A DNA stretch of 64,000 nucleotides, taken from the NCBI GenBank assembly GCA_024642245.1, contig JAHEBM010000002.1, forward strand, positions 1 through 64,000. Reading direction: 5' to 3'. Position 1 is the stretch's first letter; each line of letters begins with the position of its first letter. Shown in pieces: positions 1 to 64,000 of the stretch. A program made the translations under genes and the position numbers. Below the pieces are notes generated by a model, which was not told the DNA's origin, made no database searches, and was given only the letters and a program-made list of their open reading frames with translations. The stretch is from Haliea sp. (lineage in GTDB: Bacteria; Pseudomonadota; Gammaproteobacteria; Pseudomonadales; Halieaceae).

Positions 1-11
1 GATGCCTGTGC

Positions 12-755
12 CTAATCGGTGCCAAGAATTCCACGCTGGGGCTCAGCATTGAAATACGTTTGTGCACAGATGGGTGCACCTGCTTTTTCCAGTGCAGAGC
101 GGTGTAGCGGAATCGGGGTGCGCGCCGATAGCTCCTCGAATAAATGCAGGTTTTGAAAACCCGGGTGAGCCAGCACGTTTTTGATATAGCGGTCTGTTTT
201 TGGAAAGCCTTGCATGGCGATTTCAGCGCCTGCCAGAGAGACGTTACGAAAGAAGGTGGACAGTGATATATCTGCCACGGTGATATCGCCAAACAGGTAT
301 CCTGTTTTCGGCACCAGGGATTCGAGGTATGCCAGGATGTGAGGAATATCGACTTCGAGACTCCTGCTCACGACCTCGGGATCCGCTTGTTCTTCCCAGA
401 CAAAGCGACGAATGACGAGTTGGTTGAAGAATCTCCAGATAAAGACCTCGCCCATGCGCGACCCCGCGTACTCCTCGATCCATCGGGCCTTCGCTCTAAA
501 AGCGGGATCGCGGGGATAAAGTGCCGGGGCTGGGTAACGGTCTTCCAGGTATTCACAAATCACGCTTGAATCGGGAATAGCCAGTTCCGGGTCGATAAGT
601 ACCGGTACGCGCCTGAGCGGGCTGACCTCGGTGAATGCATCACTACCATAGAACGGTACTATAGGGTCAATTTCGTAGGGTATACCCTTGATGTGAAGGC
701 ACACCAGAACCTTGCGAACGTAGGGCGAAAGATACGATCCTACTATTGTCACCAT
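12..755 (-). CDS. Glutathione S-transferase family protein
   Basis: A 247-residue cytosolic protein with the two-domain GST layout. The thioredoxin-like N-terminal domain (about residues 1-80) opens with SYLSPYVRKV, where the family's glutathione-activating Ser/Tyr/Cys lies, and contains the VPVLIDPE cis-proline segment and the PDSSVICEYLEDRYP glutathione-binding segment. An alpha-helical C-terminal domain (about 90-220) carries GDITVADISLSTF, the usual helix-capping Asp motif. GSTs conjugate glutathione to electrophiles or reduce peroxides; the substrate cannot be read from sequence. The gene lies downstream of the TonB-dependent receptor on the same strand, but a terminator-like hairpin separates them, so it is probably transcribed alone. 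Confidence 0.85.
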   Translation of the reverse strand: MVTIVGSYLSPYVRKVLVCLHIKGIPYEIDPIVPFYGSDAFTEVSPLRRVPVLIDPELAIPDSSVICEYLEDRYPAPALYPRDPAFRAKARWIEEYAGSRMGEVFIWRFFNQLVIRRFVWEEQADPEVVSRSLEVDIPHILAYLESLVPKTGYLFGDITVADISLSTFFRNVSLAGAEIAMQGFPKTDRYIKNVLAHPGFQNLHLFEELSARTPIPLHRSALEKAGAPICAQTYFNAEPQRGILGTD

Positions 756-870
756 ACCGAAAGGTCACCCTTTGTATTGTTCCCTGGCGGCTCCGCGTAT
801 GTCCCGGCCGATCAGGAACGCGCGCAACCATTAAGCCGAAAGCATATCACCGCCAGCCGGGGGCCTGCAT

Positions 871-893
871 CAAAAGGCAGGAAAATCTCCTGC
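871..893 (-). terminator. Rho-independent terminator after the TonB-dependent receptor
   Basis: Read on the minus strand, five bases past the receptor stop codon, GCAGGA pairs with TCCTGC around a five-base loop (877-893), and the stem is followed by CTTTTG. The short GC-rich stem, the T-run and the position directly after the stop fit an intrinsic terminator. The stem is only six base pairs, so strength is uncertain. Confidence 0.5.
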
Positions 894-897
894 GTAC

Positions 898-3387
898 CTA
901 AAAATTGTAACGCGCCTCTATGCCATAGGTACGCGGCTCACCCCGGGTCAGGTCATCAGCAAGGAAGGCCGACGTGTCGAAGCCGGAAACGTAATAGAAT
1001 TCGTCGGTCAGGTTGCGACCCCACAGGGCGAGTTCATAGTCCGCGGCGCGATACACCAGGCGGGCGTCAAGCAGGCTGTAGTCGTCCTGGAACTGGCCTG
1101 ATTTTCCCGGGCCATTGTTCCGGGTCTTGAGGTCATTGAACGGGTCGAACCAGGTCAGGTCCTGGTAGCGAAGGACGCCGTTGAGCTCAACGATACCTTC
1201 GCCCAGTTGCATGATTTCCCAGTTGGCAAACAGGCTGCCCGAGATCTCGGGGGCAAACGGGAACTGGTTTCCGCCGATGTCGATGCCGTTGACGATTTCG
1301 CCCGAGTCGTACTCGGAATCCAGGTAGCCAAGACTTGCGCCAACGTAAAGGCTGTCGACCAGGTAGGTTTCCAGTTCCAGCTCAAGTCCCTTCATCTGCC
1401 CGCTGGCATTGCGCAGGAAGCTGGTTGCCCCAACGATCTCCTGTACCTGCTGGTCTTTGTAATCGGCGTAAAATGCCGCCGCGTTGAGCTGCAGGCGATT
1501 ATCAAAAAAGCGTGACTTCAGGCCCACCTCGTAGTTGTCGACGAACTCCGGTTTGACGAATGTCACCTGGGATACGGCCTGGGACGCTTTGCCGTTGAAA
1601 GTTCCGGCCCTGTAACCCCGGCTGTAGCTGGCATAGCTGAGCAGGTCATCACTGAAGCGGTAGTCCAGAATCACCCTACCCGTGAATTCCTGTGAGTCGT
1701 TTTTCTGGTCGGGCAGCGCCTGGTTCTGGTCGGGTACCGCATTCAGTGGAATGGCGTTGTATTGTGCCGTGTCCGTCAGCAGATCGTAGAAGGTCGAGCG
1801 CAGGCCAGAGAGGTTGAAGCTGTCATCTGTATAACGCAGGCCTGCGGTCAGGCGCCAGTGGTCGCTGAAATCATACGTTCCCTCGGCGTAGGCCGCAGCG
1901 GATTCCCGCTTCTGGGTGAAGCGGGAGGTGGCCCGGAAGCCGGTCGCCAACACTGCCGGATCGCCCTCGAAGGCGCCCAGTCCGTCCGGCGGCGGCAGGA
2001 TATAGGAGCTGACCGGCGGGTTGAAAGACGGAAAAGCGGACAAGCCGGCATCCACCAGCGCCTCGTAGATCTCCCTGGCCAGCGGGTTTATCTGCGCAAA
2101 CGCGGCAAAGCCTGCAGTGGGGAACCCCGCAAGGTCTGCCAGGGGGCCGAAAAAGACCTCGTCGTTCAGGGCGTCGATCTGGTCTTCACCGTAGTACAGG
2201 CCGGCGATGACGGTTGAGTGGTCGCCGGTCCAGGCCAGCCGCAGATCCTGGTTGAACTGGTCAAATTTGCCGGTGAAATTCACGTAGCAGGTGGCAACGG
2301 GATGCCCGTCGCAATCGTGGGGTATGCCCAGCTCGCCCTTGGTGTAACCGCTGATCGCCGTCAATCTCAGGTCAGAGGCCACCTCCCAGTTCATCGTAAG
2401 GGTATAGTCATCCGCCTTGGAAACAGACTTCCCGGTGCTGTCTGATGCCGCTTCATCGTCCTTGCGCGCACCGAACTGTTCGCGGTTGTAGCCGAAGATG
2501 TTGGTGTAATTGCCGGCGGCATCTTCGGGCCCGAATTCCCGCACTATGGGTGCCGAGCCCACGGGTTTGGATTCACCGAAAGCGGCGACAAGCACAGCTT
2601 CGAAATCGTCGGTTGGTGTGAACAGCATGGTGGAGCGCAGTGCCTGGTCATCGAGCGAAGCATAGTCATCGCCAGTCACAGGGTTCACGTCCTTTCCCGC
2701 CGGGGCCCCAAGCAGTAGCTCGGGCATGCTCTGGACCTTGTCCGGCGTTACGTTCTTGATATAGCCATCACCCTGGCTATCGGTTGCCGCCAGCCTGATG
2801 GCCAGGGTGTCCGCCATAAGTGTGGTTTCCAGTGCGCCCTCGAGTGTCCAGCGATCGTAGTTACCGTATCTGCCGGTGACATAGCCCGATACATCGCCAG
2901 GCTCGGTAAATACCGGTTTTTTCGTGAAGATGGAAATTGCACCGCCGGTGGTGTTGCGCCCGAACAGGGTGCCCTGGGGGCCCCGGATGACCTCGATGCG
3001 GTCTATGTCAAATAGCTGCATGCCGTGGGTCGAACGGAACTGCTTGTAGTCCTCGTTGACGTAGATGCCGATGGGCGATGCCGCATTGGGGTTGAACTCG
3101 TTGGCCACGCTGATGCCGCGCAGCGAAAAGTTCGGCTGTGTTCTGCCGAAGGGTGAAATTACCACCAGCGAGGGGACCAGGCCTGTCATGTCGGAGGTCT
3201 CCCTTATGCCGCGGCGGTCAAGGCTTTCGGGGGTGAAAGCCGTCACCGCAATCGGCACGTCCTGGGCAGACTGGATGGTCTTGGTAGCGGTGACCTTGAT
3301 TTCTTCCAACTGTGCAGCAAGCAGCGGCTCACAGGCAATCACGAAAGCCGGTGCCAGCCAGAAGCGGGAGGGACGAAGTTGATTCAT
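898..3387 (-). CDS. TonB-dependent outer-membrane receptor
   Basis: An 829-residue outer-membrane receptor. Residues 1-26 form a signal peptide (basic MNQLRPSR, then a hydrophobic stretch ending LLAAQ). The plug domain follows (about 30-160), with EEIKVTATK at its N-terminus, then PIGIYVNEDY and the RIEVIRGPQGTLFGRNTTGG motif typical of the iron-complex receptor family. The rest is beta-barrel and ends in an aromatic residue (EARYNF), as outer-membrane insertion requires. The frame stays open upstream to 3513, but ATG at 3387 is chosen because it starts the signal peptide. These receptors import siderophores, vitamin B12, glycans or other bulky substrates using TonB-ExbB-ExbD energy. No transport partner or regulator is adjacent, so the ligand is unknown. 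Confidence 0.9.
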   Translation of the reverse strand: MNQLRPSRFWLAPAFVIACEPLLAAQLEEIKVTATKTIQSAQDVPIAVTAFTPESLDRRGIRETSDMTGLVPSLVVISPFGRTQPNFSLRGISVANEFNPNAASPIGIYVNEDYKQFRSTHGMQLFDIDRIEVIRGPQGTLFGRNTTGGAISIFTKKPVFTEPGDVSGYVTGRYGNYDRWTLEGALETTLMADTLAIRLAATDSQGDGYIKNVTPDKVQSMPELLLGAPAGKDVNPVTGDDYASLDDQALRSTMLFTPTDDFEAVLVAAFGESKPVGSAPIVREFGPEDAAGNYTNIFGYNREQFGARKDDEAASDSTGKSVSKADDYTLTMNWEVASDLRLTAISGYTKGELGIPHDCDGHPVATCYVNFTGKFDQFNQDLRLAWTGDHSTVIAGLYYGEDQIDALNDEVFFGPLADLAGFPTAGFAAFAQINPLAREIYEALVDAGLSAFPSFNPPVSSYILPPPDGLGAFEGDPAVLATGFRATSRFTQKRESAAAYAEGTYDFSDHWRLTAGLRYTDDSFNLSGLRSTFYDLLTDTAQYNAIPLNAVPDQNQALPDQKNDSQEFTGRVILDYRFSDDLLSYASYSRGYRAGTFNGKASQAVSQVTFVKPEFVDNYEVGLKSRFFDNRLQLNAAAFYADYKDQQVQEIVGATSFLRNASGQMKGLELELETYLVDSLYVGASLGYLDSEYDSGEIVNGIDIGGNQFPFAPEISGSLFANWEIMQLGEGIVELNGVLRYQDLTWFDPFNDLKTRNNGPGKSGQFQDDYSLLDARLVYRAADYELALWGRNLTDEFYYVSGFDTSAFLADDLTRGEPRTYGIEARYNF

Positions 3388-3691
3388 TGGTGGAGGCTCT
3401 AAAAAAGAAGGGTTTTTATGAGGGGCAGCCCCGAAAATGTGAGTTCGGCAGAGGGGGCGCCCGCGCGACCGGCCGCAATATACCATAGGCTGCGTCGTAT
3501 TATTAGCGTGCACCCGGCCAGTGTCAGCGGGGGTACCGATCCGCTTACCGTCACGCTAAACTGACTGCATAGCTGAACGAAATGCCCGCTTCGTGGAAGC
3601 AGTGATAAGCGGTCCCCGCTGGTATCACTGGCATTCTGGAATAGAATCGGGCGCAATCGGCTTTTATTTTGCGATTTGTTCGGAGGACGCT
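3388..3691. other. Divergent intergenic region (TonB receptor / Rap1a-like gene)
   Basis: This 304-base gap separates the divergently transcribed receptor and small secreted protein. Besides the candidate receptor promoter listed separately, I see no conserved gene, tRNA or obvious operator. Short open frames extend into it from both sides but lack coding character. Confidence 0.5.
3500..3527 (-). promoter_or_regulatory. Candidate sigma-70 promoter for the TonB receptor
   Basis: On the minus strand, CTGACA (3522-3527) and TAATAA (3500-3505) are separated by 16 bases, close to the sigma-70 consensus. The transcript would have a leader of roughly 105 bases before the ATG at 3387. No Fur-like palindrome was recognised next to it. 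Confidence 0.35.
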
Positions 3692-4033
3692 ATGAAGAAG
3701 ATGCTTACTGCGGTGGCCTTGATCGGCCTGCTTACCTGCGGCAGGGCCTCGGCGGTTTTCTATAACGGCGAGGAGTTGATGGAGGTCTGTGCGATCAAGA
3801 TAGCCTTCGTCAACCGCGCCTGCGAAGGTTATGTGACGGGCATAGCCGATGCCGCTTCACATTTCAGAGAGTCTGACGGGGTCGCCGAAGACTTTTGTAT
3901 CCCGCAAGAGACCAAGTCAGTAGAGCTCATCAGGGTGGTGGTCAAGTTCCTCGAGGCGCACGCCGGTTCCCTGGGTGCAAATGCAGCAGAGTACGTGAGG
4001 GCCGCGCTGGCGGAGTCATATCCCTGTGCGTAG
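3692..4033 (+). CDS. Small secreted Rap1a/Tai-like protein
   Basis: A 113-residue protein with a signal peptide (MKKMLTAVALIGLLTCGRASA), so a mature periplasmic domain of about 92 residues. The mature part has the Rap1a/Tai pattern: FYNGEELMEVC near the start, CEGYVTGIADA, an internal FCIP, a hydrophobic VVVKFLEAHAG helix and a terminal YPC. Four cysteines could form two disulfides. ATG at 3692 is chosen over an upstream in-frame start at 3593 because GGAGG precedes it (3682-3686) and the signal peptide begins there. Founding family members are immunity proteins against type VI amidase effectors, but many orphan homologues exist. No effector gene is adjacent, so immunity is not supported here. 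Confidence 0.7.
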   Translation: MKKMLTAVALIGLLTCGRASAVFYNGEELMEVCAIKIAFVNRACEGYVTGIADAASHFRESDGVAEDFCIPQETKSVELIRVVVKFLEAHAGSLGANAAEYVRAALAESYPCA

Positions 4034-4071
4034 CTTGATAACTTGTTGCTTTTGCCAGCTGCCTGAGCGGG

Positions 4072-5580
4072 TTAGCCGATAGCCAGTTCCAGCCCCATTT
4101 TCGCCAACACGTCCTGCTCCGCAGCCAATTCCCTGGCCGTCAACGGGTGCTGTTCGAGCCAGTTTGGCGGAAAGGTGAATGACAGGCTGTCCGGTCCTGC
4201 CTCCAGCGTGAAATCCGGCAGGCGCTCCAGCTTCTCCACATGCTTGAAGCACACCGCCAGGCGAATAATGCATACAAGGCGCTGCATTCTGGGAATGTCG
4301 GCGCCCGCAATATCGATATAGAGATCGTCCGCCAGCTTACCGCGCTGGCCGTGCGCCAGTACCGCCAACTGCTCCTGTTCCTCCTGGGAAAAACCGGGCA
4401 GGTCGGCGTTGCGCAGGACATAGGCGGAATGCCTGTTGAAGTGCTTGTGAGCGATGGCCTTGCCGATCTCGTGGGTGTGCGCGGCCCAGCGCAGCAGCTC
4501 CCAATCCGGGGTGTCCAGCTGCCAGGCCTGTCGTGCGGTGGCGAAAAACACCCGCGCGCGGCGCTCGACTATTTTCACGGTATCGCTGTCCACGGTATAG
4601 CGCTGCATCAGGGCGTTGACGGTGCGCTCGCGCACGTCCTCGTGGGTGAGGCGCCCCATCAGGTCGTAGATCACGCCCTCGCGCAGGGCGCCGCTGGAGG
4701 TGCGCATGTGTTCAATGCCCAGCACATCGAACAGCGCGCTGATGATCGCCACTCCGGGCAGTATGACATTGCGCCGCTGCAGGGCCAGGCCCTCCAGTTC
4801 GATATCATCCATGGTCCCGAATTCCAACAGCTTGTCTTCCAGCTTGCGCAGGCCGGCCCGGTCAATGCCCTGGTCGCACCAGCCGTGCTGGCTGAGAAGG
4901 GCGTCTATGGCCCGCAGGGTGCCGGACGAACCGACGCAGTCCTGCCAGTGACTGGCGTGATATTCATGGCGGATGGGTGCGAGCAACAGGCGTGCGTGGT
5001 CGTAGGCCAGGCGGTAGTTGTCGCGGCTGATAACGCCGTTTGGAAAGCAGTTCCTGGCGTAGGACACGCAGCCCATCTGCAGGCTTTCCAGACGCTGCGG
5101 TTCGAATCGTTGGCCGATGATGAGCTCTGTACTGCCGCCGCCGATATCTATCACCAGGCGTGACTTGACATCATCCGACAGCGTGTGGGCTACGCCAAGG
5201 TAAACCAGGCGGGCTTCCTCCCGGCCGTAGATCACGTCCACCCGGGTGCCGAGGATACGCCTGGCGGGAACAGTGAACTCGTGACGATTGTGTGCCACCC
5301 GCAAGGCATTGGTGCCTACTACCCGCACCCGCTCCGGCTCCACGCTCTTGAGCAGCTCCGCGAATCGGCTGAGGCAACCCAGGCCGCGGTCAATTGCTTC
5401 CTGGGAAAGGCGCTCGTTTTCCAGGCCGGCTCCCAGCTGGACTTTTTCCGCCAGGGCTTCAACCGGGCGCATTTCACCGTGTTCGATTTTGGCGACGATC
5501 AGGTGAAAGGAGTTGCTGCCCAGATCAAGGGCCGCCAACAGGCTGCCATCGGCCAGTGTTTCTATGGTTTCTTCTGCCAA
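4072..5580 (-). CDS. ppx: Exopolyphosphatase, Ppx/GppA family
   Basis: A 502-residue cytosolic enzyme expected to remove terminal phosphates from long-chain polyphosphate. The actin-like ATPase fold shows LAALDLGSNSFHLIVAK (about 14-31, phosphate 1 loop), LVIDIGGGSTELIIG (about 140-155, phosphate 2) and the VGSSGT loop. The C-terminal half carries an HD-like domain with HTHEIGKAIAHKHFNRH. The length matches E. coli Ppx (513 residues), and the N-terminal sequence favours Ppx over GppA, though guanosine pentaphosphatase activity is often shared. No polyphosphate kinase gene is adjacent. It lies 77 bases downstream of the AsmA-like gene on the same strand. Confidence 0.9.
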   Translation of the reverse strand: MAEETIETLADGSLLAALDLGSNSFHLIVAKIEHGEMRPVEALAEKVQLGAGLENERLSQEAIDRGLGCLSRFAELLKSVEPERVRVVGTNALRVAHNRHEFTVPARRILGTRVDVIYGREEARLVYLGVAHTLSDDVKSRLVIDIGGGSTELIIGQRFEPQRLESLQMGCVSYARNCFPNGVISRDNYRLAYDHARLLLAPIRHEYHASHWQDCVGSSGTLRAIDALLSQHGWCDQGIDRAGLRKLEDKLLEFGTMDDIELEGLALQRRNVILPGVAIISALFDVLGIEHMRTSSGALREGVIYDLMGRLTHEDVRERTVNALMQRYTVDSDTVKIVERRARVFFATARQAWQLDTPDWELLRWAAHTHEIGKAIAHKHFNRHSAYVLRNADLPGFSQEEQEQLAVLAHGQRGKLADDLYIDIAGADIPRMQRLVCIIRLAVCFKHVEKLERLPDFTLEAGPDSLSFTFPPNWLEQHPLTARELAAEQDVLAKMGLELAIG

Positions 5581-5657
5581 GTTGGGCTCTTCTCATCTGT
5601 CGGGCGCGGACGCCATGGTAATGGATATTCGCTGTCAGCGCATTGTGCCCAGGCAAC

Positions 5658-8600
5658 TCAGGCCGGCGGGCACACCATGGCCGGAGTGCCCGCCGCTTCA
5701 GGCGTGCCGCAGAATTTGTTGTGTATCTGTTTCCTGACCGAGGCACAGGGGTCTTCGCTGGCCAGCGCCCGCTTCAGGACGCTTTCACCCACTACCGAGA
5801 GCCCCCCGGTCATGACGGCTGCCCAGCCGCGCCAGAGCAGCCCTGTGGCGTTGGGGATGATCTTGGGGGCAGTCAGCGGCCCCTCGATTTCCACGGTGTT
5901 GGAAAACACGCTGCTGACGGATATACCCACGCCCTGGCGATTGCTGGAATTGAAGTTCATATGTAGCAGCTCTTTTTTCAGGTCGATCTCCACCTGGCCC
6001 ACCAGGTTGGCCTGGTGGGTGCGGGCAGCGTAGCCAAACGGTGTGCTGCCAATGCCGTCCTTGAAGCTCCCCAGCGTGATCGCGCATTCGAGTTGCGGTT
6101 GCTCCTTCTCGGAGCCGGGAATCAGGTTCCTCAGTGCGCTCGTGGCAACATCCGCGGTCAGCAATATCATCTTGTCGTAATCCAGCGGTCCCGCGCCCAG
6201 CTCCAGGTACGCCGTGCCGCTGATATTGGCCGCCAGCTCCGCCTGGTTCTGGCCGCGGCTGGTCATATCGAAGTAGCCGCTGCGGGGAAAGCCCGCCTTG
6301 GTCCGTGGGTCGCGCACATTCATGAAAACGCCACTGGCCGCCAGCGTCGGCTGCTGTGCGGTCGCGTCCAGAGCCAGATTGAGCGAGGCGCTGCCCTCGT
6401 TGAGCTGCCCCGCGCTGGCTTTCACGTCGAGTTTTTCGTCGAGCAAAGTGGCGGAAAATTCCAGGTCAGTGGCCCTTAGCCGCCTGCTGGACAGGGTGTC
6501 CAGCCTGCCGCTTATCCTGGCCTGGTAGTTGCGCAGCCAGTCGAAGGGCAGGGGGGTGTTGCTGAACAGCTTGTCGCCCGGTTCGGCTTCCCTGGGGCCG
6601 GAGACGAGCCGCAGCGGCGCCATCACCACGTCGCTGATCAGGCTGGCACTGGCGGCGGCGGTCCTGCTGACGATCGAGCCCTCGTCCTTGGCGGCGCCGG
6701 TTGGGTCCGGCTGCGAGTCGGCCGCCTCCCAGGGAAGCAGGGATAAGGTGCCGCCACTGATCTTCAATTCCAGCAAGGGTCGCGTTGTCTGGTGATAGTC
6801 TATGGAGCCGGCAAGATCGCTGCCTTGCCACTGGAAGCGGCGGACAAGCGCATGCATTCCGTCCTCGCTTCGCGATGCCGTCATTTCCACGTGAGCTGCC
6901 GTTTTGGCAGCGATGGCAGAGGTGAGCTTGATGTCGCCTGTGAGTCCCGCTAGCAGGTCATCCAGGGTCTTACCGGCACTCTTGAGGCTTAATGTACCTG
7001 ATAGGGGCACGGAATCGCCGACTGCATTCTCCACGAGGAATCTGTCTATCGCCAGGTCAGCCACGCTGGCATCAATCGACAGCATCGCATTATCCTTCCT
7101 CCAGAGGAGGGCGCCCCGGCTGGCGACACGCCCCCGGTCCAGGGAAAAATCGAGCTGGTCGATGGTGATATTGTCGCGTGTCGTCATAAGCTCAGCACTG
7201 AGTTCGGTCAGTTGCAGTTTGTATATGAACAGCGATTTAGCCTTGAGACTCAGGCGCGTCTCACCCAGATTCCGGATCGCTTGCAGCATATCCGTATCCT
7301 GCTCCCCGGCCGGGATATCACTCGTGAAACTCCTGAGGCGGTTGATATCCAGCTTGTTCGATGAAAGGTCTGCCTCCAGCCAGGGCTTTCTTCCCCCTAC
7401 CATCGATACCGTACCCGTGATGTTCTGCAGGATAGAGTCCATTGCCAGCTTGCTTATCTTCAGGCCGGTAACCCGGTTATCCGCTAACACCAGGGCAGCA
7501 TTGCCCGATATCCGCAACACATTTTCCGGGATGGGTGCTCTTTCCCAGTCCTGGTCCGGCCGGAGATCGACGACCAGCTCGGCACTGCCGCGCATGGCAG
7601 CAAAGATCTGTAACCAGCTGTCCCCCTGGCCGCTGAAGCCAACAGTCCCGGAGGTGCGGCTGTCGATCGAGCGCCGGGTCTGTCCGAAGATGCGGGGCAG
7701 GTCGACGCTGGAAAACACCGTTTCCAGGTCCATTTGGAAAGTGTCATCGGGGAGGCGTTGCGCCGCCAGTTGCAGGTCGATCTTCCCGTGGCTGGCGCCC
7801 GTGGAATGAATAATAAGCTTACCCTGGTCGCTGGTGCGCGTGAGCGCAAGAGTTGCCTTGTTGATATGCAGATCCTGCGCGGTGAGCTTGTCGACTTCCA
7901 ACTGCAAGTCCAGATCCACACCCGTCATACCGCCGAGAAACTCGGGTATCTCTATGCCCGGGGCAGCAGTGGGGGCGGGCGGCGGAATAAGGAAATCGAG
8001 ATTCAGTTGCTCGGCCTTGATGTTGGCGCTGAGTCGTCGTTGCCGGGTACCCGATAGCATCGCGGAACCGGTGATACGCCCCTGTCCTACCGCGATCTCG
8101 ATGGTATCCAGTCCGAAAGCACCGGCACGATTATCCAGCGTGCCGGTGATATCAATCGGGGTCACCACCACCCCACGGTGGCCGCCGGCCAGCGTGAACT
8201 GGCCGCCCAGCGAGTACAGCAGCGCGCCCCAGGTATCACCCTTTGCCGCCAGGGTGGTACTTCCCTGATGCCATGACCATTCTGACTCGGCAAACGGCAC
8301 GGCAAGGCTTTGGCCCGGCTGCGTGGCGGAAATCGAGGCGGTGGCGCTAGCCTCCCAGCCCAGTGGCGAGGTGGCCAGCCCGGCGCTGCCTTGCAGGATA
8401 CCGCCGGCGCCCCTGGCGGAGATGGTCGGCGCCACCAGGCCGTGCGCATCGGTGCTGATATCCAGGTTCGCGTCGAGCAGGACTTCATCGTGCCAGCGAA
8501 GCTCGCCAACGGTAATGTGGCTTGTATGCTCGGGGAGTACCAGTTCCGGCAGTTTTGTTTCCAGCCAGCTCGAAAGATCAGTCTCATCGTCCGTGCCGGA

Positions 8601-9428
8601 GAAGCTTTCAAGCAGGCTCGTCAGCGCGACAATGTCCAGCCGCTCGATGGTGATACTGGAGCGCGGCGGCAGTTGCCAGGCGGCGCTGTTGCCACTTTCG
8701 ATCGCGGCGTGCAGGTTTTTTGCCGTGATGGCCGCCTGTACGGTATAGCCTCGTGGGCGCGCGGAACGGATGTCCAGTTCGCCACTGATGGCGTCAGCAG
8801 GGTTGTCTTGCGGTGTGGCCACGACCTGTAACTGGAGACTTTGCAGGTCCAGCAGCTCGTCCAGTGAGTGCAACTCGACAACCAGCCCTACGGTCTTTTC
8901 GTCCACTTTGTCTGCCCACTGCAAATCGATGCCTGCGGATGTGCGGCGCCATTGTGGTTTGCTGAAAGTGTGGCTGCCACCGTCCCCGAAAACATAGCGC
9001 GCGCTGTCGAGGGCCAGGTAGTCGGGCAGGAAGGGTTCGATAAAGGTGTAATTCTCCGGCCAGGGCGTATCGCTGGTCGGGAAGCGGGACGGGGTCACCT
9101 CCAGGTTGGTGCCAGTGACCCGGCGCAGGCGGATCTCGCCCCGCAGCAGGTCGCCCCAGTCCAGTGCGACGCTGACGCCTGTAGCCACCAGCGCCGGCTC
9201 CGCGGGATCTCCCATAACGAGCCGCGGACTGTGCACCGCCAGTTTTGGAATCCACGCCTGGGTAGGTGCCAGGCTTACCGGCAGACCCAGTTCACGGGAC
9301 AGTAGCGGGGGTAATCTCGCATCCAGTGCGCGCGCCAGCAGGCCGTTGCTCCAGTAGGTCAGGGAGACAAGGGCAAGGAGGATAATACCAGGAACAAACA
9401 GTCGTTTCACGAGCCGGGATCTGCGCAT
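5658..9428 (-). CDS. AsmA-like envelope protein
   Basis: A 1256-residue protein with one N-terminal membrane helix (about residues 10-30, LFVPGIILLALVSLTYW) followed by a very long, repetitive beta-rich periplasmic region. Recurrent short segments such as DISTDAHGLVAP, SASVADLAIDRF and LSLKSAGKTLDDLLAGLTG are typical of AsmA/YhdP/TamB-like proteins. The C-terminal third has the AsmA-like pattern around LELGAGPLDYDKMILLTADV and ITLGSFKDGIG. Large members of this superfamily form hydrophobic grooves that carry phospholipids between inner and outer membrane in diderms. That role is inferred from family and size. The sequence differs enough from E. coli YhdP that I do not give it that name. It is followed by ppx. 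Confidence 0.75.
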   Translation of the reverse strand: MRRSRLVKRLFVPGIILLALVSLTYWSNGLLARALDARLPPLLSRELGLPVSLAPTQAWIPKLAVHSPRLVMGDPAEPALVATGVSVALDWGDLLRGEIRLRRVTGTNLEVTPSRFPTSDTPWPENYTFIEPFLPDYLALDSARYVFGDGGSHTFSKPQWRRTSAGIDLQWADKVDEKTVGLVVELHSLDELLDLQSLQLQVVATPQDNPADAISGELDIRSARPRGYTVQAAITAKNLHAAIESGNSAAWQLPPRSSITIERLDIVALTSLLESFSGTDDETDLSSWLETKLPELVLPEHTSHITVGELRWHDEVLLDANLDISTDAHGLVAPTISARGAGGILQGSAGLATSPLGWEASATASISATQPGQSLAVPFAESEWSWHQGSTTLAAKGDTWGALLYSLGGQFTLAGGHRGVVVTPIDITGTLDNRAGAFGLDTIEIAVGQGRITGSAMLSGTRQRRLSANIKAEQLNLDFLIPPPAPTAAPGIEIPEFLGGMTGVDLDLQLEVDKLTAQDLHINKATLALTRTSDQGKLIIHSTGASHGKIDLQLAAQRLPDDTFQMDLETVFSSVDLPRIFGQTRRSIDSRTSGTVGFSGQGDSWLQIFAAMRGSAELVVDLRPDQDWERAPIPENVLRISGNAALVLADNRVTGLKISKLAMDSILQNITGTVSMVGGRKPWLEADLSSNKLDINRLRSFTSDIPAGEQDTDMLQAIRNLGETRLSLKAKSLFIYKLQLTELSAELMTTRDNITIDQLDFSLDRGRVASRGALLWRKDNAMLSIDASVADLAIDRFLVENAVGDSVPLSGTLSLKSAGKTLDDLLAGLTGDIKLTSAIAAKTAAHVEMTASRSEDGMHALVRRFQWQGSDLAGSIDYHQTTRPLLELKISGGTLSLLPWEAADSQPDPTGAAKDEGSIVSRTAAASASLISDVVMAPLRLVSGPREAEPGDKLFSNTPLPFDWLRNYQARISGRLDTLSSRRLRATDLEFSATLLDEKLDVKASAGQLNEGSASLNLALDATAQQPTLAASGVFMNVRDPRTKAGFPRSGYFDMTSRGQNQAELAANISGTAYLELGAGPLDYDKMILLTADVATSALRNLIPGSEKEQPQLECAITLGSFKDGIGSTPFGYAARTHQANLVGQVEIDLKKELLHMNFNSSNRQGVGISVSSVFSNTVEIEGPLTAPKIIPNATGLLWRGWAAVMTGGLSVVGESVLKRALASEDPCASVRKQIHNKFCGTPEAAGTPAMVCPPA

Positions 9429-9502
9429 CTACCAGGCTGGTATGGTAACAGTGCGGATCCAGGAATGTCATGCAGAGGCGCTGCGGGTGGTGCAGCCAAA
9501 GA

Positions 9503-10456
9503 CTAGTTTCCGGTGCCGAAGTACTGGCGGGCCAGGGCGATTTTCTCGTCGTGGTCGTTGGTTTGAGCGGCAATTTTTTCAGCCACTGCCAGGCGGTGGC
9601 GCAGCCCGGCGAGGTTGGCAACCTGAATCGCCAGGCCGGGACGGGCGTTGAGTTCCAGCAGCATGGGACCGCGGAACTTATCCAGCACAATGTCTACCCC
9701 GAGGTAGCCCAGTCCGGTCATGGCCACGCACCGCGAGGCCAGGTCCAGGATCTGTTTCCAGTGGGGTATCTGCAATTCCTCGAAGCAGGCGCCGGTATCC
9801 GGGTGCTCGGTCACCAGGTGGCCGTGTTGCACGGCTCGCACGGCTTTGCCGGAAGCGATATCTATTCCCACCCCCACGGCACCCTGGTGCAGGTTGGCCT
9901 TGCCGTCGGACTCGTGGGTGGCGCAACGCATCATCGCCATGACCGGTACACCCTTGAAGGCGATCACCCTGATGTCGGGCACGCCCTCGTAGCTGTACTT
10001 CTCCAGATAGGGGTCAAAGCTGATGAGTGCCTCGACCATGGCCTTGTCGTTCCTGCCGCCAAGGCTGTGCAGGCCGGCCAGGATGTTGGAGAGATGCCGT
10101 CGCACCTCGGCTGCGTCGATCAGTACACCGCTGGATTTGCGGAAGAGTTCGCCCTCCCGGCCGACGATAACCAGGATGCCCTTGCCGCCACTGCCCTGCA
10201 CCGGCTTTATTACGAAGCCGTCGAGCTCGTCCAGTTTGCGGACGGCGCCGGCAATCTGGTGCTGGTATTCAATCACGCCATAGAGCTTGGGCACCGGGAT
10301 ATCGTTGGCGATGGCCGCTTCCTTGGTTTGCAGCTTGTCATCGACCAGGCGATAGTTTTTGCGCGGGTTGTATTTGCCGATGAAGCCGACGTTACGCCGG
10401 TTCATACCGAGAATACCCAGCTCTTTCAGCCGCCTGGGGGAGATCAGCCTGATCAT
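9503..10456 (-). CDS. ATP-grasp (alpha-L-glutamate ligase-like) protein
   Basis: A 317-residue protein of the ATP-grasp superfamily, related to RimK-type peptide ligases. The lysine/glycine-rich ATP-binding loop KPVQGSGGKGILVI is at about residues 94-107, and the metal-binding acidic motif LLELNARPGLAIQVANL is near the C-terminus. Such enzymes form amide bonds through an acyl-phosphate intermediate. Its ATG overlaps the stop of the membrane gene upstream by four bases (ATGA), so the two are translationally coupled. The same trio (this ligase, inactive transglutaminase with 7 helices, retropepsin-like protease) is recurrent in proteobacteria and was noted in comparative genomics of amidoligases. 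The substrate, presumably an envelope peptide or protein, is not known to me. Confidence 0.85.
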   Translation of the reverse strand: MIRLISPRRLKELGILGMNRRNVGFIGKYNPRKNYRLVDDKLQTKEAAIANDIPVPKLYGVIEYQHQIAGAVRKLDELDGFVIKPVQGSGGKGILVIVGREGELFRKSSGVLIDAAEVRRHLSNILAGLHSLGGRNDKAMVEALISFDPYLEKYSYEGVPDIRVIAFKGVPVMAMMRCATHESDGKANLHQGAVGVGIDIASGKAVRAVQHGHLVTEHPDTGACFEELQIPHWKQILDLASRCVAMTGLGYLGVDIVLDKFRGPMLLELNARPGLAIQVANLAGLRHRLAVAEKIAAQTNDHDEKIALARQYFGTGN

Positions 10457-11982
10457 GCGGATTTATCCAGGTCGCGGAAGCGGTACAACTCCGACAGGCG
10501 ATAGCCGGTGTATTTGCCCAGCAGCAGGATGATCGCCAGCAGGCTCAGCGTGAGTTCCGGAAAGTTGAACGTCAGGTGTTCCACCAGGGCATTGGTCATG
10601 ACCAGGTAGGCCAGTACCGCCACGATAAGACTGCCCCCGCCCTGTTTGAGAACCTCTTTCCAGCCGTCTTCTTCCCACAGGACGGACATGCGTTCGATGG
10701 TCCATGCCAGGATGATGGTGGGGAAAAAGGTCACGGTGAGCGCACGGTCCAGGCCGAACTTGTAGCTGACGATAGCCGTGGTCGCCATCATGAAAATGAC
10801 CACGATGATGACCGCTGAAATACGCGAAACCAGTAGTAGGTTCATGTGGCTCAGCCAGGAGCGGATCCACAGGCCGGCGCCCACCAGGATCAAAAAGAGC
10901 GAGAGGCCGGTGATCAGCTTGGTTTGCAGGAATGCCAGTGCAATCAGTACCGGCATAAACGTGCCGGAGGTTTTCAGGCCGACGATGAGGCGCATAAGTA
11001 CCACGACCAGGGTGGCTACCGGAATCAGCATGAGGCCCTTGAAGGCGCCCTGTTGTTCAACCGGGAGTGCGTATATGGAAAAATCCAGCAGCGCATAGGC
11101 GTGGGCCTTCTGCTCCATGCCGGTTACGGTCTTGGCGGGCAGGCTATTACTGACCAGCGCGAACTCCAGGCTGGAATCGCGCCCGCCCACCACGCCCAGC
11201 ACGGCGCCACTGCCGCGCTGCCAGACGAAGAAATTGGCCGGCATGCCCAGCATGGCGGTTTCCGGGTCGATAATGACCCAGTGATCGCCGGTGTAGAATT
11301 CCAGCAGGGAGCTGAGGGTCTGCCGCCGCCTGCCGTCTTCCAGCCTGATTCCGCGTATTTCCTGTGCGGGAATGCCGGCGTGGGCGAGCACGGCCAGCAA
11401 GACCGCTTTCTCGGGCTCGTCAAAGGTGCCGATGAGGAATTGCGCATCCCTGTCCTGTGCATCCCTGTCCTTGGTAAATTCACCCACCAAGAGGCTGACA
11501 AAACTTTCCGTATCGGAGGATTGTTCGCGCAGAAGCCCTATCAATCGCTCCATCGCCGCCGACTGGTCGCCCTCCAGCATGGGCTTGTGGATTGGCGGCG
11601 GGGGAATATTGTCCAGCGCGGTGTCGGTGGGCCGGTAGGCCTGCACCTTGTAGTAGAGGGTTGTTGAGTTTTCCAGGGTTTGCCTGGTCCAGCGGGCATC
11701 CCGGCCGCCGTTTTCCTCGACCACGGTGAAGCCGAAGCCCGAAGAGGCAAAATGCTCTTCCAGCAGCACCCAGCCGGCCTGGTTTGACGGCAGCGTGAGA
11801 TCTGCCTGGACCGGGCCCTTGGTTGGTTTGAAGTTGATTTTGGACTCTATTGTCCAGACGTCGCGGTATTCTCCAGGTAGCAAGGGAAAACCCAGGACAA
11901 CAGCCTTGTAGAGAGTGAGGCCGACACCCAGCAAAAACAGGGTACCCGCAATCAAGCCGATCTGCGTTCTGGATGCCATCAT
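10453..11982 (-). CDS. Inactive transglutaminase fused to 7 transmembrane helices
   Basis: A 509-residue inner-membrane protein. An N-terminal helix (about 6-30, IGLIAGTLFLLGVGLTLYKA) anchors a periplasmic transglutaminase-like domain (about 60-270) containing LLREQSSDTESFVSLLVGEF and DHWVIIDPETAMLG. A clear Cys-His-Asp triad is absent, as expected for this family of presumed inactive domains. About seven hydrophobic helices follow from residue 315 (GLMLIPVATLVVVLMRLIVG) to the C-terminus. It sits between the retropepsin-like lipoprotein (18-base gap) and the ATP-grasp ligase (4-base overlap), consistent with one membrane-associated complex. The transglutaminase domain could bind the peptide that the other two proteins modify or cut; that is inference. 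Confidence 0.88.
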   Translation of the reverse strand: MMASRTQIGLIAGTLFLLGVGLTLYKAVVLGFPLLPGEYRDVWTIESKINFKPTKGPVQADLTLPSNQAGWVLLEEHFASSGFGFTVVEENGGRDARWTRQTLENSTTLYYKVQAYRPTDTALDNIPPPPIHKPMLEGDQSAAMERLIGLLREQSSDTESFVSLLVGEFTKDRDAQDRDAQFLIGTFDEPEKAVLLAVLAHAGIPAQEIRGIRLEDGRRRQTLSSLLEFYTGDHWVIIDPETAMLGMPANFFVWQRGSGAVLGVVGGRDSSLEFALVSNSLPAKTVTGMEQKAHAYALLDFSIYALPVEQQGAFKGLMLIPVATLVVVLMRLIVGLKTSGTFMPVLIALAFLQTKLITGLSLFLILVGAGLWIRSWLSHMNLLLVSRISAVIIVVIFMMATTAIVSYKFGLDRALTVTFFPTIILAWTIERMSVLWEEDGWKEVLKQGGGSLIVAVLAYLVMTNALVEHLTFNFPELTLSLLAIILLLGKYTGYRLSELYRFRDLDKSA

Positions 11983-12000
11983 ATTGGCTTGCTACCTTAT

Positions 12001-12675
12001 TTATTTGGAAGGACTGGGTGCTTTGGTCAGGTGATGGTCGCTGACGTCGACGATCATCGTGTCTACGAGCATATTCCGGCCGATCAGCATCGGGTATTCC
12101 ATGTGCTCCCGGTCCGACAGTGTGACGTCCACCAGCGAGCGGGTTTTGCCGATGCTTATCCACAGTTGCACCACGTAGCGCGTCTGCTTGTTGCCGTCAC
12201 TTTGCTTGACCCGTATTTTTTTGCGCAGGCGCTGCTCGACCGATATTTTTTCATCGGTGGCGGGGTCCAGCAGCGAAAAATGCACCCACCGTTTACCATC
12301 CTTTTCTACCAGCTGTATATCTTCGGCGTGGATGGAGGTTGTTTCCGCGCCGGTATCCATGCGCGCTTCCAGGCGAATATCGCCCGGTTCAATCGTCACC
12401 CACTCTATTGCGCCGACGATCGGCAGGTGCATATCACCCGCGGTAGTGGCTTTTGGTGGTGGGGTTATAACGGGAACCGGGGGGGTGACCTTGACGATTT
12501 TCTCGACAACCTGTGGCTCGGGGCACTGCTCGGTTGCATCCGGGGCCGGGCATACCGGGCATTGTGTGGCCGCGGCGTCGCCGCCTTCCTCCGGTGGCGT
12601 GCTGGCCTGGAAGGAGCTACAACCGGCCACGATGGCGAGGGTGAGGTATACGGCAGTCCTGGGGATAATAGTCAT
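12001..12675 (-). CDS. Retropepsin-like aspartic protease lipoprotein (RimB / Zn_protease family)
   Basis: A 224-residue predicted lipoprotein. The signal peptide ends in a lipobox (IVAGCSS), making Cys19 the likely lipidated residue. A Pro/Cys-rich linker follows (about 25-80, with several CP motifs), then a retropepsin-like domain (about 85-215) with the catalytic signature MDTGAETTS (Asp107-Thr108-Gly109) and a later IGRNMLVDT segment. Older annotation calls the family ATP-dependent zinc protease, but the DTGA motif indicates an aspartic protease half-domain that would work as a dimer. ATG at 12675 is preferred over TTG at 12678. It is first in the cassette with the 7-helix and ATP-grasp genes. 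Confidence 0.85.
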   Translation of the reverse strand: MTIIPRTAVYLTLAIVAGCSSFQASTPPEEGGDAAATQCPVCPAPDATEQCPEPQVVEKIVKVTPPVPVITPPPKATTAGDMHLPIVGAIEWVTIEPGDIRLEARMDTGAETTSIHAEDIQLVEKDGKRWVHFSLLDPATDEKISVEQRLRKKIRVKQSDGNKQTRYVVQLWISIGKTRSLVDVTLSDREHMEYPMLIGRNMLVDTMIVDVSDHHLTKAPSPSK

Positions 12676-12900
12676 CAATTCAGTTAAATTCTTCGGTTAG
12701 TTGTGTACCGTGCCGGCATGGGCCGGGTTGCTTGTTTACCACGTTTTTATAGTCACCTTCCCGCTCTGCCAGGCAGTCCGTGCAAGCGGCAGGCCCCCGG
12801 TGTTCTATCGTTAGCGGGATCCACGCGCAGCTTAGCTTATTCGTCAAGGTGTTCCAAATCTCTTATGGTGCATTATTGCATCCTCACGCCACTCGCTGAA

Positions 12901-12916
12901 TAACCCCTGGGGGTTA
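12901..12916. promoter_or_regulatory. 16-base palindrome upstream of the IscR boxes
   Basis: TAACCCCTGGGGGTTA has perfect 7-base arms around a 2-base centre and touches the first IscR-type box. There is no T-run on either strand, so it is not terminator-like. A second operator in this divergent region is possible, but the regulator is unknown. Confidence 0.35.
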
Positions 12917-12940
12917 AATCCTAGTAATTTAGTCGGGTAT
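12916..12940 (+). promoter_or_regulatory. IscR type 1-like binding site (distal)
   Basis: This 25-base window matches the E. coli IscR type 1 consensus at 21 of 25 positions by eye, including a perfect right half-site AGTCGGGTAT. Type 1 sites are bound by cluster-loaded IscR. Such sites upstream of iscR give negative feedback in E. coli. The site is 83 bases upstream of the iscR start. Confidence 0.65.
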
Positions 12941-12965
12941 AAACTTGACTGAATTACTAGGTTAT
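12941..12965 (+). promoter_or_regulatory. IscR type 1-like binding site (proximal)
   Basis: Directly abutting the distal box, this window also matches 21 of 25 consensus positions, with an intact left half-site around CTTGACTG. The two boxes together form an inverted repeat (12920-12934 against 12947-12961, 14 of 15 bases paired, 12-base spacer). The arrangement suggests two IscR dimers side by side over the suf promoter. I could not assign a convincing -35/-10 pair within it. Confidence 0.65.
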
Positions 12966-13023
12966 GACAGGCTTGCGTGTCGATAGCAGTTGGCCATCTG
13001 AACACTACCCGGAGTGACTTCTC

Positions 13024-13509
13024 ATGAGATTGACCACCAAGGGGCGATATGCCGTAACAGCCATGCTTGACCTGGCATTGCACCATGATCAGGGACCGAT
13101 TCGCCTGGCGGGTATATCTGACCGCCAGGGTATATCCCTGTCCTACCTCGAGCAGCTCTTTGCCCAACTGCGCAGGCAGGATCTTGTCAAGAGTGTGCGC
13201 GGCCCGGGAGGCGGTTATCATCTGGGTCGTCATGCCGGCGCCATCAGTGTGGCAGAAGTGATTGCCGCGGTGAACGAGGATACCGATACCACGCGCTGTG
13301 GTGGCTCGGGGGACTGCCAGGAAGGGGAAACCTGCCTTACCCACCACCTGTGGATGGACCTTTCAGACCAGGTCAGGGAGTTTCTGCAGAATATTTCACT
13401 GGGCGACCTCGTGCAGCGCCAGGACATCCGCCGCGTCTCCCAGAAGCAGGAGCGCAGGACCAAGGACCAGGAGCGCAAGGTCGACCAGATCCTCGCCAGT
13501 AATCTTTAA
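13024..13509 (+). CDS. iscR: Fe-S cluster regulator IscR (Rrf2 family)
   Basis: A 161-residue transcription factor with an N-terminal winged helix ([19 protein letters not shown], recognition region [15 protein letters not shown] at about 37-51) and a [2Fe-2S] ligand loop. Cys92, Cys98, Cys104 and His107 occupy the same numbered positions as the cluster ligands of E. coli IscR. The lysine-rich C-terminal tail (about 140-161, [12 protein letters not shown]) is not part of the DNA-binding core. IscR senses Fe-S status: the holo form represses housekeeping assembly genes through type 1 sites, and the apo form binds type 2 sites and activates suf. Here it leads the suf operon directly, 55 bases before sufB, and has tandem candidate sites upstream, so autoregulation is likely. 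Confidence 0.95.
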
Positions 13510-13564
13510 GCGGGTCCCGTTCGCTGCTGTAGTCGGCGGACGGTAATCCAGAGGTATACAAAGC

Positions 13565-15004
13565 ATGTCACAGGAGCACATCGACGAGGCGATATCGCGC
13601 GAGTACGCCGCGGGATTTGTCTCCGATATCGAGTCGGATACCTTGCCGCCGGGCCTCGACGAGGATGTCATACGCTTCATTTCCGCCCGCAAGGGTGAGC
13701 CTGACTGGTTGCTCGAGTGGCGTTTGGAAGCCTATCGCGGTTGGCAGCAGATGACCGAGCCCAAGTGGGCGCATGTGCACTATCCACCGATAGACCTCAA
13801 TGCCGTGTCGTATTACTCATCGCCCAAAAGCATGAAAGACGGGCCGAAGAGCCTGGACGAGGTCGATCCCGAGTTGCTGGCCATGTATGAAAAACTGGGT
13901 ATCCCCCTGCATGAGCAGGAGATGCTGGCCGGTGTGGCCGTCGACGCGGTGTTCGATTCTGTTTCGGTGGCGACAACCTTTCGCGGCAAATTGGCGGAGG
14001 CGGGGGTTATCTTCTGCCCGATTTCCGAGGCGGTTCACTCGCATCCCGAGCTCGTACGCAAGTACCTCGGTACAGTGGTGCCGCGCAAGGACAACTTTTA
14101 CGCCGCCCTCAACAGTGCGGTATTCAGCGATGGCTCCTTTGTCTATATCCCCAAGGGCGTGCGTTGCCCGATGGAGCTGTCGACGTATTTTCGCATTAAC
14201 GAGGCCAAGACCGGGCAATTCGAGCGCACCCTGATCATTGCGGACGAGGGTAGTCATGTGAGCTATCTCGAAGGCTGCACCGCGCCCATGCGTGACGAGA
14301 ACCAGCTGCATGCAGCGGTGGTTGAGCTGGTAGCCCTGGATCGGGCCCAGATAAAGTACTCCACGGTGCAGAACTGGTATCCGGGCGACGCCCAGGGACG
14401 CGGCGGTATCTACAATTTCGTAACCAAGCGCGGCGTGGCCCACCGTGACTCAAAAATATCCTGGACCCAGGTTGAGACAGGTTCGGCGGTAACCTGGAAA
14501 TATCCCAGCTGTATACTGCGCGGTGACAATAGCGTGGGGGAGTTCTACTCGGTTGCCCTCACCAACAATTTCCAGCAGGCGGACACGGGCACGAAGATGA
14601 TTCACCTGGGCAAAAATACCCGGTCGACCATCATTTCCAAGGGCATCTCCGCCGGCCACAGTTCAAACGCGTACCGCGGGCTGGTAAGGATGAGTCCCAA
14701 GGCAGCCGGCGCGCGCAACTACACCCAGTGCGACTCGCTGTTGATCGGCGATCGCTGCGCGGCACATACGTTTCCGTATATCGAAAGCCGGAATCCGTCT
14801 GCCGTGGTCGAACATGAAGCGACAACCTCCAAGGTCAGTGACGACCAGCTTTACCTGTGTCAGCAGCGCGGCCTGGACGCGGAGAAGGCTGTCTCGATGA
14901 TCGTCAACGGGTTTTGCAAGGAAGTATTCAAGGAGCTCCCCATGGAGTTTGCGGTAGAGGCGGGCAAGCTGCTGGAAGTGAGCCTGGAAGGCTCGGTCGG
15001 CTAG
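13565..15004 (+). CDS. sufB: Fe-S scaffold subunit SufB
   Basis: A 479-residue core scaffold protein of the SufBC2D complex, on which nascent Fe-S clusters are built. The family signature runs through the middle and C-terminal half: [33 protein letters not shown], the [19 protein letters not shown] strand, and [17 protein letters not shown]-like sequence (here [17 protein letters not shown]) near the end. The length matches E. coli SufB (495). It is the first structural gene after iscR, 55 bases downstream, with sufC following after 35 bases. Confidence 0.97.
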
Positions 15005-15039
15005 GCGCGACTGGATAAATGGATCGGAGACACAGCGGT

Positions 15040-15789
15040 ATGCTAGACATTGAAAACCTCCACGCCAGCGTGAATGGCACGGATATTCTCAAGGGTTTGA
15101 ATCTCAGTGTTAAACCCGGTGAAGTGCACGCCATTATGGGTCCCAACGGATCCGGCAAGAGCACCCTGGGGCACGTACTTGCGGGTCGGCCCGGCTATAC
15201 GGTGACCGCGGGCAAAGTGACTTTTCTCGGGCAGGACCTGCTGGAGCTGGAGACCGAGGAGAGAGCCCGGCTGGGCCTGTTCCTTGCTTTCCAGTACCCG
15301 GTGGAGATACCCGGTGTCAGCAATATGGAATTCCTCAAGGCGGCGGTGGATGCGCAGCGGGAGCGCCGCGGCGAGAAGCCCATCGACGCGGTGAGCTTTA
15401 TGAAAACCGCACGCGAAACCTGCAAGGCTGTTGACCTGGATCCTGTGTTTCTCAAGCGCGGCGTGAACGAGGGGTTTTCCGGCGGTGAGAAGAAGCGCAA
15501 CGAGCTGTTGCAGATGATGATGCTGCAGCCCCGGCTGGGCATCCTCGATGAAACCGACAGCGGCCTCGATATAGACGCGTTGCAGGTGGTGGCCCGGGGA
15601 GTCAACTCCATGCGCAGCCCCGACCGCGCCTTCGTGATGGTGACTCACTACCAGCGATTGCTCGATTTTATCGAGCCTGACTTCGTGCACGTGCTGGCGG
15701 GCGGGCGCATCGTTCGCTCCGGAGACAAGTCCCTGGCGCTGGAACTGGAGGCTCGCGGATACGCCTGGCTCGAGGAAGAGGTCGCCTGA
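15040..15789 (+). CDS. sufC: Fe-S assembly ATPase SufC
   Basis: A 249-residue ABC-type ATPase that drives conformational change in SufB-SufD during cluster assembly. It has Walker A GPNGSGKST (about 35-43), a Q-loop (FLAFQYP), the ABC signature FSGGEKKRNE and Walker B LGILDETDSGLD, with the DETD form typical of SufC. ATG at 15040 is chosen over an in-frame ATG at 15019: family members begin at MLDIENLHA, and a CGGAGA stretch lies between the two. Its stop overlaps the sufD start by one base (TGATG). Confidence 0.96.
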   Translation: MLDIENLHASVNGTDILKGLNLSVKPGEVHAIMGPNGSGKSTLGHVLAGRPGYTVTAGKVTFLGQDLLELETEERARLGLFLAFQYPVEIPGVSNMEFLKAAVDAQRERRGEKPIDAVSFMKTARETCKAVDLDPVFLKRGVNEGFSGGEKKRNELLQMMMLQPRLGILDETDSGLDIDALQVVARGVNSMRSPDRAFVMVTHYQRLLDFIEPDFVHVLAGGRIVRSGDKSLALELEARGYAWLEEEVA

Positions 15790-17093
15790 TGCCCGATTTT
15801 ATGGCTCGGCCACTGGATAGCGCCAAGGCCAGCGCACCGCCCTGGATGCAGGATTACCTGCGGGCCGGGCGAGGGCGTTGGCAGACCAGTTCCATGCCTA
15901 CCCGCAAGACCGAGCAGTGGAAATACACTGGCCTGCAGGCCTTGCAAAGCACGTATGCACCAGCCGACGACGGTGTGGTACAACTTGCTGAGGCGGGTGT
16001 TGAGCTGCCGCGTTTCGGCGGTTTTCGCCTGGTATTCGTGAACGGGCATTTTGCCGCGGAACACTCGGACAAGGACCTGCCCGAAGGCGTACGGATAGTG
16101 CGTTTTGCCGAAGCCGACAACACCCAGGCCGAGCGTATACGCCAGTATCTTGGGCGAGCGGTGGGCAGGGACCAGGTGCTGTTTACCGCGCTCAATGACG
16201 CTTCGCTGGCGGAGGGTGTATTTCTCGATATCCAGGCCGGTGCGCACATTGAGCAGCCGCTGCATGTGGTCTGGGTCAGCGGCAACCAGGGTGAAGCTTT
16301 CAGCGTCAACCAGCGCCTGCTGGTGCTGTGTGGTGAGAACAGCCGGGCTTCGGTGATAGAGAATTTTTGCGGCGCCAGGGGGGAGCAACAGAGCTTTACC
16401 AATGGCGTGACCGAGCTTCTGTTGGAAGCGGGCGCCACGCTCAACCACTACCGCCTGCATCTCGAGGAAGGCCGGGCGCTGCATATCGGCAGGGCTCATG
16501 CCCGATTGGCTACACAGGCCACGCTAAACAGCTTTCACCTCGCACTGGGCAGCGCCCTCAAGCGGGTCGACCTGGTGGTGGATCATTGCGGCCGGGGCGC
16601 TCACAGCGAGGTCAATGGCGTTTACCTGCCCCGTGGTAAGGAGCATGTGGACTACCATACCTGCATCGAACACCGGGTGCCTGATTGCACCAGCAACGAG
16701 ATTTTCCGTGGCATCATCGGCGACGAGGCCACCGCCGTGTTCAACGGCCGCATTCATATACACCGGGACGCCCAGAAAACACGCGCGCAGTTGAGCAACC
16801 GGAATTTGCTCACCAGTGTCAACGCCGAGGTCAATACCAAACCGGAGCTGGAAATCTATGCAGATGATGTCCAGTGCGCGCACGGCGCGACGGTCGCGCA
16901 ACTGGACGAGATGAGCCTGCACTATCTGCGCAGTCGGGGGGTTTCCAGGGCAGATGCCCAGGTGATGCTGAGCTTCGGTTTTATCAACGAGGTAATAGAC
17001 ACGGTGCGCTGCGACGCGTTGCGGGACTACCTGCAGGCATTCCTGACCCGGCGCTTTGCCCGTGACCCGGCGCTGACGGGTGGTGTGTCGTGA
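15789..17093 (+). CDS. sufD: Fe-S assembly subunit SufD
   Basis: A 434-residue paralogue of SufB that pairs with it in the SufBC2D complex and is needed for iron entry. The right-handed beta-helix core carries EVNGVYLPRGKEHVDYHT, DEATAVFNGRIHIHRDAQK and NAEVNTKPELEIYADDVQCAHGAT (split here for length: NAEVNTKPELEIYA then DDVQCAHGAT), all typical of SufD. The N-terminal 150 residues are more variable, as is usual. The gene overlaps sufC by one base and sufS by four, so the three are translationally coupled. Confidence 0.95.
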   Translation: MPDFMARPLDSAKASAPPWMQDYLRAGRGRWQTSSMPTRKTEQWKYTGLQALQSTYAPADDGVVQLAEAGVELPRFGGFRLVFVNGHFAAEHSDKDLPEGVRIVRFAEADNTQAERIRQYLGRAVGRDQVLFTALNDASLAEGVFLDIQAGAHIEQPLHVVWVSGNQGEAFSVNQRLLVLCGENSRASVIENFCGARGEQQSFTNGVTELLLEAGATLNHYRLHLEEGRALHIGRAHARLATQATLNSFHLALGSALKRVDLVVDHCGRGAHSEVNGVYLPRGKEHVDYHTCIEHRVPDCTSNEIFRGIIGDEATAVFNGRIHIHRDAQKTRAQLSNRNLLTSVNAEVNTKPELEIYADDVQCAHGATVAQLDEMSLHYLRSRGVSRADAQVMLSFGFINEVIDTVRCDALRDYLQAFLTRRFARDPALTGGVS

Positions 17094-18337
17094 CCGCCGG
17101 GCCAGCAATTGTCGAGCGGCCTTATGATGCCGCTCAGGTGCGCCGGGACTTTCCCATCCTCCACCAGGAGATCAACGGCTACCCGCTGGTATACCTGGAC
17201 AACGCCGCCACGACCCAGAAACCTGAGTGTGTGATCGAGGCGATCAGCAATTATTACCGGCGCGACAACGCCAATGTGCATCGTGGCGTGCACACCCTGA
17301 GTGATCGCGCCACCCACGCTTTCGAGCAGGCGCGCAAGACCGTCTCGCGCTTTCTGGGCAGCCCGCGCCCGGAACAGGTGATCTGGACCAGCGGCACAAC
17401 CGAGGCGATCAACCTGGTGGCTCACAGCTGGGGCCGCAGCACCTTGCGCAAGGGAGACCGGGTGCTGGTGTCCTGGCTGGAGCACCATTCCAATATCGTG
17501 CCCTGGCAACTGGTAGCGGCTGCCACCGGTGCCGAAGTGGTTCCCATTCCAGTCACCGATGCCGGTGAAATCGACCTGGCAGCGCTCGCATCCCTGCTGG
17601 ATGCGCGCGTGAAGCTGGTTGCGGTGAACCACGTGTCAAATGCCCTGGGGACGGTGAACCCACTGGCGGATATTATCCGCCTGGCAAAAGCAGCAGGTGC
17701 CCTGGTCCTGGTGGATGGTGCACAGTCGGTGGCGCACTGGCCGGTGGACGCGGCATCCCTGGGTTGCGATTTTTACGTGATGTCGGGACACAAATTGTTC
17801 GGGCCTACGGGCATCGGCGTGTTGTGGGGGCGGGAAAGCCTGCTCGAGGCCATGCCGCCTTTCCTTGGTGGCGGTGAGATGATCGAGCAGGTCAGCTTTC
17901 CCACCACCACCTTCAGTGGGCTGCCCTTTAAATTCGAGGCGGGCACCCCCAATATTGCCGGGGCGATAGGGCTTGCAGCCGCCATTGATTACCTGGGCAC
18001 ACTGGATCGCGAGGGGGCGGCGGCCCACGAGGCGGCGCTGCTGGCACGTTCCCTGGAATTGGCCGAGGAGGTGGAGGGCCTCCATCGCATCGGCAAACCT
18101 GCCCATGCGGCCGGTATTTTCAGTTTCCTGCTGGAGGGTACCCATCCCTCCGACGTGGGCATGTTACTGGACCAGCAGGGAATCGCCGTGCGCACCGGTC
18201 ACCACTGCGCGCAACCGCTGATGGAGCGTTTGGGGATTCCCGGCACGGTGCGGGCGTCCTTTTCGATATACAATACGCAGGAGGATGTCACTCGACTGTT
18301 CGAGGGCATCCACAAGGCAAAGCGCCTGTTTGCCTAG
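17090..18337 (+). CDS. sufS: Cysteine desulfurase SufS
   Basis: A 415-residue PLP enzyme that removes sulfur from cysteine as an enzyme persulfide and passes it to SufE. The group II features are YLDNAATTQKP near the N-terminus, HHSNIVPWQ, the Schiff-base lysine in MSGHKLFGPTGIGVLWG, and the persulfide-forming cysteine in VRTGHHCAQPLMERLG. The start is GTG at 17090, overlapping the sufD stop (GTGA). The partner sufE lies three genes downstream in the same operon. Confidence 0.96.
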   Translation: MTAGPAIVERPYDAAQVRRDFPILHQEINGYPLVYLDNAATTQKPECVIEAISNYYRRDNANVHRGVHTLSDRATHAFEQARKTVSRFLGSPRPEQVIWTSGTTEAINLVAHSWGRSTLRKGDRVLVSWLEHHSNIVPWQLVAAATGAEVVPIPVTDAGEIDLAALASLLDARVKLVAVNHVSNALGTVNPLADIIRLAKAAGALVLVDGAQSVAHWPVDAASLGCDFYVMSGHKLFGPTGIGVLWGRESLLEAMPPFLGGGEMIEQVSFPTTTFSGLPFKFEAGTPNIAGAIGLAAAIDYLGTLDREGAAAHEAALLARSLELAEEVEGLHRIGKPAHAAGIFSFLLEGTHPSDVGMLLDQQGIAVRTGHHCAQPLMERLGIPGTVRASFSIYNTQEDVTRLFEGIHKAKRLFA

Positions 18338-18349
18338 GGAAATAAAACG

Positions 18350-18709
18350 ATGAGTGTTGAAACCTTTGATGTCAAAAGCGAGCTGGTTACCGTAACCCCG
18401 GCTGCGGCTGAGCATTTTCGCGCCAGCCTGGCGGGAAAAGGTTGCTCGGGAGTGCGCATCAGTGTGCGCGAGAGCGGCTGCACAGGATTCAAGTACGTGA
18501 TGGATGAGGTTGAGGCACACGGTAGCCAGGGCGATGTCGAGGTCGCGCTGGGCAACGGGGTCACGCTGTACCTGGAACCTGCCGCCCTGGCATTCCTGCG
18601 CGGCACCCAGATCGATTATGCGCGTGAAGGCGTCAACCGCACACTGAAGTTCAACAACCCCAATGTGACCGCGGAATGCGGTTGTGGCGAAAGTTTCAGC
18701 GTGGAGTGA
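18350..18709 (+). CDS. A-type Fe-S carrier (SufA/IscA/ErpA-like)
   Basis: A 119-residue HesB-family carrier that accepts clusters from SufBCD and delivers them to apo-proteins. The three conserved cysteines are present: one in RESGCTGFKYV (about residue 44) and two in ECGCGESF at the C-terminus. The N-terminal segment LVTVTPAAAEHFRASL is also typical. SufA, IscA and ErpA cannot be separated confidently by reading, but its place inside the suf operon argues for a SufA role. It starts 12 bases after sufS and ends 4 bases before sufT. Confidence 0.88.
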   Translation: MSVETFDVKSELVTVTPAAAEHFRASLAGKGCSGVRISVRESGCTGFKYVMDEVEAHGSQGDVEVALGNGVTLYLEPAALAFLRGTQIDYAREGVNRTLKFNNPNVTAECGCGESFSVE

Positions 18710-18713
18710 CGCG

Positions 18714-19256
18714 ATGAGTGCCCAGGAGCGGACTATTGTCACCACTCGCCGGGATTGTCCCGGCCGGCTTGTGCCGGTGGGCGATCCGGTGATTATCCCG
18801 GCCAATACCTTCGTTACCCTTACCCAGGCGCTGGGGGGTAATTACACCGTGGTCTATAACGGCAACATGGTGCGCGTGGACGGGACGGACGCGGATGCCC
18901 TGGGCCTGGAAAGCATCCACCTTGACTTCCCTGTACCCGAAGGAGGGCAGATCGACGAGGCCCAGGTATGGCAGGCCCTGCATACCATTTATGATCCCGA
19001 AATCCCGGTAGACCTGGTCAACCTGGGCCTTATCTACAGTGTCGAGATCGACCAGCCTGGCGCCAGGGTGGATATTCGCATGACCCTGACGGCCCCCGGT
19101 TGCGGAATGGGTCCGGTGCTGGTGGGCGACGTGGAATACCGCGTTGCCCAGGTGCCCAATGTGCGCAAGGTCGCGGTGGAGCTGGTATTTGATCCGCCCT
19201 GGCATCGTGAAATGATGTCCGAGGAAGCACAGCTCGAAACCGGCATGTTTTACTAG
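18714..19256 (+). CDS. sufT: Fe-S maturation factor SufT
   Basis: A 180-residue protein whose C-terminal half is a MIP18/DUF59 domain (QVWQALHTIYDPEIPVDLVN, then MTLTAPGCGMGPVLVGDVE with the conserved Cys). The N-terminal half (about 1-75, RRDCPGRLVPVGDPVIIPA) is specific to the SufT subfamily. In Gram-positive bacteria SufT acts as an auxiliary factor in Fe-S maturation under high demand. ATG at 18714 is chosen rather than an upstream start inside the previous gene. It is tightly packed between the A-type carrier and sufE. Confidence 0.9.
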   Translation: MSAQERTIVTTRRDCPGRLVPVGDPVIIPANTFVTLTQALGGNYTVVYNGNMVRVDGTDADALGLESIHLDFPVPEGGQIDEAQVWQALHTIYDPEIPVDLVNLGLIYSVEIDQPGARVDIRMTLTAPGCGMGPVLVGDVEYRVAQVPNVRKVAVELVFDPPWHREMMSEEAQLETGMFY

Positions 19257-19270
19257 GCGGAGACGATTTG

Positions 19271-19714
19271 ATGCCCGATACCGCTGTCACCGAGAACCCG
19301 TTCGGGAACCGTATCTCCAGCGAGGATATTCTCGATACCCTTGGGTTCTTCGACAGCTGGGAGGACCGTTATAAATACATCATCGACCTCGGCAAGGACC
19401 TGCCCGACATGCCGGCGGACCTGCATACCCAGGACAGGCTGGTGCGCGGCTGCCAGAGCCAGGTCTGGATTGATACGAAGATGCAGGACGGTCGGCTGCA
19501 GCTGACTGCAGACAGCGATGCCTTTATCGTAAAGGGACTGCTCGGCCTGATACTGGCAGCCTACAATAACAAGACCCCCGCAGATATCAGCGCTTTTGAT
19601 ATCGACAACTATTTCCAACAACTCGACCTGTTGCGTCACCTGTCGGCCACCCGGGGCAACGGGCTGCGAGCCATGGTGCAGCGTATACAGGACATTGCCC
19701 GCGAGGCCGCCTGA
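19271..19714 (+). CDS. sufE: Sulfur acceptor SufE
   Basis: A 147-residue protein that takes persulfide sulfur from SufS and hands it to SufB. The acceptor cysteine is in DRLVRGCQSQVWI (about residue 56). The rest has the SufE helix-loop pattern (SSEDILDTLGFFDSWEDRY, then ADSDAFIVKGLLGLILAAY). ATG at 19271 is used rather than the adjacent TTG at 19268, with a GGCGGAGA ribosome-binding site upstream. It is the last recognised Fe-S gene of the operon. Confidence 0.95.
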   Translation: MPDTAVTENPFGNRISSEDILDTLGFFDSWEDRYKYIIDLGKDLPDMPADLHTQDRLVRGCQSQVWIDTKMQDGRLQLTADSDAFIVKGLLGLILAAYNNKTPADISAFDIDNYFQQLDLLRHLSATRGNGLRAMVQRIQDIAREAA

Positions 19715-19734
19715 ATCCCCGCCCAAGGAGCGCG

Positions 19735-20769
19735 ATGATGCAAAAACTGGATCGACGCACGTTCATACAGCAGATGGGCACGCTCTCAGTACTGGCCTGC
19801 CTGCCCGGCGCGGTGCTGGCCCAGATTGTCAGTCGCGTGCCGCCCCAGGGCCTGTTTGATGCCGACTCGACCGCTGAACAGGTGACAGCGGGGCTCGACC
19901 TGGCCGGCAAGACCTACGCGATCACCGGCGCCAACTCGGGCCTGGGCTACGAGACCATGAGGGTGCTGGCTTTGCGAGGCGCCCGCGTTATCGGCATCGC
20001 TCGCACCATGGACAAGGCAGAAGAGGCCTGCTCGAGCGTGCAGGGACAGACGACCCCGGCCTTCCTGGATCTTGCGGATTTCGAATCGGTGGTGAACTGC
20101 GCCAGTATGATTCGCGGTATGGACATGCCACTGGATGGCCTTATCTGCAACGCGGGTGTCATGGCCCTGCCGGAGCGTGAACTGGTCTATGGCATGGAGA
20201 AGCAATTCGTGGTTAACCACCTCGGGCATTTCATCCTGGTCAACCAGCTGATGGACACCGTAATGGCAGCGCCCCAGGGACGCATCGTGCTGCTCAGCAG
20301 CCGGGCTCACCAGAGGGCACCCAGGGAAGGTATCCTGTTTGACGACCTGGCTTTTGAGCACCGCGAGTACGACAGCTGGACTGCCTACGGCCACTCCAAA
20401 CTCGCCAACGCCCTGTGTTCCAGGGAACTGGCACGGCGCCTGTCCGGCACCAGCACCACCTCCAACAGCGTTCATCCCGGCGTGATCAACACCAACCTTG
20501 GACGCCATATGCCCTGGTATATCCAGTGGGCCGGCAAGCTGCTCGGCTGGACCTTTATGAAGACGGTGGAGGAGGGCGCCGCTACCCAGACCTACGTGGC
20601 GACCAGTCCCGGCCTGGCTGGCGTAAATGGCTACTATTTTGCCGATTGTAATCCTGACCCGGGCGAAACACCGCAGATGCAGGACGATGCGATGGCAGGC
20701 AGGCTGTGGCAGCTTTCGCAGGAGCTCACCCGGGACTACCTGCCCACTCCGACGACTATTCCCGCATAA
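19735..20769 (+). CDS. Short-chain dehydrogenase with Tat-type signal
   Basis: A 344-residue SDR-family oxidoreductase preceded by an unusual N-terminal extension. DRRTFIQQMG followed by LSVLACLPGAVLAQ resembles a twin-arginine signal peptide. The Rossmann fold begins at TYAITGANSGLGYETMRVLA (TGxxxGxG), with CNAGV, the catalytic SSRAHQ serine and YGHSKLAN (Tyr and Lys), as in retinol-dehydrogenase or protochlorophyllide-reductase-like SDRs. Export would be through Tat in folded form, which fits a cofactor-binding enzyme. ATG at 19738 is equally possible from AAGGAG at 19725-19730. It starts 20 bases after sufE and may be co-transcribed. The substrate is unknown. Confidence 0.8.
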   Translation: MMQKLDRRTFIQQMGTLSVLACLPGAVLAQIVSRVPPQGLFDADSTAEQVTAGLDLAGKTYAITGANSGLGYETMRVLALRGARVIGIARTMDKAEEACSSVQGQTTPAFLDLADFESVVNCASMIRGMDMPLDGLICNAGVMALPERELVYGMEKQFVVNHLGHFILVNQLMDTVMAAPQGRIVLLSSRAHQRAPREGILFDDLAFEHREYDSWTAYGHSKLANALCSRELARRLSGTSTTSNSVHPGVINTNLGRHMPWYIQWAGKLLGWTFMKTVEEGAATQTYVATSPGLAGVNGYYFADCNPDPGETPQMQDDAMAGRLWQLSQELTRDYLPTPTTIPA

Positions 20770-22123
20770 CCCTGGCCAGAGCCTCCGGTCGGCGCCAGCG
20801 GCCTGAGAGCAATCGCAGCAGGTAGACAGTGGCGAGACTCAGTATCATCGCCACAAAGACCCACCAGGACACCATGGGCTCCAGCTTGCCAATGACAATC
20901 ACGTAGTACTGGCACACCAGCATCAGCCAGTGTATCGAGATGGAAGTGAACATCACCCAACGGGTATCGCCGGCCCCGCGCAGGGTGCCACCGGCAATCT
21001 GGATGACACCGTCCGCGAGCATGTAGGTGCACAGCCCCAGCATCATGCTGCCGGCCAGTTCACGGATGACGGTAAACTCGTCCCCCGGGGTGCGGAAAAC
21101 GTCCACCAGCGGCATGCGCAAAGCCAGGAACAGCACTGCAAGTGTGCCGCAGTAGCCCAGGGCAAGGATAAAGCCGGAGGAAATCACCTGGTTGGCCCGG
21201 CCCATATCCCCCATCCCCACGAACCTGCCGATCAGGCTCATGACGGAGATATTGAGGCCGACCATCGGTATAAAGGACAGCATGTCCCAGTTAAACACGA
21301 TTGCGATCGCGGCCCCGTGTACCACGCCGTAGGACTGGAACAGCAGAAGGAACAGGTTGAAGGTGGCCATGTTCATAAAACTTTCCAGGCCCGACGGAAT
21401 GCCAAGGCGGAGGTAGCGGCGCATGACGCCGGCGTCGAAGCGCAGCGATTGCCCCACCTTGAATTGCATGCGGTGGTCGCGGGAGAGGTAAAAGGCGAAA
21501 TACAGGCCCAAGCCGAACATACTGGCAACCACAGTGCCCAGCGCGGCCCCGGCAATACCCAGTTCGGGCAGGCCGAACTTGCCGAAAATCAGTGCCCATG
21601 ACAGTGGAATATTGAGCATCACCGAAAGCAGATCGGCGATCATGATCACTCGTGTACGACCGAGGCCGGCGAAATAGGATGCCAGGCAGGCCTTGCACAA
21701 GCCGAAGAAGCTGGCCGTCATGAGTATCTGGAAATACAGCCGTTCCAGCGGCACCTGGGCCTCATCGTGCCCCAGGTAGGAAAACGCTTCGCCTCCCAGG
21801 AGTGTGGCCAGTACCAGTACCGGAATGCAGGCCGTCGCTATCAGCAGGCCCTGGGTAACGACAAGCGGGCACCTGGCCGGATTGCCGGCTCCATAATACT
21901 GGGCCACCAGCGCATTGCCGTAACTGATGACACCGATAAACAGCGACATGCAGAAAAACGAGGCGACACCGCCGCCCAGTGTCGCGGCGATGTGGGTGGC
22001 GTCCAGCCGGGACATGAACCAGCGGTCACAGAAGATCATCACCGCAAAGGAACCCTGGGACACTACCATGGGTGTGGCCAGCCGGATAAGTTCTCGCAGC
22101 GTGGTCAGCGACAGAATATTCAT
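20756..22123 (-). CDS. MATE family efflux transporter
   Basis: A 455-residue inner-membrane protein with about 12 hydrophobic helices in two related halves, as in NorM/DinF transporters that expel cations, drugs or metabolites with Na+ or H+ antiport. MATE-like motifs include LATPMVVSQGSFAVMIFCDRW split across helix 1, YGAGNPARCPLVVTQGL after helix 2, and GIPSGLESFMNMATFNLFLL opening the second half. The stop overlaps the end of the convergent SDR by 14 bases. It lies 37 bases after alr on the same strand and may be the last gene of the D-amino acid operon. If so, a D-amino acid or 5-oxoproline derivative is a candidate substrate, but that is inference. Confidence 0.85.
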   Translation of the reverse strand: MNILSLTTLRELIRLATPMVVSQGSFAVMIFCDRWFMSRLDATHIAATLGGGVASFFCMSLFIGVISYGNALVAQYYGAGNPARCPLVVTQGLLIATACIPVLVLATLLGGEAFSYLGHDEAQVPLERLYFQILMTASFFGLCKACLASYFAGLGRTRVIMIADLLSVMLNIPLSWALIFGKFGLPELGIAGAALGTVVASMFGLGLYFAFYLSRDHRMQFKVGQSLRFDAGVMRRYLRLGIPSGLESFMNMATFNLFLLLFQSYGVVHGAAIAIVFNWDMLSFIPMVGLNISVMSLIGRFVGMGDMGRANQVISSGFILALGYCGTLAVLFLALRMPLVDVFRTPGDEFTVIRELAGSMMLGLCTYMLADGVIQIAGGTLRGAGDTRWVMFTSISIHWLMLVCQYYVIVIGKLEPMVSWWVFVAMILSLATVYLLRLLSGRWRRPEALARVMRE

Positions 22124-22160
22124 GGGTACGACGCCGGCCGGGGCCGGTAGCTCCGGATGC

Positions 22161-23246
22161 TCAGGGTGTTACAACGATACGCGGCGTGCGCGCAGGCATG
22201 CGCGTGGTCAGCTCGTAGCCGATGGTGCCCACGTGCCGCGCTACTTCGCCTACAGGCAAGCCATTTCCCCAAAGTACAACCTCGTCACCAATGCGGACCG
22301 CCGGCAGGTCGGTGACATCTACCGTGATCATATCCATTGAAACCCGCCCCGCCAGCGTGGCGCGTTGGCCATTCACCAGTACCGGGGTGCCGGCCGGGGC
22401 GAGGCGGGGGTAGCCGTCGCCATAGCCGATGGTGACGGTGGCAATGCGCGACGGCCTGCGGGCAGTCCAGATGGCACCGTACCCTACTGTTTCCCCGGGT
22501 GCCACATCGTGCAGGGCAATCACCGCCGATACCAGGGTCATAACCGCCTGTAGCGACCCTGAGTTGGCCTGGGTGCCGGCAAAGGGAGAGTTGCCATACA
22601 GCATGTATCCGGGTCGAACCCAGTCGTAGTGGGCTGCGGGCCAGGCCATCACGCCGGCGGAATTGGCTGCGCTGCGCTGGCAGGGAAAATCAGCGCTCAG
22701 TCGCTCGAATTCGCTGATTTGCGCAGCGGTCTGCGGACTTGCCGGGTCATCCGCCGACGCGAAATGGGTACACAGCACGATATCCGCTTGTACCTGGTGG
22801 CAGGCCTGCAGGCGCTGGTAGATCGCTGCGGTATCCGAGGGCTCAATGCCCAGGCGGTGCATCCCCGTATCCACTTTCAGCCAGCAGCGCAGGGGCTGTT
22901 GCAGGCGGGCTTCCTCCAGCCAGCACAGTTGCTCCAGGGTATTGACCATCACCCACAAGCCCAGTTCGGACGCCAGGGTGAGTTCGGCGGCTTCGAACAC
23001 ACCCTGTAGCAGCAGTATGGGACTGGTAATGCCTGATTCGCGCAGGGCGACGGCTTCCTCGATACAGGCCACCGCCAGTGCATCCGCCAGTGGTGCCAGT
23101 TCCCGGGCCACTATGTGAGCGCCGTGGCCGTAGGCGTTGGCCTTGACCACCGCGACGACGCTGCTGCCCGGTGCAAGCGTCCTGGCCACGGACAGGTTGT
23201 GGCGCAGTGCCGCCAGGTTGAGTCGGGCCTGGTTGGGACGCGCCAT
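22161..23246 (-). CDS. alr: Alanine racemase
   Basis: A 361-residue PLP-dependent racemase converting L- and D-alanine. The Schiff-base lysine is in SVVAVVKANAYGHGAHIVA (about residues 29-47), followed by the barrel motif CWLKVDTGMHRLG. The C-terminal domain contains YGAIWTARRPSRIATVTIGY, which holds the second catalytic tyrosine, and GRVSMDMITVDVTD. The length matches the family. It overlaps the aminotransferase gene by one base (TGATG), so the two are coupled. Alr feeds cell-wall synthesis in general; in this operon it more likely serves the D-amino acid route described under the operon finding. Confidence 0.95.
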   Translation of the reverse strand: MARPNQARLNLAALRHNLSVARTLAPGSSVVAVVKANAYGHGAHIVARELAPLADALAVACIEEAVALRESGITSPILLLQGVFEAAELTLASELGLWVMVNTLEQLCWLEEARLQQPLRCWLKVDTGMHRLGIEPSDTAAIYQRLQACHQVQADIVLCTHFASADDPASPQTAAQISEFERLSADFPCQRSAANSAGVMAWPAAHYDWVRPGYMLYGNSPFAGTQANSGSLQAVMTLVSAVIALHDVAPGETVGYGAIWTARRPSRIATVTIGYGDGYPRLAPAGTPVLVNGQRATLAGRVSMDMITVDVTDLPAVRIGDEVVLWGNGLPVGEVARHVGTIGYELTTRMPARTPRIVVTP

Positions 23247-24103
23247 CAGAAATCGAATTTATGCGCTGTGTACAGCGTCTGTGCCGCGAGCCACACATCG
23301 CCCACCTTGCCGTTGCCCACGGGCTTGCCATCAACCTCGACGACCGGGGCAATCTCCTTGCTGGAACTGGTAAGCCAGACCTCGTCAGCGTCTTTCAGCT
23401 CTTTCATGGTCACAACGCGCTCCTCGACCGGAATGCTGCCGTCGCGACGCAGGATCTCCAGCACCATCAGGCGCGTAATCCCCGGCAGCTTCTGGTGATC
23501 CAGTTGCGGGGTGGCTACGATACCGTTTTTTACCACGAAGACGTTGCAGGCGGACGCTTCCGTCAGTTCACCGGCCTCGTTGTGAAGTATGGTCTCCTTG
23601 TGACCCAGGGCGTGACCGTGCTGGTAGTGCATGACGTTACCCAGTAGGGCGGTGGACTTGATATTGCAGCGCCGCCAGCGCAGATCCTCGGTGGTTGCCA
23701 CGGTGTAACAGGTGGCGGCTGCTTTTTCCGGCACCGGTGCCGGTGGTATTTCAAAGGCGAAAGCGTAGGTGGTCGGGCTGATGTCCTCGGGGTAGGCGTG
23801 ATTGCGCCTGATATCGGCGCCGCGGCTGATATGGATATAGATACCCAGGTTGCCACCGCCATTCTGGGCGATGAGTTGCCCGGCGACTTCCCGCCAGGCT
23901 GCATGGTCCACCGGCAAACGAATTTCTATAGCGTCCAGGCCGTCCTGCAAGCGTTTCATGTGGGGGTCGAAACCGACCAGGCGGCCGTCATAGGACGGGA
24001 TAACCTCATAGATGCCGTCGCCGAACAGGAAGCCACGATCCATGGGCGATATACGCGCTTCTGCCATCGGCAGGTATATGCCATTCAGATACACAATATT
24101 CAT
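23246..24103 (-). CDS. dat: D-amino acid aminotransferase
   Basis: A 285-residue fold-type IV PLP aminotransferase. It has ISPMDRGFLFGDGIYEVIPS near the N-terminus, the PLP lysine in RRCNIKSTALLGNVM (about residue 145), and the phosphate-binding ELTEASACNVFVVKNG. D-alanine aminotransferases typically interconvert D-alanine + 2-oxoglutarate and pyruvate + D-glutamate. 4-amino-4-deoxychorismate lyase and branched-chain aminotransferases share the fold, but length, motifs and direct coupling to alr favour the D-specific enzyme. It lies 22 bases after the D-glutamate cyclase-like gene. Confidence 0.88.
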   Translation of the reverse strand: MNIVYLNGIYLPMAEARISPMDRGFLFGDGIYEVIPSYDGRLVGFDPHMKRLQDGLDAIEIRLPVDHAAWREVAGQLIAQNGGGNLGIYIHISRGADIRRNHAYPEDISPTTYAFAFEIPPAPVPEKAAATCYTVATTEDLRWRRCNIKSTALLGNVMHYQHGHALGHKETILHNEAGELTEASACNVFVVKNGIVATPQLDHQKLPGITRLMVLEILRRDGSIPVEERVVTMKELKDADEVWLTSSSKEIAPVVEVDGKPVGNGKVGDVWLAAQTLYTAHKFDF

Positions 24104-24125
24104 GGTCTTTTCCTCATTGGTGATA

Positions 24126-24968
24126 TCAGTCGCCCACGAAGCCGGTCAGGCTGCGCAGCGCCTGTATGACTCGCATGCCCTCGCTTGCTTCCAGCCCGTC
24201 CTCGGTGAGGGTGTTTTCCCGGGTGACACCATCCACGCTGCCCCTGGCTGAAAGGTAGTCGAGGATTTCCAGTGGTGATATATCGCCGAGCAGGTCGCGC
24301 CCCGCCCATTTGCCCAGCCAGGCGATCAGGCCGTAGGCGCCCCAGTTGGAAACGTCCGCCACCAGCAATTCGTCGCAGCCGGTGACCGAAGCGGTGATGT
24401 CCAGGGTCGCTATGGCATCGGCGATGTTGCCCATGCCAATCTCGTTGCCGCCGTCGCCAATGGCGATGGTGGGGCAGGTGGCCTGGGTGATAAAGGGATC
24501 AAAGAAAGAGCAGCGTGCGGTGATGTCCTCGCCCCGCATATTGTAATAGCGGCCGTCACTGGCGAGCCCGGGGCGCTCGATAGAGATCACGGCGCCGGGT
24601 TTGCGCCGGTCGAGTTCCGCGATGGCTTGTTGCCTGGCGGTGTCCAGGTCGCGGGCGGTCAGCGCCAGTACCCGGTAGTCCGCGGCTATGGCATCGGACA
24701 GGGGTGGGCCGCAGGCGATGATCGGTTCTGCGCCGAGCGCCTGTAGCGCATCGTACAGGGCAATCGCGCCCACCGGGCCATCGGTTTCAAAGGTATCGGT
24801 AACCGGAAAGCCGGTGCCGATAATCACGCTACCGCGCAGGTCGCGCAGCAAACGGGCCGCGCGCAGGTAGTAATCCGGTTGCAGGGCCGCGCGCGCCAGC
24901 TGCATATTGCGCAGGTTGCGCGCCACCATCAGTTCTTCTATGGCCTGGCTCAGGGTCTGTTCGTTCAA
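24126..24968 (-). CDS. D-glutamate cyclase-like protein (DUF4392)
   Basis: A 280-residue protein of the DUF4392 family, related to the C-terminal domain of the mammalian mitochondrial D-glutamate cyclase, which interconverts D-glutamate and 5-oxo-D-proline. Recognisable segments are VIIGTGFPVTDTFETDGPVG (about 47-66), the central SIERPGLASDGRYYNMRG and TIAIGDGGNEIGMGN, which probably binds metal or substrate. The gene overlaps pxpC by four bases (ATGA) and is followed by the D-amino acid aminotransferase, so both its likely substrate supply and product use are encoded next to it. The activity is inferred from family and context. Confidence 0.82.
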   Translation of the reverse strand: MNEQTLSQAIEELMVARNLRNMQLARAALQPDYYLRAARLLRDLRGSVIIGTGFPVTDTFETDGPVGAIALYDALQALGAEPIIACGPPLSDAIAADYRVLALTARDLDTARQQAIAELDRRKPGAVISIERPGLASDGRYYNMRGEDITARCSFFDPFITQATCPTIAIGDGGNEIGMGNIADAIATLDITASVTGCDELLVADVSNWGAYGLIAWLGKWAGRDLLGDISPLEILDYLSARGSVDGVTRENTLTEDGLEASEGMRVIQALRSLTGFVGD

Positions 24969-25903
24969 TTGGGTTGCTCCAGCAGGGGTGGGCGCCTGGT
25001 CGCGCTGTGCGCCAGATGAAGTGCATTATGTGCCCCATGGGGGCTGATAGGGGCAAAGTGCACCGTGTCTCCGGGCCTGAGCTGGGAGAGACGGGCGGCG
25101 TCCAGGGAGAGGGCAGAGCCGATCTTCGGGTAGCCACCGATTGTCTGCCGGTCATTGAGCAGGACAATGGGCTGCCCGTCCGCCGGTATCTGGATGGCAC
25201 CGAAGCAGATGCCTTCGGAAAGAATACCGTCTATGTCGCAGCGGATCGCCGGCCCTTCCAGCCGGTAGCCCATCCGGTCGCAGCGATCGGAGACCGTATA
25301 GGCGTGGCTGAAAAACCGCCGCTGCTGGATGCGACTGAAGTGGGCCTGCTGGTAACCGGGAATCACCCGCACAGTGGTCATGGCCTGGTAGCGCGGCTGG
25401 CGTTCCGGCGGCAGGTAATAGTGTTTTCTGCCGCTGGCCCGGGCACAGGGCAGGACGTCGCCCGGCTGCAGTTTGTCGCCGTGCAGACCGCCGAGTTTTT
25501 CCCGCACAACCGTAGAAGTGCTGCCAAAACTGGGTTCGATCGTAAAGCCGTCGGCAACTCCCAGGTAGCTGCGGCAGCCCTGCTCGGCAAAGTCCAGCCT
25601 GATCTCGTCGCCCTGTGTTACGCGGTGTACCGCCCATAACGGTTTTTCCTCGCCGTTGATGGTCAGGGGCATGCCGGCCCCGGTAACGCAGATAAAGGTG
25701 TCTGCCAGGCACCTGAAATGCCCGCCGCCGAAACTGACCTCGACAGTGGTGCAGGCCGGGTCGTTTTCCAGCAGTCGGTTGCACCAGAAAAAGGCTTCCG
25801 GGTCCAGCGGTCCGCCGGTGGTCAACCCGATCCGGTGCTGGCCGAACCGCCCGCGGTCCTGCAGCAGGCTGAGTACGCCGGGCTGGATGACTTCCAGGCT
25901 CAT
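24965..25903 (-). CDS. pxpC: 5-oxoprolinase subunit PxpC
   Basis: A 312-residue protein of the KipA / AHS2 family, the larger catalytic partner of PxpB in ATP-dependent 5-oxoprolinase. Family motifs include VIQPGVLSLLQDRGRFGQHR at the N-terminus, TTGGPLDPEAFFWCNRLLEN, SFGGGHFRCLADTFICVTGA, and DRMGYRLEGPAI with ILLNDRQTIGGYPKIG-like sequence (here VLLNDRQTIGGYPKIG). It overlaps pxpB by four bases on one side and the cyclase-like gene by four on the other. Some annotations call it biotin-dependent carboxyltransferase; the context settles it as PxpC. Confidence 0.93.
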   Translation of the reverse strand: MSLEVIQPGVLSLLQDRGRFGQHRIGLTTGGPLDPEAFFWCNRLLENDPACTTVEVSFGGGHFRCLADTFICVTGAGMPLTINGEEKPLWAVHRVTQGDEIRLDFAEQGCRSYLGVADGFTIEPSFGSTSTVVREKLGGLHGDKLQPGDVLPCARASGRKHYYLPPERQPRYQAMTTVRVIPGYQQAHFSRIQQRRFFSHAYTVSDRCDRMGYRLEGPAIRCDIDGILSEGICFGAIQIPADGQPIVLLNDRQTIGGYPKIGSALSLDAARLSQLRPGDTVHFAPISPHGAHNALHLAHSATRRPPLLEQPN

Positions 25904-26580
25904 GTGAGGTCCCCGCCCAGCGCCAGGAAGCGATCGCGGCTGATCGCCTCGAAGCGTACGCGATCGCCAACCGCAACGGGCATGGTGGGCGTGGCCGCGG
26001 GATCGAACATGCGGGTGGGGCAGCGTCCTATCAGGTTCCAGCCGCCGGGGGAAACGGCCGGGTAGACGGCGGTTTGTCGGTCGGCGATGGCCACTGCGCC
26101 CCGGGGCACTTTCTGGCGGGGTGTGGCCAGGCGGGGAGCGGCGATGCGTTCGTCCACCTGGCCCAGGTAGGCAAAACCGGGTGCAAAGCCAATCGCGTAG
26201 ACGCGGTATTCGGTGCCGCTGTGCAGGTCGACCACATCCTGTGCCGATAGGCTGGCGCGCTCGGCCAGGGCATCCAGGTCTGCTGCGACCTCGGCACCGT
26301 AGTACACCGGCAATACCACGGTGCGCCCCTGCACGTCCACAGCTGGCCCGGTGGATGCAAGCGCTTCCCGCATGCGGTGGCCAACACTCATGTGGTCGGT
26401 TCGCAGCGGGTCATATATCACCAGTACCGAGGCGTAGGAGGGCACCAGGTCGATCAGGTCGCCTGCCAGTGCCGCCTCGATGGCGAGGCAGGCGGCCTGT
26501 ACACGCGCCGCTGTTTCCGGGCTGGTTTCCTGTCCCAGATAGAGTATCAGGGCGTTCTCGCCCGCGAAGTGGATGTCCAC
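25900..26580 (-). CDS. pxpB: 5-oxoprolinase subunit PxpB
   Basis: A 226-residue protein of the KipI / AHS1 family. It carries the signature VYAIGFAPGFAYLGQVDERI, followed by PRLATPRQKVPRGAVAIADR and YPAVSPGGWNLIGRCPTRMF, near-invariant in PxpB. With PxpC and PxpA it opens 5-oxoproline (pyroglutamate) to glutamate using ATP. The gene starts 6 bases after pxpA and overlaps pxpC by four bases, giving the usual A-B-C order. Confidence 0.94.
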   Translation of the reverse strand: MDIHFAGENALILYLGQETSPETAARVQAACLAIEAALAGDLIDLVPSYASVLVIYDPLRTDHMSVGHRMREALASTGPAVDVQGRTVVLPVYYGAEVAADLDALAERASLSAQDVVDLHSGTEYRVYAIGFAPGFAYLGQVDERIAAPRLATPRQKVPRGAVAIADRQTAVYPAVSPGGWNLIGRCPTRMFDPAATPTMPVAVGDRVRFEAISRDRFLALGGDLT

Positions 26581-26586
26581 TGCGAA

Positions 26587-27318
26587 TCAGTTCCCGTCTA
26601 CCAGGGCCCGGATTGCCTGTATGGCCTGCACGCCCTCGAGGTTGTCGCCGTGCACACACAGCGTGTCTGCCTGCAACGGCAATACGCGGCCGCTTACCGT
26701 CGTAATAGTGCCTTCGCTCTGGAGTTGCCGGACCTGGCTGAGCATGCGCTCCCGGTCGTGTACCGCACCGGGCTTGCGCCGGGAAAGCAGGCTGCCGTCG
26801 TCATCGTAGCAGCGGTCGGCAAAGGCTTCGAACAGCAGTTCTATGCCCAGCTCGCCGGCCTCGCTGCGATGGGCGTCGGCTGCCGGTGTCGCCTGTAACA
26901 TCAGGGGCAGGGGTCGGTGGTATTGTGCCAGGGCGTGCATGATGGCGGAGCGCACTTCGCCGCTTGCCATCATGTCGTTGTAGAGGGCCCCGTGGGGTTT
27001 GACGTAGGCGACCGTGAGGCCCTGGCTCAGGGCCATGCCCTCCAGTGCCGCCACCTGGTAGTGCAGGCAGGCAATGATTTCCTCGGCGCTGTGCACCATG
27101 CTGCGACGGCCAAAGCCGACCAGGTCCTGGTAGGAGGGGTGAGCCCCCACGCTGACACCGTGCTCCGCGGCCAGCGCCAGGGTCCTGCGCAGCGTTACGG
27201 GGTCACCCCCGTGGAAACCACAGGCGATGTTGGCCTGGTCGATGTGGGGCATGACCTGGGCGTCCATCCCCATGGTCCAACTGCCATAGCTTTCGCCCAG
27301 GTCGCAGTTAAGTAGCAT
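26587..27318 (-). CDS. pxpA: 5-oxoprolinase subunit PxpA (LamB/YcsF family)
   Basis: A 243-residue protein with the LamB/YcsF signature: LNCDLGESYGSWTMGMD at the N-terminus, ANIACGFHGGDP, VGAHPSYQDLVGFGRR and the later VAYVKPHGALYNDM. In the PxpABC enzyme this subunit has a metal-dependent barrel fold and is required for the ATP-dependent opening of 5-oxoproline. It is the first of the three subunit genes and starts 15 bases after the DUF1445 gene. Confidence 0.94.
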   Translation of the reverse strand: MLLNCDLGESYGSWTMGMDAQVMPHIDQANIACGFHGGDPVTLRRTLALAAEHGVSVGAHPSYQDLVGFGRRSMVHSAEEIIACLHYQVAALEGMALSQGLTVAYVKPHGALYNDMMASGEVRSAIMHALAQYHRPLPLMLQATPAADAHRSEAGELGIELLFEAFADRCYDDDGSLLSRRKPGAVHDRERMLSQVRQLQSEGTITTVSGRVLPLQADTLCVHGDNLEGVQAIQAIRALVDGN

Positions 27319-27333
27319 GTTTCCTTCCTGTTC

Positions 27334-28119
27334 CTACATTACAGCCAGCTGGCTGTTGCGCAAATCGGTTACCAGCATGCAGCCCGGGCTGTGGGTTATC
27401 GCAAACGGTGGCTTCGCCGCCTCCAGTGCCACCTGGGGTGTGACGCCGCAGGCCCAGAACAGGGGAAGCTCGTTGTCGCCCAGCGTCACCGCATTGCCAT
27501 AGTCCGGCTGCGCCAGGTCGCCAATACCGATCAGGGCCGGGTTACCGATATGCACCGGTGCGCCGTGTACTGCGGGGAACCGGGTGCAGATCTGTATCGC
27601 ACGAATGGCGTCCGCTGCCATAAACGGGCGCATGCTCACGACCATCTTGCCTGCAAAGGGACCGGCGGGGGTGCAATCGATGGAAGTGCGGTACATCGGG
27701 ACATTGACGCCCTCGGTGACATTGCGCACTTCCAGTCCGTCGGCCAGCAGGGCCTCCTCGAAAGAGAAGGAGCAACCCAGGGCAAAGGTAACCAGGTCGT
27801 CCTGCCACAGGGCTGCTATATCAGCACGCTCTTCGACGAATTTACCATCGCGGAACACGCGGTAGCTTGGCACGTCAGTCCGTATGTCGATATCCCCCAA
27901 AGGTGGTAGCGAAAAGTCGCCGGGACTGTTTGATGTGGCGATTAGCGGGCAGGGCCTGGGGTTGAGCTGGCAGAACCGCAGAAAGTCATTGGCCCAGGCG
28001 GCCGGTAAAATCACGATATTGCATTGCACGTAGCCTGCGGCCAGGCCCGAGGTATTGCCTTTGTATGCGCCCGAGCGAATGGTGTGTCGCAGTGCCTGCG
28101 GTGAAAGTGAATCGTTCAT
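27334..28119 (-). CDS. DUF1445 protein (YcsI-like; putative hydro-lyase / D-glutamate cyclase family)
   Basis: A 261-residue member of the DUF1445 family, whose B. subtilis representative YcsI is encoded with YcsF, KipI and KipA. It shows [20 protein letters not shown] near the N-terminus, then [40 protein letters not shown] and [20 protein letters not shown], all family hallmarks. ATG at 28119 is chosen (AGGA eight bases upstream) over an in-frame ATG at 28176. The family has been annotated as hydro-lyase and as relative of D-glutamate cyclase. Two different cyclase-type proteins in one operon is notable. It is probably the first gene of the operon that runs to alr and perhaps the MATE gene. 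Confidence 0.85.
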
Positions 28120-28161
28120 CAAGCGTCCTGGAGTGTCCGGGGTGATTTTCCGGGATTTAGT

Positions 28162-28189
28162 TTGGCACAGATTCACAAATCTGGATAAT
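28162..28189 (+). promoter_or_regulatory. Promoter for tesB with a palindrome in its spacer
   Basis: TTGGCA (28162-28167) and GATAAT (28184-28189) form a good sigma-70 pair with a 16-base spacer. Transcription would start near 28196, about 25 bases before the tesB ATG. The spacer itself is the perfect inverted repeat CAGATTCACAAATCTG (28168-28183, 6-4-6). A protein bound there would block RNA polymerase. It also lies upstream of the divergent DUF1445 operon. Confidence 0.6.
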
Positions 28190-28220
28190 GTCGGCGTGTT
28201 TGTGAACCCGTGTATAAATC

Positions 28221-29060
28221 ATGCTATCGAGATTACTTGATGTCCTGCGTCCGCGGCCTGAAGGTGAAGACCGCTTTATAGGCAGCAATATGCACCCCGG
28301 CGGACTCCGGGTATATGGCGGCCAGGTGCTCGGGCAGGCTGTCAGCGCTGCGGTCGCCACGGTGGAGGAAGACCGCGTCATACACTCCCAGCACGCCTAT
28401 TTCCTGCGCCCGGGGGACGTGACCCTGCCCGTGGTGTTTGAGGTGGACCGGGCGCGTGATGGCGGCAGTTTCAGCTCGCGACGTGTTACGGCGCTGCAGC
28501 GCGGCAAACCCATCCTGGTTTCGTCCATGTCGTTTCAGCAGGCCTCCAGGGGCGATGACTACCAACCCGATATGCCCGTCGTACCGCCGCCGGAGTCACT
28601 CCCCAATGAACGGCAGCTTCATCTCGAGGCCGGTAGCCTGGATGAGAGCTTTATGATCACAACCGGTGAAGACCTCGATATTCGCGTGGTTGAGCCCATA
28701 GACTGGAAGAACCTGGCTCCACGGGAGCCGGTGTTGCACGCCTGGATGAAAACCGCAGGCCCGGTCCCCGACGCCGGGGGCCTGCACCATGCACTGCTGG
28801 CTTACCTGTCCGACGCGTTTCTCCTGGACGTGTGCCTGGTGACGCATGGCAGGAGCTTTGACGACCCGCGCTGGCAGATCGCCAGCCTGGATCACGGGCT
28901 CTGGTTCCACGACGAGTTTCGCGTTGACGACTGGCTGTTGCACGTGGTGGAAGCGGAGAGGGTCGGCGGGGGCCGCGGCCTTGCCCGAGGCAGCTTCTAC
29001 ACCCGTGAGGGCCGCCTGGTGGCCAGTACCATGCAGCAGGGAGTAATGCGCCTGCGCTAG
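28221..29060 (+). CDS. tesB: Acyl-CoA thioesterase II
   Basis: A 279-residue double hot-dog thioesterase that hydrolyses medium- and long-chain acyl-CoA to free acid. It begins like TesB (LLDVLRPRPEGEDRFIGSN) with VYGGQVLGQAVSAAVATVEE. The second half holds the catalytic elements: the aspartate in HHALLAYLSDAFLLD, the SLDHGLWFHDEFRVDDW segment (Ser where Thr is common) and the glutamine in TMQQGVMRLR at the C-terminus. No clear Shine-Dalgarno precedes the ATG; the leader from the predicted promoter is short. An acyl-CoA synthetase follows after 82 bases, giving an opposing activation/hydrolysis pair. Confidence 0.93.
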   Translation: MLSRLLDVLRPRPEGEDRFIGSNMHPGGLRVYGGQVLGQAVSAAVATVEEDRVIHSQHAYFLRPGDVTLPVVFEVDRARDGGSFSSRRVTALQRGKPILVSSMSFQQASRGDDYQPDMPVVPPPESLPNERQLHLEAGSLDESFMITTGEDLDIRVVEPIDWKNLAPREPVLHAWMKTAGPVPDAGGLHHALLAYLSDAFLLDVCLVTHGRSFDDPRWQIASLDHGLWFHDEFRVDDWLLHVVEAERVGGGRGLARGSFYTREGRLVASTMQQGVMRLR

Positions 29061-29076
29061 CGCGAGCCGGCTCGCA

Positions 29077-29106
29077 TTGTCAATCGCCTCCCTATGAATC
29101 TATAGT
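29077..29106 (+). promoter_or_regulatory. Candidate promoter for the acyl-CoA synthetase
   Basis: TTGTCA (29077-29082) and TATAGT (29101-29106) are 18 bases apart. The resulting leader of about 30 bases ends with an AGGAG ribosome-binding site ahead of the ATG at 29143. The gene may therefore be transcribed separately from tesB. Confidence 0.45.
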
Positions 29107-29142
29107 GGGGCCTGAACGAATTTTGTAAACCAGGAGCACCAC

Positions 29143-30711
29143 ATGCCGCATCCCAGCATCACCGCAGAGACCTACCCGCACAAACCGGCCATCATCATGG
29201 GCAATTCCGGCGAGATGGTCACTTATCGCCAGCTCGATGAGCGCTCGAACCAGGGTGCCCGGTTGTTTCGCTCACTGGGCCTGAAGGCGGGTGACCACAT
29301 CGGTATGATGATGGAGAACACGCGCCAGTTTCTCGAGATTGCCTGGGCTGCCCAGCGTTCCGGTATTATTTTCACGCCGATCAGTACCCACCTGAAAAAA
29401 GACGAAACCACCTATATCCTTGAAAACTGCGGCGCCAGGTTATTCATCGGCACCCTGGCACTGGCGCAAGTCGCCGAGCAGATAGTCGCCGCGGCGCCGG
29501 ACCAACTGGTCCATTTTTACATGGTCAATGGCATCAAGCCGGGTTTCGAGTCATGGGAGGAGGCTGTTGACGCGCAGCCGACCAGTCGTATCGAGGATGA
29601 AACCTGCGGTGCACCCATGCTGTATTCCTCCGGAACTACCGGTCAGCCAAAGGGCGTGTTTTTGCCGCCGGTCAATAGCGACATCAATTCGCCCCATGCC
29701 CTGGTCGCGTCCATGGGGACTGCTTTTGGCTTCAGTGAAGAGACCGTCTATCTTTCCCCTGCGCCGCTATACCACGCGGCGCCATTGCACTACTGCATGA
29801 TGGTGGGCTACCAGGGTGGCACCGTCGTGGTGATGGAGCAATTTGACGCCGAGAGAGCGTTGCAGTTGATCGAGGAGCACCGGGTTACCCACAGCCAGTG
29901 GGTGCCCATAATGTTCATCCGCATGCTGAAACTGCCGGCAGAGGTTCGTGAGCGCTACGACGTGAGCTCCATGCAGTTCGCGATCCACGCCGCCGCTCCC
30001 TGCCCGGTGGAGGTCAAGGAACAAATGATCGCGTGGTGGGGGGAGGTGATCGTCGAGTACTATGCCGCGAGCGAGGGGATTGGCGTTACCATTATCGATT
30101 CAGCCAACTGGCTCACCCATAAGGGTTCGGTAGGCCCGGCCCTGGTCGGCGAACTGCATATCGTTGACGATGAGGGTAATGAGCTGCCATGCGGTGAGGT
30201 AGGGACCATCTATTTCGGTGGCGAGTCCGCCCGTTTCAATTATCACAACGAACCGGAAAAAACGGCCAGCGCCTATAACGACAAGGGATGGGCAACAACT
30301 GGCGATGTTGGCTACGTGGACAAAGACGGCTTTCTCTACCTGACTGATCGCAAAAATTTCATGATCATCAGCGGCGGGGTGAACATATACCCGCAGGAAA
30401 TCGAGAATCTGCTTATCACCCACAGCAAGATCGCCGATGTTGCGGTATTCGGTATTCCCCACGAGGAATTTGGTGAGCAGGTCAAGGCGGTGGTGGAGCC
30501 GGTGAACTGGGCAGACGCCACGGATGAGGTCGCCATAGAGATCATGGAATGGCTGCGCGAGCGACTTTCACATATCAAGATGCCGCGCTCACTTGATTTT
30601 CATCCCAAGCTGCCGCGCATGGACAATGGCAAGCTCTACAAGCGCCACCTTGTGGAAGAGTACCGCAGTGGTACCCGCAGCGACGAGGGCCCCGGCCCGG
30701 ACGGTGAGTAG
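29143..30711 (+). CDS. AMP-binding acyl-CoA synthetase
   Basis: A 522-residue ANL-superfamily ligase that activates a carboxylic acid as acyl-adenylate and transfers it to CoA. The phosphate loop is MLYSSGTTGQPKGVFL (about 165-180), the adenine motif EYYAASEGIG, the hinge region TTGDVGYVDKDGFLYLTDRK with FMIISGGVNIYPQEIEN, and the catalytic lysine in MDNGKLYKRHL near the C-terminus. The substrate is probably a medium or long fatty acid or a related acid; the sequence does not decide. AGGAG sits seven bases before the ATG. It converges with the RND permease gene, five bases between stops. Confidence 0.9.
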   Translation: MPHPSITAETYPHKPAIIMGNSGEMVTYRQLDERSNQGARLFRSLGLKAGDHIGMMMENTRQFLEIAWAAQRSGIIFTPISTHLKKDETTYILENCGARLFIGTLALAQVAEQIVAAAPDQLVHFYMVNGIKPGFESWEEAVDAQPTSRIEDETCGAPMLYSSGTTGQPKGVFLPPVNSDINSPHALVASMGTAFGFSEETVYLSPAPLYHAAPLHYCMMVGYQGGTVVVMEQFDAERALQLIEEHRVTHSQWVPIMFIRMLKLPAEVRERYDVSSMQFAIHAAAPCPVEVKEQMIAWWGEVIVEYYAASEGIGVTIIDSANWLTHKGSVGPALVGELHIVDDEGNELPCGEVGTIYFGGESARFNYHNEPEKTASAYNDKGWATTGDVGYVDKDGFLYLTDRKNFMIISGGVNIYPQEIENLLITHSKIADVAVFGIPHEEFGEQVKAVVEPVNWADATDEVAIEIMEWLRERLSHIKMPRSLDFHPKLPRMDNGKLYKRHLVEEYRSGTRSDEGPGPDGE

Positions 30712-30716
30712 CGTCC

Positions 30717-33700
30717 TTAAACCGGTTGCGCCGGCTGGCTTGCCGGCAGCGGCGACGTTCTGCGGGCACCGAAGGGCAGGTACAGGGTGGGCAGTACGAA
30801 CAGGGTGAACAGGGTCCCTACCAGCATCCCGGCGGTAATTACCAGGCCGATGCTGTAGCGACTGGCTGCGCCCGCGCCGGAGCCCAGAACCAGTGGCAGC
30901 ACGCCCAGTACGGTTGCAAACGTGGTCATCAGTATCGGGCGCAGGCGCAAGGCCGCCGCGCGCAGCACTGCGTCGTGGCGGCTCATGCCCTCGAGTACGA
31001 GGTGATTGGCGAAATCCACAATCAAAATACCGTGTTTACTGATCAGGCCTATCAGCGTCAGCAGTCCCACCTGCGTGTAGATGTTCAGCGTGGCGAAACC
31101 CAGCGCGATGGGCACAACCGCGCCGAAAATTGATAACGGTACCGATACCAGTACCACCAGTGGGTCGCGGAAACTGTTGAACTGCGCGGCCAGTACGAGG
31201 TAAATCAGGATCATGGACAGACCGAACAGGATGGGAAATTTCGCGCTTTCCTGCACCAGGCGCCGGGAGCCCCCGGTGTAGCCGTCGTGGAAGTTGCCGG
31301 GGGCTATTTCCGCCAGTTTCTCCCGCAGGAAAGCCAGGCCGGCACCCACGCTGTTGGGCGGCATCATTATCCCCTGCAAAGTGGTGTTGTTCATTTGTTG
31401 GTACTGGGTACGCACATTGGGCTGCACAGTCGTCGACAGTGAAATAATGGCAGAAAGCGGCACCAGCTTGCCCCCGGCGCTGCGCACGTAATAGCTCTCC
31501 AGTTCCTTTTCATTCAGGCGAAAACCTGGTGCGGCCTGTACGATCACCTTGTAACTGCGGCCATCGAGAGAGAACCGGTTGGTGTCAGATTCCCCGAGCA
31601 TCGCGGAAAGAGTGCGGCCGACAGATTCCATGGAGATACCCAGGCGTGCCGCACGCTCGCGGTCGATATCGACCTGGATCTCGGGCCGGTCGAACTTAAG
31701 GCTCTGGGTGATGTAGATAAACAGCCCGGACTCGCGCGCCGCCTCAAGCAAGGCCTCACCGACACGTTCCACCTCGGTATAGTCGGCAGTTGATGCCGCT
31801 ACGAAGCTGACGGGTAACCCGGAGTCCGAACCGGGCAGTGAAGGTGAGCCGAAGGTAAAGACTTCAAGTCCCGCTACAGTATCGAATTTCTTCTGTAGCT
31901 CCGCCTGGACAAGGCCCTGTTCGCGCTCGCGCTCGTCCCAGGGAACCAGGGATATGCCTCCCAACAGGAAAGCGTTTTCGGCGACCTGCCAGGAGTGGCT
32001 GACCTCCGGTACTTCCTTCCACAGTTTTACCAGCTCGTCCAGGAAATAGCTGTTGTACTCGATGTTGGCGTACTGTGGCGGGTTCGACATCACGTACAGC
32101 TCGCCGCTGTCCTCCGATGGTGCCAGTTCCTGTTGGGTGATGGAAAGCAGTACGGGAAGGCTGGCCAGGATCGCCACCGCAAAAAACAGCACTGCGCCGC
32201 GGTTGCGCAGGCATTTCCCCAGCAGGTGTTGGTACAGGCTCATGATGCGCTCGAACCGTGTATCCAGCCAGTTGGCGAAGGCACCCTGTTCCCGCTGCCC
32301 CTGCAGTACGCGCGAGCACATCATCGGGCTCAGGGTGAGTGCCACGATACCGGAAATGAGAACCGCGCCCGCCAGGGTAAGGGCGAATTCGGTAAACAGC
32401 GCGCCGGTGAGCCCGCCGATAAAGGCAATAGGCGCATACACTGCGGCAAGTGTTACGGTCATGGCCACGACGGGCCAGGCCACCTCCCTGGCGCCGGTCA
32501 GGGAAGCGTGCAGGGGACTGGCGCCCTCCTCGATATGCCGGTGTACGTTCTCCACCACCACGATAGCATCATCCACCACCAGTCCGATCGCGATGACCAT
32601 GGCCAGCAGTGTCAGCAGGTTGAGCGAGAACCCCAGGGAGAGAATCAGGAACAACACCCCGATCAGGGACAGCGGTATGGTGACCAGCGGAATCAGGACA
32701 ACCCGCAGGGAACCCAGGAACAGGAAGGTCACGAAAACAACGATGAGTGCTGCTTCCAGCAATGTAGTGGCCACTTCCCGCAAGGCTGCTTCTATCGCTA
32801 CGGTTGAGTCCCAGTTGACCTTGAGTTGCATATCGGCGGGCAACTCGGCCTGTATGCGCGGAATCGTGGCTCTTACCGCCTTGCCTACCGCCAGTGGATT
32901 GGCACCGGGAGCGGGATTTATTTTGATGAACATGGCCGGTTCGCCACTGGAGAAAGAGCGGAAGCTTGAGTTTTCGTTACCCAGCTCGATATCCGCGACG
33001 TCTCCCAGTCGCACGCGCTTATCGCCAAATTGCCGCACCGAGAGTTCGGCAAAGGCCTCGGGAGTCTGCATTTCGGTGCGGGCGTCCACTTCGACGCGAA
33101 CGAGCCTGCCCTGCGTGGCGCCGGTAGAGGAAGTATAATTGCCCTGCCTGATGGCAGCGTCGACATCCTCCGCCGTGACGCCCAGCCCGGCCATGCGCAC
33201 CGGGTCCAGCCAGACCCTCATGGCCAGGTAATTGCCGCCGATGATCGCCGCGCTGCCCATGCCTTCAAGCGTCGCCAGTTCAGGCTGGACGTTGCGCATC
33301 AGGTAGTCGGTCACCTGTCCGGCGCTCATTTGCCGGCTGGAGAACCCCAGGTACATCAGTGCATCGCCACCGATACTTGTGGTGACGATGGGGTCGTCGA
33401 TTTCGCTGGGCAGCTGCGAACGGGCTTCGTTGACCTTGGCAATGACCTCCGCAAGCACGTCACTGCTGTTCTCCCCGAGGCGGGCGTATACCCGGATTTC
33501 AGAGAAAGAAGGATCGCTGGTAGCCATCATATACTCGACGCCCCGGGCCCCGGCAATATGTGACTGTAGCGGAGTGGTGACAAAGCCCTCTACGGTGCGT
33601 GCACTGGCGCCCTGGTACACTGTCGTGACCGAGATCATGGTTCTTTCTATTTCGGGAAATTCGCGGATGGCCAGGTTACCGGCGGAAGACAGGCCCAGTA

Positions 33701-33767
33701 GTAATAGCAGGCAGCTGATGACGATGGCCAGTACTGGCCTGTTGATAAACAGATCGGTAAAACGCAT
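30717..33767 (-). CDS. RND efflux transporter, inner-membrane permease
   Basis: A 1016-residue proton-driven pump of the AcrB/MexB-like HAE1 family. The N-terminal helix FINRPVLAIVISCLLLLLGL is followed by the large periplasmic porter loop, helices 2-6 with the proton-relay aspartates in GLVVDDAIVVVENVHRHIEE, and a second half with the same plan, including GLISKHGILIVDFANHL. It works with the adaptor encoded just upstream and an outer-membrane channel not in this window. The start overlaps the adaptor stop by one base. No TetR- or MarR-type regulator is adjacent. The substrate range is unknown. Confidence 0.95.
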   Translation of the reverse strand: MRFTDLFINRPVLAIVISCLLLLLGLSSAGNLAIREFPEIERTMISVTTVYQGASARTVEGFVTTPLQSHIAGARGVEYMMATSDPSFSEIRVYARLGENSSDVLAEVIAKVNEARSQLPSEIDDPIVTTSIGGDALMYLGFSSRQMSAGQVTDYLMRNVQPELATLEGMGSAAIIGGNYLAMRVWLDPVRMAGLGVTAEDVDAAIRQGNYTSSTGATQGRLVRVEVDARTEMQTPEAFAELSVRQFGDKRVRLGDVADIELGNENSSFRSFSSGEPAMFIKINPAPGANPLAVGKAVRATIPRIQAELPADMQLKVNWDSTVAIEAALREVATTLLEAALIVVFVTFLFLGSLRVVLIPLVTIPLSLIGVLFLILSLGFSLNLLTLLAMVIAIGLVVDDAIVVVENVHRHIEEGASPLHASLTGAREVAWPVVAMTVTLAAVYAPIAFIGGLTGALFTEFALTLAGAVLISGIVALTLSPMMCSRVLQGQREQGAFANWLDTRFERIMSLYQHLLGKCLRNRGAVLFFAVAILASLPVLLSITQQELAPSEDSGELYVMSNPPQYANIEYNSYFLDELVKLWKEVPEVSHSWQVAENAFLLGGISLVPWDEREREQGLVQAELQKKFDTVAGLEVFTFGSPSLPGSDSGLPVSFVAASTADYTEVERVGEALLEAARESGLFIYITQSLKFDRPEIQVDIDRERAARLGISMESVGRTLSAMLGESDTNRFSLDGRSYKVIVQAAPGFRLNEKELESYYVRSAGGKLVPLSAIISLSTTVQPNVRTQYQQMNNTTLQGIMMPPNSVGAGLAFLREKLAEIAPGNFHDGYTGGSRRLVQESAKFPILFGLSMILIYLVLAAQFNSFRDPLVVLVSVPLSIFGAVVPIALGFATLNIYTQVGLLTLIGLISKHGILIVDFANHLVLEGMSRHDAVLRAAALRLRPILMTTFATVLGVLPLVLGSGAGAASRYSIGLVITAGMLVGTLFTLFVLPTLYLPFGARRTSPLPASQPAQPV

Positions 33768-34843
33768 CAGAGGCCTTCCAGTACAACCGTTTCATCGACG
33801 GCGACCCTGGCACCCTTGAACAGTTTGTTTTGTCCGGAGGTAGCCACCCGTTCGCCCGCGGCCAGCCCGGCAAGTATGGCGACCCGTCCGTTTCGGCTGT
33901 CGCCGGTTTCGACAATCCGGACGGTGGCGGTCTGCGCGCCTTCCTCCTGTGCCAGCACGTATACCGTGTGTCCCTGCAGCGAATAGGTCACGGCCGTTTC
34001 CGGCACGGTGATCACCGGGTTTAACTGGCCCATCGCTATTTCCAGCTGGACAAACATGCCCGGGAGCAGGGCGCTTTGCGGTGCCAGTGCCGCGCGCAGC
34101 AGCAGGCTGTTGGTGTCGGGGTCCACACTGGCATCCAGGGCGCGCAGCCTGGCGCTGAATACGCGGTCGGGGTAGGCATCGACCTTTACGGTGATAGCCT
34201 GGCCTTCACGCAGTTGGGGGTAGTAACGTGCCGGTACGCTGAAGTCTACCTCCAGTTCCGAGAGGTCCTGCAGGGAGGTGATGCTGTCCCCCGCATTGAC
34301 GTAACTGCCGACTTTTACATGGACGATCCCCACCGTACCGGAGAAAGGTGCCTGGATGCGTTTTTCGTCCAGTCTCGCCTCCGTTTCAGCCAGCTGGGCC
34401 GTGGCCTGCTCCAGGTCGGCCCGGCTGCGGTCGAACTGGCTCTGGGGGATGGATTTCTGCGCGATAAGCTTCCGGTCCCGCTCGTATAGCAGGCGTGCCA
34501 GTTCCAGGCTGGCAACCTGGTTTTCACGACTGGCCTTCTCCTCCCTGTCATCGAGGGTCAGCAGGAGGTCGCCGCGTCGGACGCGGTCTCCCGAGGCTAC
34601 CCTTATGCTGGCCACTTGCCCGCTCGATTCGGAGCTCAATTCAACCCCCCGGGCAGCACTCACGGTGCCCACGGCGGCCAGCAGGGTATCCCACTGGGCC
34701 TCCTGCGCTGTCGCCGCGGTGACAGTGATGGGGCCGGGGCCGAAGTCGGCATCGGAAAGCATTGCAAACTGGCGGTACAAGTAGGCGGACAGGCTACCGA
34801 AAATGACCAGTAACAGCAGGCCGGCTGAAACATATGCGCGCAA
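33767..34843 (-). CDS. RND efflux periplasmic adaptor (membrane fusion protein)
   Basis: A 358-residue adaptor with an N-terminal membrane anchor (AGLLLLVIFGSLSAYLYRQF). A lipoyl-like half follows (RGVELSSESSGQVASIRVAS), then an alpha-hairpin (about 110-165, LLYERDRKLIAQKSIPQSQF), the matching lipoyl half APFSGTVGIVHVKVGSYVNA, and beta-barrel and membrane-proximal domains. It links the RND permease to an outer-membrane channel. No lipobox is seen, so anchoring is by the helix. It is the first gene of the two-gene pump operon. Confidence 0.93.
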   Translation of the reverse strand: MRAYVSAGLLLLVIFGSLSAYLYRQFAMLSDADFGPGPITVTAATAQEAQWDTLLAAVGTVSAARGVELSSESSGQVASIRVASGDRVRRGDLLLTLDDREEKASRENQVASLELARLLYERDRKLIAQKSIPQSQFDRSRADLEQATAQLAETEARLDEKRIQAPFSGTVGIVHVKVGSYVNAGDSITSLQDLSELEVDFSVPARYYPQLREGQAITVKVDAYPDRVFSARLRALDASVDPDTNSLLLRAALAPQSALLPGMFVQLEIAMGQLNPVITVPETAVTYSLQGHTVYVLAQEEGAQTATVRIVETGDSRNGRVAILAGLAAGERVATSGQNKLFKGARVAVDETVVLEGL

Positions 34844-35093
34844 AAACGTCGCCTCGCTATCGTTTTATTGGTTGGATTATCGCAACAGGGCCCGGAGATT
34901 CTAGGGGTTTTGGCCAAGGAAAGCACCCTAAGCGGCCCAATTTCAGCAAATGGGGGGAGCAACACAGCGGCTAAATTTTGAACAGCCCTTGATTGAGGTC
35001 AAGCGACCGGGTTTTCACCTGCTACAAAGCGCTGGGAGTGGTGGCCCATTTGGATTATGCTGGTTTTTGTACTGGCTAATAGAGGTGGTCCGG

Positions 35094-36764
35094 GTGGCTA
35101 ATTCACGCAAGCTCAAGAAGCTTGAGCGCACCATGAACAAGACCCGCAGCTACGAAGAGTGGCGGGCGGCGGCAGTAGAGCACGATGAAGTGTCCGGCAA
35201 GCGGCGCTGGCGCGAGGTGGACCAGACCACCAAGTACGACTACGCCCAGATTCGCCTGCGTCTCGACCGCATACGCAGCCTGCGCGCCCGTCACGACCAC
35301 CAGGGTCTGTTGTTTACCCTCAACGAGGGTATTCACGGCAATATGGCTGGCATAGGGCGCAGCAGCCTCTATCACCAGGCGAAGTTCGGCACCAAGAAAC
35401 TCATCGAGCAGTACATCGATGAGGTCGATGACTCCCTGCGCTATCTGGCAGAGCTGGACAACAAGCTCATAAACCCGCAACAGAAACTGGATTTTTTCTA
35501 CCGGGCCAATATCTGTTTCGGTCGCTCGGCGCTGATGCTCAGTGGCGGTGGTGTATTGGGTTTTTACCACCTTGGAGTGGTCAAGACGCTGCTGGATCAG
35601 GGCTTGCTGCCACGGGTGATCTCGGGCTCCAGCGCCGGTTCGCTGGTGGCTGGAGTGGTGGGCACCCATACTCAAAAAGAGCTGGAGCATTTTTACAAGC
35701 CATCTAACGTGCTGTTCGAGGCGGAGCGCGAGGCCAGCGTTTTTTCCCGTATGTTTTTTGGCGCCAATCCACAAATAGACGTTGGTGACCTGGGTCGTCT
35801 CGTTGCGCGCATGATCCCCGATCTTACTTTCCAGGAGGCCTACGAGAAGACCGGCAGGCAGATCAGTATCACTGTCGCACCGGCAGAGCCGCACCAGCGC
35901 TCCAGGTTGCTCAATGCAATAACCTCTCCCAACGTGTTCGTGCGCTCAGCGGTAATGGCTTCCTGCGCGGTGCCCGGGGTTTTCCCGCCTGTCATGCTTA
36001 TGGCCAAAAACGTACACGGTGAGGCGCAGCCCTACCTGCCGACGCGCAAGTGGGTAGACGGTTCTATTGCCGATGACCTCCCGGCAAAGCGGCTGTCGCG
36101 GCTGTACAGCACCAATCATTACATTGTGAGTATGGTCAATCCGATCGCGATTCCATTTATCAAAAAAGAAGGCAGTCGCAGCGCCCTGGGGGCCGCCCTG
36201 GGCAGTCTCGGGGTTGGCATGGGCCGGGAGTTGCTGAATTTCTACCGCGGCGTGGTGCAGCGCCAGGGTGACAACTGGCCGCGCTTCAACATGCTGATGA
36301 ACAGTGTCCACGCCCTGATCGACCAGGAGTACAGTGGCGATATCAATATCGTACCCAGCTTCCGCTGGTATAACCCGGCCAAGATTTTGTCACACCTTTC
36401 AGAGAAGGACCTGATAGAGCTGATGGAAGGGGGCGAGCATTCCACCTATGCCAGTGTCGAGTCTATTCGTATCTGCACCAAAATCAGCCGGACCATGGAA
36501 GAACTGCTGACGCGTTTCGAAACGGGCGACCTGCGCCCCGATGCGTCCGAGATTCATCGGCCGCGCGCCTCCCGGCGCAGGCCGCCGCCGACCCGCGCAG
36601 ACCGGGCGGCGATGCGTGAAAACAATAGTGGCGTGGGCACGCCCGTGACACAGAAAAAGCCCGCCGGGCGCAAGAAGTCCGGCACCGGTAAAAAGGCGGC
36701 GACCGGCAAGAAGGCCGCAAAGTCACCCGTGGAGGGTGACCAGGGCTCTCTTGCGGCCGCTTAA
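35094..36764 (+). CDS. DUF3336 patatin-like phospholipase with basic C-terminal tail
   Basis: A 556-residue predicted lipid acyl hydrolase. The N-terminal DUF3336 region (about 1-135, RSYEEWRAAAVEHDEVSG) precedes a patatin domain with the oxyanion loop SGGGVLGFYHLG (about 150-161), the nucleophile elbow GSSAG (Ser180) and the dyad aspartate in WVDGSIADDLP (Asp322). Related proteins in yeast and bacteria are triacylglycerol or phospholipid lipases. GTG at 35094 is chosen with AGGTGG just upstream; ATG at 35133 is the alternative. The last 60-70 residues are unlike the family: Arg/Pro-rich, then KKPAGRKKSGTGKKAATG and similar, resembling a histone H1 or PhaF tail. Confidence 0.87.
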   Translation: MANSRKLKKLERTMNKTRSYEEWRAAAVEHDEVSGKRRWREVDQTTKYDYAQIRLRLDRIRSLRARHDHQGLLFTLNEGIHGNMAGIGRSSLYHQAKFGTKKLIEQYIDEVDDSLRYLAELDNKLINPQQKLDFFYRANICFGRSALMLSGGGVLGFYHLGVVKTLLDQGLLPRVISGSSAGSLVAGVVGTHTQKELEHFYKPSNVLFEAEREASVFSRMFFGANPQIDVGDLGRLVARMIPDLTFQEAYEKTGRQISITVAPAEPHQRSRLLNAITSPNVFVRSAVMASCAVPGVFPPVMLMAKNVHGEAQPYLPTRKWVDGSIADDLPAKRLSRLYSTNHYIVSMVNPIAIPFIKKEGSRSALGAALGSLGVGMGRELLNFYRGVVQRQGDNWPRFNMLMNSVHALIDQEYSGDINIVPSFRWYNPAKILSHLSEKDLIELMEGGEHSTYASVESIRICTKISRTMEELLTRFETGDLRPDASEIHRPRASRRRPPPTRADRAAMRENNSGVGTPVTQKKPAGRKKSGTGKKAATGKKAAKSPVEGDQGSLAAA

Positions 36765-36791
36765 GCCATGCCCGGTGAGGCCGGGGTTCCC

Positions 36792-37811
36792 TCAGCCGAT
36801 CAGGCCCGCGCCCATTTCCGCCAGCGGAACGACTGCTTCGCCTCTTGAGTCGGCCTCGGCGCTGGAGGCGGTACCTATCTCGGCGCGTTTGACGATGCCC
36901 TGGCAGATGGCGGCAAGCCGGAACAGCGAAAATACAATGTAGAAGTTCCAGTTTTCAATATTTGTGCGGCCGGTGCGCTCGCAATAACGCGCGATATACT
37001 CCTCGTCACAGGGTATTCCCAGGGATCGCCGGTCCACGCCGGCCAGTCCCATCACGCCGCCGTCCCTGGGCAGCATCCAGGCCATGCACTGGTTTGCCAG
37101 GTCGGCCAGGGGGTGGCCCAGGGTCGACAGCTCCCAGTCCAGCAGGGCAATGACCCGGGGTTCAGTGGCGTGGAACATCATGTTGTCGAGGCGATAGTCC
37201 CCGTGGACGAGGCTCACCGCGCCATCGTCCGGCGGCATATTGGCGGGCAGCCATTCAAGTAAGGCTTCCATGGCCGGTATATGCTGTGTTTCTGAGGCCC
37301 TGTATTGCTGGCTCCAGCGATTGATCTGGCGCTCGAAGTAGTTCCCCGGACGGCCATAGTCGGATAGGCCCACCGATTCGACGTCGACGTTATGCAGCGC
37401 GGCCATGGTTATATTCATGGCGTCGTAGATGGCGGCGCGCTCGGCGTTGTCCGCCGCTTCCGGGATAGCCGGGTCCCACAGGATCCTGCCTTCCATATAC
37501 TCCATGATGTAAAACATGGAGCCGATAACCCGGTCGTCCTCGCACAGGGTATAGGTCCTGGGGACGGGTACGTCCGTGCCCTGAAGTGCGCTGATCACAC
37601 GAAATTCACGGTCTACTGCATGTGCGGACTTCAGCAGCTCACCCGGTGGCTTGCGTCGCAGGACATAGGATTTTCCGCCGGCGGTCAGCTTGAACGTGGG
37701 GTTGGACTGGCCGCCCGCAAATTTCTCAGCCGTGAGCGGACCCCTGAAGCCCGGAATATGGCTTTCGAGATAGCGGGCCAGGGCGGTAGTGTCGATCTGT
37801 TGTGTACTCAT
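36792..37811 (-). CDS. Phosphotransferase family protein (APH/ACAD10-like kinase fold)
   Basis: A 339-residue protein with an aminoglycoside phosphotransferase fold. The N-lobe contains GGQSNPTFKLTAGGKSYVLR, the catalytic loop is LVHGDYRLDNMMFH and the metal-binding segment VIALLDWELSTLGHPLADL. This subtype resembles the kinase domain of ACAD10, proposed to phosphorylate hydroxyacyl substrates before beta-oxidation, rather than resistance enzymes. No acyl-CoA dehydrogenase is adjacent here; one lies about 6 kb away. ATG at 37811 is chosen over the in-frame ATG at 37919 because the conserved N-terminus starts there. The substrate is unknown. Confidence 0.85.
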   Translation of the reverse strand: MSTQQIDTTALARYLESHIPGFRGPLTAEKFAGGQSNPTFKLTAGGKSYVLRRKPPGELLKSAHAVDREFRVISALQGTDVPVPRTYTLCEDDRVIGSMFYIMEYMEGRILWDPAIPEAADNAERAAIYDAMNITMAALHNVDVESVGLSDYGRPGNYFERQINRWSQQYRASETQHIPAMEALLEWLPANMPPDDGAVSLVHGDYRLDNMMFHATEPRVIALLDWELSTLGHPLADLANQCMAWMLPRDGGVMGLAGVDRRSLGIPCDEEYIARYCERTGRTNIENWNFYIVFSLFRLAAICQGIVKRAEIGTASSAEADSRGEAVVPLAEMGAGLIG

Positions 37812-38030
37812 AATGTCAATCTTCAGCTGGGTTCGGCACCCCGGGAGCCGGATCACCGGGGGTTGCAGGTAGTCTGTGCTTGCGCATGATGCGCTGCTGG
37901 CCGGCTGCGCAGCGCCCAAATGTACAGCAAGTTCGCCGGCAGCGGAAATATTTGAGCCTTGTCGCCGGGGCCGTTATGCTGCGAGCAGCAGCCAGGGGCG
38001 AGATGCGCCGGTAACAACAGGTAGTTTGTT

Positions 38031-38546
38031 TTGGTAGAACCGATAGGACAGCTTGAGCAGGGTAAGGTTGTCGCTGCGACAGAAACATATGTGCAGCAGG
38101 CGCAGGATATATTCGGCCGGCGTTTTCGCCCGGTGCCGGTCTTGTTCGACCTTCCAGGGCGAACCGCGGGAATGTTCAAGCTCGTGGGCCGGCGCGGCTG
38201 GATTCGCTACAACCCCTGGATATTCGCCAAATACTTCGAGGAAAACCTGCGTGACACGGTGCCTCATGAAGTTGCGCACTTTATCGTGCACGAGTTGTAC
38301 GGCACGCGGGGCATAAAGCCCCATGGGCGTCAGTGGCGCGCGGTAATGGATAAGTTCGGTGCCGACCAGGGCGTTACGTTCAACCTGGATCTGGAGGGAA
38401 TTCCGCAGCGCCAGCAGCGAACGCATCCCTATCGGTGCGGTTGCCGGGTTCACGAGGTGTCATCGACGCGCCACAATCGCGTGCTGCAGGGCGTGGGCTG
38501 CTATCGCTGCCGGATTTGCGGCAGCGATCTTGCCTACGCGGGTTAA
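38031..38546 (+). CDS. SprT-like zinc metalloprotease
   Basis: A 171-residue protein with the zinc-binding HEVAH motif (79-83, in TVPHEVAHFIVHELYG), a later HGRQWRAVM histidine, and a C-terminal zinc-ribbon-like part (YRCGC, then CYRCRICGSDL). This matches E. coli SprT and the catalytic domain of eukaryotic SPRTN, which cuts DNA-protein crosslinks; the bacterial function is poorly defined. The start is TTG at 38031, with AGGTAG upstream and an in-frame stop at 38022. No other start gives the full N-terminal domain. Its stop overlaps the end of the convergent DUF748 gene by four bases. Confidence 0.85.
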   Translation: MVEPIGQLEQGKVVAATETYVQQAQDIFGRRFRPVPVLFDLPGRTAGMFKLVGRRGWIRYNPWIFAKYFEENLRDTVPHEVAHFIVHELYGTRGIKPHGRQWRAVMDKFGADQGVTFNLDLEGIPQRQQRTHPYRCGCRVHEVSSTRHNRVLQGVGCYRCRICGSDLAYAG

Positions 38547-41374
38547 ATATCAATTTCCAGCTCGACACCGCTGTACAGGTTGGTTTTGGCATCGAGAGCC
38601 GGCTTGGAAATGGCGGCCCGGTCGGCTGCAAGCCCGGTCTCGTTCACCAGGTACGCTTTTACTGCCACCGCCCTGGCGGCCGCCAGGTCCAACAGTTCGC
38701 TATCGGGCAGCGGAATATTTTGCGCCAGTTGCAGGTACTGCGCGCTGACTGTCAGCTCGGTTTCACCCGGGGAGAGTGTCTGGTAGCGTGTCCTGATCGC
38801 GTCCTCCCAGGCCGGGCCCTTGGAAGACAATTCCGCCTCGGGCAATCCCGCTGCAAGCAGCTGGGCCTGTAGCAGGTTCTTCTGCAGCCGCTCGCGGTCG
38901 CTCTTGAGCTGCAGGCGCCCGGTAATAATAAGATTCAGCTCTGGACGCTCGGTCATCGCCGCGCCCAGTTCGTCGAGCTTTGCGCTGGTGCTTTCCATCA
39001 GTTCCGCCGAACCCGATTTGAAATTCAATCGCTGCAGGTCTTCTTCACTGTCCACCAGGCTGGCGAGCAGGGTAAACGGCGAGGTCACTGCCTTGGTAAG
39101 AAGATTCATGAGCGCGCCCATTACCACACTACCCACGCTGAATTGCGGGTCGTCCACGTTGCCGCTGACCGGTATCTTCATATCGATGACGCCCTGGCTG
39201 TCAGTCAGTAGCGCCAGGGCGAGTTCGAGGGGGAGGTCCACGGCCTTGTCACTGGCGACTTTTTCTCCCAGCTTCATCTGGTTGATGACAATCCGGTTAG
39301 CGCCCGCGAGGTGGTCGTTTTCCATGGAGTACTCGAGGTCCAGGCTGAGAACCCCGCGTTCGATGGCATAGCCTGCATAGGTGCCGGAATAGGGTGACAG
39401 CAGCGCCATATCAACGCCGTCGAAGGTAAGCTTCAGGTCTATCGCCGGTGGACTGCGCAGGGGTTCCGCCGTGCCAGCCAGCGCTACCGCCGCATAGCCG
39501 TCCACGGAGCCCTTGATATCCACTGATGTCCTGACGCCCGCTTTGCTGCTGATATTCTTGATATCGCCATTGAGGTCCCCGACCACGGTACGAAAGGGGA
39601 TTGGCAGCGACTCGTCCATGAAATCCACTTCGCTGTCGGTGATGCGTATCAGGGGTACATCGATGACCCAGGGCTCGTCCGGAGCGGCGTTTTGTGCAGG
39701 ACTTTCAGAAGCCTGTTCCGGCTGTTCGGCGACTTCGGCTTTCCACATATTCTGCGTGTTGATCGAGCCATCCTTGTGAATGTGAATGCGGCCGGCATAG
39801 TTATCTATGGACAGGCTGGCCATTTCGACCTGGTGCTTTTCCAGGTCGACCAGCAGTTTCTTCCAGCGCACGGTTTCCCAGGAAGTGATCGATGTTTCCG
39901 CCTCGCGGATCTTGCCGGAAAAGTTCCTTATCGACCCGTCCATGGCAACAAGCACCGGTGCGTAATCGGCCAGGGTCACATTTCCTTTAAGTTGCAGCTG
40001 GCCGTCGGTCAACTCCGCGTTGAGTGCAGTCGGCAGGTTGGGGCTGAACCAGGGCAGGGGCAGCGCCTCCAGTTGGTAGTCAAGCGCGCCCGCGCCCTGG
40101 GCCAGGTCCAGGCCCCCTTCGACAGAAACAGACGCCTGCTCATTGATGGCAAGTGCCAGCTTGAGGCCCGTCTCGCCCTCCAGTGGCCACTTGATGGTGT
40201 TCGCGGACATTGTAATGGGGCTTATGTCGAGCAGCGGCGGGTCGGTGTACCGGGTGCGCCAGCGAACCCCGCTTTCAACCATGTCGAAGTGTGCCAGCTC
40301 GGCGGTCCAGCCGGGCTCCTGCGGCGCGGGCTCTTCGACAGACGCAGGGGTTTGCTGCGTGCTATCACCGGGCAGGTTTACCGCGAAAAGGTCAACCAGG
40401 CTGACCTTCTCTGCCTCGCTCCAGCCCGCAATCGCCAGCTTTTGCAGCGCCAGCGACTCCACATCGACATGTTGATCCGGGCCGTTGACCTCCAGCCCCG
40501 TAAGTTTCAGGCTTCCCAGCGTGATACCCGTGTCGGGTAAATCCCCCGGTTCAGCGGGGCGCACGTCAAGGCCATCGACCCTCAACTCGCCCTCGTTCAC
40601 CCAGTAGTCGAAGCCATCAGCCCAGTTGACCTTGTACAAACCCTTGATGCCCAGGGTGCCCTGGGGAATATTGAACGCCACCCACGGTTCGATGAATCGC
40701 CACAGCGGATTGAGCTCGATATCGCTAAGCTCGAGACTGCCCTGGCTGTATGCGCCGGGGATTGATACCACGCCTTCCCAGTGCAACTTGCCACCCTTTT
40801 CGCCGGTGGCATCAAGCTGGTAGGGTTTACCGTCCTCGAGTACGGTAGAAAGTCCGTGGACCTTTATCGTGAGGCCATCCAGTGATGTGCTGGAGGTTTT
40901 CTCCCGGGCCTCACTGGTAAACACCAATTGCCGCGAACTGAAATCGAACAGCTCGACAGTAACAGGGGGAAAGCCGGCTGGTTCCGCCGGGGGCGCTTCC
41001 GGTTCGGTCGGTGGCACCATGTCCGAGAAGTTGAATTCGCCCCCGGGCAATTCCCGCACGTGCACGTAAAGCTGTTTGATACCGACTTCGTCGAAGACAA
41101 AGGCACCGCTAACCAGACTCGCCAGCGAGAGGTTTATCGTGGCGCCTTCCAGTTCGACAAAGGGGCTGCCGTCGTGTTCGGGCAGGGCGGTTTTGTGTAA
41201 CTCCAGGCTCAGGGTGAACGGGTTGAAGTAAATGATTTCACTGTGAAACTCCCTGCCCAGGTATTTCTTGATCGCCCAGGCCGGCAGCAGATTCAGGGCG
41301 GGCGTTATCACTAGCAGTACGATCACCAGGTAGGTGGCGTAGCTTATACCCAGAATGCGCAATACTTTTTTCAC
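38543..41374 (-). CDS. DUF748 envelope protein
   Basis: A 943-residue protein with one N-terminal membrane helix (about 7-30, LGISYATYLVIVLLVITPAL) and a long periplasmic region of the DUF748 type, a relative of AsmA. Typical segments are YFNPFTLSLELHKTALPEHD, GALDYQLEALPLPWFSPNLP, LSLDLEYSMENDHLAGANRI and VINQMKLGEKVASDKAVDLP. The C-terminus has an LTVSAQYLQLAQNIPLPDS segment, then LLDLAAARAVAVKAYLV, which recalls OmpA-like sequences. A role in envelope assembly or lipid transport is inferred from the AsmA relationship. With the AsmA-like protein at 5658 it is the second such giant in the window. Confidence 0.85.
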   Translation of the reverse strand: MKKVLRILGISYATYLVIVLLVITPALNLLPAWAIKKYLGREFHSEIIYFNPFTLSLELHKTALPEHDGSPFVELEGATINLSLASLVSGAFVFDEVGIKQLYVHVRELPGGEFNFSDMVPPTEPEAPPAEPAGFPPVTVELFDFSSRQLVFTSEAREKTSSTSLDGLTIKVHGLSTVLEDGKPYQLDATGEKGGKLHWEGVVSIPGAYSQGSLELSDIELNPLWRFIEPWVAFNIPQGTLGIKGLYKVNWADGFDYWVNEGELRVDGLDVRPAEPGDLPDTGITLGSLKLTGLEVNGPDQHVDVESLALQKLAIAGWSEAEKVSLVDLFAVNLPGDSTQQTPASVEEPAPQEPGWTAELAHFDMVESGVRWRTRYTDPPLLDISPITMSANTIKWPLEGETGLKLALAINEQASVSVEGGLDLAQGAGALDYQLEALPLPWFSPNLPTALNAELTDGQLQLKGNVTLADYAPVLVAMDGSIRNFSGKIREAETSITSWETVRWKKLLVDLEKHQVEMASLSIDNYAGRIHIHKDGSINTQNMWKAEVAEQPEQASESPAQNAAPDEPWVIDVPLIRITDSEVDFMDESLPIPFRTVVGDLNGDIKNISSKAGVRTSVDIKGSVDGYAAVALAGTAEPLRSPPAIDLKLTFDGVDMALLSPYSGTYAGYAIERGVLSLDLEYSMENDHLAGANRIVINQMKLGEKVASDKAVDLPLELALALLTDSQGVIDMKIPVSGNVDDPQFSVGSVVMGALMNLLTKAVTSPFTLLASLVDSEEDLQRLNFKSGSAELMESTSAKLDELGAAMTERPELNLIITGRLQLKSDRERLQKNLLQAQLLAAGLPEAELSSKGPAWEDAIRTRYQTLSPGETELTVSAQYLQLAQNIPLPDSELLDLAAARAVAVKAYLVNETGLAADRAAISKPALDAKTNLYSGVELEIDI

Positions 41375-41417
41375 GACTCGATTCCCCGCAGCTGTCCAAG
41401 CGCTTTACGATAGCAAA

Positions 41418-41446
41418 AGTATGGCTTGTTGTGGGCGGCCTTCCAA
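41418..41446 (-). promoter_or_regulatory. Weak candidate promoter for the DUF748 gene
   Basis: On the minus strand TTGGAA (41441-41446) and CATACT (41418-41423) are 17 bases apart; each matches the sigma-70 consensus at four of six positions. It would start transcription about 35 bases before the ATG. Confidence 0.25.
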
Positions 41447-41488
41447 CTTTTTAACACTCGCCCGGGATTGCCAGCAGGTCGTGCCCTG

Positions 41489-42490
41489 TCACAGGCCCTT
41501 GCGGTAGCCGTAGGGGGTGACCCCGGTCCAGGCCTTGAATGCCCTTATAAACGCGCTGGATTCGGAGAAGCCGGCGCGATAGGCGATTTCCTCGATGCTC
41601 AGCCCCTGCTTGCCAAGGAAGTGCAGGGCGGTATCGCGCCGCAGGAAATTTTTTATGTCCTTGAACGAGGTGCCTTCACCTGCCAGCCGCCTGCGCAGGG
41701 TCTGTGGGTGGATATCCAGCCTGGCGGAAACCTCCGCCAGTTCGGGCAGGCTGTCCATATTTTGCCTCAGGATATCGCGTACCCTGGTGGTCCAGCTGTC
41801 GTTGGCAAACTGCTGTGTGAGCATGAATAGCACCGGGTGGCGCAGGAAGTGGCGCAGGGATGCCTCATTCTGCCTCAGGGGTCGATCGAGCAGGGTCGAT
41901 GCGAAGCGCAGGCCGGCGGCGGGTTGTCCGAATAACACCGGGGCCCCCATATATACCTGGTGGTATTCCCCGCGGCCAGCGGCGGGTTCGTACTTGAGGT
42001 CGACCCCCAGCAGTGGCAGCTGCTCCTGCACCAGCCAGTTGCAGAACCGCTGGCTGTTGCACAGGAACAATTCGCTGTAGTAGGGGCCGGTGGTGGCCAG
42101 CGGGTCCATTTCTACCAGCGTCAGGCGGGTAATGTCGTCCTCGGCCGCCATGAGGGGGTGGATGCCGGACTCGAACAGCTGGTAGAAACGGCAGTAACGG
42201 CTGAGGGCCTGACCCAGCGTGGCGCTGCCGACCACCGCATGGCACATCATTGACCAGCTGCCCACGGGTGTGGGCCTTGAGGTATAGCCCAGGGATTCAT
42301 CCTGCAGGGCGAGCATGGTACTCACCTGCAGGTCGGCAAATCGTTCCACCGATATCCGGGCATCGTCCTCCAGCAGCAGCCGTGGCGAGATACGATTCTT
42401 GCGCAGCAGCGCAACCGGGTCCAGGCCACGGTTCACTGTGTGCTTGAGAACCGCCCGTGCAAATTTCACCGAGATGGATGGATTGCGCAC
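41489..42490 (-). CDS. AraC family transcriptional regulator
   Basis: A 333-residue regulator of the OruR/ArgR-like AraC subfamily. The N-terminal ligand-binding domain (about 15-200) contains LLEDDARISVERFADLQVST and YTSRPTPVGSWSMMCHAVVG. The C-terminal region (about 235-333) has two helix-turn-helix motifs: LAEVSARLDIHPQTLRRRLA and LSIEEIAYRAGFSESSAFIR, ending in the GVTPYGYRKGL signature. Members respond to small metabolites and often activate neighbouring catabolic genes. The gene is 11 bases downstream of the diguanylate cyclase and may be co-transcribed with it. The acyl-CoA cluster starting at 43804 is a candidate target. Confidence 0.9.
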   Translation of the reverse strand: MRNPSISVKFARAVLKHTVNRGLDPVALLRKNRISPRLLLEDDARISVERFADLQVSTMLALQDESLGYTSRPTPVGSWSMMCHAVVGSATLGQALSRYCRFYQLFESGIHPLMAAEDDITRLTLVEMDPLATTGPYYSELFLCNSQRFCNWLVQEQLPLLGVDLKYEPAAGRGEYHQVYMGAPVLFGQPAAGLRFASTLLDRPLRQNEASLRHFLRHPVLFMLTQQFANDSWTTRVRDILRQNMDSLPELAEVSARLDIHPQTLRRRLAGEGTSFKDIKNFLRRDTALHFLGKQGLSIEEIAYRAGFSESSAFIRAFKAWTGVTPYGYRKGL

Positions 42491-42501
42491 GGGTGACCGC
42501 T

Positions 42502-43668
42502 TTACCGGGCCGGGTTGCTCAGGTGTACCGGTTTGTGTTCCACCGATGCAACCCGGTTGCGTCCACCGCGCTTGGCAAGGTACATGGCGCGGTCTGCTTC
42601 CTGTGACAAGTCATCGAGATTCATACTGCCCACGATGCAGGCAACACCGAGACTGGCGGTAATACCGATACGCTGGAAATCGACCAGCAGGGGTCGCTGC
42701 CCTATGGCCTCCCGAATGCGCTCGGCCAGTACACGGGCGGCATCCAGCTCGGTTTCGGGCAGGATGATGAGGAACTCCTCGCCACCGGTTCGGGCCACGA
42801 CATCACTGGAGCGGCTTGACCGGGTAATGATCTCGGCCACCTGCCGCAGTACATGGTCGCCCACTTCATGGCCGAAGCTGTCATTCACTCCCTTGAAGTG
42901 ATCGATATCCACCATGATGGCGGACGTTGTCAGGGCCCGCCGGGCGGCCTGTGCCATGCTGATCTGCAGTGCATCCTCCATCCCGCGGCGGTTCAGAAGA
43001 CGGGTCAGGGGGTCCAGCGTGGCCAGGTTGGAAAGATGCTGCTGGTATTCGATAACGACACTGGCGAGAAAACCGATAGCGATCAGGGCGTAGGCGACAC
43101 TGTGAAAACCGAAAGCGGCGGCTTCACCTCCAGCGTGGTCACCTGTGCCGACAAAAATGTAAATGGCCACCGGCATTCCCACTGCCATCATCAGCGCCGC
43201 ATAGGCGATGACCGCATCACCGATATTGCGATCGAGCCAGCCGCGCCAGCCGCACAGGATGCCGGTAGCGGTGAAGAACAGGGCAACAGCACTCCCCTGC
43301 ACGACAAACATTTGCCCCGGCGGCAGGAAAAATTCGCAGAGGCAGGCTGTCAGGCAGATTGCACCTAGCAGGATCCGCCCACGGGCATTGCCCGCGCGCT
43401 GGCCCGCTGCCATGAACAGGATATAACTGTTGAGGATAATCATGACGGAGGGCACATCGACGGCCATATGCATGTCGGCGGTCTGTTGCAGCGTCAGGGC
43501 AATCCAGCCCAGTAGGGAGGCCATGAAATACACGGTGTAAAGGCCCAGGCCCGCCGGGGGCTTGCTGGAGTCCGCCAGTACGTAAACAACCAGCATCTGG
43601 GCGCAGGTGATCGAAAAGATCAGGCCGAAAAACATGAATGCCCAGTTACCGGTGAAAATCTGCTCCAT
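42502..43668 (-). CDS. Membrane diguanylate cyclase (GGDEF domain)
   Basis: A 388-residue inner-membrane signalling protein. The N-terminal 205 residues contain about six hydrophobic helices (for example FMFFGLIFSITCAQMLVVYV). The GGDEF domain follows (about 212-375): DPLTRLLNRRGMEDAL, DIDHFKGVNDSFGHEVGD and the active-site GGEEF at 295-299. The inhibitory I-site RSSD (286-289) lies exactly five residues upstream, so product inhibition by c-di-GMP is expected. There is no EAL domain. ATG at 43668 is chosen, with CAGGACG upstream, over an in-frame ATG at 43704. The membrane part is of unknown sensory specificity. Confidence 0.92.
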   Translation of the reverse strand: MEQIFTGNWAFMFFGLIFSITCAQMLVVYVLADSSKPPAGLGLYTVYFMASLLGWIALTLQQTADMHMAVDVPSVMIILNSYILFMAAGQRAGNARGRILLGAICLTACLCEFFLPPGQMFVVQGSAVALFFTATGILCGWRGWLDRNIGDAVIAYAALMMAVGMPVAIYIFVGTGDHAGGEAAAFGFHSVAYALIAIGFLASVVIEYQQHLSNLATLDPLTRLLNRRGMEDALQISMAQAARRALTTSAIMVDIDHFKGVNDSFGHEVGDHVLRQVAEIITRSSRSSDVVARTGGEEFLIILPETELDAARVLAERIREAIGQRPLLVDFQRIGITASLGVACIVGSMNLDDLSQEADRAMYLAKRGGRNRVASVEHKPVHLSNPAR

Positions 43669-43717
43669 TGAACGTCCTGTTATCGCCAGCCAGATGGCTG
43701 TCATTTTAAGTCAATTT

Positions 43718-43733
43718 ACCTGTAGGGACAGGT
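43718..43733. promoter_or_regulatory. Palindromic operator candidate upstream of the acyl-CoA cluster
   Basis: ACCTGTAGGGACAGGT is a perfect 6-4-6 inverted repeat in the divergent region between the diguanylate cyclase and the acyl-CoA dehydrogenase. It ends two bases before the candidate -35 element at 43736. The size suits a TetR- or GntR-type dimer; the regulator is not identified. Confidence 0.45.
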
Positions 43734-43735
43734 CA

Positions 43736-43764
43736 TTGTTACCCGATGGCGCTGGCTTCATACT
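43736..43764 (+). promoter_or_regulatory. Candidate promoter of the acyl-CoA cluster
   Basis: TTGTTA (43736-43741) and CATACT (43759-43764) are spaced by 17 bases, each with four of six consensus matches. The leader would be about 33 bases and includes GGAGG at 43792-43796, seven bases before the ATG at 43804. Confidence 0.35.
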
Positions 43765-43803
43765 TCCCGGCCTTCGACAATGCAGGCCAGCGGAGGCGGC
43801 ACC

Positions 43804-44979
43804 ATGTTGCAGCGAAATTTCACCGAAGAGCAGAATATGTTCCGGGATGCCTATCGCAAGTTCCTGGCCAGCGAGATTGTGCCACATATGGAAGGCTGGC
43901 GTGAGGCCGGAATAGTCGATCGCGGTGCTTTTCGCAAGGCCGGGGAGCAGGGGTTCCTGATGATCTGGCCCGACGAAAAGTACGGTGGCATGGGGGATCC
44001 CGATTTTCGATTCGAGCAGATTATTATCGAGGAGACCGCGTATGCCAGGGCGGGGGATTGGTATAACACACTGCACAGCCGACTGGTGGGTCCCTACATT
44101 ACCCGGTTCGGCAACCAGGAGCAGTGCCAGCGTTTTTTGCCCGCTTGCATCAGTGGTGAAACGATACTGGCGATCGCCATGACCGAGCCGGACGCCGGCA
44201 GCGACCTGGCCGGAATGCGTGCCCATGCTGCTGACAAGGGCGATTACTGGCTGCTCAATGGCTCCAAGACCTTCATTTCAAACGGAATTAATGCCGATGT
44301 TGTGATCGTTGCGGCAAAGACCGATCCCGAGAACAACCCTCACCATATGACCCTGTTCCTGGTGGAGCGTGGTATGGAGGGCTTTGAACGCGGCCGCAAC
44401 CTGAAGAAAATGGGGCTGAAGGCCCAGGACACCGCGGAGTTGTTTTTCAACGACGTAAAAGTGCCCAGAAGCAATGTCCTCGGGGAGCCCGGCCAGGGAT
44501 TCATCTACCTGATGAAGGGACTGGCCGAAGAGCGCCTTATCGGCGCAGCCGGTTACCTGTCGGCTGCCCAGCTGTCCTGGGACCTGGCCGCCGATTACGT
44601 GAAAGAGCGCAAGGCGTTTGGCAAGCCCCTGGCCGCATTCCAGAATACCCAGTTCAAGCTGGCTGAAATGCGTACCCAGCTGGACCTGGCGCAGGTGTAT
44701 GTGGACCAGTGCGTGCAGTCTTTCAATGCCGGGGCACTGACCGCCGTCGATGCGGCCAAGGCCAAGCTGGTCACCAGTGAACTGCAGGTGGCCGTGGCGG
44801 ACCTTGGCGTGCAGTTACACGGCGGCCACGGCTATATGGACGAATATCCCATTAGCAGGCAGTATACCGACGCCAAGATATCAACCATCTACGCGGGTAG
44901 TTCCGAAGTGATGAAGATTATTATCAGCCGGGATTGCCTGGGTGATAGTTATGTCCCTTTCAACGCACGTAATTTCTAG
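43804..44979 (+). CDS. Acyl-CoA dehydrogenase
   Basis: A 391-residue flavoprotein that forms the alpha-beta double bond in an acyl-CoA. Hallmarks are LAIAMTEPDAGSDLAGMRAH, NGSKTFISNGINADVVIVAA, the ERKAFGKPLAAFQNTQFKLA segment and QLHGGHGYMDEYPISRQYTD. The motif that carries the catalytic Glu in medium-chain enzymes (IYEGT) is IYAGSSEVMK here, so that Glu is Ala. As in isovaleryl-CoA and long-chain dehydrogenases, the base is probably the Glu in LAEERLIGAAG. ATG at 43804 is chosen from GGAGG rather than the in-frame ATG at 43780. It is the first gene of a plus-strand cluster reaching 52808. Confidence 0.93.
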   Translation: MLQRNFTEEQNMFRDAYRKFLASEIVPHMEGWREAGIVDRGAFRKAGEQGFLMIWPDEKYGGMGDPDFRFEQIIIEETAYARAGDWYNTLHSRLVGPYITRFGNQEQCQRFLPACISGETILAIAMTEPDAGSDLAGMRAHAADKGDYWLLNGSKTFISNGINADVVIVAAKTDPENNPHHMTLFLVERGMEGFERGRNLKKMGLKAQDTAELFFNDVKVPRSNVLGEPGQGFIYLMKGLAEERLIGAAGYLSAAQLSWDLAADYVKERKAFGKPLAAFQNTQFKLAEMRTQLDLAQVYVDQCVQSFNAGALTAVDAAKAKLVTSELQVAVADLGVQLHGGHGYMDEYPISRQYTDAKISTIYAGSSEVMKIIISRDCLGDSYVPFNARNF

Positions 44980-44995
44980 TACGAGGAGAACGAAC

Positions 44996-45769
44996 ATGGA
45001 ATTAGCAGGAAAAGTAGCCATCGTCACCGGTGGTGCATCCGGTCTGGGTCGCGCCACGGTGGAAGCCTATGTAGCCAAGGGAGCAAAGGTTGCCATCTTC
45101 GATATGAATGAGGCCAACGCCAATGAGGTGATTGCGCAGCTGGGGGCAGACAATGTCGCTTTCTGGAACGTCAACGTGGCCGATGAAGGTTCGGTAAAGA
45201 CCGCGGTGGAGGGTGTCGTGGAGAAGTTTGGCGCGCTTCATATATGTAACAATTACGCCGGCATCGGCAACGCCAACAAGACCTTTGGCAAGAAGGGCGT
45301 ATTTCCGCTTGACCAGTACATGCTGGTTATCAATATCAACCTTGTGGGCACATTCAATGTGTCGCGCTACGCTGCGGAGCAGATGGCAAAGAACGAGCCG
45401 ATCAATGCCGATGGCGGCCGCGGGGTCATTATCAATACGGCGTCCGTTGCGGCCTACGAGGGGCAGGTTGGGCAGGTTGCCTACTCCGCCAGCAAGGGCG
45501 GCGTTATCGGTATGACATTGCCGATGGCCAGGGACCTGGCGAGCTACGGTATTCGTGTAAACACAATCGTGCCGGGCCTTATTCACACCCCGTTGTTCGA
45601 GTCGCTGCCGGAGCAAGCCTACAAGTCGCTGGAATCCAGCGTGTGTTACCCCCCGCGCCTGGGCAAGCCGGCGGAGATCGCGCATCTTTCGGTGTTTATC
45701 GCGGAGAATGACTACGTCAATGGCGAAAGCATTCGCCTGGACGGCGCCATCCGTATGCAACCACGTTAA
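44996..45769 (+). CDS. SDR, 3-hydroxyacyl-CoA dehydrogenase type 2-like
   Basis: A 257-residue short-chain dehydrogenase. It has AIVTGGASGLGRATVEAYVA (NAD loop), an Asp after the second strand (IFDMNEA, suggesting NAD+ rather than NADP+), INTASVAAYEGQVGQVAYSA with catalytic Ser and the YSASK Tyr/Lys, and VPGLIHTPLFESLPEQAY. It resembles human HSD17B10, which oxidises branched 2-methyl-3-hydroxyacyl-CoA and other substrates. ATG at 44996 follows GAGGAG; the frame is open further upstream into the previous gene. It lies 16 bases after the acyl-CoA dehydrogenase stop. Confidence 0.88.
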   Translation: MELAGKVAIVTGGASGLGRATVEAYVAKGAKVAIFDMNEANANEVIAQLGADNVAFWNVNVADEGSVKTAVEGVVEKFGALHICNNYAGIGNANKTFGKKGVFPLDQYMLVININLVGTFNVSRYAAEQMAKNEPINADGGRGVIINTASVAAYEGQVGQVAYSASKGGVIGMTLPMARDLASYGIRVNTIVPGLIHTPLFESLPEQAYKSLESSVCYPPRLGKPAEIAHLSVFIAENDYVNGESIRLDGAIRMQPR

Positions 45770-45783
45770 GCGGGAGACATATT

Positions 45784-46917
45784 ATGGGGCCATTGAACGG
45801 CTACACCGTACTCGAACTGGCCGGTATCGGGCCCGCTCCCATGGGTGGGATGATCCTGGCGGATATGGGTGCGGAGGTGATCCGCATCGATCGCGCCGCC
45901 GGTGCCAGCCACCTGGTGATGAAAGATGTCAGCGCGCGGGGCAAGAAATCGGTAGTGCTCAATCTCAAGACACCTGCAGGTATCGAGACCTTGTTGCGCA
46001 TGGTGGAAAACGCCGATGTGATCATCGACCCGTTTCGCCCGGGTGTGTGTGAAAAACTGGGTATTGGTCCCGATGTCTGCATGGCGCGGAATCCCAAACT
46101 GGTTTTTGCCCGCATGACGGGTTGGGGCCAGGACGGGCCCCTGGCCCACGCTGCGGGCCACGACATCAATTACATCTCCATTACGGGCGCCCTGTATGCC
46201 GTGGGGCGCAAGGGCGAGAAACCCGTGCTGCCGCTAAACCTCGTCGGCGATATGGGCGGTGGCGGTATGCTGTTGGTTAACGGCGTACTGGCCGCGCTGC
46301 TGGAGGCGACCAATTCCGGCAAGGGCCAGGTGATCGATGCTGCCATGGTGGACGGCGCCGCGCAGTTGATGTGGATGTTTCATGGCTTCGAGGCACTGGG
46401 TATGTGGGATGCCAGCCAGCGTGGGTCGAATATGCTGGACGGCGGGGCGCACTATTACGATACCTACGAGTGTGCAGATGGCCAGTACATCTCGCTGGGT
46501 TCGATAGAACCGCAGTTCTATGAACTGTTGAAGCATCACGCGGGCCTGTCTGAAGAGGACTTTGGCGAGCAGAATAATGCCGCCAAATGGCCCGAGATGA
46601 AGCAGAAACTGACAGCGGTGATCCGGCAGAAAACCCAGGCACAGTGGTGCGACATCATGGAGGGCAGCGATGTGTGTTTTGCCCCGGTGTTGTCTTTCAC
46701 GGATGCTCCCGCCCACCCGGCGAACGTGGCGCGCGATACCTACCTTGAGATCGACGGAATTACCCAGCCGGCACCCGCCCCGCGTTTCAGTCGCACGCCT
46801 TCGAAGGTGCGGCATGGAGGTCATGATCCCGGGCAGGACACGGACGCTGTGCTGGCCGCCATGGGTTTTGGCGAGCGCGAGATCGCAGAGTTAAAACAGG
46901 GCGGCGCAATAGCCTGA
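45784..46917 (+). CDS. Alpha-methylacyl-CoA racemase (CaiB/BaiF family III transferase fold)
   Basis: A 377-residue protein closely resembling the M. tuberculosis alpha-methylacyl-CoA racemase. The catalytic histidine is in AAGHDINYISITGALYAVG and the catalytic aspartate in NLVGDMGGGGMLLVNGVLAA. GKGQVIDAAMVDGAAQLMWM is also typical. Such enzymes epimerise the methyl-bearing carbon of 2-methyl-branched acyl-CoAs so that S-specific acyl-CoA dehydrogenases can act. The presence of this activity points to methyl-branched, isoprenoid or sterol side-chain substrates for the whole cluster. It starts 14 bases after the SDR stop. Confidence 0.88.
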   Translation: MGPLNGYTVLELAGIGPAPMGGMILADMGAEVIRIDRAAGASHLVMKDVSARGKKSVVLNLKTPAGIETLLRMVENADVIIDPFRPGVCEKLGIGPDVCMARNPKLVFARMTGWGQDGPLAHAAGHDINYISITGALYAVGRKGEKPVLPLNLVGDMGGGGMLLVNGVLAALLEATNSGKGQVIDAAMVDGAAQLMWMFHGFEALGMWDASQRGSNMLDGGAHYYDTYECADGQYISLGSIEPQFYELLKHHAGLSEEDFGEQNNAAKWPEMKQKLTAVIRQKTQAQWCDIMEGSDVCFAPVLSFTDAPAHPANVARDTYLEIDGITQPAPAPRFSRTPSKVRHGGHDPGQDTDAVLAAMGFGEREIAELKQGGAIA

Positions 46918-46943
46918 CAGACAACTGCATAGGGGGATGCCGC

Positions 46944-47732
46944 ATGGGCAAGTACCAATCAATACTGGTGGAGCGACAGGGTAACACGGCGGTTGTCAGC
47001 CTGAATCGTACCGGCAGCCTGAACGCTTTTAACGCCGAACTGCGCCGGGAGCTTCGCCTTGCGGTCCGGGAAGTCAATGATGACCCGGCGGTGCGGGTGG
47101 CGATTCTGACTGGTGCCGGGCGTGCCTTTTGCGCCGGAGCGGATCTTGCTGAATCAGCAGAAGCGGGAGAGGACTTTCGCGTAGAGGACCAGCTCAACGG
47201 CGAGTACAAACCTGTTTTGCTGGAAATGAATAGCGCCCCCCAGCCATGGATAGCTGCCGTCAACGGTGCGGCCGCGGGTATCGGCAGTGCCTTTGCAATG
47301 AACTGTGATCTCGTGGTGATGGCGGATGATGCTTACCTTTACCAGGCCTTCACCGCCATCGGACTGGTGCCGGACGGCGGTGCGACCTGGCATCTCGCGC
47401 GCACCCTGGGTCGCCAGCGCGCCTACGAGGTGATCGTGTCGGGAGAAAAAATACGGGCGCAGAAATGCCTGGACTGGGGGCTGTGCAACCGGGTGGTTCC
47501 CGCCTCGGAATTGCTCGAGCAGACTCTTCAGTGGGCAGGGGAGCTGGCAACGAAGTCTCCGCTCGCCCTGCGCTATGCGAAGCAGGCGCTCAACAGCGCC
47601 ATGGAGAAATCCATGGGTGAAACCATTTCCCATGAGGCTGCGCTGCAGCACATTTGCCTTACCAGCGACGATGCGAGCGAAGGCGTCACTGCGTTCCTGG
47701 AAAAGCGGGCGCCGCGCTGGCAGGGACGTTAA
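46944..47732 (+). CDS. Crotonase-fold enoyl-CoA hydratase/isomerase (PaaG-like)
   Basis: A 262-residue crotonase-superfamily enzyme. The oxyanion-hole segments are AGRAFCAGADLAESAE (about 60-75) and NGAAAGIGSAFAMNCDLVVM. Both glutamates used for hydration by classical enoyl-CoA hydratase (the GCEL and QPEI positions) are replaced here, by SAF and QAF. An aspartate is present in GLVPDGGATWHLARTLG, as in PaaG-type isomerases. An isomerase role (double-bond shift) is therefore more likely than hydration. It lies between the racemase (26-base gap) and the carboxyltransferase. Confidence 0.85.
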   Translation: MGKYQSILVERQGNTAVVSLNRTGSLNAFNAELRRELRLAVREVNDDPAVRVAILTGAGRAFCAGADLAESAEAGEDFRVEDQLNGEYKPVLLEMNSAPQPWIAAVNGAAAGIGSAFAMNCDLVVMADDAYLYQAFTAIGLVPDGGATWHLARTLGRQRAYEVIVSGEKIRAQKCLDWGLCNRVVPASELLEQTLQWAGELATKSPLALRYAKQALNSAMEKSMGETISHEAALQHICLTSDDASEGVTAFLEKRAPRWQGR

Positions 47733-47755
47733 ACGAGGCCTGTTGTCACGCGCTT

Positions 47756-47784
47756 TTATTGCGGCGGAGTAATTGGGCTATAGT
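47756..47784 (+). promoter_or_regulatory. Weak candidate internal promoter before the carboxyltransferase
   Basis: TATAGT (47779-47784) is a good -10 element, but the -35 at 17 bases (TTATTG) is poor. The 81-base gap here is the longest in the cluster, so the downstream genes may have their own start. Confidence 0.25.
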
Positions 47785-47813
47785 GTGCGCTCCTGATTGG
47801 CGAGAAGCGATAG

Positions 47814-49373
47814 ATGACTGAAAACGAACGGCCGGAATTGGCCGCGTGGCGTGAACGGCTCGCCCGCACCCTCGACGAACAACGGGTGGAGGCGCGGCAG
47901 AGGCGGCATGCAAAGGGTTATCGCACCGCTCGTGAAAATATCGAGGACCTGGTGGATCCCGGCTCCTTACTGGAATATGGGCAGCTCGCCGTGGCGGCTC
48001 AGCGCAGCCGCAGGGACTACCAGGACCTGCAGTCCAGTACGGCGGCCGATGGCATCATCACTGGCACCGGTACCATCAACGCAGGGCTGGTTGGCGCCGA
48101 TCGCGCCAGGTCCGCCGTCATCGTCAATGACTACTCCGTCCTGGCCGGTACCCAGGGATTCTTCCACCACAAGAAACTGGATCGCATCTGCGAACTGGCC
48201 GAGGAACTCAGGCTGCCGCTGGTCATGTACACGGAGGGCGGTGGCGGTCGTCCCGGTGATACCGATGTCCTGACCCAGATCGCCGGTCTCAATATCCGTT
48301 CATTCAGTACCTGGGCCGGTCTCAGCGGCAAGGTGCCGCGTATCGCCGTAAACAACGGCTACTGCTTTGCCGGTAATGCAGCGCTGTTTGGCTGTGCCGA
48401 TTTTACGATAGCCACGCGCAGTTCCTGGATAGGCATGGCCGGTCCCGCGATGATAGAAGGTGGGGGCCTGGGGAAGTTCGATCCAACGGATATTGGCCCC
48501 ATCGAGATACAGGAAAAAAACGGCGTTGTGGATATCGTCGCCCGGGATGAGGCCCATGCCACCGCCCTGGCCCGGCAGCTGCTGAGCTACTTCCAGGGTC
48601 CTGTTGAAACCTGGACCGCCACGTCGCAGGAAGGCCTGCGAGACCTGGTACCACAGGATCGGCGTTGGGCTTACCCGGTGCGGCGGGTGATAGAAACCAT
48701 TGCAGACACGGACTCTTTCCTGGAATTGCAGCGGATATTCGGGCGCAGCATCATCACCGGCTTTATCCGCCTGCAGGGGCGCCCGGTGGCGCTGATTGCC
48801 AATGACTGCCAGCAGATGGGTGGAGCCGTGGATTCCCAGGCCTCGGAAAAGGCCGCGCGATTCCTGCGCATCTGCAATGCCCTTGGCCTGCCACTGCTGT
48901 CCCTGACGGATACGCCCGGCTTCATGGTGGGACCGGACAGTGAAAGGGTGGGCGCCGTGCGCAGCATGTCATCACTTTTTCTGGCGGGCGCCGCGTTGTC
49001 GGTGCCGGTGGTGACTATTTTCCTGCGCAAGGGCTATGGCCTGGGCGCCATGGCCATGGCCGGGGGAAGTTTTGTGCGCCCGGTCTACGCGGCCTCCTGG
49101 CCCACCGGAGAGTTCGGTGGAATGGGACTTGAAGGCGCAGTGCGACTGGGCTTCAGGAAAGAACTGGATGCGGTGGCGGAACCGGCGGAGCGGGAAACCC
49201 TGTTTCAGCAACTGCTGGCGAGAATGTACGAGGTTGGTAAGGCAACGGAAGCCGCGGCGCACCTGGAAATCGACGCCGTGATTGACCCAGCGGATACCCG
49301 CGAGGTCGTAACCCGGGCGCTTGAGGCTGCCGGGGCATTTAATAATAACAGGACCTGGAGTACTCAAACATGA
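47814..49373 (+). CDS. Acyl-CoA carboxylase, carboxyltransferase (beta) subunit
   Basis: A 519-residue protein with the tandem crotonase-like halves of PccB/MccB/AtuC-type carboxyltransferases. The N-terminal part has GYRTARENIEDLVDPGSLLE; the first half FHHKKLDRICELAEELRLPL, MYTEGGGGRPGD and FAGNAALFGCADFTIA; the second half LSLTDTPGFMVGPDSERVGA, MAMAGGSFVRPVYAASWPTG and FGGMGLEGAVRLGFRKE. These transfer carboxyl from biotin to acyl-CoA or the reverse. No biotin carboxylase or biotin-carrier gene is present in the window, so the partner must be elsewhere, or the enzyme acts as a decarboxylase or with another biotin protein. The stop overlaps the DUF3604 start by four bases. Confidence 0.88.
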   Translation: MTENERPELAAWRERLARTLDEQRVEARQRRHAKGYRTARENIEDLVDPGSLLEYGQLAVAAQRSRRDYQDLQSSTAADGIITGTGTINAGLVGADRARSAVIVNDYSVLAGTQGFFHHKKLDRICELAEELRLPLVMYTEGGGGRPGDTDVLTQIAGLNIRSFSTWAGLSGKVPRIAVNNGYCFAGNAALFGCADFTIATRSSWIGMAGPAMIEGGGLGKFDPTDIGPIEIQEKNGVVDIVARDEAHATALARQLLSYFQGPVETWTATSQEGLRDLVPQDRRWAYPVRRVIETIADTDSFLELQRIFGRSIITGFIRLQGRPVALIANDCQQMGGAVDSQASEKAARFLRICNALGLPLLSLTDTPGFMVGPDSERVGAVRSMSSLFLAGAALSVPVVTIFLRKGYGLGAMAMAGGSFVRPVYAASWPTGEFGGMGLEGAVRLGFRKELDAVAEPAERETLFQQLLARMYEVGKATEAAAHLEIDAVIDPADTREVVTRALEAAGAFNNNRTWSTQT

Positions 49374-51247
49374 AGCGAACACTGGCGATAGTGGCCCTCG
49401 GGCTTTCCATGACAAGTGTGGCCGGGCAGGAAAAGCAACTGCTGTGGGGCGACACGCACCTGCATACAACCTATTCCTCGGACGCGTTTGCCAACAACAA
49501 TTTGTCAGCAGACCCGGATACAGCCTACCGTTTTGCAATGGGCCTGCCGGTTGTTCACCCCTACCACCAGGCGAGGGTGCAGATCGGCACGCCGCTCGAT
49601 TTCCTGGTGGTGTCTGACCATGCGGAATTCCTGGGGGCCATCCGCCACGTGTACTTTGACGGGGTGGATACCAGTGAGCTGGGCCTGATTGCATCGGCAA
49701 AGGCGAAGATTGCCCAGTGGATATTGCGGCGGGCCATCGACAGCCGGTCCGCCCGCAGCCTGTTTATCGATGTGTTGCCGATGCCCAGGGACGCGGCGGA
49801 GGCGGCGGCCGCGGATTTTGCCGAACGCGGGCAAAATGTAGGCTGGCTACCCCCCATGCCGCAGGTGGAAGTGAATACCTGGAAAACCATTACTGCAGCA
49901 GCTGAGAGATATAACCAGCCCGGGAAATTCACCGCGATGATCGGCTGGGAGTGGAGCTCGATACCCGGGGGTGCCAACCTGCACCGGGTCGTACTGACGG
50001 ATGCCGGCGCTGATGTCGCGCAGACGTTCCAGCCCTTTGGCCTGGATGACAGTCCCTACCCGGAGGATCTCTGGGCATGGCTGGATGAAACCAGCGACAG
50101 TACCGGGGCGGACTTTCTCGCTATTCCCCACAATTCAAATATATCCAAGGGTTTTATGTTCGACACAAAAACCCTGCGGGGGGAGAGCTTCAGTCCCGAA
50201 TATCTCGCCCAGCGACGCAAATGGGAGAAAATCGCGGAAATCACCCAGATAAAAGGCGACTCGGAAACACACCCGGACCTGTCCCCCGACGATGAGTTTG
50301 CCGACTTCGAAACCTATCCGTTTTATATCCAGCGCGAACCCACACCCTACGTGGCTGCCGTGGGTGATTACCTGCGACCCGCCCTGCGCCGCGGACTTGA
50401 AATGCAGCGGCAGCTGGGCTCAAACCCTTATCAACTGGGGTTCATCGGCTCCACTGATGCCCACACGGCACTGTCGTCCGCAGAGGAAAACAACTTCCAT
50501 GGCAAGCTCGCCACGGATTCTATTCCCGCCAACAAGCAGACGCGCTTTGGCAATAACAGTCAGGGAGCCTACGGCTGGGGCATGTCGGCCTCGGGCCGGG
50601 CCGCCGTCTGGGCTGGTGCAAATACCCGGGAAGAGATTTTTGCCGCCATGAAGCGGCGGGAGGTATACGCTACCACGGGGCCGCGTATTGCCGTGCAATT
50701 CTTCGGCGGTTGGGGCTTCAGCGACGCCGATCTCGGGGCAACAGACCTGTACGCCCAGGCCATGTCATCCGGTGTTCCCATGGGTGGTGAGCTGTCCCTC
50801 CCCGGGGCGTCCAGCCAGCCTCCGACCTTTATTATCCAGGCGCTGAAAGACCCCGTGGGTGCCAACCTGGACAGGGTGCAGATTATCAAGGGCTGGGTGG
50901 ACCAGGCGGGCGTGTCTCACGAGCGGGTTTACGATGTGGCATGGTCGGGGCAGCGCAGCCCGGGGCCGGATGGAAAACTGCCACCCGTGGGGAATACCGT
51001 GGATGTAGAAACCGCCAGGTATACCAATAGCATCGGTGAGCCGCAGTTTGTTGCCACATGGCAGGACCCGGCTTTCGATGCGTCACAGTCAGCGTTTTAC
51101 TACGCCAGGGTGCTGGAAATACCCACCCCGCGCCATTCCCTGTTCGACGCAATTGCGCTCGGCGGGAAGCAGGAGACCGGGCGGCCGGATACCCTACAGG
51201 AGCGAGCCTATACCTCGCCAATCTGGTATCAGGCCGGCGAGAATTGA
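49370..51247 (+). CDS. DUF3604 secreted protein (PHP-like)
   Basis: A 625-residue protein with a signal peptide (MKRTLAIVALGLSMTSVAGQ), so probably periplasmic. The DUF3604 family is recognised by WGDTHLHTTYSSDAF (about 26-40), DFLVVSDHAEFLGAI, AMIGWEWSSIPGGANLHRVV, AIPHNSNISKGFMF and IGSTDAHTALSSAEENNFHG. The His/Asp pattern resembles PHP-type metallophosphoesterases, and a metal-dependent hydrolase is a reasonable guess. No characterised member is known to me. It is translationally coupled to the carboxyltransferase (ATGA), which ties this secreted protein to an acyl-CoA pathway. Confidence 0.88.
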   Translation: MKRTLAIVALGLSMTSVAGQEKQLLWGDTHLHTTYSSDAFANNNLSADPDTAYRFAMGLPVVHPYHQARVQIGTPLDFLVVSDHAEFLGAIRHVYFDGVDTSELGLIASAKAKIAQWILRRAIDSRSARSLFIDVLPMPRDAAEAAAADFAERGQNVGWLPPMPQVEVNTWKTITAAAERYNQPGKFTAMIGWEWSSIPGGANLHRVVLTDAGADVAQTFQPFGLDDSPYPEDLWAWLDETSDSTGADFLAIPHNSNISKGFMFDTKTLRGESFSPEYLAQRRKWEKIAEITQIKGDSETHPDLSPDDEFADFETYPFYIQREPTPYVAAVGDYLRPALRRGLEMQRQLGSNPYQLGFIGSTDAHTALSSAEENNFHGKLATDSIPANKQTRFGNNSQGAYGWGMSASGRAAVWAGANTREEIFAAMKRREVYATTGPRIAVQFFGGWGFSDADLGATDLYAQAMSSGVPMGGELSLPGASSQPPTFIIQALKDPVGANLDRVQIIKGWVDQAGVSHERVYDVAWSGQRSPGPDGKLPPVGNTVDVETARYTNSIGEPQFVATWQDPAFDASQSAFYYARVLEIPTPRHSLFDAIALGGKQETGRPDTLQERAYTSPIWYQAGEN

Positions 51248-51272
51248 GATTCCCAGTACAAAGGATTAAAAA

Positions 51273-52040
51273 ATGAAGAATTTGTTTGATGTGTCCGGCA
51301 AGGTAGCGGTGGTGACCGGCGGGTCTCGCGGCATCGGCGCGATGATTGCCCGGGGTTTTGTCCAGAACGGGGTGAAAACCTATATCACCGCCCGCAAGCA
51401 GGAGGAGCTCGAGGCGACCGCTGCCGAGTTATCCAGGCTCGGGCAGTGTATCGCGCTGCCCTCCAACCTGGGTACGCTCGAGGGTGTGGTCGCATTTGCC
51501 AGGGCTGTGAGGGAGCGGGAAGAGCGGTTGGATATCCTGGTGAACAACGCGGGGGCGAGCTGGGGCGCGGCAATCGACGAGTTTCCCGAAAGCGGCTGGG
51601 ACAAGGTCATGGACCTGAACGTGAAGTCGCTGTTTTTCCTGACGAAGGAGTTGTTGCCGGCGCTGCGCGCCGCAGGCACGGCAGGGGATCCGGCCCGGGT
51701 GATCAATATCGGCTCCGTGAATGGCATTACGCATTCCCATATGGAGAATTATTCCTACTCCGCCAGCAAGGCCGCGGTGCATCACCTTACCCGCCACCTG
51801 GGTGCCGACCTGGCGTCGCAGCATATTAACGTCAACGGTATCGCGCCGGGCCATTTCCCCAGCAAGATGACGGCCCACTGGCAGGACCAGGCGGAAGAAA
51901 TGGCCAGGGGATATCCCTGCGGTCGAATCGGCAGCGCCGAGGATGCAGCGGGTACCGCCATTTACCTGTGTTCGCGCGCATCCGCCTGGGTAGCGGGGCA
52001 TACCATCATGCTTGATGGCGGCGTCGTGGCCGCGGCGTGA
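51273..52040 (+). CDS. SDR family oxidoreductase
   Basis: A 255-residue short-chain dehydrogenase with AVVTGGSRGIGAMIARGFVQ, TARKQEELEAT (Arg after strand 2, suggesting NADPH), LVNNAGASWGAAIDEFPESG, INIGSVNGITHSHMENYSYS with YSASKAAVHHL, and GHTIMLDGGVVAA at the end. It is close to RhlG-type 3-oxoacyl reductases. It lies 25 bases after DUF3604 and 3 bases before the hydrolase gene, as a reductive step in the cluster. The substrate is inferred from context only. Confidence 0.87.
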   Translation: MKNLFDVSGKVAVVTGGSRGIGAMIARGFVQNGVKTYITARKQEELEATAAELSRLGQCIALPSNLGTLEGVVAFARAVREREERLDILVNNAGASWGAAIDEFPESGWDKVMDLNVKSLFFLTKELLPALRAAGTAGDPARVINIGSVNGITHSHMENYSYSASKAAVHHLTRHLGADLASQHINVNGIAPGHFPSKMTAHWQDQAEEMARGYPCGRIGSAEDAAGTAIYLCSRASAWVAGHTIMLDGGVVAAA

Positions 52041-52043
52041 CAG

Positions 52044-52808
52044 GTGCCAGACCCCGTGCCTGAGACGGCTTTTCTCGCACAGCCGGACGGCTCCCGGATC
52101 GCCTATTACCACTCCCCCGGAGATGCCCCGGGCATTCTGTTCTGCTGTGGCTTCAACTCCAATATGCAGGGCATCAAGGCACTCGCGCTGGAACAGTGGT
52201 GTAGCGCCCGGGGGCGGCAATTCACCCGCTTTGACTACTACGGGCACGGGGAATCCGGGGGCGAGGTGGAGGATGGCTGTATCGGACGCTGGCGTGACGA
52301 TGCCATTGCCATTCTCGATGCCGTCACCTCCGGTCCGCAGCTCGTGGTGGGCTCTTCGATGGGTGGCTGGATCATGTTGCTGCTCGCCCTTGCCCGGCCC
52401 GAGCGGATATGTGCCTTGCTGGGACTGGCAGCGGCGCCTGATTTTACCGAGCGCCTGCGAAGCAGCCTGACGGATAGCCAGCGCAACCAGTTGGCAGACA
52501 GTGGTTACGCCGACCTACCGAATTGCTACGACGATGGCGAGCCATACCGGGTTGGTCGCAAGCTGCTGGATGAGGGCCGGTCACACCTCCTGCTGGGCGC
52601 GCCCATTCCGCTGGAACTGCCGGTCAGGTTGATCCAGGGACAGCTTGACGAGGACGTGCCGTGGCGCCTGGCCTTGCAACTGGCGGATCAACTGCGTACT
52701 GACGATGTCGAAGTGCAGCTGGTCAAACGTGGTGATCACCGCCTGTCCGGGCCGGCGGACCTGCAGCGTTTGCTTACCACCGCGCAGGAGTTACTGGCCG
52801 GACTTTAA
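52044..52808 (+). CDS. Alpha/beta hydrolase (ABHD10-like)
   Basis: A 254-residue serine hydrolase starting at GTG. The nucleophile elbow is VVGSSMGGWIMLLLALA (Ser105), the acid is probably in LIQGQLDEDVPWRLALQL and the histidine in VKRGDHRLSGPADLQ. DYYGHGESGG precedes them. It resembles mitochondrial ABHD10 and bacterial relatives that cleave short esters or thioesters. It is the last plus-strand gene of the acyl-CoA cluster, 3 bases after the SDR stop, and could release the acid product or hydrolyse the ester or lactone made by the monooxygenase that converges on it. Confidence 0.85.
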   Translation: MPDPVPETAFLAQPDGSRIAYYHSPGDAPGILFCCGFNSNMQGIKALALEQWCSARGRQFTRFDYYGHGESGGEVEDGCIGRWRDDAIAILDAVTSGPQLVVGSSMGGWIMLLLALARPERICALLGLAAAPDFTERLRSSLTDSQRNQLADSGYADLPNCYDDGEPYRVGRKLLDEGRSHLLLGAPIPLELPVRLIQGQLDEDVPWRLALQLADQLRTDDVEVQLVKRGDHRLSGPADLQRLLTTAQELLAGL

Positions 52809-52849
52809 CCGGTATTTCAATACGACTATCGCTGTGGTGCTGCCGGGCT

Positions 52850-54343
52850 TCAACGGATATCCCGCAGCGTGAAATCACTCATTACCAGGCGACGGTGGTC
52901 CTTCAGGTAAGTCCTGGCATTGTAAGGGTATAGCGACGCGATCTCGCCATCGGGTCGTTTGTACCAGCTCTTGCACTCACCAGCCCAAACGGTGTTTTGC
53001 AGGGCGCCTCGTATCTCCTTGTTATAGCGCTGACTGGCCTCGTCAGTGACTTCGATAAGTTTGTCCCGCCCGGCCCGGGTGATGGCCTCGATGATAAGGT
53101 TCAGCTGCGCTTCGATCATATAGACCACCGAAGTGGTTCCCACCCCCGTGTTTGGTCCTGTTGTCAGGTAGAAGTTGGGCAGCCCCGCGACGAAACCGCC
53201 CTTGTACGCCCGCGGCAGGTCGCTCCACAGCTCGCTGAGTGTGACGCCACCTGGACCGGTAATACGCGTCTGGCGCATATAATTCTCGGTATCGAAGCCG
53301 GTGGCGTAAACGATGATATCAGCCGGGTGACGGCTGCCGTCGCGGGTCACGATGGCATTGCCCTCGATACGATCTATGCCCACGGTCACGAGTTCAACAT
53401 TCGGCCGGTTCATCGCCTGGTAAAAATTATCTGCAATCAACAGGCGCTTACACCCGGCGGGATAGTCCGGGATCATTGCCGCCCTGGCTTGCGGATCTGC
53501 CACGCTTTTTTGCACGTGCCTGCGCAGCATTGCCTCGACACGTTCGCGCCAGCGGGATCTTTCCCTGGTTTTTACCAGTGGGAATATCAGCCACTCGCCG
53601 CGCAGGAAGATCCATTTGCGATAGAGGCGATTCCACCAGGGCCAGCGGGCAAAACGGGCCTTCTCCCGGGGGGTGAACTCACGATCATTGCGCGGCGCAA
53701 TATAATTTGGGGTGCGCTGGTAGACGTCCAGTTGGCCGACTATGCCAGCCAGCTCCGGAATCAGCTGGATGGCACTGGCGGCACTGCCGATGACCGCAAC
53801 CCGCTTACCTTTGAAATCCACCGCGTGGTTCCACTGGGCGGAGTGCATGCTCGGCCCGGCAAAGCTTGCCATGCCGGGAATGTCGGGCCAGGCGGGCAGG
53901 TGCAGGCCGCCGGTGGCGAAAATAAGGTGGTGTGCAGTCGCGGTTGCACCCCCGGCCAGCTGGGCAATCCACAGCTTGCGCTGGTCGTCAAAGCGGCACT
54001 GCTCAACGGTGGCATTGAGGCTGATGTGCCGTTTTACGTCATACTTTTCGGCACAGTGCTCGATATAGGCCTGTATCTCTGCCTGTGGCGAGTACTTGCG
54101 TGACCAGTTCGGGTTGGGCTCAAACGAGTAGCAGTAAAGGTGTGAAGCGATATCACAGGCGGCACCGGGGTAGGTGTTGTGCCACCAGGTTCCGCCGATA
54201 CCCGCCGCCTTCTCAAAAACGCTGAATTTTTCGATACCCGCTTCACGCAACCTGATGGCGGCACCCACGCCGGCGAAGCCTGCACCGATGACGATGACGT
54301 CGAGGACGTCTGCTGGTGCCGCGCCGTTTACGGTGTCGCTCAT
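52850..54343 (-). CDS. FAD-dependent Baeyer-Villiger-type monooxygenase
   Basis: A 497-residue class B flavin monooxygenase. It has an FAD loop VIVIGAGFAGVGAAIRLREA, EKAAGIGGTWWHNTYPGAAC, the Baeyer-Villiger fingerprint FAGPSMHSAQWN (161-172) and a second nucleotide loop VIGSAASAIQLIPELA for NADPH. Related enzymes insert oxygen next to ketones of cyclic or steroid-like compounds to give esters or lactones. The fingerprint ends in Asn where Pro or Asp is usual. ATG at 54343 is chosen. It is encoded on the opposite strand, converging with the acyl-CoA cluster, and follows rapA by 14 bases. Confidence 0.88.
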   Translation of the reverse strand: MSDTVNGAAPADVLDVIVIGAGFAGVGAAIRLREAGIEKFSVFEKAAGIGGTWWHNTYPGAACDIASHLYCYSFEPNPNWSRKYSPQAEIQAYIEHCAEKYDVKRHISLNATVEQCRFDDQRKLWIAQLAGGATATAHHLIFATGGLHLPAWPDIPGMASFAGPSMHSAQWNHAVDFKGKRVAVIGSAASAIQLIPELAGIVGQLDVYQRTPNYIAPRNDREFTPREKARFARWPWWNRLYRKWIFLRGEWLIFPLVKTRERSRWRERVEAMLRRHVQKSVADPQARAAMIPDYPAGCKRLLIADNFYQAMNRPNVELVTVGIDRIEGNAIVTRDGSRHPADIIVYATGFDTENYMRQTRITGPGGVTLSELWSDLPRAYKGGFVAGLPNFYLTTGPNTGVGTTSVVYMIEAQLNLIIEAITRAGRDKLIEVTDEASQRYNKEIRGALQNTVWAGECKSWYKRPDGEIASLYPYNARTYLKDHRRLVMSDFTLRDIR

Positions 54344-54357
54344 GAACACTCGCTCAT

Positions 54358-57120
54358 TCAGGTTGTAATGACCAGGCGCAGTGCCTGTAGCTGCAAGTTG
54401 GCGTGGCGGATATGCACGGCACTTTCGTCTATCCGGTGCCGCAGGTGTTCCAGCTCCTCCTCCCGGATGGAAGGATTGACCGCGCGCAGGGCCTGCAGCC
54501 GCGCCAGCTCGGCTCCCAGTGCCTCGTGCATGGCCTGTTCAGCCTTGGCAAGTATCACCTGCAACTGCTGTTCGGCCTGGCTCTTTGCCAGGGCCATTTT
54601 AGCCTCTACCTCGTCGTGCACCTGCTTGATAATCGCCAGGGCGGTGGCTTTTTTTACGCCTTCGACCAGGTCGTTAAGTCGGGTGTGTGGCACCAGCTCA
54701 GCCAGGTTCTTGCCCCGTGCATCTACCAGCAGGCGCATCGGTGACAGCGGCAGGAAGCGCTCGACCTGCAGCGCACGCGGGGCAACACAGTTGATGGTGT
54801 ACAAGGCTTCCAGCAACATGGTCCCTGGGGCGACGCCCTTCAATTTGATCGTCCCCATGGCCGCGTTGCCCAGCTCTGTGGAATGCAGCATGTCCATGGC
54901 CTCCAGGATCATGGGGTGCTCCCAGCTGACGAACTCCATGTCCTCGCGCGACAGCGCCTTGTCGCGGCTGAAGGTGAGAGTGGTCCCGTCCTCGCGCAGG
55001 TAGGGGAAGTGGCCCGTCAGCATATGCTCCGAGGGACGCAAAATAAGCGCCTGTTCCGAGTGGAACTCCTGGTCCACGCCAAAGGCCTCGCACAGGGCTT
55101 CCAGGTATTTTTCCAGGGCGTCACCCTCTTCATTTGCCCTGATTTCCTCGATAAGCGCGGCGGCGACTTTGGGCTTGCAGGAGTTTCTCTCGAGCAGCCG
55201 GTCGCGGCCCTCGCGCAGTTCCCGCCGGGTTTGCGCGGTGAAAGCCGCGGTATCGGCCAGTAGCTGCTCGAATTCCCCCGTACGCTTGCCGAGCTGGGCC
55301 AGCAGGCGTTCACGGAAGTTCTCGAGAATCATATAGCCGGCCGAGCAGCTGTCCGTAAACAGGTTCATGCCCTTGTCGTACCAGTCCAGCAGGGTCTCCT
55401 GTGCGGTCTTTTCCAGGAAGGGCACGTGAATTTCCACATCGGACTGCTGGCCAATCCGGTCGAGGCGTCCGATACGTTGCTCGAGCAGGTCGGGGTTGAG
55501 GGGCAGGTCGAACAGGATGAGGTGGTGGGCGAACTGGAAGTTTCGTCCTTCGCTGCCAATTTCTGAACATACCAGGGTCTGGGCACCGTTGCTCTCGTCG
55601 GCGAAATACGCAGCAGCCCGGTCGCGCTCGATGATTGATAGCCCTTCATAAAACGCCGTGGAACGTATGCCGGCACGCAGGTGGAGATGGTGTTCCAGGG
55701 CCACGGCAGTCTCGGCGCGGGCACAGATTACCAGGGCTTTTTCAGGTCGCAATACCTTCAGTGTCTGTTCCAGCCACTTGACCCGGGTGTCGAACGCAAG
55801 CCAGCTGTCGTCCATGTAGGGTTGCTCAGGGTGTAGCTGCTCTGCCAGGTCTACCTTGGCAAAGGTGTATTCATCCGGGGCCGGTAGCGGGTAACGGTGC
55901 AGTATCCGGCGGGGAAAACCCGTTACCGCCGCCCGGGTGTTGCGAAACAGCACCCTGCCCGTGCCGTGGCGATCCAGTATCTGCGAAATGAGCACTTCCG
56001 CGGGAGCCCCGGGATCCAGGCCCGCTGGCAGGTCGGCGGGGTGCTGGCCCGCTTCCAGGGCGTCGGCCAGTTCACTCAGGTGGCGATACTGCTGTTCCTC
56101 GGCCTGGAAACGCTCCAGGTCGTGGAAGCGGGACGGGTCCAACAGGCGAAGGCGGGCGAAGTGGCTGGCCTGCCCGATCTGCTCGGGGGTCGCGGTCAGC
56201 AGTAACAGGCCCGCGCTGGCGCGAGACAGGGCTTCGACGAACAGGTAATCCTCCCCTGCGCCTGAGACTGACCAGTGCAGGTGATGGGCTTCGTCTATCG
56301 CGACGAGGTCCCAGTTCGCCGCGATCGCTTGTGCCTGCAACTCGGGGCGGGATTCGAATAATGCCAGGCTGCACAGTACCAGCTGCTCACTCTCGAATGG
56401 ATTAGTCTCTGGCATTTCCGCCACCCGCTCTGCATCGAACAGGGCGAAACGAAGATTGAAACGTCTCAGCATTTCCACCAGCCATTGGTGCAGGAGGCTG
56501 GGTGGAACCAGCACCAGTACCCGGGAAGCGCGCCCCGTGAGCAGTTGCTGGTGGATGATCATGCCGGCCTCGATCGTTTTGCCCAGGCCAACCTCGTCAG
56601 CGAGCAACACCCGGGGTGCATAACGCTGGCCGACCTCATTGGCAATATACACCTGGTGCGGCAGCAGGCTGGTGCGCGAGCCCATCAATCCTCGCGCGCT
56701 GGATACCTGCAGGCGATCCAGGTGACCGAATGTGGCCACCCGCAGGGCAAAATGGCTGTTGCTGTCAAAGTGGCCGTTGAGCAGGCGCTGTTGTGGTGTC
56801 GTTAACTGCACAAACGCATCCAGCTCCAGCTCCGACACGGTCTGCTGTTCGTCGTGGTGGTCGGTTCCGGTATACACCAGCAGTCCGTGTTGTTCCTGCA
56901 CGGCTGTAACAAGCAGTTCAAGGTTGTCGACCGTTGATATACGGTCCCCCACCTTGAAGCGCAGGCGGCTCAGCGGCGCGCTTTGCGTGGCGTAGGTGCG
57001 CTCCTCACCGACGGCGGGGAAGGCGAGGGTGACCCGCCGCCCCTCGAAGTCGACCACTACGCCAAGCCCGAGCTGTGCGTCCGCGTGGCTGACCCAGCGC
57101 TGTCCGACAATGTATTCCAT
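54358..57120 (-). CDS. rapA: RNA polymerase-associated ATPase RapA (HepA)
   Basis: A 920-residue SNF2-type ATPase that recycles stalled RNA polymerase. The N-terminal Tudor-like domains (about 1-100) begin with YIVGQRWVSHADAQLGLGVV. The ATPase core has DEVGLGKTIEAG (174-185), DEAH (275-278) and the second-lobe motifs IGSEGRNFQFAHHLILFDLP and QRIGRLDRIGQ. The C-terminal RapA-specific region follows. Slightly shorter than E. coli RapA (968). The gene start overlaps the tatD stop by one base, so translation is coupled. Confidence 0.95.
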   Translation of the reverse strand: MEYIVGQRWVSHADAQLGLGVVVDFEGRRVTLAFPAVGEERTYATQSAPLSRLRFKVGDRISTVDNLELLVTAVQEQHGLLVYTGTDHHDEQQTVSELELDAFVQLTTPQQRLLNGHFDSNSHFALRVATFGHLDRLQVSSARGLMGSRTSLLPHQVYIANEVGQRYAPRVLLADEVGLGKTIEAGMIIHQQLLTGRASRVLVLVPPSLLHQWLVEMLRRFNLRFALFDAERVAEMPETNPFESEQLVLCSLALFESRPELQAQAIAANWDLVAIDEAHHLHWSVSGAGEDYLFVEALSRASAGLLLLTATPEQIGQASHFARLRLLDPSRFHDLERFQAEEQQYRHLSELADALEAGQHPADLPAGLDPGAPAEVLISQILDRHGTGRVLFRNTRAAVTGFPRRILHRYPLPAPDEYTFAKVDLAEQLHPEQPYMDDSWLAFDTRVKWLEQTLKVLRPEKALVICARAETAVALEHHLHLRAGIRSTAFYEGLSIIERDRAAAYFADESNGAQTLVCSEIGSEGRNFQFAHHLILFDLPLNPDLLEQRIGRLDRIGQQSDVEIHVPFLEKTAQETLLDWYDKGMNLFTDSCSAGYMILENFRERLLAQLGKRTGEFEQLLADTAAFTAQTRRELREGRDRLLERNSCKPKVAAALIEEIRANEEGDALEKYLEALCEAFGVDQEFHSEQALILRPSEHMLTGHFPYLREDGTTLTFSRDKALSREDMEFVSWEHPMILEAMDMLHSTELGNAAMGTIKLKGVAPGTMLLEALYTINCVAPRALQVERFLPLSPMRLLVDARGKNLAELVPHTRLNDLVEGVKKATALAIIKQVHDEVEAKMALAKSQAEQQLQVILAKAEQAMHEALGAELARLQALRAVNPSIREEELEHLRHRIDESAVHIRHANLQLQALRLVITT

Positions 57121-57932
57121 CAGGCTACTCCGAAAAATTGCGCCATGCTGTTGGCATAGACCTGTGTGAGCATGCTTTCCACGTCCACTTGCTTTACCTG
57201 CGCGACCTTTTCAGCAATCAAGGGCAAATAGAACGGTGCGTTGGGACGGCCCCTGTAGGGTACCGGGGTGAGGTAGGGCGCATCCGTTTCCAGCAGGATC
57301 CGGGACAGGGGCGTGGCAGCTATCACGGCGCGCACATTCTCCGCGCGGTTAAAAGTGGCGATACCGTTAAAACCCAGTGTAAAGCCCTCTGACAGGCAGT
57401 ACTCCGCCAGCGGGAGTCCTGAAGTGAAACTGTGCAGGACACCTTTGTGGCGCAATAGCGGGCTGAAGTCACGCAGGATATCACGGGTATCCTCGTCCGC
57501 TTCCCGGGTGTGGATCACTACCGGCATATCCAGGTCTGCAGCCAGCTGTAACTGGCGTTCGAAAACCTTTCGTTGCACGGCGCGGTCGGCATGATCGTAG
57601 TGGTAGTCCAGGCCAATCTCACCGATGGCCAGTATGCGGGGGTCCGCAGCCTGTGTGCGAATGCGGCGCTCGACCTCGTCGCTGTAGGATTCTGCCTCGT
57701 GGGGATGAATGCCCTGCGTGCCCCAGATGTTGTCGGCTTGCCTGGTCAGGGCAAGCACCCGGTCCAGGTTGGCGGGGGACACGGCGATCGTGATGATGCG
57801 CTCGATGCCGACCTCGGCAGACTGTGCCAGCGTGTTGGCCAGCGCCTCGTCGTCGAGATAATCCAGGTGGCAGTGCGTCTCGATAATAGGGGTGTTGAAA
57901 TGCGGAATGTCGCGCCGTTTGCTTTTGCTCAT
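57120..57932 (-). CDS. TatD family metal-dependent hydrolase / DNase
   Basis: A 270-residue protein of the TatD superfamily. Metal ligands appear in PIIETHCHLDYLDDEAL (His-x-His), AIGEIGLDYHYDHADRAVQR, PVVIHTREADEDTRDIL, LHSFTSGLPLAEYCL and LLETDAPYLTPVPYRGRPN. Members have 3'-5' exonuclease or deoxyribonuclease activity. ATG at 57932 is chosen; the frame stays open to 57977. It is the upstream gene of the tatD-rapA pair, a combination plausible for nucleic-acid maintenance. Confidence 0.9.
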   Translation of the reverse strand: MSKSKRRDIPHFNTPIIETHCHLDYLDDEALANTLAQSAEVGIERIITIAVSPANLDRVLALTRQADNIWGTQGIHPHEAESYSDEVERRIRTQAADPRILAIGEIGLDYHYDHADRAVQRKVFERQLQLAADLDMPVVIHTREADEDTRDILRDFSPLLRHKGVLHSFTSGLPLAEYCLSEGFTLGFNGIATFNRAENVRAVIAATPLSRILLETDAPYLTPVPYRGRPNAPFYLPLIAEKVAQVKQVDVESMLTQVYANSMAQFFGVA

Positions 57933-57975
57933 GCTCTGGTATTCGCTACTGGAGTGAATCTTTACGTGCCGCCGC

Positions 57976-58008
57976 AAGCCGCTGGCGCATCATGCGCGCC
58001 AGTGGCTT
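57976..58008. repeat. Strong hairpin between the wax ester synthase and tatD genes
   Basis: Thirteen base pairs (one G-T wobble) pair AAGCC-G-CTGGCGC with GCGCCAG-T-GGCTT around a seven-base loop. It lies 87 bases past the wax ester synthase stop and 43 bases before the tatD start. There is no T-run on either side, so it is not a standard terminator. An RNA-stabilising or REP-like element is possible. Confidence 0.5.
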
Positions 58009-58095
58009 ACGCAAGTCGCGGATGTTACACGTGATCCAGTCCCACAACCAGTGACGCGGTGCCTGACGCGGCTCGCCGGCACGGCGCGCCGTAAC

Positions 58096-59853
58096 TTATC
58101 CTGCCGATTTCGGCCTGGCCCTGGCGCGGACTTTTTTCGGCGCGGTCTTCAATGGCGACCTGGCGACTGCACGTGGTTTTGCCCTGGTTCCCCGGGCGGT
58201 TTTTGCTTTTGGCCCCGCGCTTACTTTAGCCTTTGCTTTGGCCTTTGCTTTGGCCTTTGCTTTGGGCTTTGCTTTGGGTTTAGGTTTGAGCCTGATTTTA
58301 ACCGGGGACTTGCTGTCCTCACCGGACTTCGTCCGGGGCTTGCCCGCGGCGGTTGACCTGGACCCGGAGGAGACCGGCTCCGCCAACCGTCTCTTGGGTG
58401 ATACCGCCTTGACGTTGGCAGCACCCTCGCTGCTGCCGACGGCGGCGCGATAGATCTCCTTGTAGGATTCAACCAGCAGGTCGTGGTAGTTCTGGGGGTC
58501 GGGCATGATATTCCGGTCGGCCAGCACGGACAGGGTGACTTTGCCGGCGTAACTGAATACCAGGTGGAAAACGCCCATACCTGGTGTCAGTACGCCCAGG
58601 CCGTAATAATCCACCATCCTGGCGCCCGCGCAGTAGAGCGGGAAATCCGGTCCGGCAACGTTGGAAATACAGGTCGAGACATTCATGGGAATAAAACGCG
58701 ATAATTCATTGCGCGCCCAAAAGCCTGCCGCCGCCCGGCTGACCAGTGGCGAAAGCACACCGACCAGCTTCATCGCGTCCACCAGCGGGCTGGCCTCGCC
58801 ACTTTCCTTGGCCTGGGCCGTCGCTCCCTTGATCGCCTGGAGCCGTTCCATCGGGTCGGAAATATCGGAGTGCAGTGAAGCGAATACCGAGCCCACCTGG
58901 TTGTTGTCGTCACTCTCCTGCCTGCGCGTGCGCATATTGAGCGGAATGGCGGCAGCAAGGGATCCCTCGGCGGGCGCCTCGCCCCTGCTCTTGAGGTAAC
59001 GCTGCAGCGCACCCCCTATCACGCCCAGGGCAACATCATTGAGGGTCACGCCGGCCGCATTTTTGATCTGCTTGAAGCCTTCCAGCGGGAATTCAGCCGC
59101 ATCGAATACCCGGTGCGGGCCGACGGAGCGGTTGAGGATCGTTTTCGGCGCGGAGACATCCGGTGCAGGCGTCTCCTTGCGGGCGATATCGATAGCGTAT
59201 TTCCCTATTGCCACGGTATTACGCACCGTTCCGCGCGCGAGTTGCAGCGAGTTCTTCAGGCCGTTTACGGTGGCCCTGGACAGGAGTTCTGCCGTGCCCG
59301 GGTCGCTATCCACCAGGCGCGGTTCTTCCGCGGCGCCACTATCGTCGTCGGGATCGGCCTGCAGGTCGTGCATGGCCGCCATGAACGAGGAACCGCCGGC
59401 ACCATCCACCAGGGCATGGTGCATTTTGGTGTATACCGCGAAACAATTCCGGGGCAGGTTAGGTATGTTGTCCAGCCCCTCGATGATATACGCCTCCCAT
59501 AGCGGGCGCGACATGTCCAGGGGCCGGGAGTGAAGGCGCGCGACCTGGATGCACAACTGGCGCCAGTCGCCGGGTTCCGGCAGGGCGATGTGGCGCAGGT
59601 GGAATTCCACGTCAAAGTTCGCATCCTTGATCCAGTAAGGCCGGTCGAGGCCACCGGGGACCTCGACAATGCGGGTGCGAAACAGCGGCAATTTGCCCAG
59701 TCTCCGCTCAAAACTGGCAATCACATCCTTGAAGCGTACAAACCCCCCGGGTGCTGTGGACGGGTCGTAGATACCCAGGCCGCCCACGTGTTGTGGCGTA
59801 TTGGTCTGTTCCAGGTTGATAAAGGCCGCGTCAAGTATTCCGAGTTGTTTCAT
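58096..59853 (-). CDS. Wax ester synthase / diacylglycerol O-acyltransferase with Lys-Ala tail
   Basis: A 585-residue WS/DGAT enzyme that esterifies acyl-CoA to fatty alcohols or diacylglycerol, making storage lipid. The acyltransferase signature HHALVDG is at 145-151 (MHHALVDGAGGSSFMAAMHD). Later family motifs are GVTLNDVALGVIGGALQRYL and NVSTCISNVAGPDFPLYCAG. The C-terminal segment (about 500-585) is unusual: KPKPKAKPKAKAKAKAKAKA-type sequence and PKKVRARARPKSAG, highly basic and repetitive. ATG at 59853 follows AAGGA, which decides it over the in-frame ATG at 59913. The cell also has the DUF3336 patatin for possible turnover. Confidence 0.93.
   Translation of the reverse strand: MKQLGILDAAFINLEQTNTPQHVGGLGIYDPSTAPGGFVRFKDVIASFERRLGKLPLFRTRIVEVPGGLDRPYWIKDANFDVEFHLRHIALPEPGDWRQLCIQVARLHSRPLDMSRPLWEAYIIEGLDNIPNLPRNCFAVYTKMHHALVDGAGGSSFMAAMHDLQADPDDDSGAAEEPRLVDSDPGTAELLSRATVNGLKNSLQLARGTVRNTVAIGKYAIDIARKETPAPDVSAPKTILNRSVGPHRVFDAAEFPLEGFKQIKNAAGVTLNDVALGVIGGALQRYLKSRGEAPAEGSLAAAIPLNMRTRRQESDDNNQVGSVFASLHSDISDPMERLQAIKGATAQAKESGEASPLVDAMKLVGVLSPLVSRAAAGFWARNELSRFIPMNVSTCISNVAGPDFPLYCAGARMVDYYGLGVLTPGMGVFHLVFSYAGKVTLSVLADRNIMPDPQNYHDLLVESYKEIYRAAVGSSEGAANVKAVSPKRRLAEPVSSGSRSTAAGKPRTKSGEDSKSPVKIRLKPKPKAKPKAKAKAKAKAKAKVSAGPKAKTARGTRAKPRAVARSPLKTAPKKVRARARPKSAG
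58225..58284 (-). repeat. 12-base tandem repeat encoding Lys-Ala dipeptides
   Basis: Five 12-base units, TTTGGCCTTTGC and close variants on the plus strand, run head to tail inside the wax ester synthase gene. They encode alternating Lys-Ala (with some Pro) on the minus strand. The near-identity of units 2 and 3 suggests recent slippage, so tail length may vary between strains. Confidence 0.8.
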
Positions 59854-60086
59854 GTCATCCTTCCGCTCGCGCCTGGCGAGCCTCGTTGAGAGAGTTGCAC
59901 CCGCGCACCGCACTGACTTTTGTAGTGGCGGTATGCCGGGCTGTCGCGCAATGCGCCATTGCCGGTCTTGCGGGAATTTCCCCGGCGTGGCATGTTGGTG
60001 CTTTCACGATTGGACAGGCAGGTGGCCGTTATATCACTTTACTGCCGCTATTCGCTAGAAAATGTGCTCGGGAATTGGTCAGGCAA

Positions 60087-61403
60087 ATGAACATCAGGTC
60101 TTCTCGTGCCGGCATATCGCCGCGGCTGCCAGGCGCACTGCTTCTGCTGGGTTTGCTTCTGCCGGCCACGCAACTCGTTGCCGGTATACCGACCCCTTAC
60201 GGTGAATATTTTGTCCGGCTGGGCGCGCAGTGGCCGGATGCCGGCGCGATCACAGTGGACCCGGGAGCGGCGGCTCCTGCCGTGGACACGGATGCGGCGA
60301 GTTACTTGCGCCAACTCAGGGAACTGGAACAGGAAGGCGGACCCTACGCCGATAGCCTTGCCGAACCACTGGCCGGCCTGGCGCGGCTGCAGCGTGCCAG
60401 CGGCGATATCGTCAATGCCCAGCAGGCGTACCAGCGGGCGCTCCATGTCGTGCGCATCAATGACGGCCTCTACAGCGAGCGCCAGGTTCCCATTCTCAAG
60501 GCGTTGTTCGAGGTCTACCGGATGACGGGGGACCTGGCGACGCTCGACGCCCGCTACGACTACTACTTTCGCCTCTATGGCAGTGGCTTGCCTCCCTATA
60601 CACCGGTGCGATTGACCGCCACCCTGGAATATCTCCGCTGGCAGCGCGAGGCTTTGCGCCTGGGCCTGGATGAGCGCGACACGGAGCGCCTGTTGGCACT
60701 GTATGCGCTGAACGAGCGCGTACTCGCCGACGTTTCTGCCGACAGCTCGGTGGATTTTGCCGGCTACCGGGAGCTGGTGCTGAGCCAGCTGCGCAACCTG
60801 TACCTGGTGGATGCACGCTATGAACCCAGGATCGACGATTTCGGGCCGGGGCCGGAAGCCGGCCTGCCAGCGGAGTGGGATCAGCAGGATACCCACAGGC
60901 AACGTCTCGAGGCCTACCAGCGCCGGGCGCTCTCCAGCGGCCGCGAGCTGCTGGAAGCGCTGATCTTGCGCACTCCCGCAGACGACAGGCAGGGCCGGGC
61001 GGCTGCTTACCTGGAGCTGGCTGACTGGAACCAGTGGAACGACCGGCGCAGCGAGGCCCTTGCCGCCTATGGGCAGGTCGTTACCATATTGCAGGAAGCC
61101 GGGGAGGGGGCACTGTTACAGCAGTGGCTGGGGCAGCCGGTTGAGTTGCCTGCCAATGGCGCTTTCTGGCAGCCCAGGCCGATGAGCGGGGAGACGAAAC
61201 AGCTTGTGGTCCGGGCCCGCTATGATGTAACCCGGACCGGGCGGGCCAATAACATCGAGGCAACCGCCGCGGTGAGTGAAAATGGCAGCGCGGCTGCCCG
61301 GGTCAGGCGCAAGCTGGCCCAGACCCGGTTTCGGCCCTGCATGGCCAGCGGCGAACCCCAGGCGCAAATGCAGGTTCAGCGCGACTATGAGGTGCTGCGC
61401 TGA
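60087..61403 (+). CDS. Secreted TPR-like protein with TonB-like C-terminal domain
   Basis: A 438-residue protein with a signal peptide (MNIRSSRAGISPRLPGALLL and more, ending LLPATQLVAG). A helical repeat region of TPR type follows (about 70-150, RLQRASGDIVNAQQAYQRAL; and about 340-360, YLELADWNQWNDRRSEALAA). The C-terminal 70 residues (VVRARYDVTRTGRANNIEAT to the end) resemble the TonB C-terminal fold, with ARVRRKLAQTRFRPCMASGE. It would be periplasmic. ATG at 60087 is chosen; the frame is open to 59886. It is divergent from the wax ester synthase. The function is unknown. Confidence 0.7.
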   Translation: MNIRSSRAGISPRLPGALLLLGLLLPATQLVAGIPTPYGEYFVRLGAQWPDAGAITVDPGAAAPAVDTDAASYLRQLRELEQEGGPYADSLAEPLAGLARLQRASGDIVNAQQAYQRALHVVRINDGLYSERQVPILKALFEVYRMTGDLATLDARYDYYFRLYGSGLPPYTPVRLTATLEYLRWQREALRLGLDERDTERLLALYALNERVLADVSADSSVDFAGYRELVLSQLRNLYLVDARYEPRIDDFGPGPEAGLPAEWDQQDTHRQRLEAYQRRALSSGRELLEALILRTPADDRQGRAAAYLELADWNQWNDRRSEALAAYGQVVTILQEAGEGALLQQWLGQPVELPANGAFWQPRPMSGETKQLVVRARYDVTRTGRANNIEATAAVSENGSAAARVRRKLAQTRFRPCMASGEPQAQMQVQRDYEVLR

Positions 61404-61414
61404 AGCGGTAGGTG

Positions 61415-61990
61415 TCAGGCGTTCTGGATGACCAGGAGGGCGCCCCTGGCCTTGATCGGCGAGCGTGTCTCCCATTCGATCACATCTGCGCAGTGACGCT
61501 CAACACAGCGCGCCGCCATTTCATGGAAGGTCGGGCGTTCCGGGTCGGCAATGATAATCTGCTTGACGCCGGCCCTGACCGCGCGGTTCACCATGTTGTA
61601 AACCGGGTCCACCAGCTCGTCCCAGAAACAGATGTCTGCCGCGATGAGCATGTCAAACCGGGACAGCTGCCGGGTAGTCAGCTTTTCAAAGCGGGACACC
61701 AGCGCAGTGGTCGAGACGTCGTTCAGGTCTGCCGCCACTTCCAGGAAGGGGAAGACATCGGGGTCCGCGTCCACGGAAGTGACCTGCGATCCCAGTTTTT
61801 TCGCGCACCAGATCCCCGAGGCACCCCACCCGCATCCCACGTCGATGACCGTTTTCGCCTGTTCGGGTGGATTCTGCTTCAGGTAGTCCATGAGCAGGCA
61901 ACTCGACTTCCAGAGCTTGTTGCCGTGTATGGACGGGTAGTTACCTTCCCGCTTTACCCTGCGAATATCGGGATGGGAGGCCGTGGGCAT
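61415..61990 (-). CDS. Class I SAM-dependent methyltransferase
   Basis: A 191-residue methyltransferase. Motif I is VIDVGCGWGASGIWCAKKLG (48-67), followed by an acidic SVDADPDVFPF loop and DMLIAADICFWDELVDPVYN. The pattern resembles the protein-lysine methyltransferase group (nicotinamide N-methylase / METTL20-like), but the substrate is not clear. ATG at 61990 is chosen over an in-frame ATG at 62038. The stop converges with the TPR gene 11 bases away. Confidence 0.82.
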   Translation of the reverse strand: MPTASHPDIRRVKREGNYPSIHGNKLWKSSCLLMDYLKQNPPEQAKTVIDVGCGWGASGIWCAKKLGSQVTSVDADPDVFPFLEVAADLNDVSTTALVSRFEKLTTRQLSRFDMLIAADICFWDELVDPVYNMVNRAVRAGVKQIIIADPERPTFHEMAARCVERHCADVIEWETRSPIKARGALLVIQNA

Positions 61991-62069
61991 GATAACGCCC
62001 CTGAAACGCCTCTGGGTGATCGCTTTTTTCCTGGTCAATTTCAGTCCCTGCTATCTCGCGGCGGATGGC

Positions 62070-62528
62070 TTACTCGAGGCCTTCGACATCTTCAGCCTGT
62101 GGTCCCTTGTCACTATCGGCCACGACGAAGGTGACCTGCTGGCCATCTCGGAGGCCGCGGCGACCCCCGCCCCTGATCGAACGGAAGTGGACGAAAATTT
62201 CCTCGCCGTCATCCTTGGTAATAAAGCCAAAACCCTTGGATACATTAAACCACTTGACCTGCCCGTGTTCACGCGCGCCGTCGCTTGCATTTGCGCGCGG
62301 GGTGGATTTGGCGGCTGCGGGCCTGGCAGCTTTTGGCCGGGTTTTCCCGGATGCGGGAGCCGCCCGCCGGCCCGGCAGTGAGACCAGCAGGGCCGTGCTG
62401 ACAGTCGCTGCGCAAAAAGCGATGAACAGCACCGGGGCGGCATGTGTGCCGCCGGCGAGCCAGGTAGTGATGGCGGTGGCGACAGCGGCAATGGCAACGC
62501 TGATAAAAATTTTTGCAATAAGACTCAT
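62070..62528 (-). CDS. Membrane-anchored cold-shock-domain protein
   Basis: A 152-residue protein with two N-terminal hydrophobic helices (about 5-25, IAKIFISVAIAAVATAITTW; and about 32-50, PVLFIAFCAATVSTALLVS). A basic, Ala/Pro-rich linker (about 52-87) leads to a C-terminal cold-shock domain (88-150) with RNP1 KGFGFI (98-103) and RNP2 IFVHF (111-115). Cold-shock domains bind single-stranded RNA or DNA; this one would be held at the cytosolic membrane face. Fusions with membrane parts are known, usually with the domain at the N-terminus and DUF1294 behind it, so this order is less common. A paralogous Csp is encoded next door. Confidence 0.85.
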   Translation of the reverse strand: MSLIAKIFISVAIAAVATAITTWLAGGTHAAPVLFIAFCAATVSTALLVSLPGRRAAPASGKTRPKAARPAAAKSTPRANASDGAREHGQVKWFNVSKGFGFITKDDGEEIFVHFRSIRGGGRRGLRDGQQVTFVVADSDKGPQAEDVEGLE

Positions 62529-62749
62529 CTAATTCCTCTCGTACGCTGGGCCCCGAATCTGGCAGGGGCGTGGATGCGGCGCAATTTTAGCACCATTCGG
62601 CACGGCAGGTATGCAAGCCAGCGGATTACCTTACAAGAAAGCGCTGCCGGAGGAAGAACAGAAGGAAGCAAGCGCATTCGCCGTGGGCGTGCGCTGGCTG
62701 GTGAATGCAGCTGAAGTCAGGTCTGTCGTGGCGCGGGGCGGGCGCCGGG

Positions 62750-62962
62750 TTACAGCTTCATGACATCCTCGGCCTGCAGGCCCTTTGGGCCTTCGACCAG
62801 TTTGAACTCTACTGCCTGCCCCTCATTGAGAGTGCGGTAACCGTCCCCCTGGATAGAGCGAAAATGCACGAATACATCATCCTCACTCTCCTGTCGGGTA
62901 ATGAAGCCAAAACCCTTGGCGTTATTGAACCATTTCACCGTGCCGCTTACGCGATCTGTCAT
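62750..62962 (-). CDS. Cold-shock protein, CspA family
   Basis: A 70-residue single cold-shock domain that binds single-stranded nucleic acid and prevents RNA secondary structure. It has [13 protein letters not shown] (RNP1 at 16-21) and VFVHF (RNP2 at 30-34). ATG at 62962 is decided by GAGGAAAG just upstream and by the usual Csp length; the frame is open to 63109. It shares VKWFN, KGFGFIT, FVHFRSI and QAEDV with the membrane-anchored homologue at 62070, suggesting a local duplication. It lies between that gene and valS, all on the minus strand. Confidence 0.93.
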
Positions 62963-63065
62963 ACCACTTTCCTCGGACTTTCGTTTGGCTTTTATTCCGC
63001 TTTTATTATGCTTCACTGACCGACGAGGACAGGGAAGACTCGAAATTCTTGTTACCGAGGTGTCG

Positions 63066-64000
63066 TTACATCTGCCGGATGTGCTTCTCCTGCTCCCGTA
63101 ACGTCTCAAGCGCCTGCTGTTGCGCCTGCATTTTTTCCTGTTCCTTGGCCACTACGGCCGCCGGGGCCTTGTCAACGAACGAAGCGTTGCCCAATTTACC
63201 CTTTATACGGTCCAGGTCTTTCTCCAGTTTTTCTATTTCCCTGGCCAGACGAAGAAGTTCTGCGCCCTTGTCTATGAGGCCCGCCATGGGCACCAGTATT
63301 TCCAGTTCACCTACCAGCGCTGTTGCCGCCACCGGGCTTTCATCGCTTGCATCGAGCCAGGTGACGTCTGCGAGTTTGGCCAGCTTTTTCAGGAACTGGG
63401 CATTATCGAGCAGTCTGTTCCTGTCCTGGGCGTCACCGTTCCTGAGGAAGACAGAGAGCGCTTTTCCGGGCGGTATATTCATTTCACCGCGAATATTTCG
63501 AATGCCGACAATCACGCCTTTGAGCCATTCTATATCCGCGTTTGCGACACTGTCCACGCCTTTCTCCCCACCCTGCGGGTAGGGTTCGAGCATGATGGTG
63601 GCGCCGGTTTTTCCCGCCAGCGGTCCAACAGTTTGCCAGATTTCCTCGGTAATAAACGGCATGAACGGATGCAGCAATCGCAGCGTCGTCTCCAGCACTA
63701 CCAGCAGGGTGTGCCGGGTCCCGCGCTTGGCTGCCTCGGAGGCATTGTCATCCCATAGAACCGGTTTCGACAGTTCGAGATACCAGTCGCAATATTCGTT
63801 CCAGGTGAATTCGTAAAGCGCCTGCGAAGCAAGGTCGAAACGATAACTTGCCACCGCATGTTCCACTGCCGCCCTGGTTTCCTCCAGCTTGCCGGTAATC
63901 CAGCGGTCGGCCAGGCTGAGTTCAACCGCGGCGCCACTGGACAGCTGGCAGTCCTGGCCTTCGCAGTTCATCAGCACATAACGGGCTGCGTTCCAGATTT
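63066..64000 (-). CDS. valS: Valyl-tRNA synthetase, C-terminal part (cut by window edge)
   Basis: About 311 residues of the C-terminal end of ValRS; the start lies beyond the right edge. Visible parts are [16 protein letters not shown] at the end of the catalytic region, the anticodon-binding helices ([56 protein letters not shown]), and the C-terminal coiled coil (about the last 70 residues, [20 protein letters not shown] and [19 protein letters not shown]) that binds tRNA. It charges tRNA-Val in the cytosol. The coding frame is continuous to position 64000. Confidence 0.95.

Follow-up and report, generated by a model that had tools for sequence, protein, structure and literature searches.

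Introduction

The closest described counterparts of the DUF3604 protein analysed here belong to the PHP phosphoesterase superfamily, among them BVU_3505 (3e38), TM0559 (2anu), Endonuclease Q (EndoQ), RNase AM and BAD_1165, with which it has the fold of the catalytic domain in common according to a structural model. DUF3604 proteins differ from the superfamily in their signal peptide, their length of about 600 residues, a C-terminal β-rich domain and near-invariant residues of their own (K295, Q293, N255 and N257), and neither the protein nor a 50-row profile finds a significant sequence relative among solved structures. The surrounding genes recall actinobacterial sterol and branched-lipid catabolism, which we take to be racemase- and CYP125-linked: the operon likewise encodes a racemase and HSD10-type and LCAD-type enzymes, and CYP125-like P450s lie beside some DUF3604 orthologs. 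It departs from the actinobacterial systems in adding an LCC/YCC-like carboxyltransferase, with no biotin carboxylase gene in the operon, and a probably exported PHP-fold protein; a close copy of that P450 is also missing from the genome that carries it. Isoprenoid chains and the side chains of sterols give rise to 2-methyl-branched acyl-CoAs, the setting of AMACR and HSD10.

A precedent for cleavage of non-phosphate esters by a PHP-like domain is provided by CehA and McbA. Both hydrolyse carbamate esters, and McbA needs three histidines that lie within a predicted PHP-like domain (available portion of PMC8292978). Functional studies of DUF3604 were absent from the literature searched, where PF12228 is not mentioned and DUF3604 is named once, as the label of Chlamydia CT_425 (available portion of PMC11925237).

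Here we describe a DUF3604 gene in a window of Haliea sp. DNA (the whole stretch analysed, 64,000 nucleotides). We tentatively propose, at a probability of roughly 0.45, that its product is an exported PHP-fold metallohydrolase that releases substrate, as an accessory step, for a conserved operon of 2-methyl-branched acyl-CoA β-oxidation.

Results

The operon fits oxidation of 2-methyl-branched acyl-CoA

Eight plus-strand genes separated by short gaps run from 43780 to 52808. An LCAD-type acyl-CoA dehydrogenase (43780–44979), assigned from Pfam and its closest solved structures (2pg0, 1.2e-115, then LCAD, 1.5e-106), is followed by a short-chain dehydrogenase/reductase (SDR; 44996–45769, start set at an internal ATG) that resembles type II 3-hydroxyacyl-CoA dehydrogenase (HSD10), its closest solved structures being 3tl3 (1.1e-75) and human-type HSD10 (2.1e-74). 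The third gene (45784–46917) encodes an α-methylacyl-CoA racemase, which matches MCR (1x74) at 1.5e-113 and aligns with both H126 and D156 of that enzyme, presumably its catalytic His/Asp. Pfam matches identify an enoyl-CoA hydratase (46944–47732) and, downstream of the DUF3604 gene, a second SDR (51273–52040) and an α/β hydrolase (52044–52808).

The fifth gene (47814–49373) encodes a 519-residue acyl-CoA carboxyltransferase subunit (PF01039, E=6.5e-78) that is closest to LCC (4rcn, 7.1e-173) and to 5fif (1.8e-164), which we take to be YCC; the next best match is at 5.4e-66. Biotin carboxylase and BCCP were not found in the same chain or operon, and biotin carboxylase matches occur only on other contigs of this 81% complete genome, so we call the protein LCC/YCC-like. 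The minus-strand neighbours are an AraC-family regulator (41489–42490) and a GGDEF (diguanylate cyclase) protein (42502–43704), both divergent from the operon, and a convergent Baeyer–Villiger-type flavin monooxygenase (52850–54349) at its far end. Judged from these assignments, the racemase together with the β-oxidation enzymes fits a predicted role of the operon in β-oxidation of 2-methyl-branched acyl-CoA.

The sixth gene encodes a probably exported DUF3604 protein

The open reading frame at 49370–51247 (plus strand) encodes 625 residues and matches DUF3604 (PF12228) with E=3.7e-228 and 759.2 bits, against a curated cut-off of 20.4. The match is near full length, residues 20–621 covering model positions 2–590 of 591. 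The initial annotation had read this frame as a DUF3604 protein with a signal peptide whose start overlaps the carboxyltransferase stop in an ATGA, and open reading frame, profile and sequence all agree with it. The N-terminus, MKRTLAIVALGLSMTSVAGQEK, resembles a signal peptide, judged by eye and by hydropathy score (approximately residues 1–19; 49370–49426); model confidence is low at residues 1–6 and 8–18, and a hydrophobic N-terminus recurs in 175 of 187 family sequences by the same score. The protein is therefore probably exported, as far as its sequence can be read.

The ATGA overlap itself (49370–49373) had been taken to tie the two genes by translational coupling. The overlap is present in the window, and coupling as a conserved device is ruled out. 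Fifteen unique loci, the window included, have a same-strand carboxyltransferase gene no more than 2.5 kb upstream of DUF3604. Two of them, the window and L247, share the 4-base overlap. The remaining 13 have spacings of −15 and −7 (longest-ORF starts that reach into the gene before), of between 21 and 151 bp and, in L051, of 1041 bp. What is conserved is close same-strand linkage.

The protein is predicted to have a PHP fold with a complete set of ligand positions

A model built from 50 aligned relatives (mean pLDDT 91.3, pTM 0.92) has a PHP barrel. Its best fold matches are PHP proteins: 3e38 (Z 15.6, 230 aligned residues, r.m.s.d. 3.5), 2anu (Z 14.8) and EndoQ (Z 12.8). Foldseek gives E=3.8e-8 for 3e38, and only the two 3e38 chains reach E≤0.001. 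A PHROGs search with the protein returned no match. The C-terminal β-rich domain (approximately residues 440–625; 50687–51244) is formed by strands of the model, and the best match, 3e38, is itself titled a two-domain protein.

The motifs DTHLHT, SDHAE, NSNISKG and STDAHT, previously described as metal-ligand-like, are all present in the frame. Nine positions, H30, H32, D38, H84, E194, H205, H254, D363 and H365, are each kept in all 187 sequences or in 186 with one gap. They fit the pattern HxH, third His/Asp, DH, E, H, H and DxH, which we take to be the canonical nine PHP metal ligands. H30 and H32 of motif I (D28-T-H30-L-H32; 49451–49465) and its third ligand position, D38 (49481–49483), are kept in 187 of 187, as is H84 of motif II (D83-H84; 49616–49621), where D83 is kept in 186. 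The bridging-carboxylate position E194 (49949–49951), H205 (49982–49984), H254 of the HNSN motif (50129–50131) and both D363 and H365 of motif IV (D363-A-H365; 50456–50464) are each kept in 186 of 187, with one gap. The family adds residues of its own, N255, N257, E290, Q293, K295 and G296, kept in 186 of 187; the near-invariant lysine K295 lies in a QIKG motif (50252–50254; one gap). The comparison with PHP phosphoesterases that had been suggested for this protein shows the fold and the near-invariant ligand positions, which may line one pocket; the protein is predicted to be a PHP-fold metallohydrolase that would bind metal and hydrolyse its substrate.

The fold bears on which bond would be cut. 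By their titles the solved PHP relatives are predicted phosphoesterases, nucleases or DNA polymerase III, those of highest Z being of the first two kinds. A phosphate ester is therefore a second candidate, and the protein could be an exported phosphoesterase that takes phosphate off a prenyl, sterol or nucleotide-type molecule. We consider this unlikely: no phosphate-metabolism gene appears among the neighbours named, which are part of all neighbours, and carbamate-ester cleavage has been reported for a PHP-like domain. The link to those carbamate hydrolases is itself distant. DUF3604 and the CehA/McbA profile (NF038032) have a weak sequence signal and a YxTxGP-like motif in common; with 27.7 bits the protein stays below the cut-off of 80 and so falls outside that family, and a profile comparison, for which 6 of 11 CehA/McbA loci gave a usable open reading frame, aligns 25 columns only, with 27% probability.

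Linkage to the operon is confined to one clade

Of 140 genomes of the family, 119 have a carboxyltransferase match at E≤1e-100 and 116 have a DUF3604 resembling that of the window at E≤1e-180, the window's own genome being included in both. The two genes adjoin in 20 of the 140 genomes, from 10 genera and with one gap of about 1 kb, in a count read by eye from the coordinates of the best 10 and best 9 candidates per genome with contig-end cases left out. Racemase and hydratase precede DUF3604 in all three ortholog loci examined from g11, and a ligase and hydratase do so in L250 and L251, both from g12, as well as in 12 loci on named contigs. The L250 ligase scores 415 bits against steroid-24-oyl-CoA synthetase (cut-off 750) and 418 against a general long-chain ligase, so that on sequence similarity the former is a lead rather than a membership.

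Carboxyltransferase and DUF3604 ortholog are separated in g5, g8, g20, g21 and g27. Two genomes of 99% and 98% completeness (G006 and G017) have no DUF3604 match and keep the carboxyltransferase; the first has, at L240, the genes for dehydrogenase, racemase, hydratase and carboxyltransferase one after another without DUF3604, and a third genome (G016, L235) also has the operon with no DUF3604 in it. As these relatives keep the operon without it, DUF3604 is accessory and the step it would catalyse dispensable.

DUF3604 is a large family. The window's genome (81% complete) contains 21 matches, of which 12, the window copy among them, are near full length; 43 of 58 relatives' genomes have the domain, several with at least 18 to 20 matches. 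Across a phylum spread of 299 genomes it is matched in 21 and exceeds the cut-off in 20, and 79 plasmid-borne records come mostly from rhizobia. The tallies over 58 and 299 genomes both count the window's own genome. From 205 open reading frames, 192 were full length and 187 of these unique; the tree was made with FastTree only, and sequences longer than 700 residues were reduced to their last 640.

In this tree a single clade of 52 tips (support 99) takes in 32 of the 33 copies in acyl-CoA operons, and the state changes 7 times. The figure of 32 of 52 does not come from random sampling: loci L228–L247 were picked through the carboxyltransferase, and part of L248–L267 through known adjacency. 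When only loci picked by DUF3604 similarity are counted, an acyl-CoA operon gene, ligase or P450 lies within 2.5 kb of 21 of 26 clade members and of 4 of the 51 other copies. Many of these loci belong to closely related genomes, so the 21 are not independent events, and the strong-neighbour cut-offs (230 bits for the hydratase) were chosen after the scores were known. Outside the clade, 1 of 135 copies has operon-type context (L051_28, a tandem neighbour counted through the SDR of the same operon), and none of the 84 outside copies from the window's own genome and HMM-picked loci does. The expectation that DUF3604 genes accompany acyl-CoA clusters elsewhere thus stands for the ortholog clade and is ruled out for the family as a whole; the linkage is specific to one clade, and the paralogs lie elsewhere. 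Near those 84 copies are TonB receptors at 12 and sulfatases at 7. Neither is supported as a special partner: in a background set of 440 near and 328 far genes around DUF3604 genes they number 15 and 7 near against 8 and 5 far.

The size of the family in this genome, the occurrence of the operon without DUF3604 and the location of outside-clade paralogs elsewhere would also suit a gene that is simply one of many paralogous exported hydrolases, placed in the operon by chance and with no role in the pathway. Such hitch-hiking is improbable, for it would not be expected to recur within one clade across 12 genera and in varied gene orders, with DUF3604 behind the carboxyltransferase, the hydratase or a ligase–hydratase pair and, in other members, next to a P450.

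P450 neighbours and the steroid question

Seven of the 20 clade members outside acyl-CoA operons have a P450 within 2.5 kb, and four of these P450s lie on the same strand 36–60 bp from DUF3604. For the two that were searched (L249 and L254), CYP125MRCA is the best match (1.9e-118 and 6.6e-125), followed by CYP268A2 and CYP124 for the first and by CYP125 for the second. At E≤1e-100, 44 of the 140 genomes have a P450 of the L249 type, among them 7 of the 20 with the carboxyltransferase–DUF3604 pair; at the same threshold the window's own genome (81% complete) has no match.

KshA_C is found in 96 of 140 genomes, the window's included. Genome G063 is 99% complete and has the operon, yet gives no KshA_C match; a strictly steroid-nucleus pathway is thus not supported. 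A steroid is a possible substrate, not a required one. A steroid-catabolising Halieaceae isolate has been obtained from a sponge (available portion of PMC5790920).

Discussion

The initial annotation had proposed that the DUF3604 protein releases the pathway substrate outside the inner membrane from a phosphate or ester conjugate. Its interpretation as a whole is partly supported, and the release itself is what we infer from fold, predicted export and genomic context. In the scheme we favour, the DUF3604 enzyme would cleave a lipid conjugate outside the inner membrane, most likely at a carboxyl ester and less likely at a phosphate ester. The methyl-branched isoprenoid or sterol-type alcohol or acid so released would enter the cell to be oxidised and activated, the racemase would set the configuration of the activated acyl-CoA, and the dehydrogenase, hydratase and HSD10-type enzyme could then shorten the chain.

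That DUF3604 acts instead on the lactone or ester product of the neighbouring Baeyer–Villiger-type monooxygenase is very improbable. In its favour, the monooxygenase gene lies convergent to the end of the operon in the window, L244, L246 and L253, and all 6 members of a flavin-monooxygenase cluster are found within 3 kb of a DUF3604 gene (among 440 near and 328 far genes). Against it, no export signal was seen on the monooxygenase, unlike DUF3604, and with six neighbours listed per clade member the monooxygenase shows within 2.5 kb for at least 4 of 52.

A wider reading would see in DUF3604 a large exported family of PHP-fold ester hydrolases with many paralogs per genome, each making one type of conjugated natural product available for uptake, much as sulfatase families act on sulfated substrates; in it, this clade would handle isoprenoid or sterol conjugates and feed the methyl-branched β-oxidation operon. 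We regard this generalisation as doubtful. The weight placed on it, and on the accessory substrate-releasing step, is reduced because the P450 was not found in the window's own genome and because sulfatase and TonB neighbours are not enriched.

For the family, the accessory-step reading means that one clade is tied to an operon of nameable chemistry, which leaves a short list of substrates, and Kineobactrum sediminis F02 (L052) is a named relative in which they could be tested. If it is true, the degradation of marine lipids and sterols would gain an exported PHP-fold hydrolase.

Neighbours of DUF3604 genes

When genes close to DUF3604 genes were compared with distant ones (440 near vs 328 far genes), a cluster given the name HupE/UreJ-like by eye was found to have five members near DUF3604 genes and none far from them. 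HupE/UreJ-like membrane proteins lie near DUF3604 genes in L179 and L303 (L303:6255-7106), and the annotation of a Sinorhizobium plasmid places such a protein beside a DUF3604 gene. A metal-transport link for DUF3604 through this neighbour is conceivable. Sulfatase-like genes, recognised by sequence, occur close to DUF3604 paralogs at three loci of the window's own genome (L123, L131 and L137); the same near-far comparison gave no enrichment of such genes over background.

DUF3604 copies stand head to tail in tandem at L131:5926-10177, L089, L166 and L172. Inside a long contig of the genome, at G000:C43:74228-74581, a single 200-aa frame joins DUF3604 pieces from both ends of the family and is probably a decayed copy.

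Operon context in the window

The operon around the LCC/YCC-like carboxyltransferase gene (47814-49373, +) is without a biotin carboxylase. In some relatives a homologous open frame runs to 924 to 1177 aa, perhaps a single-chain form. The product of 58096-59913 resembles a wax ester synthase/DGAT and may be one. In the window, rapA lies at 54358-57120. As judged from sequence, rapA adjoins the operon or a DUF3604 ortholog in several genera, a mark of an old locus.
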